Assembly (NCBI GenBank): GCA_023935145.1
Contig: CM043704.1
Coordinates: forward strand, 96,497,873 to 96,561,872
Origin: Bretschneidera sinensis
Lineage: Eukaryota; Streptophyta; Magnoliopsida; Brassicales; Akaniaceae
Reading direction: 5' to 3'
DNA length: 64,000 nt
The notes beneath the pieces were generated by a model. It saw only the letters and a list, made by a program, of their open reading frames with translations, was not told the DNA's origin and ran no database searches. Positions 1 to 64,000 of this stretch are shown here, one piece after another. The translations under genes and the position numbers were made by a program. Positions within the stretch are counted from its first letter, which is position 1. Each line of letters starts with the position of its first letter.

Positions 1-305
1 AAACTCAAACAACATCAGATAATCAATATGCAGAGATGCTGCACGATTTTTTTAAACATAAGCATTCCATATCTGCATTTATCAGTCATGAGGAATCCAC
101 AATAAATTAACCACTAGTTAAACAGATGTCATGATAAAGCACGGAGCTAAAACGACTAACCGAGACGATCAAGGGCTGATGGTGGCATCATGACTGAAAC
201 ATGAAAATTATATAAATATTTAAAAATATATTCAAGAAGAGAACAACAAAAGACAACAACTATGAGTTTTGACATCTCACTTTTATCACCACTTTCAATT
301 TGCGG
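1..305 (-). pseudogene. UFD1: UFD1 copy a, left-edge fragment
   Basis: Three consecutive UFD1 exons are visible on the minus strand. They are the 25-nt micro-exon for PQIESGDK (281-305), the 33-nt exon for [11 protein letters not shown] (161-193, acceptor TTTCAG, donor GTTAG) and the start of the exon for SLHIDYLMLFEF (1-38), which runs off the window. Splice phases join correctly. UFD1 is the substrate-binding cofactor of the CDC48/p97 ATPase. The exon that should lie upstream (FFDGYGYHG...) is missing; intronic homology stops at about 564, where LINE sequence begins. It is nearly identical to copy b and shares its truncation. I infer a 5'-truncated pseudogene. Confidence 0.85.
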
Positions 306-564
306 CTGCAGGATAGTTATAAAAAATGGAATTAGAATCAGGAAAAAGGCGACGAGGAAAAAAATATAAAACTTCAATTTCAAATTTTGCAGGATCAGAG
401 ATCAGAATGCTTATGAACATCTGATCAAGCATTCCTTGCGTAAACAGTTAGAGACAGGCGCGACTGATATTAAAACCCGTACAAAATATTAGAATAATGG
501 TACCCAACAAATCTCAACCATTTTCTTTGTCATTTGTGAACCATATTAAACTGAACGTTACAAG

Positions 565-988
565 AACGATTCCGTTAACCACCTTTTGTTGAGATGCCTT
601 TGGACTAGTCAATCGTGGGAAATGGCCTATGCCTTTCTTGGTATAAGTTGGTAGTGGAGAGCTCCATCAAGGGTGAAATTTGGGTTTGGTAGGGTTGTAG
701 AGGTTCTAAAGAATTGAGGAAAGATTTTTGCTTATTCCCTCTTTCTATTTGCTGGATTGTATGGATCAAAAGAAATAAAAGGGGTTTTAAAAGTGTGGAA
801 AAGCCTATAGCTTTATCCAAAGATAATGGCTTCACACCCGTACTTTTTTGCTCAGTGGGCACTTCGTTTTTAACGAAAAAGAGCTTTTAGAGTTTATAGA
901 GTTTTTGTCTTGTAAATGATTTTGTAATTGGGTTTCCGCCCCCTTGGTGCGCATAGTGAATGCATTTCTTATTTATAAGAAAAAAAGA
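565..988 (+). mobile_element. LINE 3' end (zf-RVT region), 5'-truncated
   Basis: On the plus strand, interrupted frames read LLLRCLWTSQ, then WEMAYAFLGISW, GLYGSKE and VEKPIALSKDNG. This is the arrangement of the C-terminal zinc-binding part of plant LINE reverse transcriptases (NHLLLRC...W...LGISW...WIVWIKRN). It is followed by an untranslated tail and an A-rich end near 978-990. It replaces the expected first coding exon of UFD1, because homology to intact UFD1 introns ends at 564. Frameshifts and stops are present. No target-site duplication was recognised. Confidence 0.6.
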
Positions 989-990
989 AT

Positions 991-1915
991 TTTGTTGATT
1001 GTATAGAAGTTAGCAGTAAAGAATGAATAATCTTAAAGCATCTGGTTGATGTCTAGACACTGGAAATCAATAACTTGCAGTAGATTAAGAAATTATGCAT
1101 AGTTACCCATCTCTGAGGCATTTCTTGTACAAACTACCTTAAAATGAAGCACTTTAATATAATTTATTTTCTGACTTTTAGAACAACACATCACTATAGA
1201 TAATCCATTTATATTCTCTTATTCTTCCCATTCCAAGTTCATACGGTTAATTTTTGGGAAGTTATAATCTATAGAGCATAAGAACATTGACACTTGTCAA
1301 CATTGGAATGAGGAGAATGTCGGAATGATTTCTTATCAATTTTGATAAAAAAGTAAAACAATATTTCGCTTTTGTCTGCTTAAAAAATTATAAGCAGCTG
1401 AGGAAGTAAGAGTCCAAGTTTTATTCAGAAAAGAACACATGAAATATTACTTCTCTCAAGTTCTGGCATCCTACATCCGTAAATTAAAATATTACTGTTA
1501 TATGATTCTAACTTTTTTTGCAACAATATTATTTGATTATAACTTGCTGTAAAGGGAAGCATATTTCATATTTTGCTGTAATCTGTTGTGCCGTGTGCAT
1601 GTTTGCACTGATAGGTTTAAGGAGTGGCATGAACTACTTACCAGAACAAATAATATGCTGTGCATTTAGAAGTTAAGAGTGAAATTAATACCATGTACAG
1701 AAATGCTAATCAAGGCCAAATCTGGACATCGTTGCTTCAAGGGAATCTGTACGAGTTCCATACATGAGATTTTGGGTCTAGACAGTTCTCTTCCTACTGA
1801 GAACATTAACTAATTTAGACCAAGAAAATACTTCAATCTTTGAATTTAATCTATGTTTGGCTTTCCTCAGACATTCTGCTTGATTTTCCTCTGGTTCCCT
1901 TCTCCAAATGTTCAG
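991..1915. other. Non-coding stretch, intron-like sequence before the GC1 exons
   Basis: I see no conserved coding exon here. The 5' exons expected for GC1/SULA (Rossmann nucleotide-binding start, NLAG motif) are not found between the LINE tail and the first recognisable exon. About 450 bp (roughly 908-1355) are absent from the otherwise near-identical second copy, at about 15,475. Confidence 0.5.
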
Positions 1916-2780
1916 GCACTAGTGAAACAGAAGTATCTGATGAGAACAGTCCATCAGGAAATGACTATTTGGCTGAGGTAAGAAGAAACCTTTTCGATTA
2001 TATCAATTACTAATGTTACCATTTTGTAATTGAATATATTATCTGAATAATTGATTTGATTTAATCTAGTCATTTCTCTAGACTTGTGTGGGTAATACTT
2101 CAGTGTGTCACATGCTGTGAACTTTTATTTACTGAGGAGTTAAGAGTTTAGATGAGTGCAACAGGTTGTAACTTTTGAACTGAGTATTCTGTAGATAATA
2201 AAATGTGCTTATTCAATGTGTTATTGTGCTCCCCCCAACCCAAAAAAAAAAAAAAAAACTCTCTGGCATGCCATAAGCCAATTAGCTAAACTGTATAATC
2301 TGGTCTGCTTTAAATTCATTAAATGTTTCTTTTTATTTCTTTTTTCATGTGCATAAGCAGAAAACCAGTATTCTTGCCTTTAATTATACATACAATGCAT
2401 ATTTTCAGGTTTGTAGAGAATGGGAAGGGACAGTTCTCAAAGTGAATAAGGATGTTAGATTAGCACTTATCCGCATTGGTGTGGTTCTTGGTAAAGATGG
2501 CGGTGCTTTAGGTAAAACTACTCTCTCCCTCTCTCTGTCTGTGGTTCTATATTCGACATCTCAATGTTAATGGTTTAGTTGTCTATTATTTTGTGCCGTA
2601 AATCAAGAGATGATTTACCAACAAAGTGATTGACATTTAAGTTCTATTGTGCCACCTAATAAATTTAATAAGGGATGCTGCTACAATTATTTGAACTTGT
2701 ATGGTCAGCTCAAAGAAGCATCAATCTAACAAAATGAAACTGATTTTACTTTCTGAGAGTGGCTAAATATAATAGTCTAG

Positions 2781-3296
2781 TGTTGAATAATTATGCATTG
2801 AATTAGTGGTGGACCAAAAATTGTCTAAAGTTGAGTCCACTTCTTGCATAATTTGTGGCTTTTGTTTATGGGTCAAAAGCATCTTCTACTTTAGGCCATG
2901 GTAGAAGACAAAGTTCACTTTGGTATAATTGGAGAACAAAATGATGAGCAACAAAATGATGAGCATTCATTGTTGTTTGTCCTTTGGAACTTTTGTGAGC
3001 CTATAAAAGGCATTCCAATTTGAAGCATTCCATCATCAAGTAATATCAAGAATCATCAAGTGAAAGAGAAGTTAAGAGATAAATTTGTGAGATTGTGTGT
3101 ATTGGCTAAAGCCAATTTTGTAAACGCTCTTTGTATATTCTCTCACTATAGTGAAATTTTGCCGGCTGGCCTCTGCCCATGGACGTAGGCTTTAAGCCGA
3201 ACCACGTAAATTTGTTGTCTCCATATTTATCTTACTTTATTGTTTTGTGATTATTACTCGATCAAATTACGATCCTGTCACGATCCATTTTTAACA
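2781..3296 (+). repeat. 5' LTR of copia-1
   Basis: This 516-bp repeat begins TGTTGAATAATTATGC and ends ...TTTTTAACA. A TATA box (CCTATAAAAGG, near 3000-3009) marks the likely U3/R promoter. The first bases of this LTR also occur at 16,913 as a truncated remnant. Confidence 0.95.
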
Positions 3297-3402
3297 AACT
3301 GGTATCAGAGCTTGCAGGTGGTAAATTTCTGTCTGTTTTTCTGCGAGTTTACTGTTCACATGAATAGTAAAATTTTGTTCAGGATCATTTTGTTCGATTG
3401 AG

Positions 3403-6400
3403 ATGTCAACAATGAAGTTTGATATTGAGAAGTTTGATGGAAACAGCAGTTTCAGTCTATGGCAAGTTCGTATGTTAGCCATTCTAACCCAAAATGGCTT
3501 GAAGAAAGCACTATTGGGGAAAGACAAGAAGCCTACCGGCATGAATGATGAAGATTGGGATGACCTGGATTACAAGGCTCTATCCGCAATCCAAATGAGT
3601 CTTTCAAATGATGTCTTACAGCAAGTTCTGTCAGAGAAAACTTCTGCAGCCTTATGGGCCAAGCTAGAAGAGTTGTACTTGACTAAATCCTTGGCCAACA
3701 GGTTGGTGTTGAAGCAACGCCTTTATGGTCTTCACATGACAGAAAGTTCCTCTCTCAAGTCCCATATCAGTGAGTTTATCTCAATTATTAATGATTTGAA
3801 AAATCTTGAAGTTGTTATTGGATCTGAAGATCAAGCTCTCTTCTTATTATGTTCATTACCACTCTCATACAAAAATTTTAGAGACACTATAATTTATGGT
3901 AGGGAAGAATTAAATTTTGATGATGTAATATCTTCCCTTATGAGTAAGAATAAATTAGATAATGAACTTTTGTCTAGTAAGTCTGATGATCAGGGCTCTA
4001 GTCTTGTTGCAAGAGGCAGATCCAATGACAGAGGCTTTGATGGTGGCAAGAATAGAAGAAGATCAAAGTTAAGAGGAAAGCACAAAAATTTGACTTGCAA
4101 TTATTGCAAGAAGAAGGGACACATCGTAGCGGAATGCTACAAGCTGCAGAACAAAAAGAAGAATGAATGGCAAAATGACAAGGGCAAGCAGAAGAAAGAA
4201 ACAGCTGATGCTGATGTAGCAGAAGAAAAAGGCGATGATGTTCTATTTGCAACCAACAAGTCCAGATCCAATGACGAGTGGATTCTTGATTCTGGATGTT
4301 CTTATCATATGTCCCCCAACAGAGATTGGTTCTCCACATATGATTCTGTTGAAGGTGGAGTTGTGCTAATGGGCAATAATGCCACTTGCAAAGCTGTTGG
4401 TGTAGGCACAGTAAAAATCAAGATGCATGATGGAGTTGTGAGGACATTGACTGATGATAGACATGTACCTGATTTGAAGAAAAATCTTATTTCTTTGGGC
4501 ATTCTGGATGCCAATGGCTGCAAAACTGTGATTAAGTCTGAGAACATGAAAATTTCCCGTGGTGCTCTTGTTCTCATGAAAGGAAAGAAGTCTGGCAGTC
4601 TATACACCTTATTGGGTTCAACAGTTACAGACTCTGCAGCAATTTCCTCATCCATGTCAGATTCAAACTCTACCAAGTTGTGGCATATGCGTCTATGGTA
4701 TATGAGTGAACAGGGATTAGCTGTACTTAGTAAAAGAGGTCTTCTGCCTGAAAGAAAGATTGGGAAGCTGGATTTTTGTGAGCATTGTGCCTTTGGAAAG
4801 CAGAAAAGAGTCAGCTTCAACACTGCAATTCACAGAACCAAAGGTACTCTTGATTACATTCATTCTGATCTATGGGGGCCTTCTCGTGAAATTTCCAAAA
4901 GAGGAGCCAGATACTTGCTAACGATTATTGATGATTTTTCTAGAAAGACTTTGGTCTATTTTCTCAGGCACAAGAATGAGGTATTTGGCATTTTCAAGCA
5001 ATGGAAGACCTTATTGGAAAAGCAGACCGGGAAGCTAGTCAAGAGACTCAGAACAGATAATGGTCTTAAGTTTTGTGATTCAGAGTTTAAACAATTCTGC
5101 AAAGATGAAGGCATTGTCAGACATCGGACGGTGAGAAAGACACCACAGCAGAATGGTGTCGCAGAGATGATGAATCGAACACTGTTAGAAAGAGCTCGAT
5201 GTATGCTTTCTAACGCAGGTCTTGGCAAGGAATTTTGGGCAGAAGCAGTCAATTTGGCATGTCATTTGGTGAATCGCTCTCCTCACAGATCAGTTGAACT
5301 TAAGACACCTGAAGAGGTATGGTCAGGTAGCCCTCCTGATTACTCTAACTTAAGAATATTTGGTTGCCCTGCATATGCTCATGTGAATGAAGGAAAATTG
5401 GAGCCTAGGGCGAAGAAATGTATTTTTCTTGGTTATGCTTCTGGTGTTAAGGGTTTTCGCTTATGGTGTCATGATACTCATAAGTTTATGATTAGCAGAG
5501 ATGTTACTTTTGATGAATCTGCTATGCTTCACCCTAGAAAAGAATTGCCTGTTCAGTGTGATACAGGAAAGAAGAATGCACAAGAGAAGGTGGAGCTTGA
5601 GGTTGATACCTCATCATCTGCAAATCCTAATCCTATTCAGCCAGGAAGTTCGTCTCCAGGTGGAGAGACACACCATGAAGCTGAGCATCACACTCTAGCT
5701 GGTGGAAGACAAAGGAGACAGATAAAACCACCCCAACGGTATGGTTTTGAAGATATATTGGCTTATGCATTAAATGTTGCAGAAACCATTGATGTCGCCG
5801 ATCCAACCTCATACTCTGAGGCCATCAGTTCATCTGATTCAGACAAATGGCTCGTTGCGATGCATGAAGAGATGGAATCTCTAAAGGAAAATGACACCTG
5901 GAAATTGGTCGAACCACCTAATGGTAAGAAAATTATCGGGTGTAAATGGATATTTAAGAAGAAGGAATGAGTCACTGGTGTTGAAGACACCAAGTATAAG
6001 GCACGATTAGTAGCGAAAGGCTACAACCAGGTGGAGGGAGTTGATTTTAATGATGTTTTCTCTCCAGTTGTTAGATATACTTCTATTCGTGTCTTACTTG
6101 CTCTAGTTGCAATGCATAATTTGGAGTTGGAGCAACTTGATGCGAAAACAGCCTTTCTTCATGGTGATCTTGATGAACAAATCTATCTACAGCAACCAGA
6201 AGGTTTTGAAGTTGAAGGCAAGGAAGATCATGTTTGTCTTCTAAAGAAATCCTTGTATGGACTCAAGCAGTCTCCACGCCTATGGTATCGAAGGTTTGAC
6301 TATTTTATGCTGAGTATTGGATTTTCTAGATGCAAGTATGATAGTTGTGTCTACTATCAAAGACTTGATGATGGTACTTTCATATATTTGTTGTTATATG

Positions 6401-7368
6401 TTGATGACATGTTGATTGCAGCAAAGAACATATATGAAATTAATATATTGAAATCTCAGCTAAATGATGAATTTGAGATGAAAGACCTAGGTGCAGCAAA
6501 GAAAATTTTGGGAATGGAGATCAACAGAGATAGAGGTGCAGATAGATTATTTCTGTCACAACAGAAAGATATTGAGAAAGTCCTGAAACGTTTTGGTATG
6601 CATGATGCTAAACCTGTGAGTACTCTTTTAGCTTCTCACTTTAGATTATCAGCATCCATGTCACCACAGTCAGAAGAAGAGATAATATATATGTCTAGAG
6701 TTCCTTATTCTAGTGCAGTGGGAAGTATTATGTATGCAATGGTTTGCACTCGACTAGATATCTCACATGCTGTCAGTGTAGTTAGCAGATATTTGTCCTG
6801 TCCAGGAAAAACTCATTGGCAAGCTGTCAAGTGGATTTTGAGATATTTGAATGGTACTTCTACTGCTTGTTTGAAATTCGGTAAAACTTCTGACAATCTA
6901 GCTGGATATGTGGATTCAGATTTTGCAGGTGATTTGGACAGGAGAAGATCAATTACAGGTTATGTATTTACTATTGGGACTTGTGCAGTCAGTTGGAAAG
7001 CTACCTTGCAGCCGACAGTTGCATTGTCTACTACAGAGGCAGAATTTATGGCTGTTACAGAAGCTGCCAAAGAAGCCATTTGGTTAAGAGGTATACTTAA
7101 TGAACTCAGTTTGGAAACAAATAAAACTGTAGTTTATTGTGACAGTCAGAGTGCTATACATTTGACGAAGGATCAGATGCATCATGAGAGAACTAAACAC
7201 ATTGATGTGAAGTATCACTTTATTCGGGATATTGTGGCTCAAGGTGATGTTATTGTAAGAAAGATTGGCACTCTGAATAATCCAGCTGATATGCTGACAA
7301 AATCTCTTCCCATTACCAAGTTCACACACTGCATGGACTTGGTTGGTGTTGCACAACATTTGCATTAG
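3403..7368 (+). pseudogene. copia-1 gag-pol polyprotein with one in-frame stop
   Basis: One reading frame runs from ATG 3403 to the stop at 7366-7368, broken only by TGA at 5968-5970, so about 1,321 codons lie in a single frame. The gag part has a UBN2-type capsid region and a zinc knuckle C-X2-C-X4-H-X4-C at residues 232-245. The protease has DSG at 296-298. The integrase DDE triad is D489, D552 and E588 (35 residues between the last two, as expected). After the stop come the RT ([18 protein letters not shown], then YVDD at 6397-6408) and RNase H ([16 protein letters not shown]). The stop falls just before [11 protein letters not shown] at the start of the RT. The element is probably inactive unless read through or complemented in trans. 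Confidence 0.95.
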
Positions 7369-7442
7369 ACCCTTCGGGGTTGTTTGGCAGAGGTTGAAGC
7401 TTTTATTTTCACTATTGTCAAATTCAAGTCAAGGTGGAGATT

Positions 7443-7970
7443 TGTTGAATAATTATGCCTTGAATTAGTGGTGGACCAAAAATTGTCTAAAGTTGAGTTC
7501 ACTTCTTGCATAATTTGTGGCTTTTGTTTGTGGGTCAAAAGCATCTTCTACTTTAGGCCATGGTGGAAGACAAAGTGGAAGACAAAGTTCATTTTGGTAT
7601 AATTGGAGAACAAAATGATGAACAACAGAATGATGAGCATTCATTGTTGTTTGTCCTTTGGAACTTTTGTGAGCCTATAAAAGGCATTCCAATTTGAAGC
7701 ATTCCATCATCAAGTAATATCAAGAATCATCAAGTGAAAGAGAAGTTAAGAGATAAATTTGTGAGATTGTGTGCATTGGCTAAAGCCAATTTTGTAAACG
7801 CTCTTTGTATATTCTCTCACTATAGTGAAATTTTGCCTGCTGGCCTCTGCCCGTGGACGTAGGCTTTAAGCCGAACCACGTAAATTTGTTGTCTCCATAT
7901 TTATCTTACTTTATTGTTTTGTGATTATTACTCGATCAAATTACGATCATGTCACGATCCATTTCTAACA
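7443..7970 (+). repeat. 3' LTR of copia-1
   Basis: The 528-bp LTR matches the 5' LTR. An internal 12-bp tandem duplication (GTGGAAGACAAA) near 7565-7590 accounts for the length difference. It is followed directly by the TCTAG target duplication. Confidence 0.95.
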
Positions 7971-8270
7971 TCTAGTTATGTGATTATCAACTCTGATGTA
8001 TTTTGCTTTTGGTAGAGTTTTTGCAGCTAAAATGATCCCTCTTTTTATGATGCTCGTGGGTGGACCTTTGGGCTCAGGACAACAATGGTACTTTACCCGC
8101 TACTTTTCCTCTGGAAGAAAATACTATTCCAGAAGGCAATTCTTTGATTATAATTGTGAATGGATTCTTTTTAATTCTGCTTAAACAGTTAATCTGAAAT
8201 GATTATATTTCAGCTGTTTCAATTCAAATACCGCTATGTAAAAGATGCACTCAAAGCCATTCTTTCGTAA

Positions 8271-9569
8271 GAGAGTATTGAGACAGTGAGGATATGTACA
8301 TATTCTTTAATCAGGTTGCAGATTTTAGGCATTGGAGTCTGAGACTACAAGTGAGGTTGTAGAGTTATGCTTCTGTCTTTTTTTTCAAACTTTTTTGTCA
8401 AACTATATGATGAAAAACATTAATCTTATTTTATTTTATTTTTTCATTATCTCCTTCTTTTAACTTTTTCCTTTAACTTCCCTTTTCTAAAAGAAAATCC
8501 TAAAACTACAAAGATGCAAGCAAATTTACCTTCATGAAAATAGACAGAATAAATAAATAATGAAACAGACCATAAACACATAGATCTTATTGATTGTAAA
8601 CCATACAATAAAAATCACATGAGAGACCCTTAAAAAATGAATATATAAATAATTAGTTGATTAATATAAATCTTCTTATTTTTGGATAAAGGTGAAAATT
8701 TAATTTAAGTACGACTCAGAAAAAAAATCAACATAAGCAGCAAGCTGCCACAAGAGTACACACTACGGTGCAAAGTAGTCATGATGCCACCCAGCGTAAG
8801 AAATCCCCATGCAGTCTGATCGCTGACCTTTTTCTTGTAGATTTTTTGGGGGCACAGCCAGAACCGTAGTTTTGTACATTAGAGCCAAGAATGTCGATCA
8901 CCGCCATGTAAATAATTAAATTGTAAACCCATTTTGACTACCTTTGCCTGAGGGGAAAGAGCAGCGAGACAATGGCCAATAATTAAATATATTTAAACTT
9001 ATAAGTAAATTATAATTTAATTAGCTCATAATAATTGTTTCTAAATTAGTATAATACATTAAATTGTATGAAAATTATAAAAATTTAAATTACATGAATC
9101 TTATTCAAAATTTATAATTATATTTTGTGTGGATGAAAATGTTATAATGATATTTTAACTCATCATATTTTTAAAAGAATTCATCATTAATATATATAAA
9201 AGGAAAATAAAAATTTCATCATTTTCAGCCTTGGATATGGCCAGCGAAAAATATTGTACATATGATAATCACAAACAAGAACCAAAAATAAAAGTTTGAA
9301 ATCCCAATTAGAGCACCAAGGTGGCATTAACAATGATGAGATTCAATCGGACAGGTCAAGTTACATTGAAAGCACTAATTGTCCCATGAACAAGAAAGCA
9401 CTTTGGGATAAATCACAAATGAAGCTTTTATTTTATTTAGAATTGAAGGTACATCCTTGCATTTTACTTCAGAAGATAATAATAATATAACATTATATAT
9501 GTCCCTTTATTTTTTGAAATGACACGTATCTCTTTCAACCAGCATTGATAATGTAGAATTCATGAACTC
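8271..9569. other. Intergenic, 3' side of the CLE-1 gene
   Basis: This is AT-rich sequence with no recognisable gene. From about 9,146 it is homologous to the sequence 3' of CLE-2, -3 and -4 (22,803, 31,773 and 40,157). It therefore shows what flanked a CLE gene before the tandem junction formed. Confidence 0.6.
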
Positions 9570-10451
9570 TTAAATTAGGGGAATAGTATCGTGATGAATA
9601 GGGTCTGGTCCGCCAGGAGACTCTCTTTTGATCTGATATAATTGATCATCAGAAGGAATTTGAATAGGATTTGGTCCGCTAGTAACCTCTCTTTTGATCA
9701 CTTCTGTCGAATGTGTTGATAGTCTCTGATCGTGATGAATAGGGTCTGGTCCGCCAGGAGACACTCTTTTGATCTTATATAGTTGATCATCAGATGGAGG
9801 ATTAGGAATATGAATAGGATTCGGTCTGCTAGGAACCTCTCTTTTGATCACTTCTGTCGAATGTGTTGATAGTCTCTGATCGTGATGAATAGGGTCTGGT
9901 CCGCCAGGAGACACTCTTTTGATCTGATATAGTTGATCATCAGATGGAGGATTAGGAATTTGAATAGGATTCGATCCGCTAGGAACCTCTCTTTCGATCA
10001 CTTCTGTCGAATGTGTTGATAGTCTCTGATCGTGATGAATAGGGTCTGGTCCGCCAGGAGACTCTCTTTTGATATGATATAGTTGATCATCAGATGGAGG
10101 ATTAGGAATTTGAATAGGATTCGGTCCGCTAGGAACCTCTCTTTCGATCACTTCTGTCGAATGTGTTGATAGTCTCTTATCGTGATGAATAGGGTCTGGT
10201 CCGCCAGGAGACTCTCTTTTGATCTGATATAGTTGATCATCAGATAGAGGATTAAGATTTTGAATAGGATTTGGTCTTTTGGGAACCTCTTTTTTCATTA
10301 CTTCTATATTTTGCGAAAGTAAGGTTTCAAAATGTTGAATGTTGGACAAAATAGAACGATGGAAATGGTTTAGTTTTTTTGCAGTACCAGACCATAGGAC
10401 AAGCATTGAAAAAATGATCAAAAGTAGAGTAGACATTTTTGTGGTAGCCAT
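9570..10451 (-). CDS. Multi-CLE peptide-hormone precursor, ten motifs of two types (CLE-1)
   Basis: An intronless 293-codon frame. Residues 1 to about 24 form a signal peptide (MATTKMSTLLLIIFSMLVLW, then SGTA). After a short spacer come ten CLE dodecapeptides. Type A (REVPSGPNPIQI-like) is at 54-65, 104-115, 154-165, 204-215 and 254-265. Type B (RESPGGPDPIHH-like) is at 79-90, 129-140, 179-190, 229-240 and 276-287. The period is exactly 50 residues, with spacers PNPPSDDQLYQIK and DQRLSTHSTEVI. CLE peptides are secreted, cut from precursors, and sensed by CLV1/BAM/PXY-type receptor kinases in meristem, vascular and root signalling. Type B resembles the Arabidopsis CLE1-7 class (SPGGPDP); type A resembles the VPSGPNP class. 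K/R precedes most motifs, as expected for processing. The first type A motif (KEVPKRPNPIQN) is degenerate and others carry single changes (S-for-P, T-for-P). Multi-CLE precursors are known in a few plants; the strict two-type alternation is what stands out here. Which motifs are released is unknown. Confidence 0.9.
   Translation of the reverse strand: MATTKMSTLLLIIFSMLVLWSGTAKKLNHFHRSILSNIQHFETLLSQNIEVMKKEVPKRPNPIQNLNPLSDDQLYQIKRESPGGPDPIHHDKRLSTHSTEVIEREVPSGPNPIQIPNPPSDDQLYHIKRESPGGPDPIHHDQRLSTHSTEVIEREVPSGSNPIQIPNPPSDDQLYQIKRVSPGGPDPIHHDQRLSTHSTEVIKREVPSRPNPIHIPNPPSDDQLYKIKRVSPGGPDPIHHDQRLSTHSTEVIKREVTSGPNPIQIPSDDQLYQIKRESPGGPDPIHHDTIPLI
9580..10290 (-). repeat. 150-bp coding minisatellite of CLE-1
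   Basis: The CLE-1 motif region consists of in-frame 150-bp repeats; the segment around TCATCAGATGGAGG recurs at about 9,786, 9,936 and 10,086. The repeat nearest the stop codon is shortened by 9-12 nt in the first spacer. High similarity between repeats points to recent or continuing homogenisation. Confidence 0.9.
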
Positions 10452-10840
10452 TTGGTAAGAAACTATGACATGAGGAAGATTGAATGAAACTTGTCCTATT
10501 TATTGGAGAAATTCTTTTATCTAAATAAAGAAGATGTATTTGATGTAAAATCTGCATTGAGCAATAGTTGATTATCGTATCTAAGGTAATCTAAATATTC
10601 CAAAAACCTACTTAACCAGGATACTCTAAAATAGTTGTTTTGTATTTATATTGGAAACCAATGACATCTAAAATGATTACAAGTGATCTCTATCCAATTT
10701 TAGGCACTATAATGAATTTTTAATTGCACAAGAAATTTTTTTATAGCGAATATAAAGATTACAGTGGATTCCATCCAATTTTAGGCACTATAACAAATTT
10801 TTAATTTAACAAGAAATTTTAGTGCTAAAAAACAGAAGTC
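10452..10840 (-). promoter_or_regulatory. CLE-1 promoter region with tandem repeats
   Basis: On the minus strand CCAATAAATAGGAC (about 10,493-10,506) lies about 45-55 bp before the ATG and may be the TATA-like element. Further upstream, two imperfect copies of an 82-bp unit containing CCAATTTTAGGCACTATA begin at about 10,693 and 10,775. CLE-2, -3 and -4 have three copies of a related unit at the same place, so copy number varies between genes. Promoter function is inferred from position only. Confidence 0.45.
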
Positions 10841-10879
10841 AAAAGTAGTTTTAAAAAAAACTGATTTAAGTCAAAAATC

Positions 10880-10925
10880 AAAAATAGATTTGGTCCATTA
10901 GGAACAAATCTTTTCACCTTTTTTA
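10880..10925 (-). pseudogene. Orphan CLE-like motif upstream of CLE-1
   Basis: On the minus strand this reads KKVKRFVPNGPNLF, close to a CLE motif core (RxVPNGPNPxHN), but it lies about 430 bp upstream of the CLE-1 start with no attached open frame or signal peptide. The nucleotide block (TTTGGTCCATTAGGAACAAA) is conserved at the same position upstream of all four CLE genes. I infer a fossil of an older CLE repeat or gene. Confidence 0.55.
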
Positions 10926-12313
10926 AATCAAATAAAATAAAAATAATTTTATTTTCATATGAATTGAATTAAAAATAAATTACTATATAATTAAGATACT
11001 TCTCTTTCTATGATTTTTAATATGTATCTTCTTTAATATCCTTATTTATATTGATTAATTTGATTACTTGTTTCTATTTATATGTTTTATTGAACATGAT
11101 TACTTTCATTATTTCAATTTATCTAATTAATTTCCTTTTTAAGGGTTTTTCATTATGTTTTAGTTCATCTACTTTATCCAGTAAACACTACACTATTTTG
11201 AGGTTAAGTGAAATGTCGTGTTAATCCATCTACTTATTTGATAGACGTTGTAGTTTAATTTTTTATACAATAATAAATTGGCATGTGCTAAGTCTTACCT
11301 ATTAAGTTTGGCATATGTATTGGTAAAGCCTTTAGGTGGATAAAAATAGTTTAGGTATAAAAAAACACTTTATTAAAAAAGCCAACTTAATGGTCAAAAG
11401 AACTGGAATGATAACAGTAGGGCAATGGCTACAACGTTGGTTGGATAAAAAAGGAGTAGAATTTAATTTCACTAAACCTAGCTTAGGATAGTTCAATGCT
11501 TATTTGATATATCAGATGGACCATAGACATAACAATAGACCCATTAAAAAATGGATATCTTTTATCCTTACGCGTTAACTTGTGACCGATTGTGCGCACC
11601 CAATCCTACTTACCAGTTACCCACCTCTAAGTATATGTACTTATTATTTCAAATTTCTTCAATTGAAATGAGAGGATATAAAGCAAAATCTCTCCAAACT
11701 CTATACAATTTAATTCTTTTTTATTTTAAAGTTTGAGAGATAGTAAAATAAACGAGTTTTACAACCATTTTTCAAGCAACAAACATGCTTTATGTCCCTT
11801 ATTTAAGCCACATTTGTTTAGTTTTAGTCAAGTATCCTCCTTTCATGAAAACATCTTCAAATTCTTCATTTAGAAGTAATTTTATACTCTTAACCTTAAT
11901 CTTCTCTCTTTCCAAACATCACTAAGAGCATAGAAAAGATTCTTCGGGTTGCAACTACGAGTCAAATTTTTGGCAGACATGCATATGTTTATCACCGGTG
12001 CAGAGATAATATGTAACGATGGGACAAAAAGGCATAAACTCTAGAGTACAAGTCCAGTGAACATGACTTAAGAGTCCATCTAAACATTTGTTCTCTTCCC
12101 TTTCTTCTCCTCTGAATAAAGATTTGGATGCTTCAGTCAAACAAGTTGCTTAAACCTTTTTTCTCTTCGTGAGGACATGAGAACCTACGGGTCTTTTGAT
12201 GATACAACATCCCAGATCAAATATATAATCCTGTAGTTTCCTTTGATCCACAGAGGACAAGCAAAGCGGAAAAGTCTAGTTAAATGCATTGATTGTTAGT
12301 ATATAATCTTTAA
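10926..12313. other. Intergenic between CLE-1 and UFD1-b
   Basis: This is AT-rich DNA homologous to the same interval in the other units (24,800-26,380, 33,760-35,030 and 42,260-44,010). Relative to the unit at 42.3 kb, part of the interval is missing here. No gene was recognised. Confidence 0.6.
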
Positions 12314-14863
12314 TCAACCCTTCAATGAGTACTTCTTCCCTGTAAAAGGCTGGAACTTCGGTTCATCTTTCTTTTCGGGCTGCTGCTCTTGTTTTGTCTC
12401 TTTTCCAGCTTCCTGAGCATTTGAAGAAATAACCGATTTGTTAGCAGCTCATGGTCATAAATTTCTTTTCCAATTATAGGATTGGTGATTGTAGGCAATT
12501 TTATAATGAAGCATGGTAAAACCTCTTCTCTTCCTTCAGAGGACAGCTTACACTTGAACCAAACACAAGCTTTCCTGGAGCCTGGCGGGCAGTGTTTTGT
12601 GAACTAGACCCTGCAGAAGGCTGGCTACTCCCATTGGCAACAGCAGGTTGCTTTTCTTTGGACTCAGATGAAGAAACTGGTGGAGGCTAGTACTTCAACA
12701 GTTTCCCATCCAAGCGTTGCCTAGATCAAGTAAAAGGGCTGAATTTTGGTTCAGTCTGAACTGGAACCTCTTCGGCTGCAAGTACAAAAAGATGCATGTT
12801 GCCCATATTAGGAATAAAAATGAATTCCAAATCGGATCATGAATATGAGGAGTATTTACAAAGGAATAACTACTATGAATGTATTTGACCACATTTATTA
12901 AAATTGACTGAAGGTTTCTCCCCCCCCCCCCCCGCTCCCCCCCTTTTTTTTTTCTCACATGAAATAAAAGGGGAAAAAGTTTATACTTCTCACAAGATAT
13001 ACACAGCTTCCATGTAGCGGAACTAACTAAAGGACAAACTCGGACTACAAGGGTCCTATATAGTAGAAGTAAATCATCACTCTACATGTTTCATGTGTAC
13101 ATTATGACGCACAAAATTCTCCTTAGGCTACAAGGTTTAGATAAAAAATACAATGTGCGGAACAATTAGTGTCTGGAAAGAAAGAAGACAAACAAGAAAA
13201 GAAAATCAAGAGAACTATTAGAATCCTAATTCGGTAATTCCTAAACAATGGTATAATAAGAAATAAAAGGAAGACATTCCACAGAAACAGAAAATAACTC
13301 AATAGATTTTTTTTTTGGATAAATTGTGAATTTTATTTATCCTGAAATGAAGGAACACTAAGCATAAAAATAGAAAAAGTAACTGATAACAGAAACTGAA
13401 ATAATAGGAGATGATAAGGCGGAGTACATGGATATACACACCTTGAGCTGATGCCTTGCTAGAAGCAACAGGTGCAAAAGGCATTTCAGGTTCCTTGTAA
13501 TCCAGGGGAGGAGCAAAATCTACCTCACAGTCTGTCTCAATGATAGTAATTGCATTAGAAGGCTTTGTCTCTATAATATCTATGTAGTATTATGCTGTCC
13601 CCAGTCGTTAAGCACGAATAATTCCTTAGCGTTGTCTCCAAGCTGCATGAACAATAAAAAGAAATCATAACCTAGCTGTCTATCTTACAAATGCAATAAC
13701 TGACATGGGTATAATATGATATGTAGAACAATTTATTTCTATCGTATCAAACAAGAAAGAAGAAAACAGCAAAATAATGAAGGAAAACCCAATTGCACGT
13801 ATAAAAAGATGTGAATTCTGTTATTTTGCACTGTACCAGTGCAAACAGCACAGCAGTATCTGGGCAAACAAGGTTCTGGTGGGGACATGGCTTGTGAAGT
13901 AAATTGCACAAATTTCTCAATTGGAACCACCACACACAGGGAGCTTATATAGAAACTCATGGACTCTTCATCATAAAAGGTATGTAGGGGAAGAAACTGC
14001 TGGCCTCCCCCTAGATGGCATTAACCAAAATAACATGACACTAGAAAGAGAAGAAACACTATTATATTATACATCATGAGCACTGAATGACAGGAAAATG
14101 ATATGGAGTTCAATCCAGAAAAACCCTTCCCACCAAAGCATCAAACACCAGTCAATCACAACAAGTGCACATGCCTCTAATATATGAAACTGAACATTTG
14201 AATCATGAACTCACACAGCTTTTGGGTTAGAGATATCCAAAAAGTCCTTTGGGTGAGGTTGCAGTTTAACATAAGTTCCCTTCGGAAGAGTCGTGTTTCC
14301 CACTCTCACAATGTCTCCCTCTTGTAAGAGCAGGTTCTCCATCATCTATAAAGAAGCAATTCACACCAAAAGACAAGTTTAATCAATTAAATGACTTGAA
14401 CATTTCTTTGACAGTTAAAAACCTGTAACATTATCACACCAAAGATTATGCAGGAAACACAAGTCATTGCCTACCCAGTATGGCATATAGATCATGCCTT
14501 CTTCTGCAATAAACTCCAGAACCCCACAACGAGAGACCCTCTCGGCAGCAGCATTCCGAAACTCAAACAACATCAGATAATCAATATGCAGAGATGCTGC
14601 ACGATTTTTTTAAACATAAGCATTCCATATCTGCATTTATCAGTCATGAGGAATCCACAATAAATTAACCACTAGTTAAACAGATGTCATGATAAAGCAC
14701 GGAGCTAAAACGACTAACCGAGACGATCAAGGGCTGATGGTGGCATCATGACTGAAACATGAAAATTATATAAATATTTAAAAATATATTCAAGAAGAGA
14801 ACAACAAAAGACAACAACTATGAGTTTTGACATCTCACTTTTATCACCACTTTCAATTTGCGG
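12314..14863 (-). pseudogene. UFD1: UFD1 copy b, 5'-truncated and with stops
   Basis: Exons on the minus strand: 14839-14863 (micro-exon), 14719-14751, 14475-14596 (SLHIDYLMLFEF... MIYMPYW), 14215-14345 ([17 protein letters not shown]...), 13442-13642, 12523-12775 and 12314-12412 (...[16 protein letters not shown], stop). It lacks the ATG exon and the FFDGYGYHG exon. The exon at 13.5 kb has lost about 23 nt within the stretch for AYNNKKYYI, giving a frameshift. The exon at 12.6 kb has two in-frame stops (after KFSPFT and after LLKY). It is nearly identical to copy a in the shared part. Confidence 0.92.
12918..12943. repeat. Poly-C tract in a UFD1 intron
   Basis: A run of about 14 C, then GCT, then 7 C and a T run, lies in the intron between the last two large exons. 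The homologous runs are about 26 C at 26,998, 20 C at 35,413 and 16 C at 44,629. The length varies between copies and is prone to sequencing error. Confidence 0.8.
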
Positions 14864-15122
14864 CTGCAGGATAGTTATAAAAAATGGAATTAGAATCAGG
14901 AAAAAGGCGACGAGAAAAAAAATATAAAACTTCAATTTCAAATTTTGCAGGATCAGAGATCAGAATGCTTATGAACATCTGATCAAGCATTCCTTGCGTA
15001 AACAGTTAGAGACAGGCGCGACTGATATTAAAACCCGTACAAAATATTAGAATAATGGTACCCAACAAATCTCAACCATTTTCTTTGTCATTTGTGAACC
15101 ATATTAAACTGAACGTTACAAG

Positions 15123-15475
15123 AACGATTCCGTTAACCACCTTTTGTTGAGATGCCTTTGGACTAGTCAATTGTGGGAAATGGCCTATGCCTTTCTTGGT
15201 ATAAGTTGGTAGTGGAGAGCTCCATCAAGGGTGAAATTTGGGTTTGGTAGGGTTGTAGAGGTTCTAAAGAATTGAGGAAAGATTTTTGCTTATTCCCTCT
15301 TTCTATTTGCTGGATTGTATGGATCAAAAGAAATAGAAGGGGTTTTAAAAGTGTGGAAAAGCCTATAGCTTTATCCAAAGATAATGGCTTCACACCCGTA
15401 CTTTTTTGCTCAGTGGGCACTTCTTTTTTAACGAAAAAGAGCTTCTAGAGTTTATAGAGTTTTTGTCTTGTAAAT
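15123..15475 (+). mobile_element. LINE 3' fragment, second copy
   Basis: Near-identical copy of the zf-RVT-like LINE fragment at 565-988, at the same place relative to UFD1-b. Its tail is lost: after TCTTGTAAATGA the sequence jumps to the equivalent of about 1,356, removing roughly 450 bp. The LINE therefore predates the duplication that made copies a and b. Confidence 0.6.
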
Positions 15476-16048
15476 GAAGCACAATATTTTGCTTTTGTCT
15501 GCTTAAAAAATTATAAGCAGCTGAGGAAGTAAGAGTCCAAGTTTTATTCAGAAAAGAACACATGAAATATTACTTCTCTCAAGTTCTGGCATCCTACATC
15601 CGTAAATTAAAATATTACTGTTATATGATTCTAACTTTTTTTGCAACAATATTATTTGATTATAACTTGCTGTAAAGGGAAGCATATTTCATATTTTGCT
15701 GTAATCTGTTGTGCCGTGTGCATGTTTGCACTGATAGGTTTAAGGAGTGGCATGAACTACTTACCAGAAAAAATAATATGCTGTGCATTTAGAAGTTAAG
15801 AGTGAAATTAATACCATGTACAGAAATGCTAATCAAGGCCAAATCTGGACATCGTTTCTTCAAGGGAATCTGTACGAGTTCCATACATGAGATTTTGGGT
15901 CTAGACAGTTCTCTTCCTACTGAGAACATTAACTAATTTAGACCAAGAAAATACTTCAATCTTTGAATTTAATCTATGTTTGGCTTTCCTCAGACATTCT
16001 GCTTGATTTTCCTCTGGTTCCCTTTTTTTTTCTTCTCCAAATGTTCAG

Positions 16049-16644
16049 GCACTAGTGAAACAGAAGTATCTGATGAGAACAGTCCATCAGGAAATGACTA
16101 TTTGGCTGAGGTAAGAAGAAACCTTTTCGATTATATCAATTACTAATGTTACCATTTTGTAATTGAATATATTATCTGAATAATTGATTTGATTTAATCT
16201 AGTCATTTCTCTAGACTTGTGTGGGTAATACTTCAGTGTGTCACATGCTGTGAACTTTTATTTACTGAGGAGTTAAGAGTTTAGATGAGTGCAACAGGTT
16301 GTAACTTTTGAACTGAGTATTCTGTAGATAATAAAATGTGCTTATTCAATGTGTTATTGTGCTCCCCCCAACCCAAAAAAAAAAAAAAAAACTCTCTGGC
16401 ATGCCATAAGCCAATTAGCTAAACTGTATAATCTGGTCTGCTTTAAATTCATTAAATGTTTCTTTTTATTTCTTTTTTCATGTGCATAAGCAGAAAACCA
16501 GTATTCTTGCCTTTAATTATACATACAATGCATATTTTCAGGTTTGTAGAGAATGGGAAGGGACAGTTCTCAAAGTGAATAATGATGTTAGATTAGCACT
16601 TATCCGCATTGGTGTGGTTCTTGGTAAAGATGGCGGTGCTTTAG
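16049..16644 (+). pseudogene. GC1: GC1/SULA-like gene remnant, copy b
   Basis: Two exon pieces remain, 16049-16110 and 16542-16644, matching 1916-1977 and 2409-2511 except for one visible change in the second (KVNKDV reads KVNNDV). Downstream exons are absent: the following intron runs into a truncated copia-1 LTR at 16,913 and then copia-2. No 5' exons are present. Confidence 0.85.
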
Positions 16645-16912
16645 GTAAAACTACTCTCTCCCTCTCTCTGTCTGTGGTTCTATATTCGACATCTCAATGT
16701 TAATGGTTTAGTTGTCTATTATTTTGTGCCGTAAATCAAGAGATGATTTACCAACAAAGTGATTGACATTTAAGTTCTATTGTGCCACCTAATAAATTTA
16801 ATAAGGGATGCTGCTACAATTATTTGACTTTTATGGTCAGCTCAAAGAAGCATCAATCTAACAAAATGAAACTGATTTTACTTTCTGAGAGTGGCTAAAT
16901 ATAATAGTCTAG

Positions 16913-17053
16913 TGTTGAATAATTATGCCTTGAATTAGTGGTGGACCAAAAATTGTCTAAAGTTGAGTCCACTTCTTGCATAATTTGTGGTTTTTGTTTG
17001 TGGGTCAAAAGCATCTTCTACTTTAGGCCATGGTGGAAGACAAAGTTCACTTT
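16913..17053 (+). repeat. Truncated copia-1 LTR at the same GC1 intron site
   Basis: The first 141 bp of a copia-1 LTR begin directly after TCTAG (16908-16912), the same insertion site as at 2,781. The match ends at CACTTT, where copia-2 LTR sequence begins; both share CTTT at the join. This shows that copia-1 was in the intron before the GC1 segment was duplicated. Confidence 0.9.
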
Positions 17054-17359
17054 AATCTCAGCCCTTCATCACTCTCCAAGTGATGCTGTGCATTTTGGTG
17101 TGGTGTTGTGTGCTGCGGCGTGACCTGATGCTGCAGCCTCCTGATGCTGTGCGCACACCTCCTGCCTGTGGGTAGAAACTTCCACAGCAGTGTGCCTAAC
17201 CTTCCCATGCTCAAAATTGAAGCACACACATGTGTACAACCTTATAACTTGCTGAAATTTGATATCCCACAATTGGTTTGAACATTAACCAACCTTTGAA
17301 CCATGTTTAAACCTTGACCATGTTTGAACCATGTTTAAACCTTAGACAAAAAACCAACA
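17054..17359 (-). repeat. 3' LTR of copia-2, truncated to U3
   Basis: About 306 bp match 21,544-21,861 of the 5' LTR, ending (plus strand) with AAACCAACA. The part equivalent to 21,004-21,543, including the TATA box, R and U5, is missing, so no complete retroelement transcript could end here normally. Confidence 0.9.
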
Positions 17360-17440
17360 ATCTCTACCTTTGTCTAAGCGTTTAAACCCGAACCATTTGT
17401 GCAGAGACCTTCGGGATCCAAACTCATCTTGAGTCATCAA

Positions 17441-19921
17441 TCAACTGACTCCAATCCTAAGTAATTCAAGGCAATGATTGAACTTACTTAGAGGTAGAAA
17501 CTTGGTGCCTAAATCTGCAGGACTTTTCTCCGTGGTTTTCTTGTCAACATGAATGCTTCCTTCTGTACCATTTTCCAGAATGTAATGATACCGAACATCC
17601 ATATGCTCTGTCCCCTCATGGAACACCGGATACCTCCACAAGTGCCCCGCACTTTGGCTATCCAAAGATACCACCACCTGCTCTTTTAGGTCCTCCCACT
17701 CGTCCAACAACCCTTTGCACCCCATAGCCTCCTTTATGGCTTCCGTAGCCGCTATGCATTCTGCCCTGGTTGTTATGAGTGCTACCATTGGCTGCCACTG
17801 AGCCTCCATGTACCTCAGCAACCACTTCATCCCAAGACAACGCTCTTTTCCGGGATTACTCACACATTTGCTGAAAACATCCATTGCCCAAGAAACACTT
17901 GACCTGTTTCTCTTCCTTTCCCGGATGATTCTCCTCATCCCAAGGATCTTTTGTGCAAGGCTGAGATCCTTCCTCTCGAACTCCTCACTAAGTTGAGATG
18001 TAAACCTTTCCATCCTCTCCCTGCTGTTCCAAACCAACAGCCCATTAATGACATAGATAAGGATACTCACCATCTTCTCCACCTTGTGTCCAGGTGAGAA
18101 AGTTCTTGTGAAATCTATGTCTTCTTTCCTTGTGAACCCATTCGCCACCAGCCTAGCCTTGTTATGGACTTCATCTCTTGGAGGGCACCCTTCTTTGATC
18201 TTGTAAGTGCACTTACATTCCACAACTTTCTGATTTCCTGGAATTTTCACCAATTCCCAGAAGTTCTTCTTCCTCAAAGAATCCATTTCTTCCTCCATAG
18301 CTAGCTGCCACCTTGGCGAATCCTTACATGCCATGGCATCCATGTAAGTTTCTTGTTCACTCATCTCTCCTTCTGTCCAAGGAGTTGCTGCATCCGCAGC
18401 ATCCACAAACCCACATCTTGAAGGTGGTCCGACCAGCCTTCTTTCCTGGTCTCTTATGAGCTGAAAGTCCTTCTGACTTGCTGCAGCATCCTCTTCTTGT
18501 TCAGCCTCTTCTTGAGTTTCTTGAGCTTGGCAATTATCCAAGGGCTCTACCTGGTCCGAATCCTCTTGCCTCCTTTGCTTTACCTGAACAAAATCTCCCT
18601 TGATGCTATGCTCAACAATTTCTGAATTGGTTTGCTCACTAGCCCCTGCAGGGTTAGTTTTCTCCAAGTAGGGAAATAACAATTCATTAAAATTAACATT
18701 CCTACTTATTATGAGTTTTAATCCTTCTTTTTCTAAGGACCACAACCTATATCCCTTAGCTCCTTCCCCATATCCTAGAAACACACATTTTCTAGATCCT
18801 GGGCTAAGTCCATCATCATTTTGTTGTGCATACACAGCACACCCAAAAGTTCTAAGGTTGTCCAACTCAGGGGGTTTTCCACTCCACATCTCCATGGGAG
18901 TCTTTTGGAACACAATCCTAGAGGGTGATCTATTAATCAAATATGCAGCTGTAGCTACAGCTTCTCTCCAAAAATATTTTGGTAACCCGGATCCATCTAA
19001 CATGCACCTAACCTTTTCCATAAGGGTCTTATTCATCAACTCAGCAACTCCATTTTGCTGAGGAGTTTCCACAACCGTCCTATGTCTTAGAATGTCATTT
19101 AACCTACAGAATTGATCAAGTTCTTGGTTAAAAATTTCTAAGTCATTATCGGTTCTTATCCCCTTAACTACTCTACCCATTTGAGTCTCAACCAGCCCTT
19201 TCCACACCACTAATTTATTCAAGGCATCTAATTTATTCTTAACCAAATAAACCCACACTTTTCTTGAATAATCATCAATCAAAGACAGAAAGTAAATGTT
19301 ACCTCTCTGTGTTGGTGTCCTTGCTGGTCCCCAAAGGTCCGCATGAATGTAGTCAAGAATGCCCTTAGACTTGTGCACTCCGGTGTTGAAGCTGACCCGA
19401 TGTTGCTGCCTAAGAACACAGCTCTTATAGGAATCCATTTTTTCTACTTTGTCACCACCAAGTAGACCTTCCTTGCTAAGCACTTGCAGGCCCTTTTCGC
19501 TCATGTGTCCCAAGCGAGTGTGCCAAACGGCTGCCTTGTCCAGCTCAGCCATCAAGCTTGCTGCTTGATCATTGGTTTCTGTTTCTCCGATCATCTCATA
19601 GAGTCCATCGTTTCTTGCTGCCTTGATCACTACCAAAGATCCCTTGGCCACCTTGATCTTTCCTCCCTCTATCTTGCATGTATAGCCCATGGAATCAAAC
19701 TGCCCTAATGAGATCAAGTTCTTCTTCAAATCTGGAACATACCTCACATTTTCCAGCAGCCTTGTGACTCCATCAAACATCCTCAATTGGATGTCTCCAA
19801 TCCCTCTCACTTGGCAAGAATTGTCATTCCCCAATAAGACTCTTCCATCATTGATCTTCTTGAAATTCTTGAACCATTCTTTGTGAGGGCACATATGATG
19901 AGTGCACCCGGTATCCAAGAT
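17441..19921 (-). pseudogene. copia-2 pol, RT largely deleted
   Basis: The frame continues the gag frame after an in-frame TGA (19922-19924). It starts with the protease (LDTGCTHHMC) and GAG-pre-integrase (AVWHTRLGHM), then the integrase core (HADLWGP, RTDND, NGVAELMNKTL, so the D, D and E positions remain). The linker ends with KARLVANGF. Most of the RT is missing, including TAFLHG and YVDD: the frame jumps to ILIYVINGLLVW and then to a degenerate RNase H (TTRAECIAATEA, DSQSAGHL). It cannot encode a working RT. Confidence 0.9.
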
Positions 19922-20740
19922 TCATTTCCCGCTGCCTTCTTGCCCCTTGCTCACACTTGAGCACACAACAAGAACATCATCATCTTGCTGTTCTGTTTTG
20001 GCAACCGAAGCCTCTCCATTCTTGGTATGGCTTCCTCCTCTATCCCTTGTCATCTTCTTGCAATCTTTCTTGATATGACCCTCCTTATGGCAGTAGTAGC
20101 AGCTCTTCCCTCCAAATCTCAGTTTGGAATGCATTCTCCCATGGCTTTCTCCTTTACCTCTGTCCCGGTAGTAGCCATGCATGTTGCTGTGCACTCTCCC
20201 ATGGCTCTCTCCTTTACCTCTGTCCCGGTAGTAGCCATGCATGCTGCTGTGTACTTTCCCATGGCTCTCTCCTCTACCTCTGTCCCGGTAGTAGCCATGG
20301 TTGCTGCCATACCAAGTTGCTGGCCTTCTTTTAAAGAACAGCCCTTTACCACTTGATGCACTCCTTTTTTTGGCATCAAGATCGTCTTGCAACTCTTTCT
20401 TAGGATCGAATTTAAAAGCAAAGATTCGTTTATGAAGATACCTCTTATTAGGGAGAGTCTCGGCAAGAAACAACTCATCTAGTTTCTTCCATATTGCAGC
20501 TGGATCTTCCGAGTCTCCGCACTCTCTTGTGACATTATCCGACATGTGCAAGAAAATGGTGCTGTAGGCCATCTTCTTCATCTCGGTCCGCTGGTCCTCC
20601 GTGGCACTAGTTGGAAAAGTATCATCTTCTCCAATAGCCAAGTCCACTTTCTGCTGCATGAGAACTGCCTTGATCTTCCGCTTCCATAGAGCAAAGTCCC
20701 CCTTTCCATCAAACTTCTCCACACAGAAATTTGAAGCCAT
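19922..20740 (-). pseudogene. copia-2 gag with internal deletion and RG-rich repeats
   Basis: A 272-codon frame beginning MASNFCVEKFDGKGDFALW, a typical copia gag start. The central UBN2 region is shortened: after RIFAFKFDPKKELQDDLDAKK it goes straight to a basic stretch. It then carries three copies of a 20-residue repeat (GYYRDRGKGESHGRVHS-type), a zinc knuckle (CYYCHKEGHIKKDC) and an acidic tail, ending at TGA just before the protease. Confidence 0.9.
20112..20300 (-). repeat. 60-bp in-frame minisatellite in copia-2 gag
   Basis: Three tandem 60-bp units (each with CTGTCCCGGTAGTAGCCATG on the plus strand, near 20,160, 20,220 and 20,280) encode arginine/glycine-rich repeats that may extend nucleic-acid binding next to the zinc knuckle. 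Confidence 0.9.
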
Positions 20741-21003
20741 CTTTTGCGGACAAGATCCCAGATTTGTGCACTAACCACAACTACTTTCCTCAACCTCAAG
20801 AACACAGATCGAAGATGGATCTTTAACACCGTTGCTTGAATCAACCTTCAAGAACACGATCGGATCTTGATCTTTACACCGTTCTTGAATCACCCAAGAA
20901 GTTTGATCTTTGATTCTTGGAGTCTTGGCTCCGTACCTTCTACTTCTTGCTCCAATAACCAGCTACTTAGCTCTGATACCACTGACCAAAGCTCTGATAC
21001 CAC

Positions 21004-21861
21004 TGTTGGAAATCACCTTGACAAGATGCCCAGGTGGTGATCTTCCAAACACCCAAGTCTTGAATGACTTGTAGAAAGAATTTCAGCAATCGAACACAAG
21101 AACAGAAAATCAAAGAAAGAAAGAAGACAAGTAATTTGTTGTCGAGGTTCGGCAATGTGCCTACGTCCCCGTGAGTTCCTCCGAACTCTCTGCACTATCT
21201 CAATGGTTCTTACAAAGTTACAGCAATCCCCTTCAAGAATCCAAGTTCTTGAAGAACCAAGAAAAGAACGAGAAAGTGATAGACCTATTACAATGCTTTC
21301 TATCAATTCTCTACTAACCTCTCTTCTTTACAACCAGCTTCACTACAAGAGTCCCTCTTGTGTTTATGTCTCTCACAATTCTCTCTTGTGTTTACAATGA
21401 TCTCACAATGTCACAACCTGTGTGGTTCTCTCACACACCTTTTTTTCACCACTTGAAATGAGGCTAGGAAACCCTTTTTATAGCCTCTTAATTCTTGGAC
21501 AATCTTGTGAATCATTCTTGACCCTTTGATCATGTTCTTCCTTTAATCTCAGCCCTTCATCACTCTCCAAGTGATGCTGTGCATTTTGGTGTGATGCTGT
21601 GTGCTGCGGCGTGACCTGATGCTGCAGCCTCCTGATGTTGTGCGCACACCTCCTGCCTGTGGGCAGAAACTTCCACAGCAGTGTGCCTGACCTTCCCATG
21701 CTCAAAATTGAAGCACACAAATGTGTTCAACCTTATAACTTGCTGAACTTTGATATCCCACAATTGGTTTGGACATTAACCAACCTTTGAACCATGTTTG
21801 AACCATGTTTAAACCTTGACCATGTTTGAACCATGTTTAAACCTTAGACAAAAAACCAACA
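21004..21861 (-). repeat. 5' LTR of copia-2
   Basis: An 858-bp LTR with TG...CA ends on both strands (plus-strand start TGTTGGAAATC, end AAAACCAACA). On the minus strand GGCTATAAAAAG (about 21,473-21,484) is the probable TATA box. Several short direct repeats of AACCATGTTT lie near the U3 end. Confidence 0.9.
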
Positions 21862-22802
21862 TGCTGCTTTATGCTTGTGAAGATATATATGAAGTCCTTT
21901 TCATTTTCACTTAGCTGATGAATTAAAACAACAAACAGAGATGGCTTTGGTGTCCCTTTCTTTGTAGCAGTGAGTAGTAAAGAATACAACCAGGATCAAG
22001 CTAGCAGCAACAATCCAGCAAGGCAAGCATGGTTATCTTTTCTCATTGAGATCATGACCAAATACTGAATAAAGTAATTATAATTGAGTCTATCAATCAA
22101 ATCTTAATAATTTTTTAACAGCAATAGCAGATTTTATTAGTAATATGAGTTCGCCAAAGGCCAAATTACAATGCTTTTTTTATAAGTAAGGCCAAAATAA
22201 CAATGCTCAATCAATCTTAATATTTAAGACTGACTGCGGGCCTAAAAGATCTATGAACTAATAAAAGAATGCCTAAAGTAGTTGAAAAAATTCCTAGTCC
22301 ATTACAGAAAATAATGGTGCTTGCTTTGTTTACAAATTGCAATTGACTAGGGTTTCAACTTTCAATTCCACATACCATTCCATCAGAATGGAGGTTCCAC
22401 ACACCATAAAAGTCAGGTATCCCTCAAGATATCATAGAGGAAATAGAGAAAATAGCATAACTTCAATTTCAAATCAGGAAAATCAAAAAACTTTTTAACC
22501 TCAAAACTCAAAAGAGTGTTTCGGTAACCTGGAAGGGAGTATCGAATCTGGCTGGTGCCTGGTGGGTAGTTTAACCCGAAAATTGAAACCCAGCCGTGGA
22601 GAGAGTCAGAGATCTGCAGGAATGCTGGAAGGAAGAGAGAAAAAAAGAATCCGACCTCTAAGTATAGCAAGTGAGTCCTACCGTATTACCCTAATATACA
22701 AAATACTACAAAGTATAGTGATTTGTTATAAAAATAAAAATAAAGCCTAAAGCTTCTCAAATTTTAAAAACATCAGATCAGCTTGCAACCAAAGAGAAAG
22801 AA
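21862..22802 (-). other. Stranded piece of UFD1 intron 1 (no UFD1 gene attached)
   Basis: Sequence from 21,862 is homologous to 30,831-31,770, 39,221-40,154 and 50,118-51,046, which lie inside UFD1 intron 1. Here the rest of the gene is gone, replaced by copia-2. It contains the conserved block near 22,480-22,660 described for the other units and ends at the recurring junction with CLE 3' flank. Confidence 0.75.
22413..22670 (-). other. Conserved block in UFD1 intron 1, possible alternative 5' exon
   Basis: A block including CTGGCTGGTGCCTGGTGGGT and GAATGCTGGAAGGAAGAGAG is present in all four intron-1 copies (22.5, 31.5, 39.9 and 50.85 kb). It is more GC-rich than its surroundings and its minus strand is pyrimidine-rich like a plant 5' leader. 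Short frames on both strands survive in three copies but not in the fourth, and match nothing I know. It could be an alternative untranslated first exon of UFD1. Confidence 0.3.
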
Positions 22803-22808
22803 TTAATG
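22801..22808. other. Tandem-duplication junction 1
   Basis: To the left, sequence follows UFD1 intron 1 (as at 51,046); to the right it follows CLE 3' flank (as at 9,146). The two parents share only about 3-4 bp at the join (TTAATGAT region), consistent with end joining at a short match. Confidence 0.8.
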
Positions 22809-23247
22809 ATATTTTAACTCACTATATTTTAAAAAATTCATCATTAATATATATAAAAGGACAAAAAAAAATCATCGTTTTCAACCTTGGATATGGTCAG
22901 CCAAAAATATTGTACATATGATAATCACAAACAAGAACCAAAAATAAAAGTTTGAAATCCCAGTTAGAGTACCAAGGTGGCATTAAAAATGATGAGATTC
23001 AATCAGACACGTCAAGTTTAATTGAAAGCACTAATTGTATATAACTAGAAAAATCACTAGTCCCATGAACAAGAAAGTGCTATGAGAAAATCACAAATGA
23101 AGCTTTTATTTTAATTAGAATTGAAGGTACATACAAGCATTTTACTTCAGAAGATTATGATAATATAAGATTATATATGTTCCCTTATTTTTTGAAATAC
23201 CACTTATCTCTTTCGACCAGCATTAATAACGTGGAATTCATTAACTC

Positions 23248-24274
23248 TTAATTTAGAGGAATGGTATCGTGAACAGGGTTTGGCCTAAAAGGGACAAGTC
23301 TTTTGATCACTTCTGTCGAACGTGTTGATAATCTTTGATATTGTTGATCATCAGATGGAGGAATAGGATTATGAATAGGATTTGGCCCGCTAGGAACTTC
23401 GCTTTTGATCACTTCTGCCAAACGTGTTGATAGTCTCTGAAATTGTTGATCATCATACGGAGGATTAGGATTATGAATAGGATTTGGCCCGCTAAGAACT
23501 TCTCTTTTGATCACTTCTGCCAAACGTGTTGATAGTCTCTGATATTGTTGATCATCATATGGAGGATTAGGATAAAGAATAGGATTTGGTTCGTCAAGAA
23601 TCTCTCTTTTGATCACTTTTGTAGAACGTGTTGATAATATATGATATTGTTGATCATCAAATGGAGGATTAGGATTATGAATAGGATTTGGTCCGCTAGG
23701 AACCTCTCTTTTGATCACTTCTGTCGAATGTGTTGATAGTCTCTGATATTGTTGATCATCAGATGGAGGATTAGGATAATGAATAGGATTTGGTCCGTTA
23801 GGAACCTCTCTTTTGATCACTTCTGTAGAACGTGTTGATAATCTATGATATTGTTGATCATCAAATGGAGGATTAGGATTATGAATAGGATTTGGTCCGC
23901 TAGGAACCTCTCTTTTTATCACTTCTGTCGAACGTGTTGATAGTATTTGATGTGTTGATTATCAAATGGAGGATTAGGATGATGAATAGGATTTGGTCCG
24001 CCAGGAACCTCTTTTTTTATCGCTTCTGTCGAACGTGTTATAGTCTCTGATATTGTTGATCATTAGATGGAGGATTAGGATTATGAATAGGATTTGGACC
24101 GTTAGGAACCTCTCTTTTGATCACTTCTATATTATGCGAAAGTAAAGTTTCAAAATGTTGAATGTTGGACAAAATAGAACGATGGAAATGGTTTAGTTTT
24201 TCTGCAGTACCAGAACATAGGACAAGCATTGAAAAAATGATCAAAAGTAGAGTTGACATTTTTGTGGTAGCCAT
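23248..24274 (-). pseudogene. Multi-CLE precursor CLE-2, truncated by two 1-nt deletions
   Basis: The start matches CLE-1 (MATTKMSTLLLIIFSMLVLC) with the same signal peptide. Motif 1 (REVPNGPNPIHN) is intact, but a missing G near 24,039 (GTGTTATAG against GTGTTGATAG in sister repeats) stops the frame after QYQRL, leaving 78 codons. A second missing base lies near 23,951. Beyond it a 224-codon open stretch holds seven more type A motifs (e.g. REVPSGPNPIHN, RLVPFRPNPVHD), nine in all, at 34-residue spacing. Type B motifs are absent. Either the gene now makes a single-CLE precursor or it is dead; base-calling error must be excluded. Confidence 0.85.
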
Positions 24275-24744
24275 ATGGTAGAAAACTATGACATGAGGAA
24301 GATTGAATGAAACTTGTCCTATTTATTGGAGAAATTCTTTTATCTAAATAAAGAAGATGGATTTAATGTGAAAACTGCATTGAGCAATAGTTGATTATCT
24401 TATCTATGGTAATCTAAAATATTCAAGAAACTACTTAACCAGGATACTCTCAAATAGTAGTTTTGTGTTTATATTGGAAACCGATGGTATCTAAAATGAT
24501 TACAAGTGATCACATTCAATTTTAGGCACAATAATAAATTTTTAATTGCACAAGAGATTTTTTTATCGAATATAATCCAATTTTAGGTACTATAATAAAT
24601 TTTTAATTACACAAGAATTTTTTTTATTACAGTAGATTCCATCCAATTTTAGGCACTATAATAAATTTTTAATTCAATAGGAAATTTTACTGCTAAAAAA
24701 CAGAAGTCAAAAGTAGTTTTAAAAAAGCTGATTTAAGTCAAAAA

Positions 24745-24790
24745 TCAAAAATAGATTTGGTCCATTAGGAACAAATCTTTTCACGTTTTT
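24745..24790 (-). pseudogene. Orphan CLE-like motif upstream of CLE-2
   Basis: Same relic as upstream of CLE-1 (minus strand KRFVPNGPNLF), about 480 bp before the CLE-2 ATG. Three copies of the promoter repeat (AATTTTAGGCAC...AATAAATTTTTAATT) lie between it and the gene. Confidence 0.5.
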
Positions 24791-26385
24791 TTTTAAATCA
24801 AATAAAAATAAAATTTATTTTATTTTATTTCAAATGAATTGAATTAAAAATAAATTACAATATAATTAAGATACCTCTCTTTCTAGGATTTTTAATATAT
24901 ATCGCTTTTAATGTCCTGATTTATTTTGATTAATTTGATTACTTGTTTCTATTTATATGTTTCATTCGACATGATTACTTTCATTATTTCAATTTATCTA
25001 ATTAATTTCCTTTTAAAGATTTTTTCAACATGATTTCAAATATATAATGTAGTTAAAAAATCAACACCGCACTATCTTGATGTTTAGTGAAATTACATGT
25101 GAATCCATGTTCTTCATCCAACCAACACTGTACTACCACGAGGTTTAATGAAATAGGATGTTAGTTCATCTACTTTATCCGATAAACACTATACTATTTT
25201 GAGGTTAAGTGAAATTATGTGTTAATTCATCTACTTGTTCTATAGAAGTTGTAGTTTGATTTTTTATACAATAATATATTGGCATGTGCTAAGTCTGACC
25301 TATTAAGTTTGGCATATATATTGTTAAAGTCTTTAGGTGGATAAAGATAGTTTAGGAATAAAAAAAACACTTAATTAAATAATCGAACTTAATGGTCAAA
25401 AGGATTGGAAGGTTAACAGTAGGGCAATAGCTACAACGTTGGTTGGATAAAAAAAGGAGTAGAATTTAATTTCACTAAACCTAGCTTAGGATAGTACAAT
25501 GCTTATTTGATATATCATATGGACTATAGACATAACAATAGACCCATTAAAAAATGGATATCTTTTATCCTTATGCGTTAACTTATGACCGATAGTACGC
25601 ACCCAATCCTACTTGCCAGTTACCCACCTCTACGTACATATGCCTCTTTATTCAAATTTCTTCAATTGAAATGAGAGGATATAAAGCAAAATCTCTCCAA
25701 ACTCTACACAATTTAATTCTCTCTTATTTTAAAGTTTGAGAGATAGGAAAATAAACAAGTAAATGAGATATTTTGAAAAGATAATCTCCTCATCATCCCT
25801 CGATCCAACATACCTGTAACTTGTAAGAGCCCTGGAGTTGTAAGCAGTTTTTACAACCATTTTTCAAGCTGAATTATTTCAGCTAGCAACAAACATGCAC
25901 TATGTGCCTGATTTAAGCCTCATTTGTTTAGTTTTAGTCAATTATCCTCCTTGCCTGAAAATGTTTTAAAATTCTTCATCTAAAAGTAATTTTATGCTCT
26001 AAACCTTAATCTTCCCTCTTTCCAAACATCACTAAGAGCATAGAAAAGAATCTTCGGGCTGCAACTACGAGTCAAATTTTTGGCAGACATGCATATGTTT
26101 ATCACTGGAGCAGAGATAATATATAACGATGGGATACAAATGCATAAATTCTAGAGTACAAGTCCAGTGAACATGACTTAAGAGTCCAACTAAACATTTT
26201 TTCTCTTCCCTTTCTTCTCCTCTGAATAAAGATTTGGATGCTTCAGTCAAACAAGTTGCTTAAACCTTTTTTTCTCTTTGTGAGGACAAGCAATGTATAA
26301 TCCTGTAGTTTCCTTTGATCCACAGAGGACAAGCAAAGCGGAAAAGTCTAGTTAAATGCATTGATTGCTAGTATATAATCTTTAA
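24791..26385. other. Intergenic between CLE-2 and UFD1-c
   Basis: AT-rich. It contains AGTGAAAT-type short dispersed repeats (TTGAGGTTAAGTGAAAT near 25,200) also seen in the other units. No gene was recognised. Confidence 0.6.
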
Positions 26386-26997
26386 TCAACCCTTCAATGA
26401 GTACTTCAACCCTGTAAAAGGCTGGAACTTCGGTTCATCTTTCTTTTCGGGCTGCTGCTCTTGTTTTGTCTCTTATCCAGCTTCCTGAGCATTTGAAGAA
26501 ATAACCGATTTGTTAGCAGCTCATGGTCAGCAATTTCTTTTCCAATTATAGGATTGGTGAGTGTAGGCAATTTTATAATGAAGCATGGTAAAACCTTCTT
26601 CTCTTCCTTCTGAGGACAGCTTACACTTGAACCAAACACAAGCTTTCTTGGAGCCTGGCGTGCAGTGTTTTGTGAACTAGACCCTGCAGAAGGCTGGCTA
26701 TTCCCATTGGCAACAGCAGGTTGCTTTTCGTTGGACCCAGATGAAGAAACTGGTGGGGGATAGTACTTTAACAGTTTCCCATCCAAGCGTCGCCTAGATC
26801 CAGTAAAAGGGCTGAATTTTGGTTCAGTCTGAACTGGAACCTCTTCGGCTGCAAGAACAAAAAGATGCATGTTGCCCATATTAGGAATAAAAATGAATTC
26901 CAAATGGATCATGAATATGAGGAGTATTTACAAAGGAATAACTACTATAAATGTATTTGACCACATTTATTAAAATTGACTGAACCTCCACCCAACA

Positions 26998-27029
<32 letters not shown>

Positions 27030-30000
27030 TTTCTCACATGAAATAAAAGGGGAAAAAGTGTATACTTCTCACAAGATATATACAGCTTCCATATAGCAGA
27101 ACTAACTAAAGGACAAACTCGGACTACAAGGGCCCTATATAGTAGAAGTAAATCATCACTCTACATGTTTCATGTGTACAATATAATGCACAAAATCCTC
27201 CTCAGGCTACAAGTTTCGGATAAAAAATACGTGTGCAACAATTAGTGTCTGCAAAGAAAAAAGACAAACAAGAAAAGTAAATCTAGAGAACTACTACAAT
27301 CCTAATTCGGTAATTCCTAAACAATGGTATAATATGAAATAAAAAGGAAGACACTCCACAGAAACAAAAAATAACTCAATAGATTTTTTTTCTTGGATAC
27401 GTTATGAATTTTATTTATCCTGAAATGAAAGAACACTAAGCAGAAAAATAAAAAAAGTAACTGATAACAGAAACTGAAATAATAGGAGATGATAAGGCTG
27501 AGTACATGGATATACACACCTTGAGCTGATGCCTTGCTAGAAGCAACAGGTGCAAAAGGCTTTTCAGGTTCCTTGTAATCCAGGGGAGGAGCAAAATCTA
27601 CCTCAGTCTGTCTCAATGATAGTAATTGCATTAGAAGGCTTTGTCTCCATAATATTTATGTAGTATTTCTTATAGTTATAAGCCACCATTATGCTGTCCC
27701 CAGTCGTTAAGCACGAATAATTCCTTTGTGTTGTCTCCAAGCTGCATGAACAATAAAAAGAAATCATAAGCTAGCTGTCTGTCTTACAAATGCAATAACT
27801 GGCATGGGTATAATATGATATGTAGAACAATTTATTTCTATCATATAAAACAAGAAAGAAGAAAACCGCAAAATAATGAAGGAAAAGCCAATTGCACGTA
27901 TAGAAAGATGTGAATTCTGTTATTTAGCACTGTACCAGTGCAAACAAGCACGGCAGTATCTGGGCAAACAAGGATCTGGTGGGGACATGGCTTCTGGCGT
28001 AAATTGCACAAATTTCTCAATTGGAACCACCACACACAGGGAGCTTATATAGAAACTCATACGGACTCTTTCATCATAAAAGGTATGTAGGGGAAGATAC
28101 TGATGGGCCTCCCCCTAGATGGCATTAACCAAAATAACATGACACTAGAAAGAGAAGAAACACTATTATATTATACATCATGAGCACTAAATGAGAGGAA
28201 AATGATATGGAGTTCAATCCAGAAAAACCCTTCCCACCAAAGCATCAAACACCAGTCAATCACAACATGTGCGCATGCCTCTAATATATGAAACTGAACA
28301 TTTGAATCATGAACTCACACAGTGTTTGGGTTAGAGATGTCCAACCTTTGTGTGAGGTTGCAGTTTAACGTAAGTTCCCTTCGGAAGAGTCGTTTTTCTC
28401 ACTCTCACAATGTCTCCCTCTTGTAAGCGCAGGTTCTCCATCATCTATAAAGAAGCAATTCACATCAAAAGACAAAAGTTTAATCAATTAAATGACTTGA
28501 ACATTTCCTTGACAGTTAAAAACCTGTAACATTATCACACCAAAGAATATGCAGGAAATACAAGTCATTGCCTACCCAGTATCGCATATAGATCATGCCT
28601 TCTTCTGCAATAAACTCCAGAACACCACAATAAGAGACCCTCTCGGCAGCAGCATTCCGAAGCTCATACAAAATCGGATAATCAATATGTAGAGATGCTG
28701 CACGATTTTTTTAAACATAAGCATTCCATATCTGAATTTATCAGTCATGAGGAATCCACAATAAATTAACCACTAGTTAAATAGATGTCATGATAAAGCA
28801 CGGAGCTAAAACGACTAACCGAGACAATCAAGGGCTGATGGTGGCATCATGACTGAAACATGAAAAATTATATAAATATTTAAAAATATATTCAAGAAGA
28901 AAACAACAAAAGACTACAACTATGAGTTTTGACATCCTATTTTTATCACCACTTTCAATTTGCGGCTGCAGGATAGTTATAAAAAATGGAATTAGAATCA
29001 GGAAAAAGGCGACGATGAAAAAAATATAAAACTTCAATTTCAAATTTTGCAGGATTAGAGATCAGAATGCTTATGAACATCTGATCAAGCATGCGTTGCG
29101 TAAACAATTTGAGACAGGCGCGAGTAATATTAAAACCCGTACAAAATATTAGAATAATGGTACCCAACAAATCTCAACCATTTTCTTTGTCATTTGTGAA
29201 CCATATTAAACTGAACGTTACAAGGACATTGGCATTCCAACCTTTTCAATAAAAGATGCTGGGTAACATCGGTAGCTCTGCTCAAATGATGTCCCATGAT
29301 ACCCATATCCATAAAAGAAACTGCAATATCACAGCCAAAAGATAAATTATAAGTAGTCACGACAACAATATGATGAAAATCATCATGAGGACAAGATAAA
29401 TACTAATTAACTAATAAAAAGAACAACAAAAATAAATCTGTCTCCTTATGAGAATGAAAAAATGTACAACTATATCGTGGATGACGCATAAAAGATGCAA
29501 AAGAAATTATTCCAACAATTCTCAACACTACAGGTTTTGTCATGTACCCAAAAAAGAAAGTCAATCAAAGGTTTAAGAGCAAAGTGACCATTAACGATAA
29601 AAGCTAAAACTGATTAGATCATGGACAAGTCACACCAATATATTTTTTCTCTCTTTTATTTCTTCTCCTTAGGGTCTAAAGGCCTAGGCATTATAACCTA
29701 TTTCAGTTTCATACATAACTTGTTACTGTAAAAGGCATTTATTACCAAATAGTAACGATAAATTTCGTCATCAGCAGTACTACCATATGTTACATGGCAA
29801 TGCAAATAACATGTTCATTAGTTTAGCATGTGATTGAAAGAGCATGTCGCTGTATATGATCTGTATAACCCAATGTCAAAAACAGTCAACCAATCGTATG
29901 AACTCCTTTATCAAATGGACGAGGAAATTCTTCCTCGTGTGGAACCTCTAGAAAGTAGAAACATGTTTATGAAGCGTGTTAGATGATGATGAGAATAAGA

Positions 30001-30192
30001 AGACACTTAACAAATGGTCACCTAGAAGCAAACTATGAACAACATCTTCTCGAATTGTAAACGCTCATAGCTTCCTGTTCCCCTAAGACACTGATTAAAC
30101 AAATGATCGAACAACAAAAAACTACAATGTAAGAACATACAATTTTCAGCTGTGTACAAATAGTCAAAGCTGATGATCAACCTTCAAGCTCC
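26386..30192 (-). pseudogene. UFD1: UFD1 copy c, full-length but dead
   Basis: All coding exons are present: 30141-30192, 29242-29320, 28941-28965, 28820-28852, 28576-28697, 28319-28444, 27520-27741, 26595-26848 and 26386-26484. Lesions: the start codon reads ATT; the second exon is 1 nt too long (after acceptor GCAG, TTTCTTTTATGG replaces TTTTTTGATGG); the micro-exon donor is AT instead of GT; a 5-nt deletion removes part of KDFLD at about 28,345; and a 2-nt deletion near 27,603 gives TGA in place of the codons for CE in IETDCEVDF. There is no native promoter, because intron 1 is cut at 31,770. Confidence 0.93.
26998..27023. repeat. Poly-C run (about 26 C) in UFD1-c intron
   Basis: The longest of four homologous C tracts in the array (about 14, 26, 20 and 16 C). 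It could form G-quadruplex or i-motif structures, or be an assembly artefact in length. Confidence 0.8.
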
Positions 30193-31770
30193 CTGTAGGA
30201 AGAAGAAAATCACATGGTTTAAATTATAGCATAGAACTCAAGTAGTCAAGTCATCCAAAGTAAGAGTACTAATATCATCTCATCCGAAGGCGAAACCAGG
30301 AATTTCCTCTAGCTAGGACCGAAATAATTCTTATATTTTCATTCAAAATTGCAAGTCATTTTAGAACTTGTTAAATATAAAATACACAATATAAGCCTTC
30401 ATCACCCATGGAGGGGGTTACAACAAGTTAATCAATGATATTTATGCCTTCATCACCCACGGAGATGGGTGCAAAATGAATTATGGAGTCCCTATACTAC
30501 TCTTTAAATTCTCCAGTCTACTTCTTGAAAAATGAATCTATAGTTTTTGACTTAATGATTTAGCCTATATATTATAAACCAAAGAAGAAAAAAAATTAAA
30601 AGTTGCCTACCATTGACCCTTAGCCAATTTATCAAGACAGAAAAACAAATTCACATATGAACAAATTTTATGCGTGCCATTCAATTTCTAATGTTGTTGA
30701 TACTAATCCTTTCTTACTAGACTTGAACACCAAATCCTTGAAATGGGTCGTCTCCGTTCTCAACGTAAGGAAAATTTAATCTCAATATTTGGTCAATTAC
30801 TTTGTTATTGAATCAGTTTAGTATATAATATTGCTGCTTTATGCTTGTGAAGATATATATGAAGTCCTTTTCATTTTCACTTAGCTGATGAATTAAAACA
30901 ACAAACAGAGATGGCTTTGGTGTCCCTTTCTTTGTAGCAGTGAGTAGTAAAGAATACAACCAGGATCAAGCTAGCAGCAACAATCCAGCAAGGCAAGCAT
31001 GGTTATCTTTTTCTCGTTGAGATCATGACCAAATACTGAATAAAGTAATTATAATTGAGTCTATCAATCAAATCTTAATAATTTTTTAACAGCAATAGCA
31101 GATTTTATTAGTAATATGAGTCCGCCAAAGGCCAAATTACAATGCTTTTTTTATAAGTAAGGCCAAAATAACAATGCTCAATCAATCTTAATATTTAAGA
31201 CTGACTGCGGGCCTAAAAGATCTATGAACTAATAAAAGAATGCCTAAAGTAGTTGAAAAAATTCCTAGTCCATTACAGAAAATAATGGTGCTTGCTTTGT
31301 TTACAAATTGCAATTGACTAGGGTTTCAACATTCAATTCCACATACCATTCCATCAGAATGGAGGTTCCACACACCATAAAAGTCAGGTATCCCTCAAGA
31401 TATCATAGAGGAAATAGAGAAAATAGCATAACTTCAATTTCAAATCAGGAAAATCAAAAAACTTTTTAACCTCAAAACTCAAAAGAGTGTTTCGGTAACC
31501 TGGAAGGGAGTATCGAATCTGGCTGGTGCCTGGTGGGTAGTTTAACCCGAAAATTGAAACCCAGCCGTAGAGAGAGTCAGAGATCTGCAGGAATGCTGGA
31601 AGGAAGAGAGAAAAAAAGAATCCGTCCTCTAAGTATATCAAGTGAGTCCTACCGTATTACCCTAATATACAAAATACTACAAAGTATAGTGATTTGTTAT
31701 AAAAATAAAAATAAAGCCTAAAGCTTCTCAAATTTAAAAAACATCAGATCAGCTTGCAACCAAAGAGAAA
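30193..31770 (-). other. UFD1-c intron 1, truncated, lacking exon 1 and promoter
   Basis: Homologous to UFD1-e intron 1 up to about 51,046, where it switches to the CLE 3' flank. It includes two short repeats of TTCATCACCCA(T/C)GGAG near 30,400 and 30,450 and the conserved block at 31,384-31,641. No exon 1 or promoter like 51,477-51,690 is present. Confidence 0.75.
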
Positions 31771-31778
31771 GAATTAAT
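31771..31778. other. Tandem-duplication junction 2
   Basis: The join is the same to the base as at 22,801 (AAAGAATTAATGATATTT), so it was copied by expansion rather than made independently. Confidence 0.8.
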
Positions 31779-32217
31779 GATATTTTAACTCAATATATTT
31801 TAAAAAATTCATCATTAATATATATAAAAGGACAAAAAAATTCATCGTTTTCAACCTTGGATATGGTCAGCCAAAAATATTGTACATATGATAATCACAA
31901 ACAAGAACCAAAAATAAAAGTTTTAAATCCCAGTTAGAGCACCAAGGTGGCATTAAAGATGATGAGATTCAATCAGACACGTCAAGTTTAATTGAAAGCA
32001 CTAATTGTATATAACTAGAAAAATCACTAGTCCCATGAACAAGAAAGCGCTATGAGAAAATCACAAAGGAAGCTTTTATTTTAATTAGAATTGAAGGTAC
32101 ATACAAGCATTTTACTTCAGAAGATTATGATAATACAAGATTATATATGTTCCCTTATTTTTTGAAATACCACTTATCTCTTTCGACCAGCATTAATAAC
32201 GTGGAATTCATTAACTC

Positions 32218-33245
32218 TTAATTTAGAGGAATAGTATTGTGAACAGGGTTTGGCCTAAAAGGGACAAGTCTTTTGATCACTTCTGTCGAACGTGTTGATA
32301 ATCTTTGATATTGTTGATCATCAGATGGAGGAATAGGATTATGAATAGGATTTGGCCCGCTAGGAACTTCTCTTTTGATCACTTCTGCCAAACGTGTTGA
32401 TAGTCTCTGATATTGTTGATCATCATACGGAGGATTAGGATTATGAATAGGATTTGGCCCGCTAGGAACTTCTCTTTTGATCACTTCTGCCAAACATGTT
32501 GATAGTCTCTGATATTGTTGATCATCATATGGAGGATTAGGATAAAGAATAGGATTTGGTTCGTCAGGAATCTCTCTTTTGATCCTTTTGTAGAACGTGT
32601 TGATAATATATGATATTGTTGATCATCAGATGGAGGATTAGGATTATGAATAGGATTTGGTCCGCTAGGAACCTCTCTTTTGATCACTTCTGTCGAACGT
32701 GTTGATAGTCTCTGATATTGTTGATCATCAGATGGAGGATTAGGATAATGAATAGGATTTGGTCCGTTAGGAACCTCTCTTTTGATCACTTCTGTAGAAC
32801 GTGTTGATAATCTATGATATTGTTGATCATCAAATGGAGGATTAGGATTATGAATAGGATTTGGTCCGCTAGGAACCTCTCTTTTTATAACTTCTGTCGA
32901 ACCTGTTGATAGTATTTGATGTTGTTGATTATCAAATGGAGGATTAGGATGATGAATAGGATTTGGTCCGCCAGGAACCTCTTTTTTTATCACTTCTGTC
33001 GAACGTGTTAATAGTCTCTAATATTGTTGATCATTAGATGAAGGATTAGGATTATGAATAGGATTTGGACCGTTAGGAACCTCTCTTTTGATCACTTCTA
33101 TATTATGCGAAAGTAAGGTTTCAAAATGTTGAATGTTGGACAAAATAGAACGATGGAAATGGTTTAGTTTTTCTGCAGTACCAGAACATAGGACAAGCAT
33201 TGAAAAAATGATCAAAAGTAGAGTTGACATTTTTGTGGTAGCCAT
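32218..33245 (-). pseudogene. Multi-CLE precursor CLE-3, nonsense plus frameshift
   Basis: Same signal peptide and first motif (REVPNGPNPIHN) as CLE-2. CAG has become TAG in SNDQQYQRL (33,018-33,020), leaving a 75-codon single-CLE frame. The original frame then stays open to about 32,585, where one A is missing (GATCCTTTT against GATCACTTTT), and resumes in another frame to the stop at 32,218. Nine type A motifs can be counted across the frames, including PGGPNPIHH and RLVPFRPNPVHN. It is nearly identical to CLE-2 elsewhere. Confidence 0.85.
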
Positions 33246-33714
33246 ATGGTAGAAAACTATGACATGAGGAAGATTGAATGAAACTTGTCTTATTTATTGG
33301 AGAAATTCTTTTATCTAAATGAAGAAGATGGATTTAATGTGAAAACTGCATTGAGCAATAGTTGATTATCTTATCTATGGTAATCTAAAATATTCAAGAA
33401 ACTACTTAACCAGGATACTCTCAAATAGTAGTTTTGTGTTTATATTGGAAACCGATGGTATCTAAAATGATTACAAGTGATCACATTCAATTTTAGGCAC
33501 AATAATAAATTTTTAATTGCACAAGAGATTTTTTTATCGAATATAATCCAATTTTAGGTACTATAATAAATTTTTAATTGCACAAGAATTTTTTTTATTA
33601 CAGTAGATTCCATCCAATTTTAGGCACTATAATAAATTTTTAATTCAATAGGAAATTTTACTGCTAAAAAACAGAAGTCAAAAGTAGTTTTAAAAAAGCT
33701 GATTTAAGTCAAAA

Positions 33715-33760
33715 ATCAAAAATAGATTTGGTCCATTAGGAACAAATCTTTTTATGTTTT
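33715..33760 (-). pseudogene. Orphan CLE-like motif upstream of CLE-3
   Basis: Same relic block (TTTGGTCCATTAGGAACAAA) about 480 bp upstream of the CLE-3 start, with three promoter-repeat copies between. Confidence 0.5.
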
Positions 33761-35039
33761 TTTTAAATCAAATAAAAATAAAATTTATTTTATTTTATTT
33801 CAAATGAATTGAATTAAAAATAAATTACAATATAATTAAGATACCTCTCTTTCTAGGATTTTTAATATATATCGCTTTTAATGTCCTGATTTATTTTGAT
33901 TAATTTGGTTACTTGTTTCTATTTATATGTTTCATTCGACATGATTACTTTCATTATTTCAATTTATCTAATTAATTTCCTTTTAAAGATTTTTTCAACA
34001 TGATTTCAAATATATAATGTAGTTAAAAAATCAACACCGCACTATCTTGATGTTTAGTGAAATTACATGTGAATCCATGTTCTTCATCCAACCAACACTG
34101 TACTACCACAAGGTTTAATGAAATAGGATGTTAGTTCATCTACTTTATCCGATAAACACTATACTATTTTGAGATTAAGTGAAATTATGTGTTAATTCAT
34201 CTACTTATTCTATAGAAGTTGTAGTTTGATTTTTTATACAATAATATATTGGCATGTGCTAAGTCTGACCTATTAAGTTTGGCATATATATTGTTAAAGT
34301 CTTTAGGTGGATAAAGATAGTTTAGGAATAAAAAAAAACACTTAATTAAATAATCGAACTTAATGGTCAAAAGGATTGGAAGGTTAACAGTAGGGCAATA
34401 GCTACAACGTTGGTTGGATAAAAAAAGGAGTAGAATTTAATTTCACTAAACCTAGCTTAGGATAGTACAATGCTTATTTGATATATCATATGGACTATAG
34501 ACATAACAATAGACCCATTAAAAAATGGATATCTTTTATCCTTATGCGTTAACTTATGACCGATAGTACGCACCCAAATCCTACTTGTCAGTTACCCACC
34601 TATACGTACATATGCCTCTTTATTCAAATTTCTTCAATTGAAATGAGAGGATATAAAGCAAAATCTCTTCAAACTCTACACAATTTAATTCTCTCTTATT
34701 TTAAAGTTTGAGAGATAGGAAAATAAACGAGTAAATGAGATATTTTGAAAAGATAATCTCCTCATCATCCCTCGATCCAACATACCTGTAACTTGTAAGA
34801 GCCCTGGAGTTGTAAGCAGCTTTTACAACCATTTTTCAAGCTGAATTATTTCAGCTAGCAACAAACATGCACTATGTGCCTGATTTAAGCCTCATTTGTT
34901 TAGTTTTAGTCAATTATCCTCCTTGCCTGAAAACGTTTTAAAATTCTTCATCTAAAAGTAATTTTATGCTCTAAACCTTAATCTTCTCTCTTTCAAAACA
35001 TCACTAAGAGCATAGAAAAGAATCTTCGGGCCTGGCGTG
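33761..35039. other. Intergenic between CLE-3 and UFD1-d
   Basis: Homologous to 24,791-26,060. At about 35,032 the sequence jumps from CTTCGGG into the middle of UFD1 exon 9, so the 3' end of UFD1-d is deleted. Confidence 0.6.
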
Positions 35040-38000
35040 CACTGCAGTGAACCAAACACAAGCTTTCTTGGAGCCTGGCGTGCAGTGTTTTGTGAACTAG
35101 ACCCTGCAGAAGGCTGGCTATTCCATTGGCAACAGCAGGTTGCTTTTCGTTTGAACCAGATGAAGAAACTGGTGGGTGATAGTACTTTAACAGTTCCCAT
35201 CCAAGCGACGCCTAGATCCAGTAAAAGGGCTGAATTTTGGTTCAGTCTGAACTGGAACCTCTTCGGCTGCAAGAACAAAAAGATGCATGTTTCCCATATT
35301 AGGAATAAAAATGAATTCCAAATGGATCATGAATATGAGTATTTACAAAGGAATAACTACTATAAATGTATTTGACCACATTTATTAAAATTGACTGAAC
35401 CTCCACCAAACACCCCCCCCCCCCCCCCCCCCTTGTTTTCTCACATGAAATAAAAGGGGAAAAAGTGTATACTTCTCACAAGATATATACAGCTTCCATA
35501 TAGCATAACTAACTAAAGGACAAACTCGGACTACAAGGGTCCTATATAGTAGAAGTAAATCATCGCTCTACATGTTTCATGTGTACAATATAATGCACAA
35601 AATCCTCCTCAGGCTACAAGGTTCGGATAAAAAATACGTGTGCAACAATTAGTGTCTACAAAGAAAAAAGACAAACAAGAAAAGTAAATCTAGAGAACTA
35701 CTATAATCCTAATTCGGTAATTCCTAAACAATGGTATAATAAGAAATAAAAAGGAAGACACTCCACAGAAACAAAAAATAACTTAATAGATTTTTTTTCT
35801 TGGATAAATTGTGAATTTTATTGATCCTGAAATGAAAGAACACTAAGCAGAAAAATAGAAAAAGTAACTGATAACAGAAACTGAAATAATAGGAGATGAT
35901 AAGGCGGAGTACATGGATATACACACCTTGAGCTGATGCCTTGCTAGAAGCAACAGGTGCAGAAGGCTTTTCAGGTTCCTTGTAATCCAGGGGAGGAGCA
36001 AAATCTACCTCAATCTGTCTCAATGATAGTAATTGCATTAGAAGGCTTTGTCTCTATAATATTTATTTAGTATTTCTTATAGTTATAAGCCACCATTATG
36101 CTGTCCCCAGTCGTTAAGCACGAATAATTCCTTAGTGTTGTCTCCAAGCTGCATGAACAATAAAAAGAAATCATAAGCTAGCTGTCTGTCTTACAAATGC
36201 AATAACTGACATGGGTATAATATGATATGTAGAACAATTTATTTCTATCATATAAAACAAGAAAGAAGAAAACCGCAAAATAATGAAGGAAAAGCCAATT
36301 GCACGTATAGAAAGATGTGAATTCTGTTATTTAGCACTGTACCAGTGCAAACAAGCACGGCAGTATCTGGGCAAACAAGGATCTGGTGAGGACATGGCTT
36401 CTGGCGTAAATTGCACAAATTTCTCAATTGGAACCACCACACACAGGGAGCTTATATAGAAACTCATACGGACTCTTTCATCATAAAAGGTATGTAGGGG
36501 AAGATACTGATGGGCCTCCCCCTAGATGGCATTAACCAAAATAACATGACACTAGAAAGAGAAGAAACACTATTATATTATACATCATGAGCACTAAATG
36601 AGAGGAAAATGATATGGAGTTCAATCCAGAAAAACCTTTCCCACCAAAGCATCAAACACCAGTCAATCACAACATGTGCGCATGCCTCTAATATATGAAA
36701 CTGAACATTTGAATCATGAACTCACACAGTGTTTGGGTTAGAGATGTCCAACCTTTGTGTGAGGTTGCAGTTTAACGTAAGTTCCCTTCGGAAGAGTCGT
36801 TTTTCTCACTCTCACAATGTCTCCCTCTTGTAAGCGCAGGTTCTCCATCATCTATAAAGAAGCAATTCACATCAAAAGACAAAAGTTTAATCAATTAAAT
36901 GACTTGAACATTTCTTTGACAGTTAAGAACCTGTAACATTATCACACCAAAGAATATGCAGGAAACACAAGTCATTGCCTACCCAGTATGGCATATAGAT
37001 CATGCCTTCTTCTGCAATAAACTCCAGAACACCACAATAAGAGACCCTCTCGGCAGCAGCATTCCGAAGCTCATACAACATCGGATAATCAATATGTAGA
37101 GATGCTGCACGATTTTTTTAAACATAAGCATTCCATATCTGAATTTATCAGTCATGAGGAATCCACAATAAATTAACCACTAGTTAAATAGATGTCATGA
37201 TAAAGCACGGAGACAATCAAGGGCTGATGGTGGCATCATGACTGAAACATGAAAAATTATATAAATATTTAAAAATATATTCAAGAAGAGAACAACAAAA
37301 GACTACAACTATGAGTTTTGACATCTTATTTTTATCACCACTTTCAATTTGCGGCTGCAGGATAGTTATAAAAAATGGAATTAGAATCAGGAAAAAGGCA
37401 ACGATGAAAAAAATATAAAACTTCAATTTCAAATTTTGCAGGATTAGAGATCAAAATGCTTATGAACATCTGATCAAGCATGCGTTGCGTAAACAGTTAA
37501 GAGTAATATTAAAACCCGCACAAAATATTAGAATAATGGTACCCAACAAATCTCAACCATTTTCTTTGTCATTTGTGAAGCATATTAAACTGAACGTTAC
37601 AAGGACATTGGCATTCCAACCTATTCAATAAAAGATGCTGGGTAATATCGGTAGCTCTGCTCAAATGATGTCCCATGATACCCATATCCATAAAAAAAAA
37701 AACTGCAATATCACAGCCAAAAGATAAATTATAAGTAGTCACGACAACAATATGATGAAAATCATCATGAGGACAAGAAAAGTAATAATTAACTAATAAA
37801 AAGAACAACAAAAATAAATCTGTCTCCTTATGAGAATGAAAAAATGTGCAACTATATCGTGGATGACACATAAAAGATGCAAAAGAAATGATTCCAACAA
37901 TTCTCAACACTACAGGTTTTGTCATGTACCCAAAAAAGAAAGTCAATCAAAGGTTTAAGAGCAAAGTGACCATTAACGATAAAAGCTAAAACTGATTAGA

Positions 38001-38574
38001 TCATGGACAAGTCACACCAATACATTTTTTCTCTCTTTTATTTCTTCTCCTTAGGGTCTAAAGGCCTAGGCATTATAACCTATTTCAGTTTCATACATAA
38101 CTTGTTACTGTAAAAGGCATTTATTACCAAATAGTAACGATAAATTTCGTCATCAGCAGTACTACCATATGTTACATGGCAATGCAAATAACATGTTCAT
38201 TAGTTTAGCATGTGATTGAAAGAGCATGTCGCTGTATATGATCTGTATAACCCAATGTCAAAAACAGTCAACCAATCGTATGAACTCCTTTATCAAATGG
38301 ATGAGGAAATTCTTCCTCATGTGGAACCTCTAGAAAGTAGAAACATGTTTATGAAGCGTGTTAGATGATGATGAGAATAAGAAGACACTTAACAAATGGT
38401 CACCTAGAAGCAAACTATGAACAACATCTTCTCGAATTGTAAACGCTCATAGCTTCCTGTTCCCCTAAGACACTGATTAAACAAATGATCGAACAACAAA
38501 AAACTACAATGTAAGAACATACAATTTTCAGCTGTGTATAAATAGTCAAAGCTGATGATCAACCTTCAAGCTCC
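35040..38574 (-). pseudogene. UFD1: UFD1 copy d, 3'-deleted pseudogene
   Basis: Exons: 38523-38574 (start codon ATT), 37621-37702 (4 nt too long), 37330-37354 (donor AT), about 37,209-37,241 (donor removed by an 18-nt deletion), 36983-37104, 36726-36851 (5-nt deletion), 35927-36148 (2-nt deletion, TGA) and the 5' part of the next exon up to 35,266. The terminal exon and the rest of the penultimate exon are gone. It shares most lesions with copy c, so both descend from one inactive copy. Confidence 0.93.
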
Positions 38575-40154
38575 CTGTAGGAAGAAGAAAATCACATGGT
38601 TTAAATTATAGCATAGAACTCAAGTAGTCAAGTCATCCAAAGTAAGAGTACTAATATCATCTCATCCAAAGGCGAAACCAGGAATTTCCTCTAGCTAGGA
38701 CCGAAATAATACTTATATTTTCATTCAAAATTGCAAGTCATTTTAGAACTTGTTAAATATAAAATACACAATATAAGCCTTCATCACCCATGGAGGGGGT
38801 TACAACAAGTTAATCAATGATGTTTATGCCTTCATCACCCACGGAGATGGGTGCAAAATGAATTATGGAGTCCCTATACTACTCTCTAAATTCTCCAGTC
38901 TACTTCTTGAAAAATGAATCTATAGTTTTTGACATAATGATTTAGCCTATATATTACAAACCAAAGAAGAAAAAAAATTAAAAGTTGCCTACCATTGACA
39001 CTTAGCCAATTTATCAAGACAGAAAAACAAATTCACATATGAACAAATTTTATGCGTGCCATTCAATTTCTAATGTTGTTGATACTAATCCTTTCTTACT
39101 AGACCTGAACACCAAATCCTTGAAATGGGTCGTCTCAGTTCTCAACGGAAGGAAAATTTAATCTCAATATTTGGTCAATTACTTTGTTCATTAAATCAGT
39201 TTAGTATATAATATTGTTGCTTTATGCTTGCGAAGATATATATGAAGTCCTGTTCATTTTCACTTAGCTGATGAATTAAAACAACAAACAGAGATGGCTT
39301 TGGTGTCCCTTTCTTTGTAGCAGTGAGTAGTAAAGAAATACAACCAGGATCAAGCTAGCAGCAACAATCCAGCAAGGCAAGCATGGTTATCTTTTTCTCA
39401 TTGAGATCATGACCAAATACTGAATAAAGTAATTATAATTGAGTCTATCAATCAAATCTTAATAATTTTTTAACAGCAATAGCAGATTTTATTAGTAATA
39501 TGAGTCCGCCAAAGGCCAAATTACAATGCTTTTTTTATAAGTAAGGCCAAATAACAATGCTCAATCAATCTTAATATTTAAGACTGACTGCGGGCCTAAA
39601 AGATCTATGAACTAATAAAAGAATGCCTAAAGTAGTTGAAAAAATTCCTAGTCCATTACAGAAAATAATGGTGCTTGCTTTGTTTACAATTTGCAATTGA
39701 CTAGGGTTTCAACTTTCAATTCCACATACCATTCCATCAGAATGGAGGTTCCACACACCATAAAAGCCAGGTATCCCTCAAGATATCATAGAGGAAATAG
39801 AGAAAATAGCATAACTTCAATTTCCAATCAGGAAAATCAAAAAACTTTTTAACCTCAAAACTCAAAAGAGTGTTTCGGTAACCTGGAAGGGAGTATCGAA
39901 TCTGGCTGGTGCCTGGTGGGTAGTTTAACCCGAAAATTGAAACCCAGCCGTGGAGAGAGTCAGAGATCTGCTGGAATGCTGGAAGGAAGAGAGAAAAAAA
40001 GAATCCGTCCACTAAGTATATCAAGTGAGTCCTACCGTATTACCCTAATATACAAAATACTACAAAGTATAGTGATTAGTTATAAAAATAAAAATAAAGC
40101 CTAAAGCTTCTCAAATTTAAAAAACATCAGATCAGCTTGCAACCAAAGAGAAAG
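38575..40154 (-). other. UFD1-d intron 1, truncated
   Basis: As in unit c: intron-1 sequence with the TTCATCACCC repeats (near 38,780 and 38,830) and the conserved block (39,737-40,024), ending at the tandem junction. No promoter-like exon 1. Confidence 0.7.
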
Positions 40155-40162
40155 AATTAATG
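40155..40162. other. Tandem-duplication junction 3
   Basis: Third occurrence of the same UFD1-intron-1/CLE-flank join. Confidence 0.8.
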
Positions 40163-40599
40163 ATATTTTAACTCACTATATTTTAAAAAATTCATCATTA
40201 ATATATATAAAAGGAAAAAAAAATCATCATTTTCAACCTTGGATATGGTCAGCCAAAAATATTGTACATATGATAATCACAAACAAGAACCAAAAATAAA
40301 AGTTTGAAATCCCAGTTAGAGCACCAAGGTGGCATTAAAAATGATGAGATTCAATCAGACACGTCAAGTTTAATTGAAAGCACTAATTGTATATAACTAG
40401 AAAAATCATTAGTCCCATGAACAAGAAAGCGCTATGAGAAAATCACAAATGAAGCTTTTATTTTAATTAGAATTGAAGGTACATACAAGCATTTTACTTC
40501 AGAAGATTATGATAATATAAGATTATATATGTTCCCTTATTTTCTGAAATACCACTTATCTCTTTCGACCTGCATTAATAACGTGGAATTCATTAACTC

Positions 40600-41719
40600 T
40601 TAATTTAGAGGAATGGTATTGTGAACAGGGTTTGGCCTAAAAGGGACAAGTCTTTTGATCACTTCTGCGAACGTGTTGATAATCTTTGATATTGTTGATC
40701 ATCAGATAGAGGATTAGGATTATGAATAGGATTTGGCCCGTTAGGAACTTCTCTTTTGATCACTTCTGCCAAACGTGTTGATAGTCTCTGATATTGTTGA
40801 TCATCATACGGAGGATTAGGATTATGAATAGAATTTGGCCCGCTAAGAACTTCTCTTTTGATCACTTCTGCCAAACGTGTTGATAGTCTGTGATATTGTT
40901 GATGATCATCATATGGAGGATTAGGATAAAGAATAGGATTTGGTTCGTCAGGAATCTCTCTTTTGATCACTTTTGTAGAACATGTTGATATTATATGATA
41001 TTGTTGATCATCAGATGGAGGATTAGGATTTGGTCCGCTAGGAACCTCTATTTTGATCACTTCTGCCAAACATGTTGATAGTCTCTGATATTGTTGATTA
41101 TCAAATGGAGGATTAGGATTATGAATAGGATTTGGTCCGCTAGGAACCTCTCTTTTGATCACTTCTGTCGAACGTGTTGATAGTCTCTGATATTGTTGAT
41201 CATCAGATGGAGGATTAGGATTATGAATAGGATTTGGTCCGTTAGGAACCTCTCTTTTGATCACTTCTTAGAACGTGTTGATAATCTATGATTTTGTTGA
41301 TCATCGAATGGAGGATTAGGATTATGAATAGGATCTGGTCCGCTAGGAACCTCTCTTTTGATCACTTCTGTCGAACATGTTGATAGTCTTTGATGTTGTT
41401 GATTATCAAATGGAGGATCAAGATGATGAATAGGATTTGGTCTCCCAGGAACCTCTTTTTTTATCACTTCTATCGAATGTGTTGATAGTCTCTAATATTG
41501 TTGATCATCAGACGGAGGACTAGGATTATGAATAGGATTTGGACCGTTAGGATCCTCTCTTTTGATCATTTCGATATTATGCGAAAATAAGGTTTCAAAA
41601 TGTTGAATGTTGGACAAAATAGAACGATGGAAATGGTTTAGTTTTTCTGCAGTACCAGAACATAGGACAAGCATTGAAAAAATGATCAAAAGTAGAGTTG
41701 ACATTTTTGTGGTAGCCAT
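40600..41719 (-). pseudogene. Multi-CLE precursor CLE-4, nonsense plus frameshifts
   Basis: Signal peptide as in the other copies. The first motif is REDPNGPNPIHN (Asp replaces the near-invariant Val). The same CAG-to-TAG change as in CLE-3 (41,492-41,494) leaves 75 codons. Further single-base losses lie near 41,270 (TTCTTAGAAC) and 40,668 (CTGCGAAC). About ten type A motifs are recognisable; one is cut by a deletion (PSGPNPNPPSDD near 41,030) and one spacer has an extra DH codon pair or similar (near 40,905). It has more private changes than CLE-2 and -3. Confidence 0.85.
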
Positions 41720-42225
41720 ATGGTAAAAAACTATGACATGAGGAAGATTGAATGAAACTTGTCCTATTTATTGGAGAAACTCTTTTATCTAAATAAAGAA
41801 GATGGATTTAATGTAAAAACTGCATTGAGCAATAGTTGATTATCTTATCTATTGTAATCTAAATATTAAAGAAACTATTAACCAGGATACTCTAAAATAG
41901 TTGTTTTGTATTTGTATTGAAAACAGATGGTATCTAAAATGATAACAAGTGATATCCATTCAATTTTAGGCACTATAATAAATTTTTAATTGCACAAGAT
42001 TTTTTATATCGAATATAAAGATTACAGTGGATTCCAGCCAATTTTAGGCACTATAATAAATTTTTAATTGCACAAGAAAATTTTTTATATCAAATGTAAA
42101 GATTACAGTGGATTCCATCCAATTTTAGGCACTATAATAAATTTTTAATTCAACAGGAAATTTTAATGCTAAAAAACAGAAGTCAAAAGTAGTTTTAAAA
42201 AAGCTGATTTAAGTGAAAAATCAAA

Positions 42226-42262
42226 TATAGATTTGGTCCATTAGGAACAAATCTTTTCACTT
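42226..42262 (-). pseudogene. Orphan CLE-like motif upstream of CLE-4
   Basis: The relic motif block again, about 510 bp upstream of the CLE-4 ATG, with three copies of the AATTTTAGGCACTATAATAAA repeat (about 41,960, 42,040 and 42,120) in between. Confidence 0.5.
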
Positions 42263-44011
42263 TTTTTAAATCAAATAAAAATAATTTTTTTTTATTTTCA
42301 AATGAATTGAATTAAAAATAAATTACTCTATAATTAAGATACTTCTCTTTCTATGATTCTTAATACGTATCACCTTTAATGTTATGATTTATATTGATTA
42401 ATTTGATTACTTGTTTGTATTTATATGTTTCATTCAACATGATTACTTTCAATATTTCAATTTATCTAATTAATTTCCTTTTAAAGGTTTTTTCAACACG
42501 ATTTCAAATATATAATGTAGTTAAAAATTCAACACCGCGCTATCTTGATGTTTAGTGAAATTACATGTGAATCTATGTTCTTCATCCAACCTACACTGCA
42601 CTATCACGAGGTTTAATGAAATAACATGTTAGTTCATCTGCTTTATCCGATAAACACTACACTACTTTGAGATTGAGTGAAATTAAGTGTTAATTCATCT
42701 ACTTATTTGATCGACGTTGTAGTTTAATTTTTTATACAATAATATGTTGGCATGTGCTAAGTCTGACCTTGGCATATATATTGTTAAAGTCTTTTGGTGG
42801 ATAAAGATAGTTTAGGTATTAAAAAAATACTTAATTAAAAAAGCCAACTTAATGGTCAAAAGAATTGGAATGTTAACAGTAGGGCAATAGCTACAATGTT
42901 GGTTGGATAAAGAAGATGGAGTAGAATTTAATTTCACTAAACCTAGCATAGAATAGTGCAATGCTTATTTGACATATTAGATGGACTAACATGTAATTTC
43001 ATTAACTTTATGATAATACAGTGTTTATCGGATAAAGTAGATGAACTAACACATAATTTCACTAAATGCAATATATTTAGCTTTATTTTATATTAAAAAA
43101 ATTTATAATTCACCAGTAAAAAAAAGTGGATCGAATATAAACATAAAAATAGACCTCTTAAAAAATGGATATCTTTTATCAATACGCGTTAACTTGTGAC
43201 CGATTGTACGCACCCAATTTTATTTGGCTGTTACCCACCTCTACGTACATGTGCCTCGTTTTTCCAATTTCTTCAATTTAAATGAGATGATATAAAGCAA
43301 CATCTCCAAACTCAACAATTTAATTCTATTTTATTTTAGAGTTTGAGAGATAGTAAAATAAATGAGTAAAGGAGAGACTTTGAAAAGATAATCTCCTCTT
43401 CCCTCGATCCAACATACCTGTAACTTGTAAGAGCCTTTTTACAACCATTTTTCAAGCTGAATTATTTCAGCTAGCAACAAGCATGCTTTATGTGCCTGAT
43501 TTAAGCCTCATTTGTTTAATTTTAGTCAAGCATCCTCCTTTCATGAAAACATCTTAAAATTCTTCATTTAAAAGTAATTTTATACTCTTAACCTTAATGT
43601 TCTCTCTTTCCAAACATCACCAAATGCATAGAAAAGATTCTTCGGGTTGCAACTACAAGTTAAATTTTTGGCAGACATGTAAATGTCTACCACCGGAGCA
43701 GAGATAATATATAAATATGGGATAAAAATGCATAAACTCTAGAGTACAAGTTGAGTGAACATGACCTAAGAGTCCATCTAAACATTTGTTCTCTTCCCTT
43801 TCTTCTCCTCTGAATAAAGATTTGGATGCTTCAGTCAAATAAGTTGCTTTAACCTTTTTTCTCTTCGTGACTACATGAGAACCTACAGGTCTTTTGATGA
43901 TACAACATCCCAGATCAAATATATAATCCTGTAGTTTCCTTTGATCCACAGAGGACAAGCAAAGCGGAAAAGTCTAGTTACATGCATTGATTGCTAGCAT
44001 ATAATCTTCAA
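42263..44011. other. Intergenic between CLE-4 and UFD1-e
   Basis: AT-rich, with a few short direct repeats (e.g. AGTGAAAT boxes near 42,550, 42,680 and 43,060; CTACTTTATCCGATAAACACT-like). No gene was recognised. The stretch at about 42,985-43,140 has no counterpart in the other units. Confidence 0.6.
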
Positions 44012-47000
44012 TCAACCCTTCAATGAGTACTTCTTCCCTGAAAAAGGCTGGAACTTCGGTTCCTCTTTCTTTTCGGGCTGCTGCTCTTGTTTTGTCACTT
44101 TTCCAGCCTCCTGAGCATTTGAAGAAATAACCAATTTGTTAGCAGCTCATGGTCAGCAACTTCTTTTCCAATTATAGGATTGATTATTGTAGGCAATTTT
44201 GATAATGAAGCATGGTAAAACAAAGATTACCATTTTCTCTTCCTTCCGAGGACGGCTTACACTTGAACCAAACACAAGCTTTCCTGGAGCCTGGCGGGCA
44301 GTGTTTTGTGAACTGGACCCTGCAGAAGGCTGGCTATTCCCATTGGCAACAGCAGGTTGCTTTTCTTTGGACCCAGATGAAGAAACTGGTGGAGTCTGGT
44401 ACTTTAACGGTTTCCCATCCAAGCGTCGCCCAGATCCAGTAAAAGGGCTGAATTTTGGTTCAGTCTGAACGTGAACCTCTTCGGCTGCAAGAACAAAAAG
44501 ATGCATGTTGTCTATATTAGGAATAAAAATGAATTCCAAATTAATCATCAATATGAGTAGCATTTACAAAGGAATAACTACTATAGATGTGTTTGACCAC
44601 ATTTATTAAAATTGACTGAAGCTCCCCTCCCCCCCCCCCCCCCCTTTTTTCTCACATGAAATAAAAGAGGAAAAAGTGTATACTTCTCACAAGATAGATA
44701 CAGCATCCATGTAGCGGAACTAACTAAAGGACAAACTCGGACTACATGTTTCATGTGTACATTATAATGCACAAAATCCTCCTCAGGCTACAAGGTTCAG
44801 ATAAAAAATACAACGAGCGCAACAATTAGTGTCTGCAAAGAAAAAAAACAAACAAGAAACGAAAATCAAGAGAACTACTACAATCCTAATTCGGTAATTC
44901 CTAAACAATGGTATACTAAGAAATAAAAAGGAGGACATTCCACAGAAACAGAAAATAACTCAATAGATTTTTTTTCTTGGATAATTGTGAATTTTATTTA
45001 TCCTGAAATGAAGGAACACTAAGCAGAAAAATAGAAAAAGTAACTGATAACAGAAACTGAAATAATAGGAGACGATAAGGCGGAGTACATGGATATACAC
45101 ACCTTGAGCTGATGCCTTGCTAGAAGCAACAGGTGCAAAAGGCTTTTCAGGTTCCTTGTAATCCAGGGGAGGAGCAAAATCTACCTCACAGTCTGTCTCA
45201 ATGATAGTAATTGCATTAGAAGGCTTTGTCTCTATAATATCTATGTAATATTTCTTATTGTTATAAGCCACCATTATGCTGTCCCCAGTCGTTAAGCACG
45301 AATAATTCCTTAGCGTTGTCTCCAAGCTGCATGAAAAATAAAGAGAAATCATAAGCTAGCTGTCTATCTTAAAAATGCAATAACTGACATGGGTATAATA
45401 TGATATGTACAACAATTTATTTCTATCATATAAAACAAGAAAGACGAAAACCGCAAAATAATGAAGGAAAAGCCAATTGCACGTATAGAAAGATGTGAAT
45501 TCTGTTATTTTGCACTGTACTAGTGCAAACAGCACAGCAGTATGTGGGCAAACAAGGTTCTGGTGGCGACATGGCTTCTGGCGTAAATTGCACAAATTTC
45601 TCAATTGGAACCACCACACACAGGGAGCTTATATAGAAACTCATATGGACTCTTCATCATAAAAGGTATGTAGGGGAAGATACTGATGGGCCTCCCCCTA
45701 GATGGCATTAACCAAAATAACATGACACTAGAAAGAGAAGAAACACTATTATATTATACATCATGAGCACTAAATGACAGGAAAAATGATAAGGAGTTCA
45801 ATCCAGAAAAATCCTTCCCGCCAAAGCATAAAACACCAGTCAATCACAACTAGTGCACATGCCTCTAATATATGAAACTGAACATTTGAATCATGAACTC
45901 ACATAGCTTTTGGGTTAGAGATATCCAAAAAGTCTTTTGTGTGAGGTTGCAGTTTAACATAAGTTCCCTTCGGAAGAGTCGTGTTTCTCACTCTTAGAAT
46001 GTCTCCCTCTTGTAATAGCAGGTTCTCCATCATCTATAAAGAGCAATTCACATCAAAAGACAAAAGTTTAATCAATTAAATGACTTGAACCTTTCTTTGA
46101 CAGTTAAAAACCTGTAACATTATCACACCAAAGAATATGCAGGAAACACAAGTCATTGCCTACCCAGTATGGCATATAGATCATGCCTTCTTCTGCAATA
46201 AACTCCAGAACCCCACAATGAGAGACCCTCTCGGCAGCAGCATTCCGAAGCTCAAACAACATCGGATAATCAATATGTAGAGATGCTGCATGATTTTTTT
46301 AAACATAAGCATTCCATATCTGAATTTATCAGTCATGAGGAATCCACAATAAATTAACCACTAGTTAAACAGATGTCATGATAAAGCACAGAGCTAAAAC
46401 AACTAACCGAGACGATCAAGGGCTGATGGTGGCATTATGACTGAAACATGAAAAATTATATAAATATTTTAAAATTCAAGAAGAGAACAACAAAAGACTA
46501 CAACTATGAGTTTTGACATCTTACTTTTATCACCACTTTCAATTTGCGGCTGCAGGATAGTTATAAAAAATGGAATTAGAATCAGGAAACGAGGGAAAAA
46601 AATAAAACTCCAATTTCAAATTTTGCAGGATCAGAGATCAGAATGCTTATGAACATCTGATCAAGCATGCCTTGCGTAAACAGTTAGAGACAGGAGCGAG
46701 TAATATTAAAACCCGTACAAACTATTAGAATAATGGTACCCAACAAATCTCAACCATTTTCTTTGTCATTTGTGAACCATATTAAACTGAACGTTACAAG
46801 GACAATGGCATTCCAACCTTTTCAATAAAAGATGCTGGGTAACATCGGTAGCTCTGCTCAAATGATGTCCCATGATACCCATATCCATCAAAAAACTGCA
46901 ATGTCACAGCGAAAAGATAAATATAAGTAGTCACGACAACAATATGATGAAAATCATCATGAGGACAAGAAAAATAATAATTAACTAATAAAAACAACAA

Positions 47001-47694
47001 CAATAATAAATCTGTCTCCTTATGACAATGAAAAAATGTAAAAACTACATCGTGGATGACACATACGAGATGCAAAAGAAATGATTCCATCAATTCTCAA
47101 CACTACAGGTTTTGTCATGTACTCAAAAAAAGAAAGTTAATCAAAGGTTTAAGAGCAAAGTGACCATTAATGATAAAAGCTAAAACTGATTAGATCAAGG
47201 ACAAGTCACACAAATACATTTTTTCTCTCGTATTTCTTCTCCTTAGGGTCTAAAGGCTAGGCATTAAAACCTATTTCAGTTTCATACATAACTTATTACT
47301 GTAAAAGGCATTTATTACCAAATAGTAACGATAAATTTCGTCATCAGCAGTACTACCATATGTTACATGGCAATGCAAATAACAAGTTCATTAATTTAGC
47401 ATGTGATTGAAAGAGCATGTCGCTGTATATGATCTGTATAACCCAATGTCAAAAACAGTCAACCAATCGTATGAACTCCTTTATCAAATGGATGAGGAAA
47501 TTCTTCCTCATGTGGAACCTCTAGAAAGTAGAAACATGTTTAATGAAGCGTGTTGGATGATGGTGAGAATAAGAAGACACTTAACAAATGGTCACCTAGA
47601 AGCAAACTATGAACAAACATAGCTTCCTGTTTCCCTAAGACACTGATTAAATAATGATCGAACAACAAAAAACTACAATGTAAGAACATACCAT
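44012..47694 (-). CDS. UFD1: UFD1, CDC48 cofactor, intact copy e
   Basis: Spliced coding exons: ATG at 47692-47694, then 46818-46895 ([14 protein letters not shown]...), 46525-46549, 46408-46440 ([11 protein letters not shown]), 46164-46285 ([14 protein letters not shown]...), 45903-46033 ([12 protein letters not shown]...), 45103-45326 ([11 protein letters not shown]... [14 protein letters not shown]), 44231-44484 ([16 protein letters not shown]) and 44012-44110 ([16 protein letters not shown], stop). Total 969 nt, 322 residues, phases consistent and all borders GT..AG. The N-terminal double-barrel domain (about residues 1-185) binds ubiquitin; the C-terminal FxPFxGxGxxLxG-type repeats match those that bind NPL4/CDC48. 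It acts in ubiquitin-dependent extraction of proteins (ERAD, chromatin). This is the only copy without lesions and the only one joined to its promoter. Confidence 0.95.
44629..44644. repeat. Poly-C run in UFD1-e intron
   Basis: About 16 C, homologous to the runs at 12.9, 27.0 and 35.4 kb, located before the AEEV exon. Confidence 0.8.
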
Positions 47695-47743
47695 TTTCAG
47701 CTGTGTATAAATAGTCAAAGCAGATAATCAACCTTCAAGCTCC
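47695..47743 (-). other. UFD1: UFD1-e 5' untranslated part of exon 2
   Basis: A 52-nt exon (acceptor CTACAG at its start, donor ATG/GTATGT) whose last three bases are the start codon, so translation continues in the next exon at FFDGYG. In copies c and d the same exon ends ATT. This placement of the ATG decides the start. Confidence 0.75.
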
Positions 47744-48334
47744 CTGTAGGAAGAAGAAAATCACATGGTTTAAATTATAGTATAGAATTCAAGTAGTCAA
47801 GTCATCCAAAGTAAGAGTACTAATATCATCTCATCCATGGGCGAAACCAGGAATTTCCTCTAGCTAGGACCGAAATAATACTTATATTTTCGTTCAAAAT
47901 TGCAAGTCATTTAGAACTTGTTAAATATAAAATTCACAGTATAAGCCTTCATCACCCATGAAGGGGATTACAAGAAGTCAATCGATGATATTTATGCCTT
48001 CATCACCCATGGAGATGGGTGCAAAATGAATCATGGTGCCTTTATGTTACTCTCTAAATTCTCCGGTCTACTTCTTGAAAAATGAATCTATAGTTCTTGA
48101 CTTCATGACTTAGCCTATATATTACAAGCCAGAGAAAAAAAATTAAAAGTTGCCTACCATAGACACTTAGCCAATTTATCAACACGGAAAAACAAATTCA
48201 CATATGAACAAATTTTATGCGTGCCATTCAATTCCTAATGTTGTTGATACTAATTAGACCTGAATACCAAATCCTTGAAATGGGTCATCTCAGTTCTCTG
48301 TAAGCCTTAACCTAAGGAAAATTTAATCTCAATA

Positions 48335-50066
48335 TGATGCAGAATAGGAAACACAATATTTAATATTTTAGGATGTTGGGTTTATGTTATAATGACAATA
48401 TTCTTGGAGATGATATTTTAAGAAAATTATATTTAGGCAATTAAATAATTATTACGATTTGATTTACTTTCTTATTTAAATAATGGTATTTTAGGAAAAT
48501 AAGATTTAGACAACCAAATAGTTATTAGGATTTGGCTTACTTTCTAATTTAAATAATGTTTGGTGCCTATATAAGAGCACTGATATTAAGATTGTAAGGG
48601 AGACTTCGATGATGGAATAAACTTGAGTTAGGTATATCTCTTGTCCCCTTCTCCCTATTCTTGTTCTTGGTCTATTCTCTCTTTGTTCTGTTTTCTTTTC
48701 TACCTAGTCTATTTATGTATGTTCCCTCTGCTGCTTCTCTATTGTTTCTCCCCCGTTCTCAATATGTTTCTCGCTTTCTACTTATCTGTCCTACATCAAG
48801 TGAAAGGTCCTGCATCCGACCTCTATCTACCCCTTAAATCACATTTTGTATCCGTATAAAAAGGAAAAAAAATCATTCTTGTTTTATTTATGTTCCTTTT
48901 TTTATTTACATCAAATTGAAGACACTTGTGAGGAATGAGTGAGTTGAGTCGAGTTCTTCTAGTTACAGTTCATCATGTACTGTATCCAGTTACAGAAGAT
49001 GTGCTCTATCAGAATTTTTGTCCTTTTGGTCATATTGAGAAAATTAGTCTTCTCCCAAATTCATTGAATTTTCAAGCGCTTGTGCAATACAACTTGTCTC
49101 AAGATGCTATTTGGGCTGAAATCAAGCTTGATAGTCGTTGCATTTATGTTCCAACTTTGAAATTCGACTCTTCAAGTCTCAACAACTTCTTGCACGAACA
49201 ACAAAATTAGTGGAAGCAGCTTTCAACAAAACTTCTACCAATTCGGTTTCCATTCAAAATGAGTCTAGAGTTGTTTCTCCAATCCACACACATCTTGAAA
49301 AGCAAGAACAAGTCCTTGAAGAAAGTTCTAACATTCAAGGTGAGGATGTACCTATTGAGTCACTTCAAAACGGAAAAGGCCAAAGCCAAGATAAGAGCAA
49401 GATTCGTGCGTGTGACCTTCCTTACATTGATTTTGTCCTCCTGCACTGGATTGAAGTTCCTTAACAACTCCTCTTGATATCCTTCGTGTTCGATTGAGAA
49501 TGCTACATCTAAAAAATTTCAAGTCTTCACCAAGCCATCCATAGTTCTGATCCTTCACCACTACAAAACTCGTAGTCGAGTTTTGTGTAAGTGGGGCAGA
49601 ATGATGCAGAATAGGAAACATAATATTTATTATTTTGGGATGTTGGGTTTATGTTGTAATGACAATATTCTTGGAGATGATATTTTAGAAAATTTAGATT
49701 TAGGCAATTAAATAGTTATTAGGATTCAATTTACTTTCTTATTTAAATAATGGTATTTTAGGAAAAAAAAGATTTAGACAATTAAATAGTTATTAGGATT
49801 TGGTTTACTTTCTAATCTAAATAATGTTTGGTCCCTATATAACAACACTGATATTAAGATTGTAAGGGAAACTTTGATGATGGAATAAACTTGAGTTTTG
49901 GTATATCCCTTGTCCCTTCTCCCGGTTCTTGTTCTTGGTCTATTCTCTCTTTGTTTTGTTTTCTTTTCTGCCTAGTCTATTTCTGTCTGTTCCCTCTACT
50001 GCTTCTCTATTGTTTCTCTTCCATTCTCAATCTGTTTCTCGCTTTCTACTCATCTGTCCTACATCA
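48335..50066 (+). mobile_element. Short LTR retroelement carrying a PTB-like RRM
   Basis: Two direct repeats (48335-48798 and 49602-50066, 464-465 bp) start TGATGCAGAATAGG and end CTACATCA. A purine tract (GTGGGGCAGAA) precedes the second. A TATA box (CTATATAAG, about 48,568-48,576) lies in each LTR. The flanks are CAATA / TAATA, where the empty site in copy d reads CTCAATATTTGG, giving a 5-bp duplication with one change. The 803-bp interior has no gag or pol; it encodes an RRM fragment. It is non-autonomous, inserted in UFD1-e intron 1 and absent from copies c and d, hence inserted after the unit diverged. Confidence 0.88.
48935..49210 (+). CDS. PTB-like RRM domain inside the LTR element
   Basis: A 91-codon frame starting MSELSRVLLVTVHHVLYPVT. 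The pattern RVLLVTVHH-LYPVT-VL-FCPFGHIEKI, then FQALVQY, resembles an RNA-recognition motif of polypyrimidine-tract-binding proteins (RNP2-like LLVTVHH; RNP1 region ALVQYN in the degenerate PTB style). It is one RRM, whereas PTB has several. An overlapping frame in another phase (to 49,464) continues with a Ser/Gln/Glu-rich tail and may be the original continuation after a frameshift. I infer a host-gene fragment captured by the retroelement; whether it is expressed is unknown. Confidence 0.65.
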   Translation: MSELSRVLLVTVHHVLYPVTEDVLYQNFCPFGHIEKISLLPNSLNFQALVQYNLSQDAIWAEIKLDSRCIYVPTLKFDSSSLNNFLHEQQN

Positions 50067-51046
50067 TAATATTTGGTCAATTACTTTGTTCATTGAATCA
50101 ATTTAGTATATAATATTGTTGCTTTATGCTTGTGAAGATATATATGTAGTCTTTTTCATTTTCACTTAGCTGATGAATTAAAAAAACAAACAGAGATGGC
50201 TTTGGTGCTCCTTTCTTTGTGGCAATGAGTAGTAAAGAATACAACCAGGATCAAGCTAGCAGCAACAATATAGCAAGGCAAGCATGGTTATCTTTTTCTT
50301 ATTGAGATCATGACCAAATACTGAATAAAGTGATTATAATTGAGTCTATCTATCCAATCTTAATAATTTTTTAACAGCAAAATAGCAGAATTTATTTGAA
50401 ATATGAGTCAGCCAAAGGCCAAATTACAATGCTTTTTTTATAAGTAACGCCAAATTACAATGCTCAATCAATCTTAACATTTAAGACTGTCTGCAGGCCT
50501 AAAAGATCTATGAACTAATAATATCATGCCTAAACTAGTTGAAAAAAATCCTAGTCCAGTACAGAAAAGAATGGTGCTTGCTTTGTTTACAAATTGCAAT
50601 TGACATACAGAGACTATGTTTCAACTTTCAATTCCACATACCATTCCATCAAAAAAGAAGTTCCACACACCATAAAAGTTAGGTATCCCTCAAGATATCA
50701 TAGAGGAAAGAGAAAAAATAGCAGAATTTCAATTTCAAATCATGAAAAACAAAAAACTTAAAAACTCAAAACTCAAAGAGTGTTTCGGTAACCTGTCAGG
50801 AAGTATTGACGCTGGCTGGTGCCTGGTGGGTAGCTTTGCCGGAAAATTGAAACCCAGACGTAGAGAGAGTCAGAGCGCTGCTGGAATACTGGAAGGAAGA
50901 GAGAAAAAGAAAATTCATCCACTAACTGTGAGTCCTATCGTGTTACCCTAATGTACAAAATACTACAAAGCACAGTAATTTGTGAAAAAACCCTAAAGCT
51001 TCTCAAATTTTAAAAACAACAGATCAGCTTGCAACCAAAAAGAACG
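50067..51046 (-). other. UFD1-e intron 1, upstream part
   Basis: Homologous to 30,831-31,770 and its siblings, with the conserved block at about 50,790-50,920. Beyond 51,046 the sequence continues into authentic intron and exon 1, unlike in the other units. Confidence 0.7.
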
Positions 51047-51476
51047 AATTAGAAAAAATGAAGTTTCAATATTTTCCACGTATCTCAGTTCTCAAACATT
51101 AAAAAAAAACAGAGAATTTAGCCCATCTTTCAGTACTGAAGTTAATAAGCTTCAATAAACAAATCATGAACTTGAAAAAACGTGGATAAAACGCTTCTTG
51201 AACATCAAAGTTCATACTTTAAAACCTGAATAATAAAAATTCAGTCAACTGAACCAATAAGATAACAGATTTAGCTAATTTGCGCGTATCTATTCTCTTT
51301 TTTTTTTATAAGGCAACACAAACACAGCACACGAGATTCGAAATTTTATCTTCTTGTCAATTTTCCTAAAACTGTATTTTCTCGGTAACCAAAGAGGTCT
51401 CGTTTGGGATTTGACTGTAATCAAATGCATAATTTACATATGGATAAATCGAAAACAGAAGGAAAAAATTACTTAC

Positions 51477-51650
51477 AGAGAGAATTTAGGGTTAGAATTG
51501 TGATACCGATGAAGGGAGAAGCGCTTTGGTCTTTGATCTGAAAAGACGAGAATACTGAATACCTGAGAATTGTGGAGCGAGGAATAACTGATTGCGTAAG
51601 TAAAGAAACCCGAATGACGCGGTACGGTGCGTATTATGCATGCCACGTGT
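51477..51650 (-). other. UFD1: UFD1-e non-coding first exon
   Basis: The minus-strand sequence is pyrimidine-rich and ends CTAAATTCTCTCT/GTAAGT (donor at 51,476), a consensus splice donor. It contains a telo-box AACCCTAA (complement of 51,486-51,493). The upstream boundary is a guess from promoter motifs. No first exon of this kind exists in units c and d. Confidence 0.55.
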
Positions 51651-51700
51651 ACTACAGATAACTTGGGTTTGGGCCTCCATAGAAAGCCCATCAGGCCTTT
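51640..51700 (-). promoter_or_regulatory. UFD1-e core promoter with site II elements and G-box
   Basis: Minus strand: TGGGCT (complement of 51,685-51,690), GGCCCA (complement of 51,670-51,675) and the palindromic G-box CACGTG (51,644-51,649), followed by a telo-box in the first exon. Site II plus telo-box is a known plant arrangement for housekeeping and growth-linked genes, fitting UFD1. No TATA box is evident. Confidence 0.55.
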
Positions 51701-52388
51701 TGGATAATATTGTTTCTGTTTTATTATAACTTTTTTTAATATTTTTTCTGTCTTTTTCTTACAATCAATGATACTCTGTCTTTTTTTTAATTAATGGAAT
51801 TTATGATGACGATATTTGGGTAGATTTAATCTCTTTGTTTAAATCTTTTGAATAAATTTAAATTAATTGATTTAAATTTGTCTAAATCTGATCTCAAACA
51901 ACATCGATATACATCTAATCAGCTCAATTGTTGACAAATGTAGGGACATGATGAAGAAATTTAGAAGCACGTCTTCTGAGAATGCAATCAATGTGTTGAT
52001 GTTCTTGCGAAACAATGATCTCTATTTGAAAATTGAAATGAAATCAAGTTTATGATGGAATTGAATGTCACATCATCCAATGGAAAATATTCAAATTCAA
52101 ATTTATCATGGTGGGATTTAATCTTATCATGAACTTAGCTTCCATTTCAATTCTTACATGAAGTGGATTGTGTTCCTTCTGTAACCTCCGAATCATGATC
52201 CTCTCTATTTGGAAATTGAAATGGAATCAAGTTTATGGTGAGACTGAATGTCACGTTATCAAATAAAAAATATTTAAATTCAAATTTATCATAATGACAT
52301 TCAATCTCAAAACTTGACCTTGGTTTCCTGTAACTTCCTTGGTAGTCGACTCCCCGCCCCCTCCTATTTTAACTATTTTAGTGGCTAC

Positions 52389-52779
52389 CTGTAATGGGAC
52401 CTTGTTCCCTGTCATGACTGTTTTTTAAGTTTATTTATGAATTCCTCTTATAAAAAAATTGAGGTAAAAACAGATAAAAAGGTATATGTATTTTAATGTT
52501 TGAAAAAAATAATTAATAAAAACGAAAGAATTTATATGGATATTTTTATCCTTCAAAATCTTCTCAAGACTCTAAATATTTAACTGTAATGGGACCTTGT
52601 TCCCTGTCATGACTGTTTTTTAAGTTTAGTTATGAATCCCTCTTATAAAAACATTGACGTAAAAAGAAATAAAAAGGTATATGTATTTTAATGTTTGAAA
52701 AAAAATAATTAATAAAAACGAGAGTAATTTAGATGGATATTTTTATCCTTTCAAATTTTCTCAAGACTCTAAATATTTA
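52389..52779. repeat. 195-bp tandem duplication
   Basis: Two copies of a 195-bp unit starting CTGTAATGGGACCTTGTTCC (52,389 and 52,584) with a few substitutions and indels. Non-coding. Confidence 0.85.
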
Positions 52780-54062
52780 AAAAAAAAAGAATATAATATT
52801 TCATAAAAATTGAATTTCTTGATTCGTGAAAAATTAAATAAACAATATTAAAAACACTTAAAGATGTCGAAGTTATCTTTTGATTATTGATAGCACGCAA
52901 AAAGATTATCACTCATTTCATGGTCCCTCGTCAAACAACAATTACCAATCACAATGAAAATAGTAATTCCCCAAAATTCAAAAATCTCTTAAACTTTGCA
53001 ACCCTAATAAAGGGTTTTTGTGATTTCACTGCAAACACTCTCTTTGATTTTATTCTTAAAACCCCGTGATATGAAGCCATCTAGGAATCATCTTTTTTTC
53101 TTTTTAATCTCCTATCTTTAAATTTATAGTAAAATCTTGGATCTAAAAGATCTCTTCCAAATTTCGAACCCTATTACAAGAAAAAAAAAATTCCCCCAAA
53201 TCTCAAAAAAAATGAAAAATCAAGCTCTACTGTTTTTATGTTTATATGCAATGGAAATGGAGAAAAATAGATCTCAAAACACGTTATCTTATCTTTTTTG
53301 CTTGCAAACATAACGATAGATATATAAAAGGGTATGATTAAGAGCTTATGTACTTTGGGAAAGGTAAAAGTACGGATGTGAAAGAGCAAAGAGAAAATTA
53401 AGAGGAAACAGAAAAAGAAAAGGAGATAAAGAACTGTAGAGAACATGTGAGACAAGATGAGAAAATAAAAGAATAGATCATATTTTGTTGTTAATAGAGA
53501 TAACATATTTTGAAAAGAGAAGAACAAAGAGATGCAGATAGCAAGTGAGCAAGATGAGAAAAAGAAAAGAAAAAATCGGATTTTGTTGTTAAGAGGGACA
53601 ATAGATTTTGAAAAGTGAAAAAGAGATGGACGCATTAAGAAGATAAATACTGAAATTGGGTTAAATAAAAATTTGACAAGCAATCAAACTCAATAGAATT
53701 CATTACATAAAATAGAAGAAAATGAGGACTCTAAGTAAGTCGAACAAAACAACAGCAACCAATCTCAGCAAATTAAAATTCCAACTACTTAAAGTTGGTG
53801 AACTCCTCTATTAAGACTATAATCCCTTTTGTTATAATAAATTTGAATTTGAATATTCTTTTTTTGATGATATGACATTTAATTTCATCATAAATTTGAT
53901 TTCATTTAGATTCACAAATGAAAAGGATCATGATCCCCTTTATCAAACTCTACCTAAAGCCATATTGCCATTAAATAACAGGCAATCGTGTCTTTTCTCA
54001 CAATCTCAGCTTGTTTATTTTGTACATGCCTTGTTCTTTTGAGAGGAAAAGTGCAAGAAAAA

Positions 54063-54245
54063 GGTGAATACTAGCTCCCATTTTCTTTCCTTTCCTGCTA
54101 TATTTATCTTTTACTAATCAACAGTAAAGTGCTTTCTTTTCCTTTTCTGTCAAAGGGTGAATACTAGCTCCCATTTTATTTCTTACCATATTTCTCTTTT
54201 ACCAATCAGCAGTAAAGTGCTTTCTTTTCTTTTTGTTTCCTTGAA
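54063..54245. repeat. 93-bp tandem duplication
   Basis: Two copies starting GGTGAATACTAGCTCCCATT (54,063 and 54,156), each ending near CAGTAAAGTGCTTTCTTTTC. Non-coding. Confidence 0.8.
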
Positions 54246-54480
54246 GAAAGGCTATTAAAACTGTCAAAACTAAAAAGTGCCATGACAACCTATACTTACT
54301 CCAGCAGCTAAGATTATCATATTCCTATAGTCATCACAATGCAACCACAAAGGAAAAGGTAAAGCATTGTATTCTTTTGACAAATTATTCCAAAACTAAA
54401 ATTGAAAGATGAAAATCTATGGTGTTTTTGTACACATTAAAAGCTTCAGCTACAAGAAAATCATATGCTGAATGTACACA

Positions 54481-54774
54481 TGTGATGGAGACCAAGCCCA
54501 ACCCTATTCGAGAGGCACCCGAAAGATATCTTGGGCAGCCTTAGTCTTAATCTTAATAATTATTTTTATTATTTATGTTAGAGTCCTCTTATTTGCAGAG
54601 TCCTTACTAGGGTTAGCTTATTTTCTAGTATAAATATTTGATTGTATTACGTCGGAGAACAGCTTTGATATTGAATAAAATACAGTGAGATCAGATTTCT
54701 TCTTCCCCAGGGTAGCCTGGTTTTCTGTTCCAACCTCCAGGTCTGTCGGGTTTCTTTCTCTAGTTCATCCTACA
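54481..54774 (+). repeat. Candidate LTR of a Ty3/gypsy element
   Basis: Begins TGTGATGGAG and ends ...CATCCTACA, with a TATA box (TAGTATAAATA, about 54,625-54,635). It is followed by TGGTATGAAAGC (54,781-54,792), an imperfect initiator-Met primer site. No second LTR copy was found in the window, so the call rests on these signals alone. Confidence 0.5.
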
Positions 54775-55768
54775 TCACTTTGGTATGAAAGCCTAAACAG
54801 ATCACCAAACTCAAATCCGAAAACAAACACATATACACGATCATCCCATAAACACCAGTACACAATCTACCGAAACACATATTCACAAACCAAACAGAGT
54901 CTTAGGCCAAAACAACTTTAATGTAGATTCATCATTTTTCGGTGATCTCCCGATCTCACTGCCGCCACCATAGGACTCGCCGCCCACAACCTGAACTTTT
55001 CAGGCTCAGCCACTACGAGCCTCCACGTGCCGCCACCAGACCTGCCAGTCGTCGCCGCTCCCATCCCATCTTGATTGGAATTGTCTGATCCTTCCATTCC
55101 TTGCCATGACGCGCCGTTTCCACCCCTCGAAAAGGCCCAACCTTCCCTTCCAATTCGCGACTCTCCTAAACCTCCGATCTACGGTTGTTGGTGGCTTCAC
55201 TCTGATCCGAAGCCACCAGTAGAACCTTCGGCCTCAGGTGACCCTAGCCCACCACGTCCGAATCCCACTGCCGCCACCACCGCCATCCGAGTAGCGTTGT
55301 CCACGTTGGCACAACCCTCTCTCTATGAAGACTCTCTGTATTTGAAGTGCAATTTTTTTTTCAGTTTTCCTTTATTTAAAAAAAATAAAAATCACATTAT
55401 CTGGACTCTTGTTTGACCATACCCTGTTTCCTTAATTTTCGATTTTTGCCTCATTATTCTTCGAGTTTTAGTTTTCCAGGGGTTGATTGCACGTGTTCGG
55501 GATTGCACTGCTTAAACCCAACTCTCGTAGTCTTCCATCAAGGTAAATTGGACCTCACGAAAGGTACGAGCCTTCACTTGATATTGTTTTAATATTCTTG
55601 TCTTTTGGTTAATTAGTACTTAGTTGTTAAATAAATAAAAACATATTGCTTCTTGTTAGGTTCTTTCTTTACTAGTGGTCATCCCTACGGTTGTAACTTA
55701 TTTACTTATCGTTTTGAATCGGAATTTGGCATTCCTTTAATATTACACTAGTCCTTAAATAATAAAAA
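54775..55768 (+). other. Gypsy leader region, proline-rich decayed sequence
   Basis: Between the candidate LTR and the gag start is GC-richer DNA with interrupted frames rich in Pro/Ser/Arg (e.g. SDPKPPVEPSASGDPSPP). This resembles untranslated leaders of plant gypsy elements. No complete gene. Confidence 0.4.
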
Positions 55769-56793
55769 ATGACTCTCAAAGACCTTGATGAGAAACGTGA
55801 GAACTTAGTTAAACGATTCAATGCCTTTGAAATTGAAGTAGGCCATCGAGTTCAGACCATAGAGACAAAACTGACCATCTTGCGGGGAGAAGTAAGCAAA
55901 CTCAACAGTCAGTTATATACAAATCACAATGAGGTGCTTAGGGCTTTAGCCTCTTTCGACAAACAACCAATAAGATCAGGTGTAGCAACCCAAGAAACAA
56001 CTCCTAATCAAAGAAGATCACCCCCAGATGTCCCCCCTAGGGCATTATCATTAAGAAACCCAATTGTCAGCCTACAAGAGAAGCACACACCCAAGTAGAA
56101 ATCATTCCAGCTGCGCACAGTAGGGCTACTTTAGAGAACGTTTCAGTGGGAGAGTGTTTTGACACTATGAGTCTATTTCATGATAGAGTATTTGATCGCC
56201 CTTATAAACAGCCTAGGACTTATAACCAGCCTAAGAACCTTCCGAATGAATTCACTGACCTTACACGAAAGGCCAAGATAGAAGTCCCCAATTTTGATAT
56301 CAAATTAGATCCAGATGTTTTTGTTGAGTGGTTATCCCAGTTAGAGAAGTTCTTTGAGTGGCATAACATGACTGATGAAGTCAAAACCCATTTTGCAAGG
56401 ACGAAATTAGTTGGCAATGCTAATAGTTATAGGCAAACGGTCCAACGAAATTGAGACGATGATCCTATCACATCATGGCATGAGATTAGGGGATGCTTAC
56501 TAGAGAAATACCTTCCCCACTATTATAGGAAGCAATTAGTGGAAAAAATGTTAAACTTAAGACAATCCACTACTATAGGTGAATGTATCAACTGTTTTGA
56601 AGAACTTACTTTGAAATGTAACCTATAGGAAGAGACAATGGCTATTGTCTCTAGGTTTATCAATGGATTGAAAGTTGAACTTAAAATAGAGGTTAGTTTG
56701 TTATCCCCTGAGTCATTAGAAGAAGCCTTTGAATTATCTCTCAAGTATGAGGAGTATTTTAAGCAGTCTACTCCGGGACGTGGCGCTTTCTAA
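55769..56793 (+). pseudogene. Ty3/gypsy gag fragment (gag A), copy 1
   Basis: It starts with a coiled-coil-like segment (KRFNAFEIEVGHRVQTIETK). After a frameshift near 56,098 comes a retrotransposon gag domain: KIEVPNFDIKLDPDVFVEWL, FFEWHNM, KTHFARTKL, then (after TGA at 56,452) ITSWHEIRGCLLEKYLP and, after a TAG, FINGLKVEL and ALELSLKYEEYF-like. The frame ends at 56,793, directly followed by the purine-rich AAGTTGGGGAG and an LTR. No pol follows. Dead gag. Confidence 0.8.
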
Positions 56794-56865
56794 GTTGGGG
56801 AGTTGTAATACTCGTAATCATTAAGTAAGGGTAAAGAAGTAATTTAATAAATATAACATGAAATT

Positions 56866-56871
<6 letters not shown>

Positions 56872-56923
<52 letters not shown>
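56872..56923. repeat. TA/CA dinucleotide repeat in LTR B
   Basis: An alternating (TA)n run passes into (CA)n. The second unit (about 61,351-61,398) has a slightly shorter TA tract, one of the few differences between the two units. Confidence 0.9.
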
Positions 56924-57954
56924 GAAGGATTTAGTATTGAATAAAATAATTATTTTGAAAAAAAAATGGACGCGTGGGACGGAGTTACAAAGAAAATGAA
57001 AAAAAAAAGGAGAAAAACGTGGCTGCAGGTGTTGCCACCTGCTGCCAAGTGAAAACATGAGGTTTGCATGTAGGACACATGCATTCTTGCGTGGAGCAAT
57101 TTGGGGGGGAGGGTAAGGTACTGAAGAAAAAAAAAATATACATATATATATATATATATATAAAATTGCTTTACTTTAATTTTTCTTAGCAAATCTTTGG
57201 TTTTCCCCTTTCCTCAATTCAAACTACTCTATTTCTCTAAACATTTGGGGACCAAAAGAAAGGTTGAAAGAGCAAAATTTTGAAGGGGTTTACGGGAGAA
57301 TTTTATAGAGAATCACGGGAAGCGCTAAGAAAAATATAAGGTAATAACGTGAAGTTTATTTTTGAAATTTAGCATACATGAAATTTCTCGGAATTCAGAG
57401 TTGGAATTTTCAAAGGGTCTAAATTAGGAAGAATTGAAGAATAAATTAGAAATTTTATATAAATATTATGTCAGGTATTGACGATCAGCAACCGAGAGAA
57501 ATTGCTGAGAGGAATGGGAAATGCAATGAGGTGATCCACGGGTAGCTCTAAGTGCTACGTGGTGAGTTAGATTTATTTTAAGTAATCTAGATAAAAAGTG
57601 AAATATCTAGTGGTATTATTAAAATAAATAATTAGCTTATGCTTTGGTGGTAGATGAAAAATTGATTGATAGGTATGATATGAATTTTGAATATGTAAAA
57701 ATTTATTATGTAAGAAGTAATGTTATTAGAATAATGAGTCGATTAAATAAAGATTGTGATAAACAAAATTCTTGATGAGTTATGGTTGATAAATTGATGT
57801 GATATATAAAGAGAATAAATTAGTGAAGTTGATCAAATAGAAATTTGAGGAAAGACAGGATAGATAAATTAAATATTTGAATTTATGTTTATTTTTATAT
57901 TATTGTTAATATGCATGTGTGTAAAATAAAATAACCCAGAGGGGATCGGTCTAA

Positions 57955-58110
57955 TTGAAAAACCATGACAATTGGTATATACTGGAAATAAAGAAAAACC
58001 GTGACAGTCGGTATATGCTGGAAATAAATGAAAATCGTGATAGCCAGTATATGCTGGAAATAAATGAATACTATGACAGCCGGTATATGTTGGAAATGAA
58101 AGAATCTGGG
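57955..58110 (+). repeat. 36-bp minisatellite in LTR B, four copies
   Basis: Four imperfect 36-bp units, each containing GACAG(T/C)(C/A)GGTATATGCTGGAAATAAA-like sequence. They keep open frames on both strands (plus strand RDSRYMLEINEN-type 12-residue repeats). The same array is at about 62,429-62,585. The open frame is probably a by-product of the repeat length being a multiple of three. Confidence 0.8.
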
Positions 58111-58979
58111 GGCCAGTCTAAGATAAAAACATACCGACATATGGGAAGATGTTCCTTAATAATAATTCATGCATTGCATCTGTTTTAAATATCCATTGTA
58201 TTACTAAAATGTTGAAGTGTTGTTTGTTATTGTACATTTATTTATAGATGAATAAGTTTCACAGAGAGACAGTCATGGTGAGAAATAAACATAGAAGTAT
58301 GATATGATAAGAGCTATCTAAATGGTAGACTATATGTTGTGAACCTCATAACGAGGTAATTATGAGATAATTGATAGTCTTAAGGTGAATAAATATATAA
58401 GAAGAATAGATTGACAGAGAATGGGACTTATGATATATGTAGTGATAGTAGAGTTATATTATCAAGTTATATAAGATATCAATGATTAAATATTAAAATA
58501 TTATTTATACAAATTGAATACTTCTAGTAAATTTAATTCGCTGAGCTTGTGAAGCTCATCCCTCATTGTACAATGATTTCAGGTAGCAAGCAGGACAAAT
58601 AGTTTAGTAAGTTGAGGTTCAGATGAAATCAGTATCTGTTAGCTACGTACGTGTCCACATCCTCAGACTAATGAGAAAATAAAATAAAAATTTATTGGTA
58701 AATATTCATGCATATTATGTTGTATATAATGTTTAAAGATCAGATTAATGTATCTCCCCTGTTAAGGGTTGAGAATTGATGTAAAAAAAATTTGTTGGCA
58801 TTATTTTTCTTGTTGCATATATGTGTCGTGCTGGGATTTTCAAAATATGACAACACCATCTCGGGGGTGGCCAACCCGAGATGGGTCGTTACAATTTTGG
58901 TATTAGAGCATTACGTTTTATGATTTTGTAGACTGCATAAAAAGTAAGAAAGTGAAAGATTAAAACAAATTATATTCTG

Positions 58980-60254
58980 ATGAATAGTCTGAGGATGACA
59001 TGTGGACGTGCTAGAGCTAGAGTTAAAGCCGAGGTTGAGTCTGAATATGTGGTTCCTAGAAGGGAACGTGTTGACAGTAAAATTGATATTAGTAAACATA
59101 TGAAAGAATCTGAAATTGAAAGAGATGAGCTAAAATACGCTCTTACTCATGTTCTTGAGAAAATGAATGTATCAGATGATAAAGTTGATACTCTATAGCA
59201 TAGACTTGATGAACAGGCTAGAGCAGTGCCTGATGTGGTTGTAAATCCAGTAATAGTAAATGTTCAATAGGGGAAAAACGAGTTTATGCACGAGATGCAG
59301 AAAGATTGTTTTGTTAGATATATTAAGTGTAATACTTTGTTGTTTAAAGGATTTATGAATCCTTTTAAGCCTGAGTTTTGGGTGAAACATGTAGAAAGAT
59401 TATTTGGTATTTTACCAGTAACTGATAGGCAGATGGTTGCATTTGCTTCGTTTGAGTTATAAGAAGAAGCTTTAGAATGATAAGAGGATACTTTTCCCAA
59501 GGTAAGTGCAGATGTTGATAAACCCTTAACCTAGAATAGGCTTAAGGAGTTTTTCCTTGATAAATACTTTCCTTAGACCTTTAGAGCCCAACAAGATAGA
59601 GATTTTATTTAATTGGGGTAAATGTATGGACTATGACTCAGTATGATAAGATATTATGGTTTTGTTGAGGTTTGTACCATAAAGGGTAGACCTAGAGGAG
59701 AAGAAGTGTAAGAGGTTCATATATGAACTATGTTTTAAGATTTGATCAAAACTATCTCATATAAGGCATATGAATTATGTCTGGGTGATACCAATATGAG
59801 TGTGCAGTGTGGGAGACCACTCAGAGGAGGCATTCCTTGTCACAGGGAACTGAAGTACAAGAGTCAAAGGCAAGCAAGATCCGTTACTTCTATTGCTCAG
59901 AATACTATTGGTGGGACCCTTAGATTTGGGAGACAAGTTATGGGAATAGAGAATCATGGCAGAGGAAGTAAGTATACCACCAATGGGAAGTGGTAATCTG
60001 ATGTATGATCGAGAGACAGAAGTTGTTATAAATGTATTCAGATAAGATATTTATCCTAGAATTGTCAAAAATTTGAAGTGCTTTGTATGTAGAGAAGGTG
60101 GACATATCAAAGTTGGTTGATCTTGGTGCAACCCATTCGTTTGCATCCAGTATTCATATGAAATCCATTGAAGTATGTATTAGTCCTTTGATGCATAATA
60201 TTTTTAATGCTTACAAGGGTTGTGTGATTCATATCAGTGATAGAGAATCTGAAG
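58980..60254 (+). pseudogene. Ty3/gypsy gag-protease fragment (gag B), copy 1
   Basis: Interrupted frames after the primer site: MNSLRMTCGRARARVKAEVE (basic start), a helical segment, FKGFMNPFKPEFWVKHVERL, VTDRQMVAFASFEL (gag core), FFLDKYFP, then a zinc knuckle-like CYKC...NC near 60,018-60,060, and DLGATHSFASS (gypsy protease, DLGATHSF) near 60,118. It ends at the junction with gag A. Many stops. The set gag core, knuckle, protease is that of plant chromovirus-type gypsy elements; RT, RNase H and integrase are absent. Confidence 0.75.
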
Positions 60255-61273
60255 CTCAAAGACCTTGATGAGAAACGTGAGAACTTAGTTAAACGATTCA
60301 ATGCCTTTGAAATTGAAGTAGGCCATCGAGTTCAGACCATAGAGACAAAACTGACCATCTTGCGGGGAGAAGTAAGCAAACTCAACAGTCAGTTATATAC
60401 AAATCACAATGAGGTGCTTAGGGCTTTAGCCTCTTTCGACAAACAACCAATAAGATCAGGTGTAGCAACCCAAGAAACAACTCCTAATCAAAGAAGATCA
60501 CCCCCAGATGTCCCCCCTAGGGCATTATCATTAAGAAACCCAATTGTCAGCCTACAAGAGAAGCACACACCCAAGTAGAAATCATTCCAGCTGCGCACAG
60601 TAGGGCTACTTTAGAGAACGTTTCAGTGGGAGAGTGTTTTGACACTATGAGTCTATTTCATGATAGAGTATTTGATCGCCCTTATAAACAGCCTAGGACT
60701 TATAACCAGCCTAAGAACCTTCCGAATGAATTCACTGACCTTACACGAAAGGCCAAGATAGAAGTCCCCAATTTTGATATCAAATTAGATCCAGATGTTT
60801 TTGTTGAGTGGTTATCCCAGTTAGAGAAGTTCTTTGAGTGGCATAACATGACTGATGAAGTCAAAACCCATTTTGCAAGGACGAAATTAGTTGGCAATGC
60901 TAATAGTTATAGGCAAACGGTCCAACGAAATTGAGACGATGATCCTATCACATCATGGCATGAGATTAGGGGATGCTTACTAGAGAAATACCTTCCCCAC
61001 TATTATAGGAAGCAATTAGTGGAAAAAATGTTAAACTTAAGACAATCCACTACTATAGGTGAATGTATCAACTGTTTTGAAGAACTTACTTTGAAATGTA
61101 ACCTATAGGAAGAGACAATGGCTATTGTCTCTAGGTTTATCAATGGATTGAAAGTTGAACTTAAAATAGAGGTTAGTTTGTTATCCCCTGAGTCATTAGA
61201 AGAAGCCTTTGAATTATCTCTCAAGTATGAGGAGTATTTTAAGCAGTCTACTCCGGGACGTGGCGCTTTCTAA
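60255..61273 (+). pseudogene. Ty3/gypsy gag A fragment, copy 2
   Basis: Near-perfect repeat of 55,775-56,793 with the same frameshift and stops, so the lesions predate the tandem duplication. It is fused in phase-independent fashion to the protease fragment of gag B at its left edge. Confidence 0.8.
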
Positions 61274-61283
61274 GTTGGGGAGT

Positions 61284-61345
61284 TGTAATACTCGTAATCA
61301 TTAAGTAAGGGTAAAGAAGTAATTTAATAAATATAACATGAAATT

Positions 61346-61399
<54 letters not shown>

Positions 61400-63371
61400 G
61401 AAGGATTTAGTATTGAATAAAATAATTATTTTGAAAAAAAAATGGACGCGTGGGACGGAGTTACAAAGAAAATGAAAAAAAAAAGGAGAAAAACGTGGCT
61501 GCAGGTGTTGCCACCTGCTGCCAAGTGAAAACATGAGGTTTGCATGTAGGACACATGCATTCTTGCGTGGAGCAATTTGGGGGGGAGGGTAAGGTACTGA
61601 AGAAAAAAAAAATATACATATATATATATATATATAAAATTTCTTTACTTTAATTTTTCTTAGCAAATCTTTGGTTTTCCCCTTTCTCCTCAATTCAAAC
61701 TACTCTATTTCTCTAAACATTTGGGGACCAAAAGAAAGGTTGAAAGAGCAAAATTTTGAAGGGGTTTACGGGAGAATTTTATAGAGAATCACGGAAGCGC
61801 TAAGAAAAATATAAGGTAATAACGTGAAGTTTATTTTTGAAATTTAGCATACATGAAATTTCTCGGAATTCAGAGTTGGAATTTTCAAAGGGTCTAAATT
61901 AGGAAGAATTGAAGAATAAATTAGAAATTTTATATAAATATTATGTCAGGTATTGACGATCAGCAACCGAGAGAAATTGCTGAGAGGAATGGGAAATGCA
62001 ATGAGGTGATCCACGGGTAGCTCTAAGTGCTACGTGGTGAGTTAGATTTATTTTAAGTAATCTAGATAAAAAGTGAAATATCTAGTGGTATTATTAAAAT
62101 AAATAATTAGCTTATGCTTTGGTGGTAGATGAAAAATTGATTGATAGGTATGATATGAATTTTGAATATGTAAAAATTTATTATGTAAGAAGTAATGTTA
62201 TTAGAATAATGAGTCGATTAAATAAAGATTGTGATAAACAAAATTCTTGATGAGTTATGGTTGATAAATTGATGTGATATATAAAGAGAATAAATTAGTG
62301 AAGTTGATCAAATAGAAATTTGAGGAAAGACAGGATAGATAAATTAAATATTTGAATTATGTTTATTTTTATATTATTGTTAATATGCATGTGTGTAAAA
62401 TAAAATAACCCAGAGGGGATCGGTCTAATTGAAAAACCATGACAATTGGTATATACTGGAAATAAAGAAAAACCGTGACAGTCGGTATATGCTGGAAATA
62501 AATGAAAATCGTGATAGCCAGTATATGCTGGAAATAAATGAATACTATGACAGCCGGTATATGTTGGAAATGAAAGAATCTGGGGGCCAGTCTAAGATAA
62601 AAACATACCGACATATGGGAAGATGTTCCCTTAATAATAATTCATGCATTGCATCTGTTTTAAATATCCATTGTATTACTAAAATGTTGAAGTGTTGTTT
62701 GTTATTGTACATTTATTTATAGATGAATAAGTTTCACAGAGAGACAGTCATGGTGAGAAATAAACATAGAAGTATGATATGATAAGAGCTATCTAAATGG
62801 TAGGACTATATGTTGTGAACCTCATAACGAGGTAATTATGAGATAATTGATAGTCTTAAGGTGAATAAATATATAAGAAGAATAGATTGACAGAGAATGG
62901 GACTTATGATATATGTAGTGATAGTAGAGTTATATTATCAAGTTATATAAGATATCAATGATTAAATATTAAAATATATTATTTATACAAATTGAATACT
63001 TCTAGTAAATTTAATTCGCTGAGCTTGTGAAGCTCATCCCTCATTGTACAATGATTTCAGGTAGCAAGCAGGACAAATAGTTTAGTAAGTTGAGGTTCAG
63101 ATGAAATCAGTATCTGTTAGCTACGTACGTGTCCACATCCTCAGACTAATGAGAAAATAAAATAAAAATTTATTGGTAAATATTCATGCATATTATGTTG
63201 TATATAATGTTTAAAGATCAGATTAATGTATCTCCCCTGTTAAGGGTTGAGAATTGATGTAAAAAAAATTTGTTGGCATTATTTTTCTTGTTGCATATAT
63301 GTGTCGTGCTGGGATTTTCAAAATATGACAACACCATCTCGGGGGTGGCCAACCCGAGATGGGTCGTTACA
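61284..63371 (+). repeat. LTR B, copy 2
   Basis: TGTAATACTCG...GGGTCGTTACA, 2,088 bp, flanked by the same purine tract and primer site as copy 1. Only scattered indels separate the two LTR copies. Confidence 0.8.
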
Positions 63372-63457
63372 ATTTTGGTATTAGAGCATTACGTTTTATG
63401 ATTTTGTAGACTGCATAAAAAGTAAGAAAGTGAAAGATTAAAACAAATTATATTCTG

Positions 63458-64000
63458 ATGAATAGTCTGAGGATGACATGTGGACGTGCTAGAGCTAGAG
63501 TTAAAGCCGAGGTTGAGTCTGAATATGTGGTTCCTAGAAGGGAACGTGTTGACAGTAAAATTGATATTAGTAAACATATGAAAGAATCTGAAATTGAAAG
63601 AGATGAGCTAAAATACGCTCTTACTCATGTTCTTGAGAAAATGAATGTATCAGATGATAAAGTTGATACTCTATAGCATAGACTTGATGAACAGGCTAGA
63701 GCAGTGCCTGATGTGGTTGTAAATCCAGTAATAGTAAATGTTCAATAGGGGAAAAACGAGTTTATGCACGAGATGCAGAAAGATTGTTTTGTTAGATATA
63801 TTAAGTGTAATACTTTGTTGTTTAAAGGATTTATGAATCCTTTTAAGCCTGAGTTTTGGGTGAAACATGTAGAAGATTATTTGGTATTTTACCAGTAACT
63901 GATAGGCAGATGGTTGCATTTGCTTCGTTTGAGTTATAAGAAGAAGCTTTAGAATGATAAGAGGATACTTTTCCCAAGGTAAGTGCAGATGTTGATAAAC
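63458..64000 (+). pseudogene. gag B fragment, copy 2, cut by window end
   Basis: Repeats 58,980-59,520. One base fewer at about 63,871 (GTAGAAGAT against GTAGAAAGAT) shifts the frame relative to copy 1. It continues beyond the window. Confidence 0.75.

Follow-up and report, generated by a model that had tools for sequence, protein, structure and literature searches.

A multi-CLE precursor gene with a paired repeat of two CLE motif types in Bretschneidera sinensis

The window, a stretch of 64,000 nucleotides from Bretschneidera sinensis, contained a multi-CLE gene (CLE-1) and three sister arrays (CLE-2, CLE-3 and CLE-4), all on the minus strand (Table 1). The CLE-1 frame ran from ATG to TAA with no internal stop codon. 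Its leader reached a highest 12-residue Kyte-Doolittle mean of 2.95, from residue 8, and is likely a signal peptide, an assignment made from hydropathy only. The translation contained no cysteine and the last motif left six residues to the C-terminus, in agreement with a CLE prepropeptide, which is cysteine-poor and carries a motif near its C-terminal end. A Pfam match of CLE-1 to DUF3085 (30 bits, cut-off 25) was dismissed as a chance match on repeats; no single stretch passed the cut-off by itself, and the reported residues 65-88 lay mostly between motifs.

Behind the leader, ten CLE-like 12-mers followed each other in strict A-B order, five times over. A and B are the motif labels of the preliminary description of this DNA and should not be confused with the functional classes called A-type and B-type in the CLE literature. 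The A motifs started at residues 54, 104, 154, 204 and 254, and the B motifs at residues 79, 129, 179, 229 and 276. The A period was thus exactly 50 residues, and the order and period first described were borne out, save that the final B arrived 3 residues early. With ten motifs in one frame and a 50-residue pair period, CLE-1 was a multi-CLE precursor in the sense of at least two regularly spaced motifs in a single frame. When the residues of CLE-1 were shuffled 20,000 times, the maximum was two relaxed CLE cores and one strict core, compared with ten and six observed, showing that the motif array is not a product of chance.

Table 1. Positions of CLE-1, its leader, repeat and motifs, and the sister arrays in the window.
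Feature	Position (nt)	Strand	Remarks
CLE-1, multi-CLE prepropeptide ORF, read as single exon	9570-10451	-	293 aa
Hydrophobic N-terminal leader, residues 1-24, likely signal peptide	10380-10451	-	From hydropathy; putative cleavage near Gly-Thr-Ala
150-nt tandem repeat, unit equal to one A-B pair	9654-10305	-	Tandem Repeats Finder: 4.3 copies, 94% matches
A1 KEVPKRPNPIQN	10257-10292	-	Misses G6, H11
B1 RESPGGPDPIHH	10182-10217	-	Misses none
A2 REVPSGPNPIQI	10107-10142	-	Misses H11, N/H12
B2 RESPGGPDPIHH	10032-10067	-	Misses none
A3 REVPSGSNPIQI	9957-9992	-	Misses P7, H11, N/H12
B3 RVSPGGPDPIHH	9882-9917	-	Misses none
A4 REVPSRPNPIHI	9807-9842	-	Misses G6, N/H12
B4 RVSPGGPDPIHH	9732-9767	-	Misses none
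A5 REVTSGPNPIQI	9657-9692	-	Misses P4, H11, N/H12
B5 RESPGGPDPIHH, C-terminal position, then DTIPLI-stop	9591-9626	-	Misses none
CLE-2 sister array, 9 motifs	23248-24274	-	In-frame stop at codon 79; readable part is leader plus one motif
CLE-3 sister array, 9 motifs	32218-33245	-	Stop at codon 76, frameshift further on
CLE-4 sister array, 10 motifs	40600-41719	-	Stop at codon 76, frameshifts further on

A sequence search with CLE-1 returned four proteins (28-43% identity, E 5.6e-9 to 1.8e-5) and no near-identical annotated protein. A profile was built from these four matches and two sister-array ORFs, and the 8000 candidates with the most shared words were scored with it. This search gave 60 proteins at E ≤0.1, the four first matches included (12 of the 60 lay above 1e-3); two nematode proteins were set aside, leaving 58 multi-CLE-like proteins. 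CLE-1 was therefore homologous to plant multi-CLE proteins. PF27922 was given in the precomputed listing for many of the homologues, and a Pfam scan did not report it for P0004. The 58 proteins provided 203 motifs, chosen by a custom score with a loose threshold, by which degenerate motifs may be missed and false ones counted. The search of plant proteomes for the A-B alternation, proposed in the preliminary description, came back empty: the five-fold order was found by this motif finder in none of the 58 multi-CLE-like proteins. V-core GPN and S/T-core GPD motifs were mixed in three of them (Rhamnella rubrinervis P0006, Vitis rotundifolia P0011, P0040), and Abrus precatorius P0002 had one S-core GPN and two S-core GPD motifs. 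The closest to alternation was P0040 (v V S V pattern). Its four motifs, IVVPTGPDPIHH, RIVPGGPNSDHN, RLSPSGPDSSHH and RIVPGGPNSDHN, had mixed cores in partial alternation. Mixed motifs within one precursor are thus not unique to CLE-1, and no regular pairing turned up among the homologues.

Seven positions (P4, G6, P7, N/D8, P9, H11 and N/H12) were scored in each motif. All seven were kept in five of five B motifs and in none of the five A motifs (Fisher p 0.008; here and below, counts are small and p values treat related repeats as independent), each A motif missing two or three. Together with the homology, the intact B motifs bear out the description of CLE-1 as a CLE-type precursor. The A substitutions were G6R in A1 and A4, P7S in A3, P4T in A5, Q11 in A1, A2, A3 and A5, and I12 in A2-A5. 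The Gln-Ile or Gln-Asn end first ascribed to type A held for A1, A2, A3 and A5 and failed for A4, which ended in His-Ile; the sequence given for the type, REVPSGPNPIQI, was literally present in A2 only (one of five), the others reading KEVPKRPNPIQN, REVPSGSNPIQI, REVPSRPNPIHI and REVTSGPNPIQI. The A motifs were also poorer than their relatives, with all checked positions kept in 16 of 28 sister-array motifs versus none of five (p 0.044), and P4, G6 and P7 all present in 151 of the 203 motifs from homologues versus one of five (p 0.019). Ile at position 12 was found in none of the 203 homologue motifs. H11 was present in 84 of them and N or H at position 12 in 75; since these residues are not universal in multi-CLE proteins, a QI end does not by itself make an A motif dead.

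Released A peptides, with their G6R changes and QI ends, could be imagined to compete with B or with endogenous CLE peptides. CLE peptides altered at G6 have reportedly been tried as antagonists, and the frame encodes as many A as B motifs. We nevertheless hold such a modulating role to be very improbable. According to excerpts of a study of TDIF and its receptor TDR, G6A and G6T bound 14- and 20-fold weaker; H1 and N12 served as anchors, with weaker binding of H1A and N12A, and Ala at P4, P7 or S11 had a minor effect (PMC5383425). The A motifs lacked the H1 and N12 anchors of the TDIF group (Group 4): all five began with R or K, and four had I at position 12. By the group definitions in the excerpted switchgrass paper (PMC8496505), they also deviated from Group 3 (N8 and N12), with N8 in five and N12 in one of five; type A seems to fit neither group well. 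In the same paper, D8 and H12 mark Group 1, with AtCLE1-7 and CLV3 among its members, and both residues were present in all five B motifs. The claim that the two cores belong to different CLE subclasses was therefore upheld, B having D8 and H12 and A having N8.

These data bear directly on the proposal of the preliminary description that one transcript releases two CLE ligand classes in a fixed 1:1 ratio for different receptors. The strict pairing and the open 293-codon frame are consistent with it, as are the mixed cores of three of the 58 homologues and, in excerpts of PMC5319780, the synergy of CLE6 with CLE41 (an A-type with a B-type peptide of the functional scheme). However, conserved positions were missed by every A motif and by no B motif, G6R was present in two A motifs and N12 absent from four, and the alternation was kept by none of the 58 homologues. 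Moreover, P4T, G6R and P7S within units 2-5 were each private to a single unit. Two active ligands are thus disfavoured, and we regard a dual-ligand precursor as unlikely. A cassette of two signals, in which a CLE1-7-type agonist (B) would be made in equal amount with a non-canonical A peptide that acts on another receptor or damps B, is judged more doubtful still.

All three sister arrays had the same leader as CLE-1, a motif spacing of mostly 102 nt and a stop just past the first motif. None of their 9, 9 and 10 motifs contained the SPGGPDP core, and single B-like residues were present in some (KEVPGGPNPIHH, REVPSGPDPIHN). The A-type motif ahead of the stop, behind the leader, was REVPNGPNPIHN in CLE-2 and CLE-3 and REDPNGPNPIHN in CLE-4 (starts 24274, 33245 and 41719, minus strand). 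CLE-2 to CLE-4 may survive as ordinary single-CLE genes ahead of dead arrays. The arrays lay in repeated blocks, of which 21862-26059 and 30832-35031 were 98.7% identical, and the surroundings of CLE-1 matched the other blocks at about 85-94%. A UFD1-like sequence was repeated along with the array blocks. A fragment of the UFD1 N-terminal subdomain (PF24842, E 3e-24) was found at 44960-45352 (minus strand), and look-alike ORFs in other blocks at 27317-27631 and 35724-36038 (minus strand), the latter without a Pfam match. Copia-type ORFs were present at 3403-5970 and 17441-19918; among the best 120 of 827 matches of a copia ORF, the top identity was 61%, Xanthoceras sorbifolium included, and Gossypium anomalum reached 55%. 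Two further segments of about 3.7 kb each, 55775-59523 and 60255-64000, were 99.6% identical, being either recently duplicated or doubled in the assembly. Positions 1-919 and 14559-15477, which flank the CLE-1 block on both sides, were 99.5% identical.

The 150-nt unit reported by Tandem Repeats Finder corresponds to one A-B pair, so that the alternation is best read as the multiplication of one A-B block and the ten motifs do not stem from ten independent events. When the third CLE-1 unit was aligned with two consecutive sister units (204 nt), two 27-nt gaps appeared in all four comparisons, the first ahead of B and the second at the 3' end of this motif; the comparison with CLE-4 added small indels. 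The sister motifs nearest to the B DNA were KEVPGGPNPIHH, the second motif of both CLE-2 and CLE-3, and REVPSGPDPIHN, the third of CLE-4, each with 6 differences in 36 nt; the common sister motif REVPSGPNPIHN had 7. Over all 25 non-terminal sister motifs the distance ranged from 6 to 11 of 36 nt, compared with 10-13 for the A motifs of CLE-1 itself and 16 for the sisters' last motif. Because the B DNA was nearest to internal A-type sister repeats, B very likely belongs to the repeat family of A, with both types as paralogous repeats within a single array; KEVPGGPNPIHH and REVPSGPDPIHN look like forms intermediate between them.

A GAT codon directly followed each of the five B motifs. The tail was CACGATACT in CLE-1, CACGATACC in CLE-2 and CACAATAC in CLE-3 and CLE-4, and the 3' end read CAC-GAT-ACT in CLE-1 and CAC-GAT or CAC-AAT, then ACC or ACT, in the sisters. 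The GAT after each B and the shared tail suggest that assembly of the A-B pair took place at the gene's 3' end, with multiplication following. Derivation of B from the C-terminal motif of the sisters was rejected for the motif body, with 16 of 36 nt differing versus 6-7 for the nearest internal repeats, and was retained for the shared tail alone. Arrival of B as a foreign motif, in one 48-nt insertion, was disfavoured, the 5' flank of B (ATCAAA-AGAG) being the array's own. We propose that an A-type repeat was altered at V3S, S5G, N8D and N12H to a CLE1-7-like motif, although the direction from A to B is unrooted in this comparison without an outgroup. The altered repeat would then have shed two 27-nt stretches and reached the C-terminal tail position, and would afterwards have been amplified as a pair jointly with the neighbouring A.

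Across the five units, 10 of 36 nucleotide sites varied in A versus 1 of 36 in B (p 0.006). Within units 2-5 alone, the counts were 5 and 1, which was not significant (p 0.20), indicating that much of the contrast between A and B is due to the edge unit 1 and to changes shared before amplification. Synonymous differences were also absent from the B motifs, and their uniformity could therefore come from recent homogenisation and not from selection. Positive selection on B is not claimed, as the counts are too small. Neutral decay of one motif type, named beforehand as an outcome that would speak against two ligands, fits the A motifs, with homogenisation as the alternative.

The leader of CLE-1 was 94.8-96.7% identical to those of the sister arrays, compared with 92.9-94.9% for the 100 nt upstream and 83.3-86.7% for the 60 nt downstream, and its differences from the CLE-2 leader were three replacement and three silent changes. 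As conservation of the leader barely exceeded that of the upstream 100 nt, there was no strong sign of purifying selection on it. For this reason a non-functional array stays under consideration. Like CLE-2 to CLE-4, CLE-1 would then be a tandem duplicate undergoing decay in a cluster rich in retroelements, its frame open by luck or through recent array turnover. The broken state of three out of three sister arrays, the balance of replacement and silent changes in the leader, the first search, with its four distant matches, and the copia-type ORFs close by are consistent with decay. However, the 293 codons were open although about 9% divergence separated the leader-side DNA from that of the broken sisters, and five canonical B motifs were retained. 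We consider a dead array rather unlikely.

CLE-1 probably encodes a single hormone rather than two. On the sequence comparisons made here, we lean towards a precursor whose payload would be B, five CLE1-7-like peptides per molecule, with the A motifs as relics. The precursor would be secreted, cut by proteases and modified at prolines, and its most likely useful product would be the B dodecapeptide R[E/V]SPGGPDPIHH, in five copies per precursor; the A motifs would most likely serve as spacers. The B dodecapeptide is presumably perceived by a CLV1/BAM-type receptor, a proposal that we take from general knowledge of CLE peptides. CLE-1 holds a canonical and a degraded motif type in the same precursor and at the same copy number. 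This internal contrast offers a natural way to ask if all motifs of an array are released, and how the peptide class can change inside an array while sister genes retain the old class.

Multi-CLE genes are well documented in the excerpted literature (Oelkers 2008, PMC2254619; Hastwell 2015/2017, PMC4526924, PMC5570945; switchgrass, PMC8496505; wheat, PMC6747155, PMC12677920), and Goad 2017, as cited in the switchgrass paper, counted 59 multi-motif proteins in 27 species, with motifs identical or not. The processing of their products is described as little known in the available parts of PMC4526924, PMC8496505 and a wheat report. No published description of alternating CLE classes in one precursor was found in the titles, abstract beginnings and main-text parts covered, and an earlier mention is possible. 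Like CLE-1, the legume genes MtCLE14, LjCLE32/33 and GmCLE37a/b carry between three and nine putative CLE peptides in a single ORF (excerpts of PMC5570945 and PMC4526924). Their repeats are given there as 24-35 residues, with varying lengths in LjCLE33, whereas in CLE-1 two motif types form a paired unit of 50 residues. A figure legend for LjCLE33 mentions a second CLE domain; a paired unit is thus possible in MtCLE14 and LjCLE33, which are set apart from CLE-1 by description only. LjCLE46, LjCLE47 and LjCLE33 are reported to be clustered within about 10 kb, comparable to the cluster around CLE-1.

With six and four motifs, rice CLE75 and CLE76 resemble CLE-1 in their even spacing and single exon (Oelkers 2008, PMC2254619, in part). 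However, the two-class pair is absent from the printed rows, in which the CLE75 motifs are all TPTGP-like (one with N8, the others with D8) and those of CLE76 all VPxGPDPITS. The same source in its available part gives EST support for wheat CLE30 and CLE31 and proposes signal amplification by multi-CLE genes. Switchgrass PvTDIFL3 carries multiple non-identical CLE motifs, as does CLE-1, but these are two or three in number and all of TDIF type; its expression altered growth and vasculature in Arabidopsis, and amplified activity was not seen (excerpts of PMC8496505). Two peptide classes in one precursor are also known from AtCLE18, which combines CLE with CLEL and not repeated CLE classes (Meng 2012, as cited in the excerpted PMC4526924). 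Multidomain CLE proteins of cyst nematodes, according to parts of PMC8618561, have several CLE domains, similar or different, as in CLE-1, and differ in their nematode origin. With a regular pairing not seen among 58 homologues, CLE-1 is a gene of a known kind, a multi-CLE precursor, built on an unusual paired repeat.
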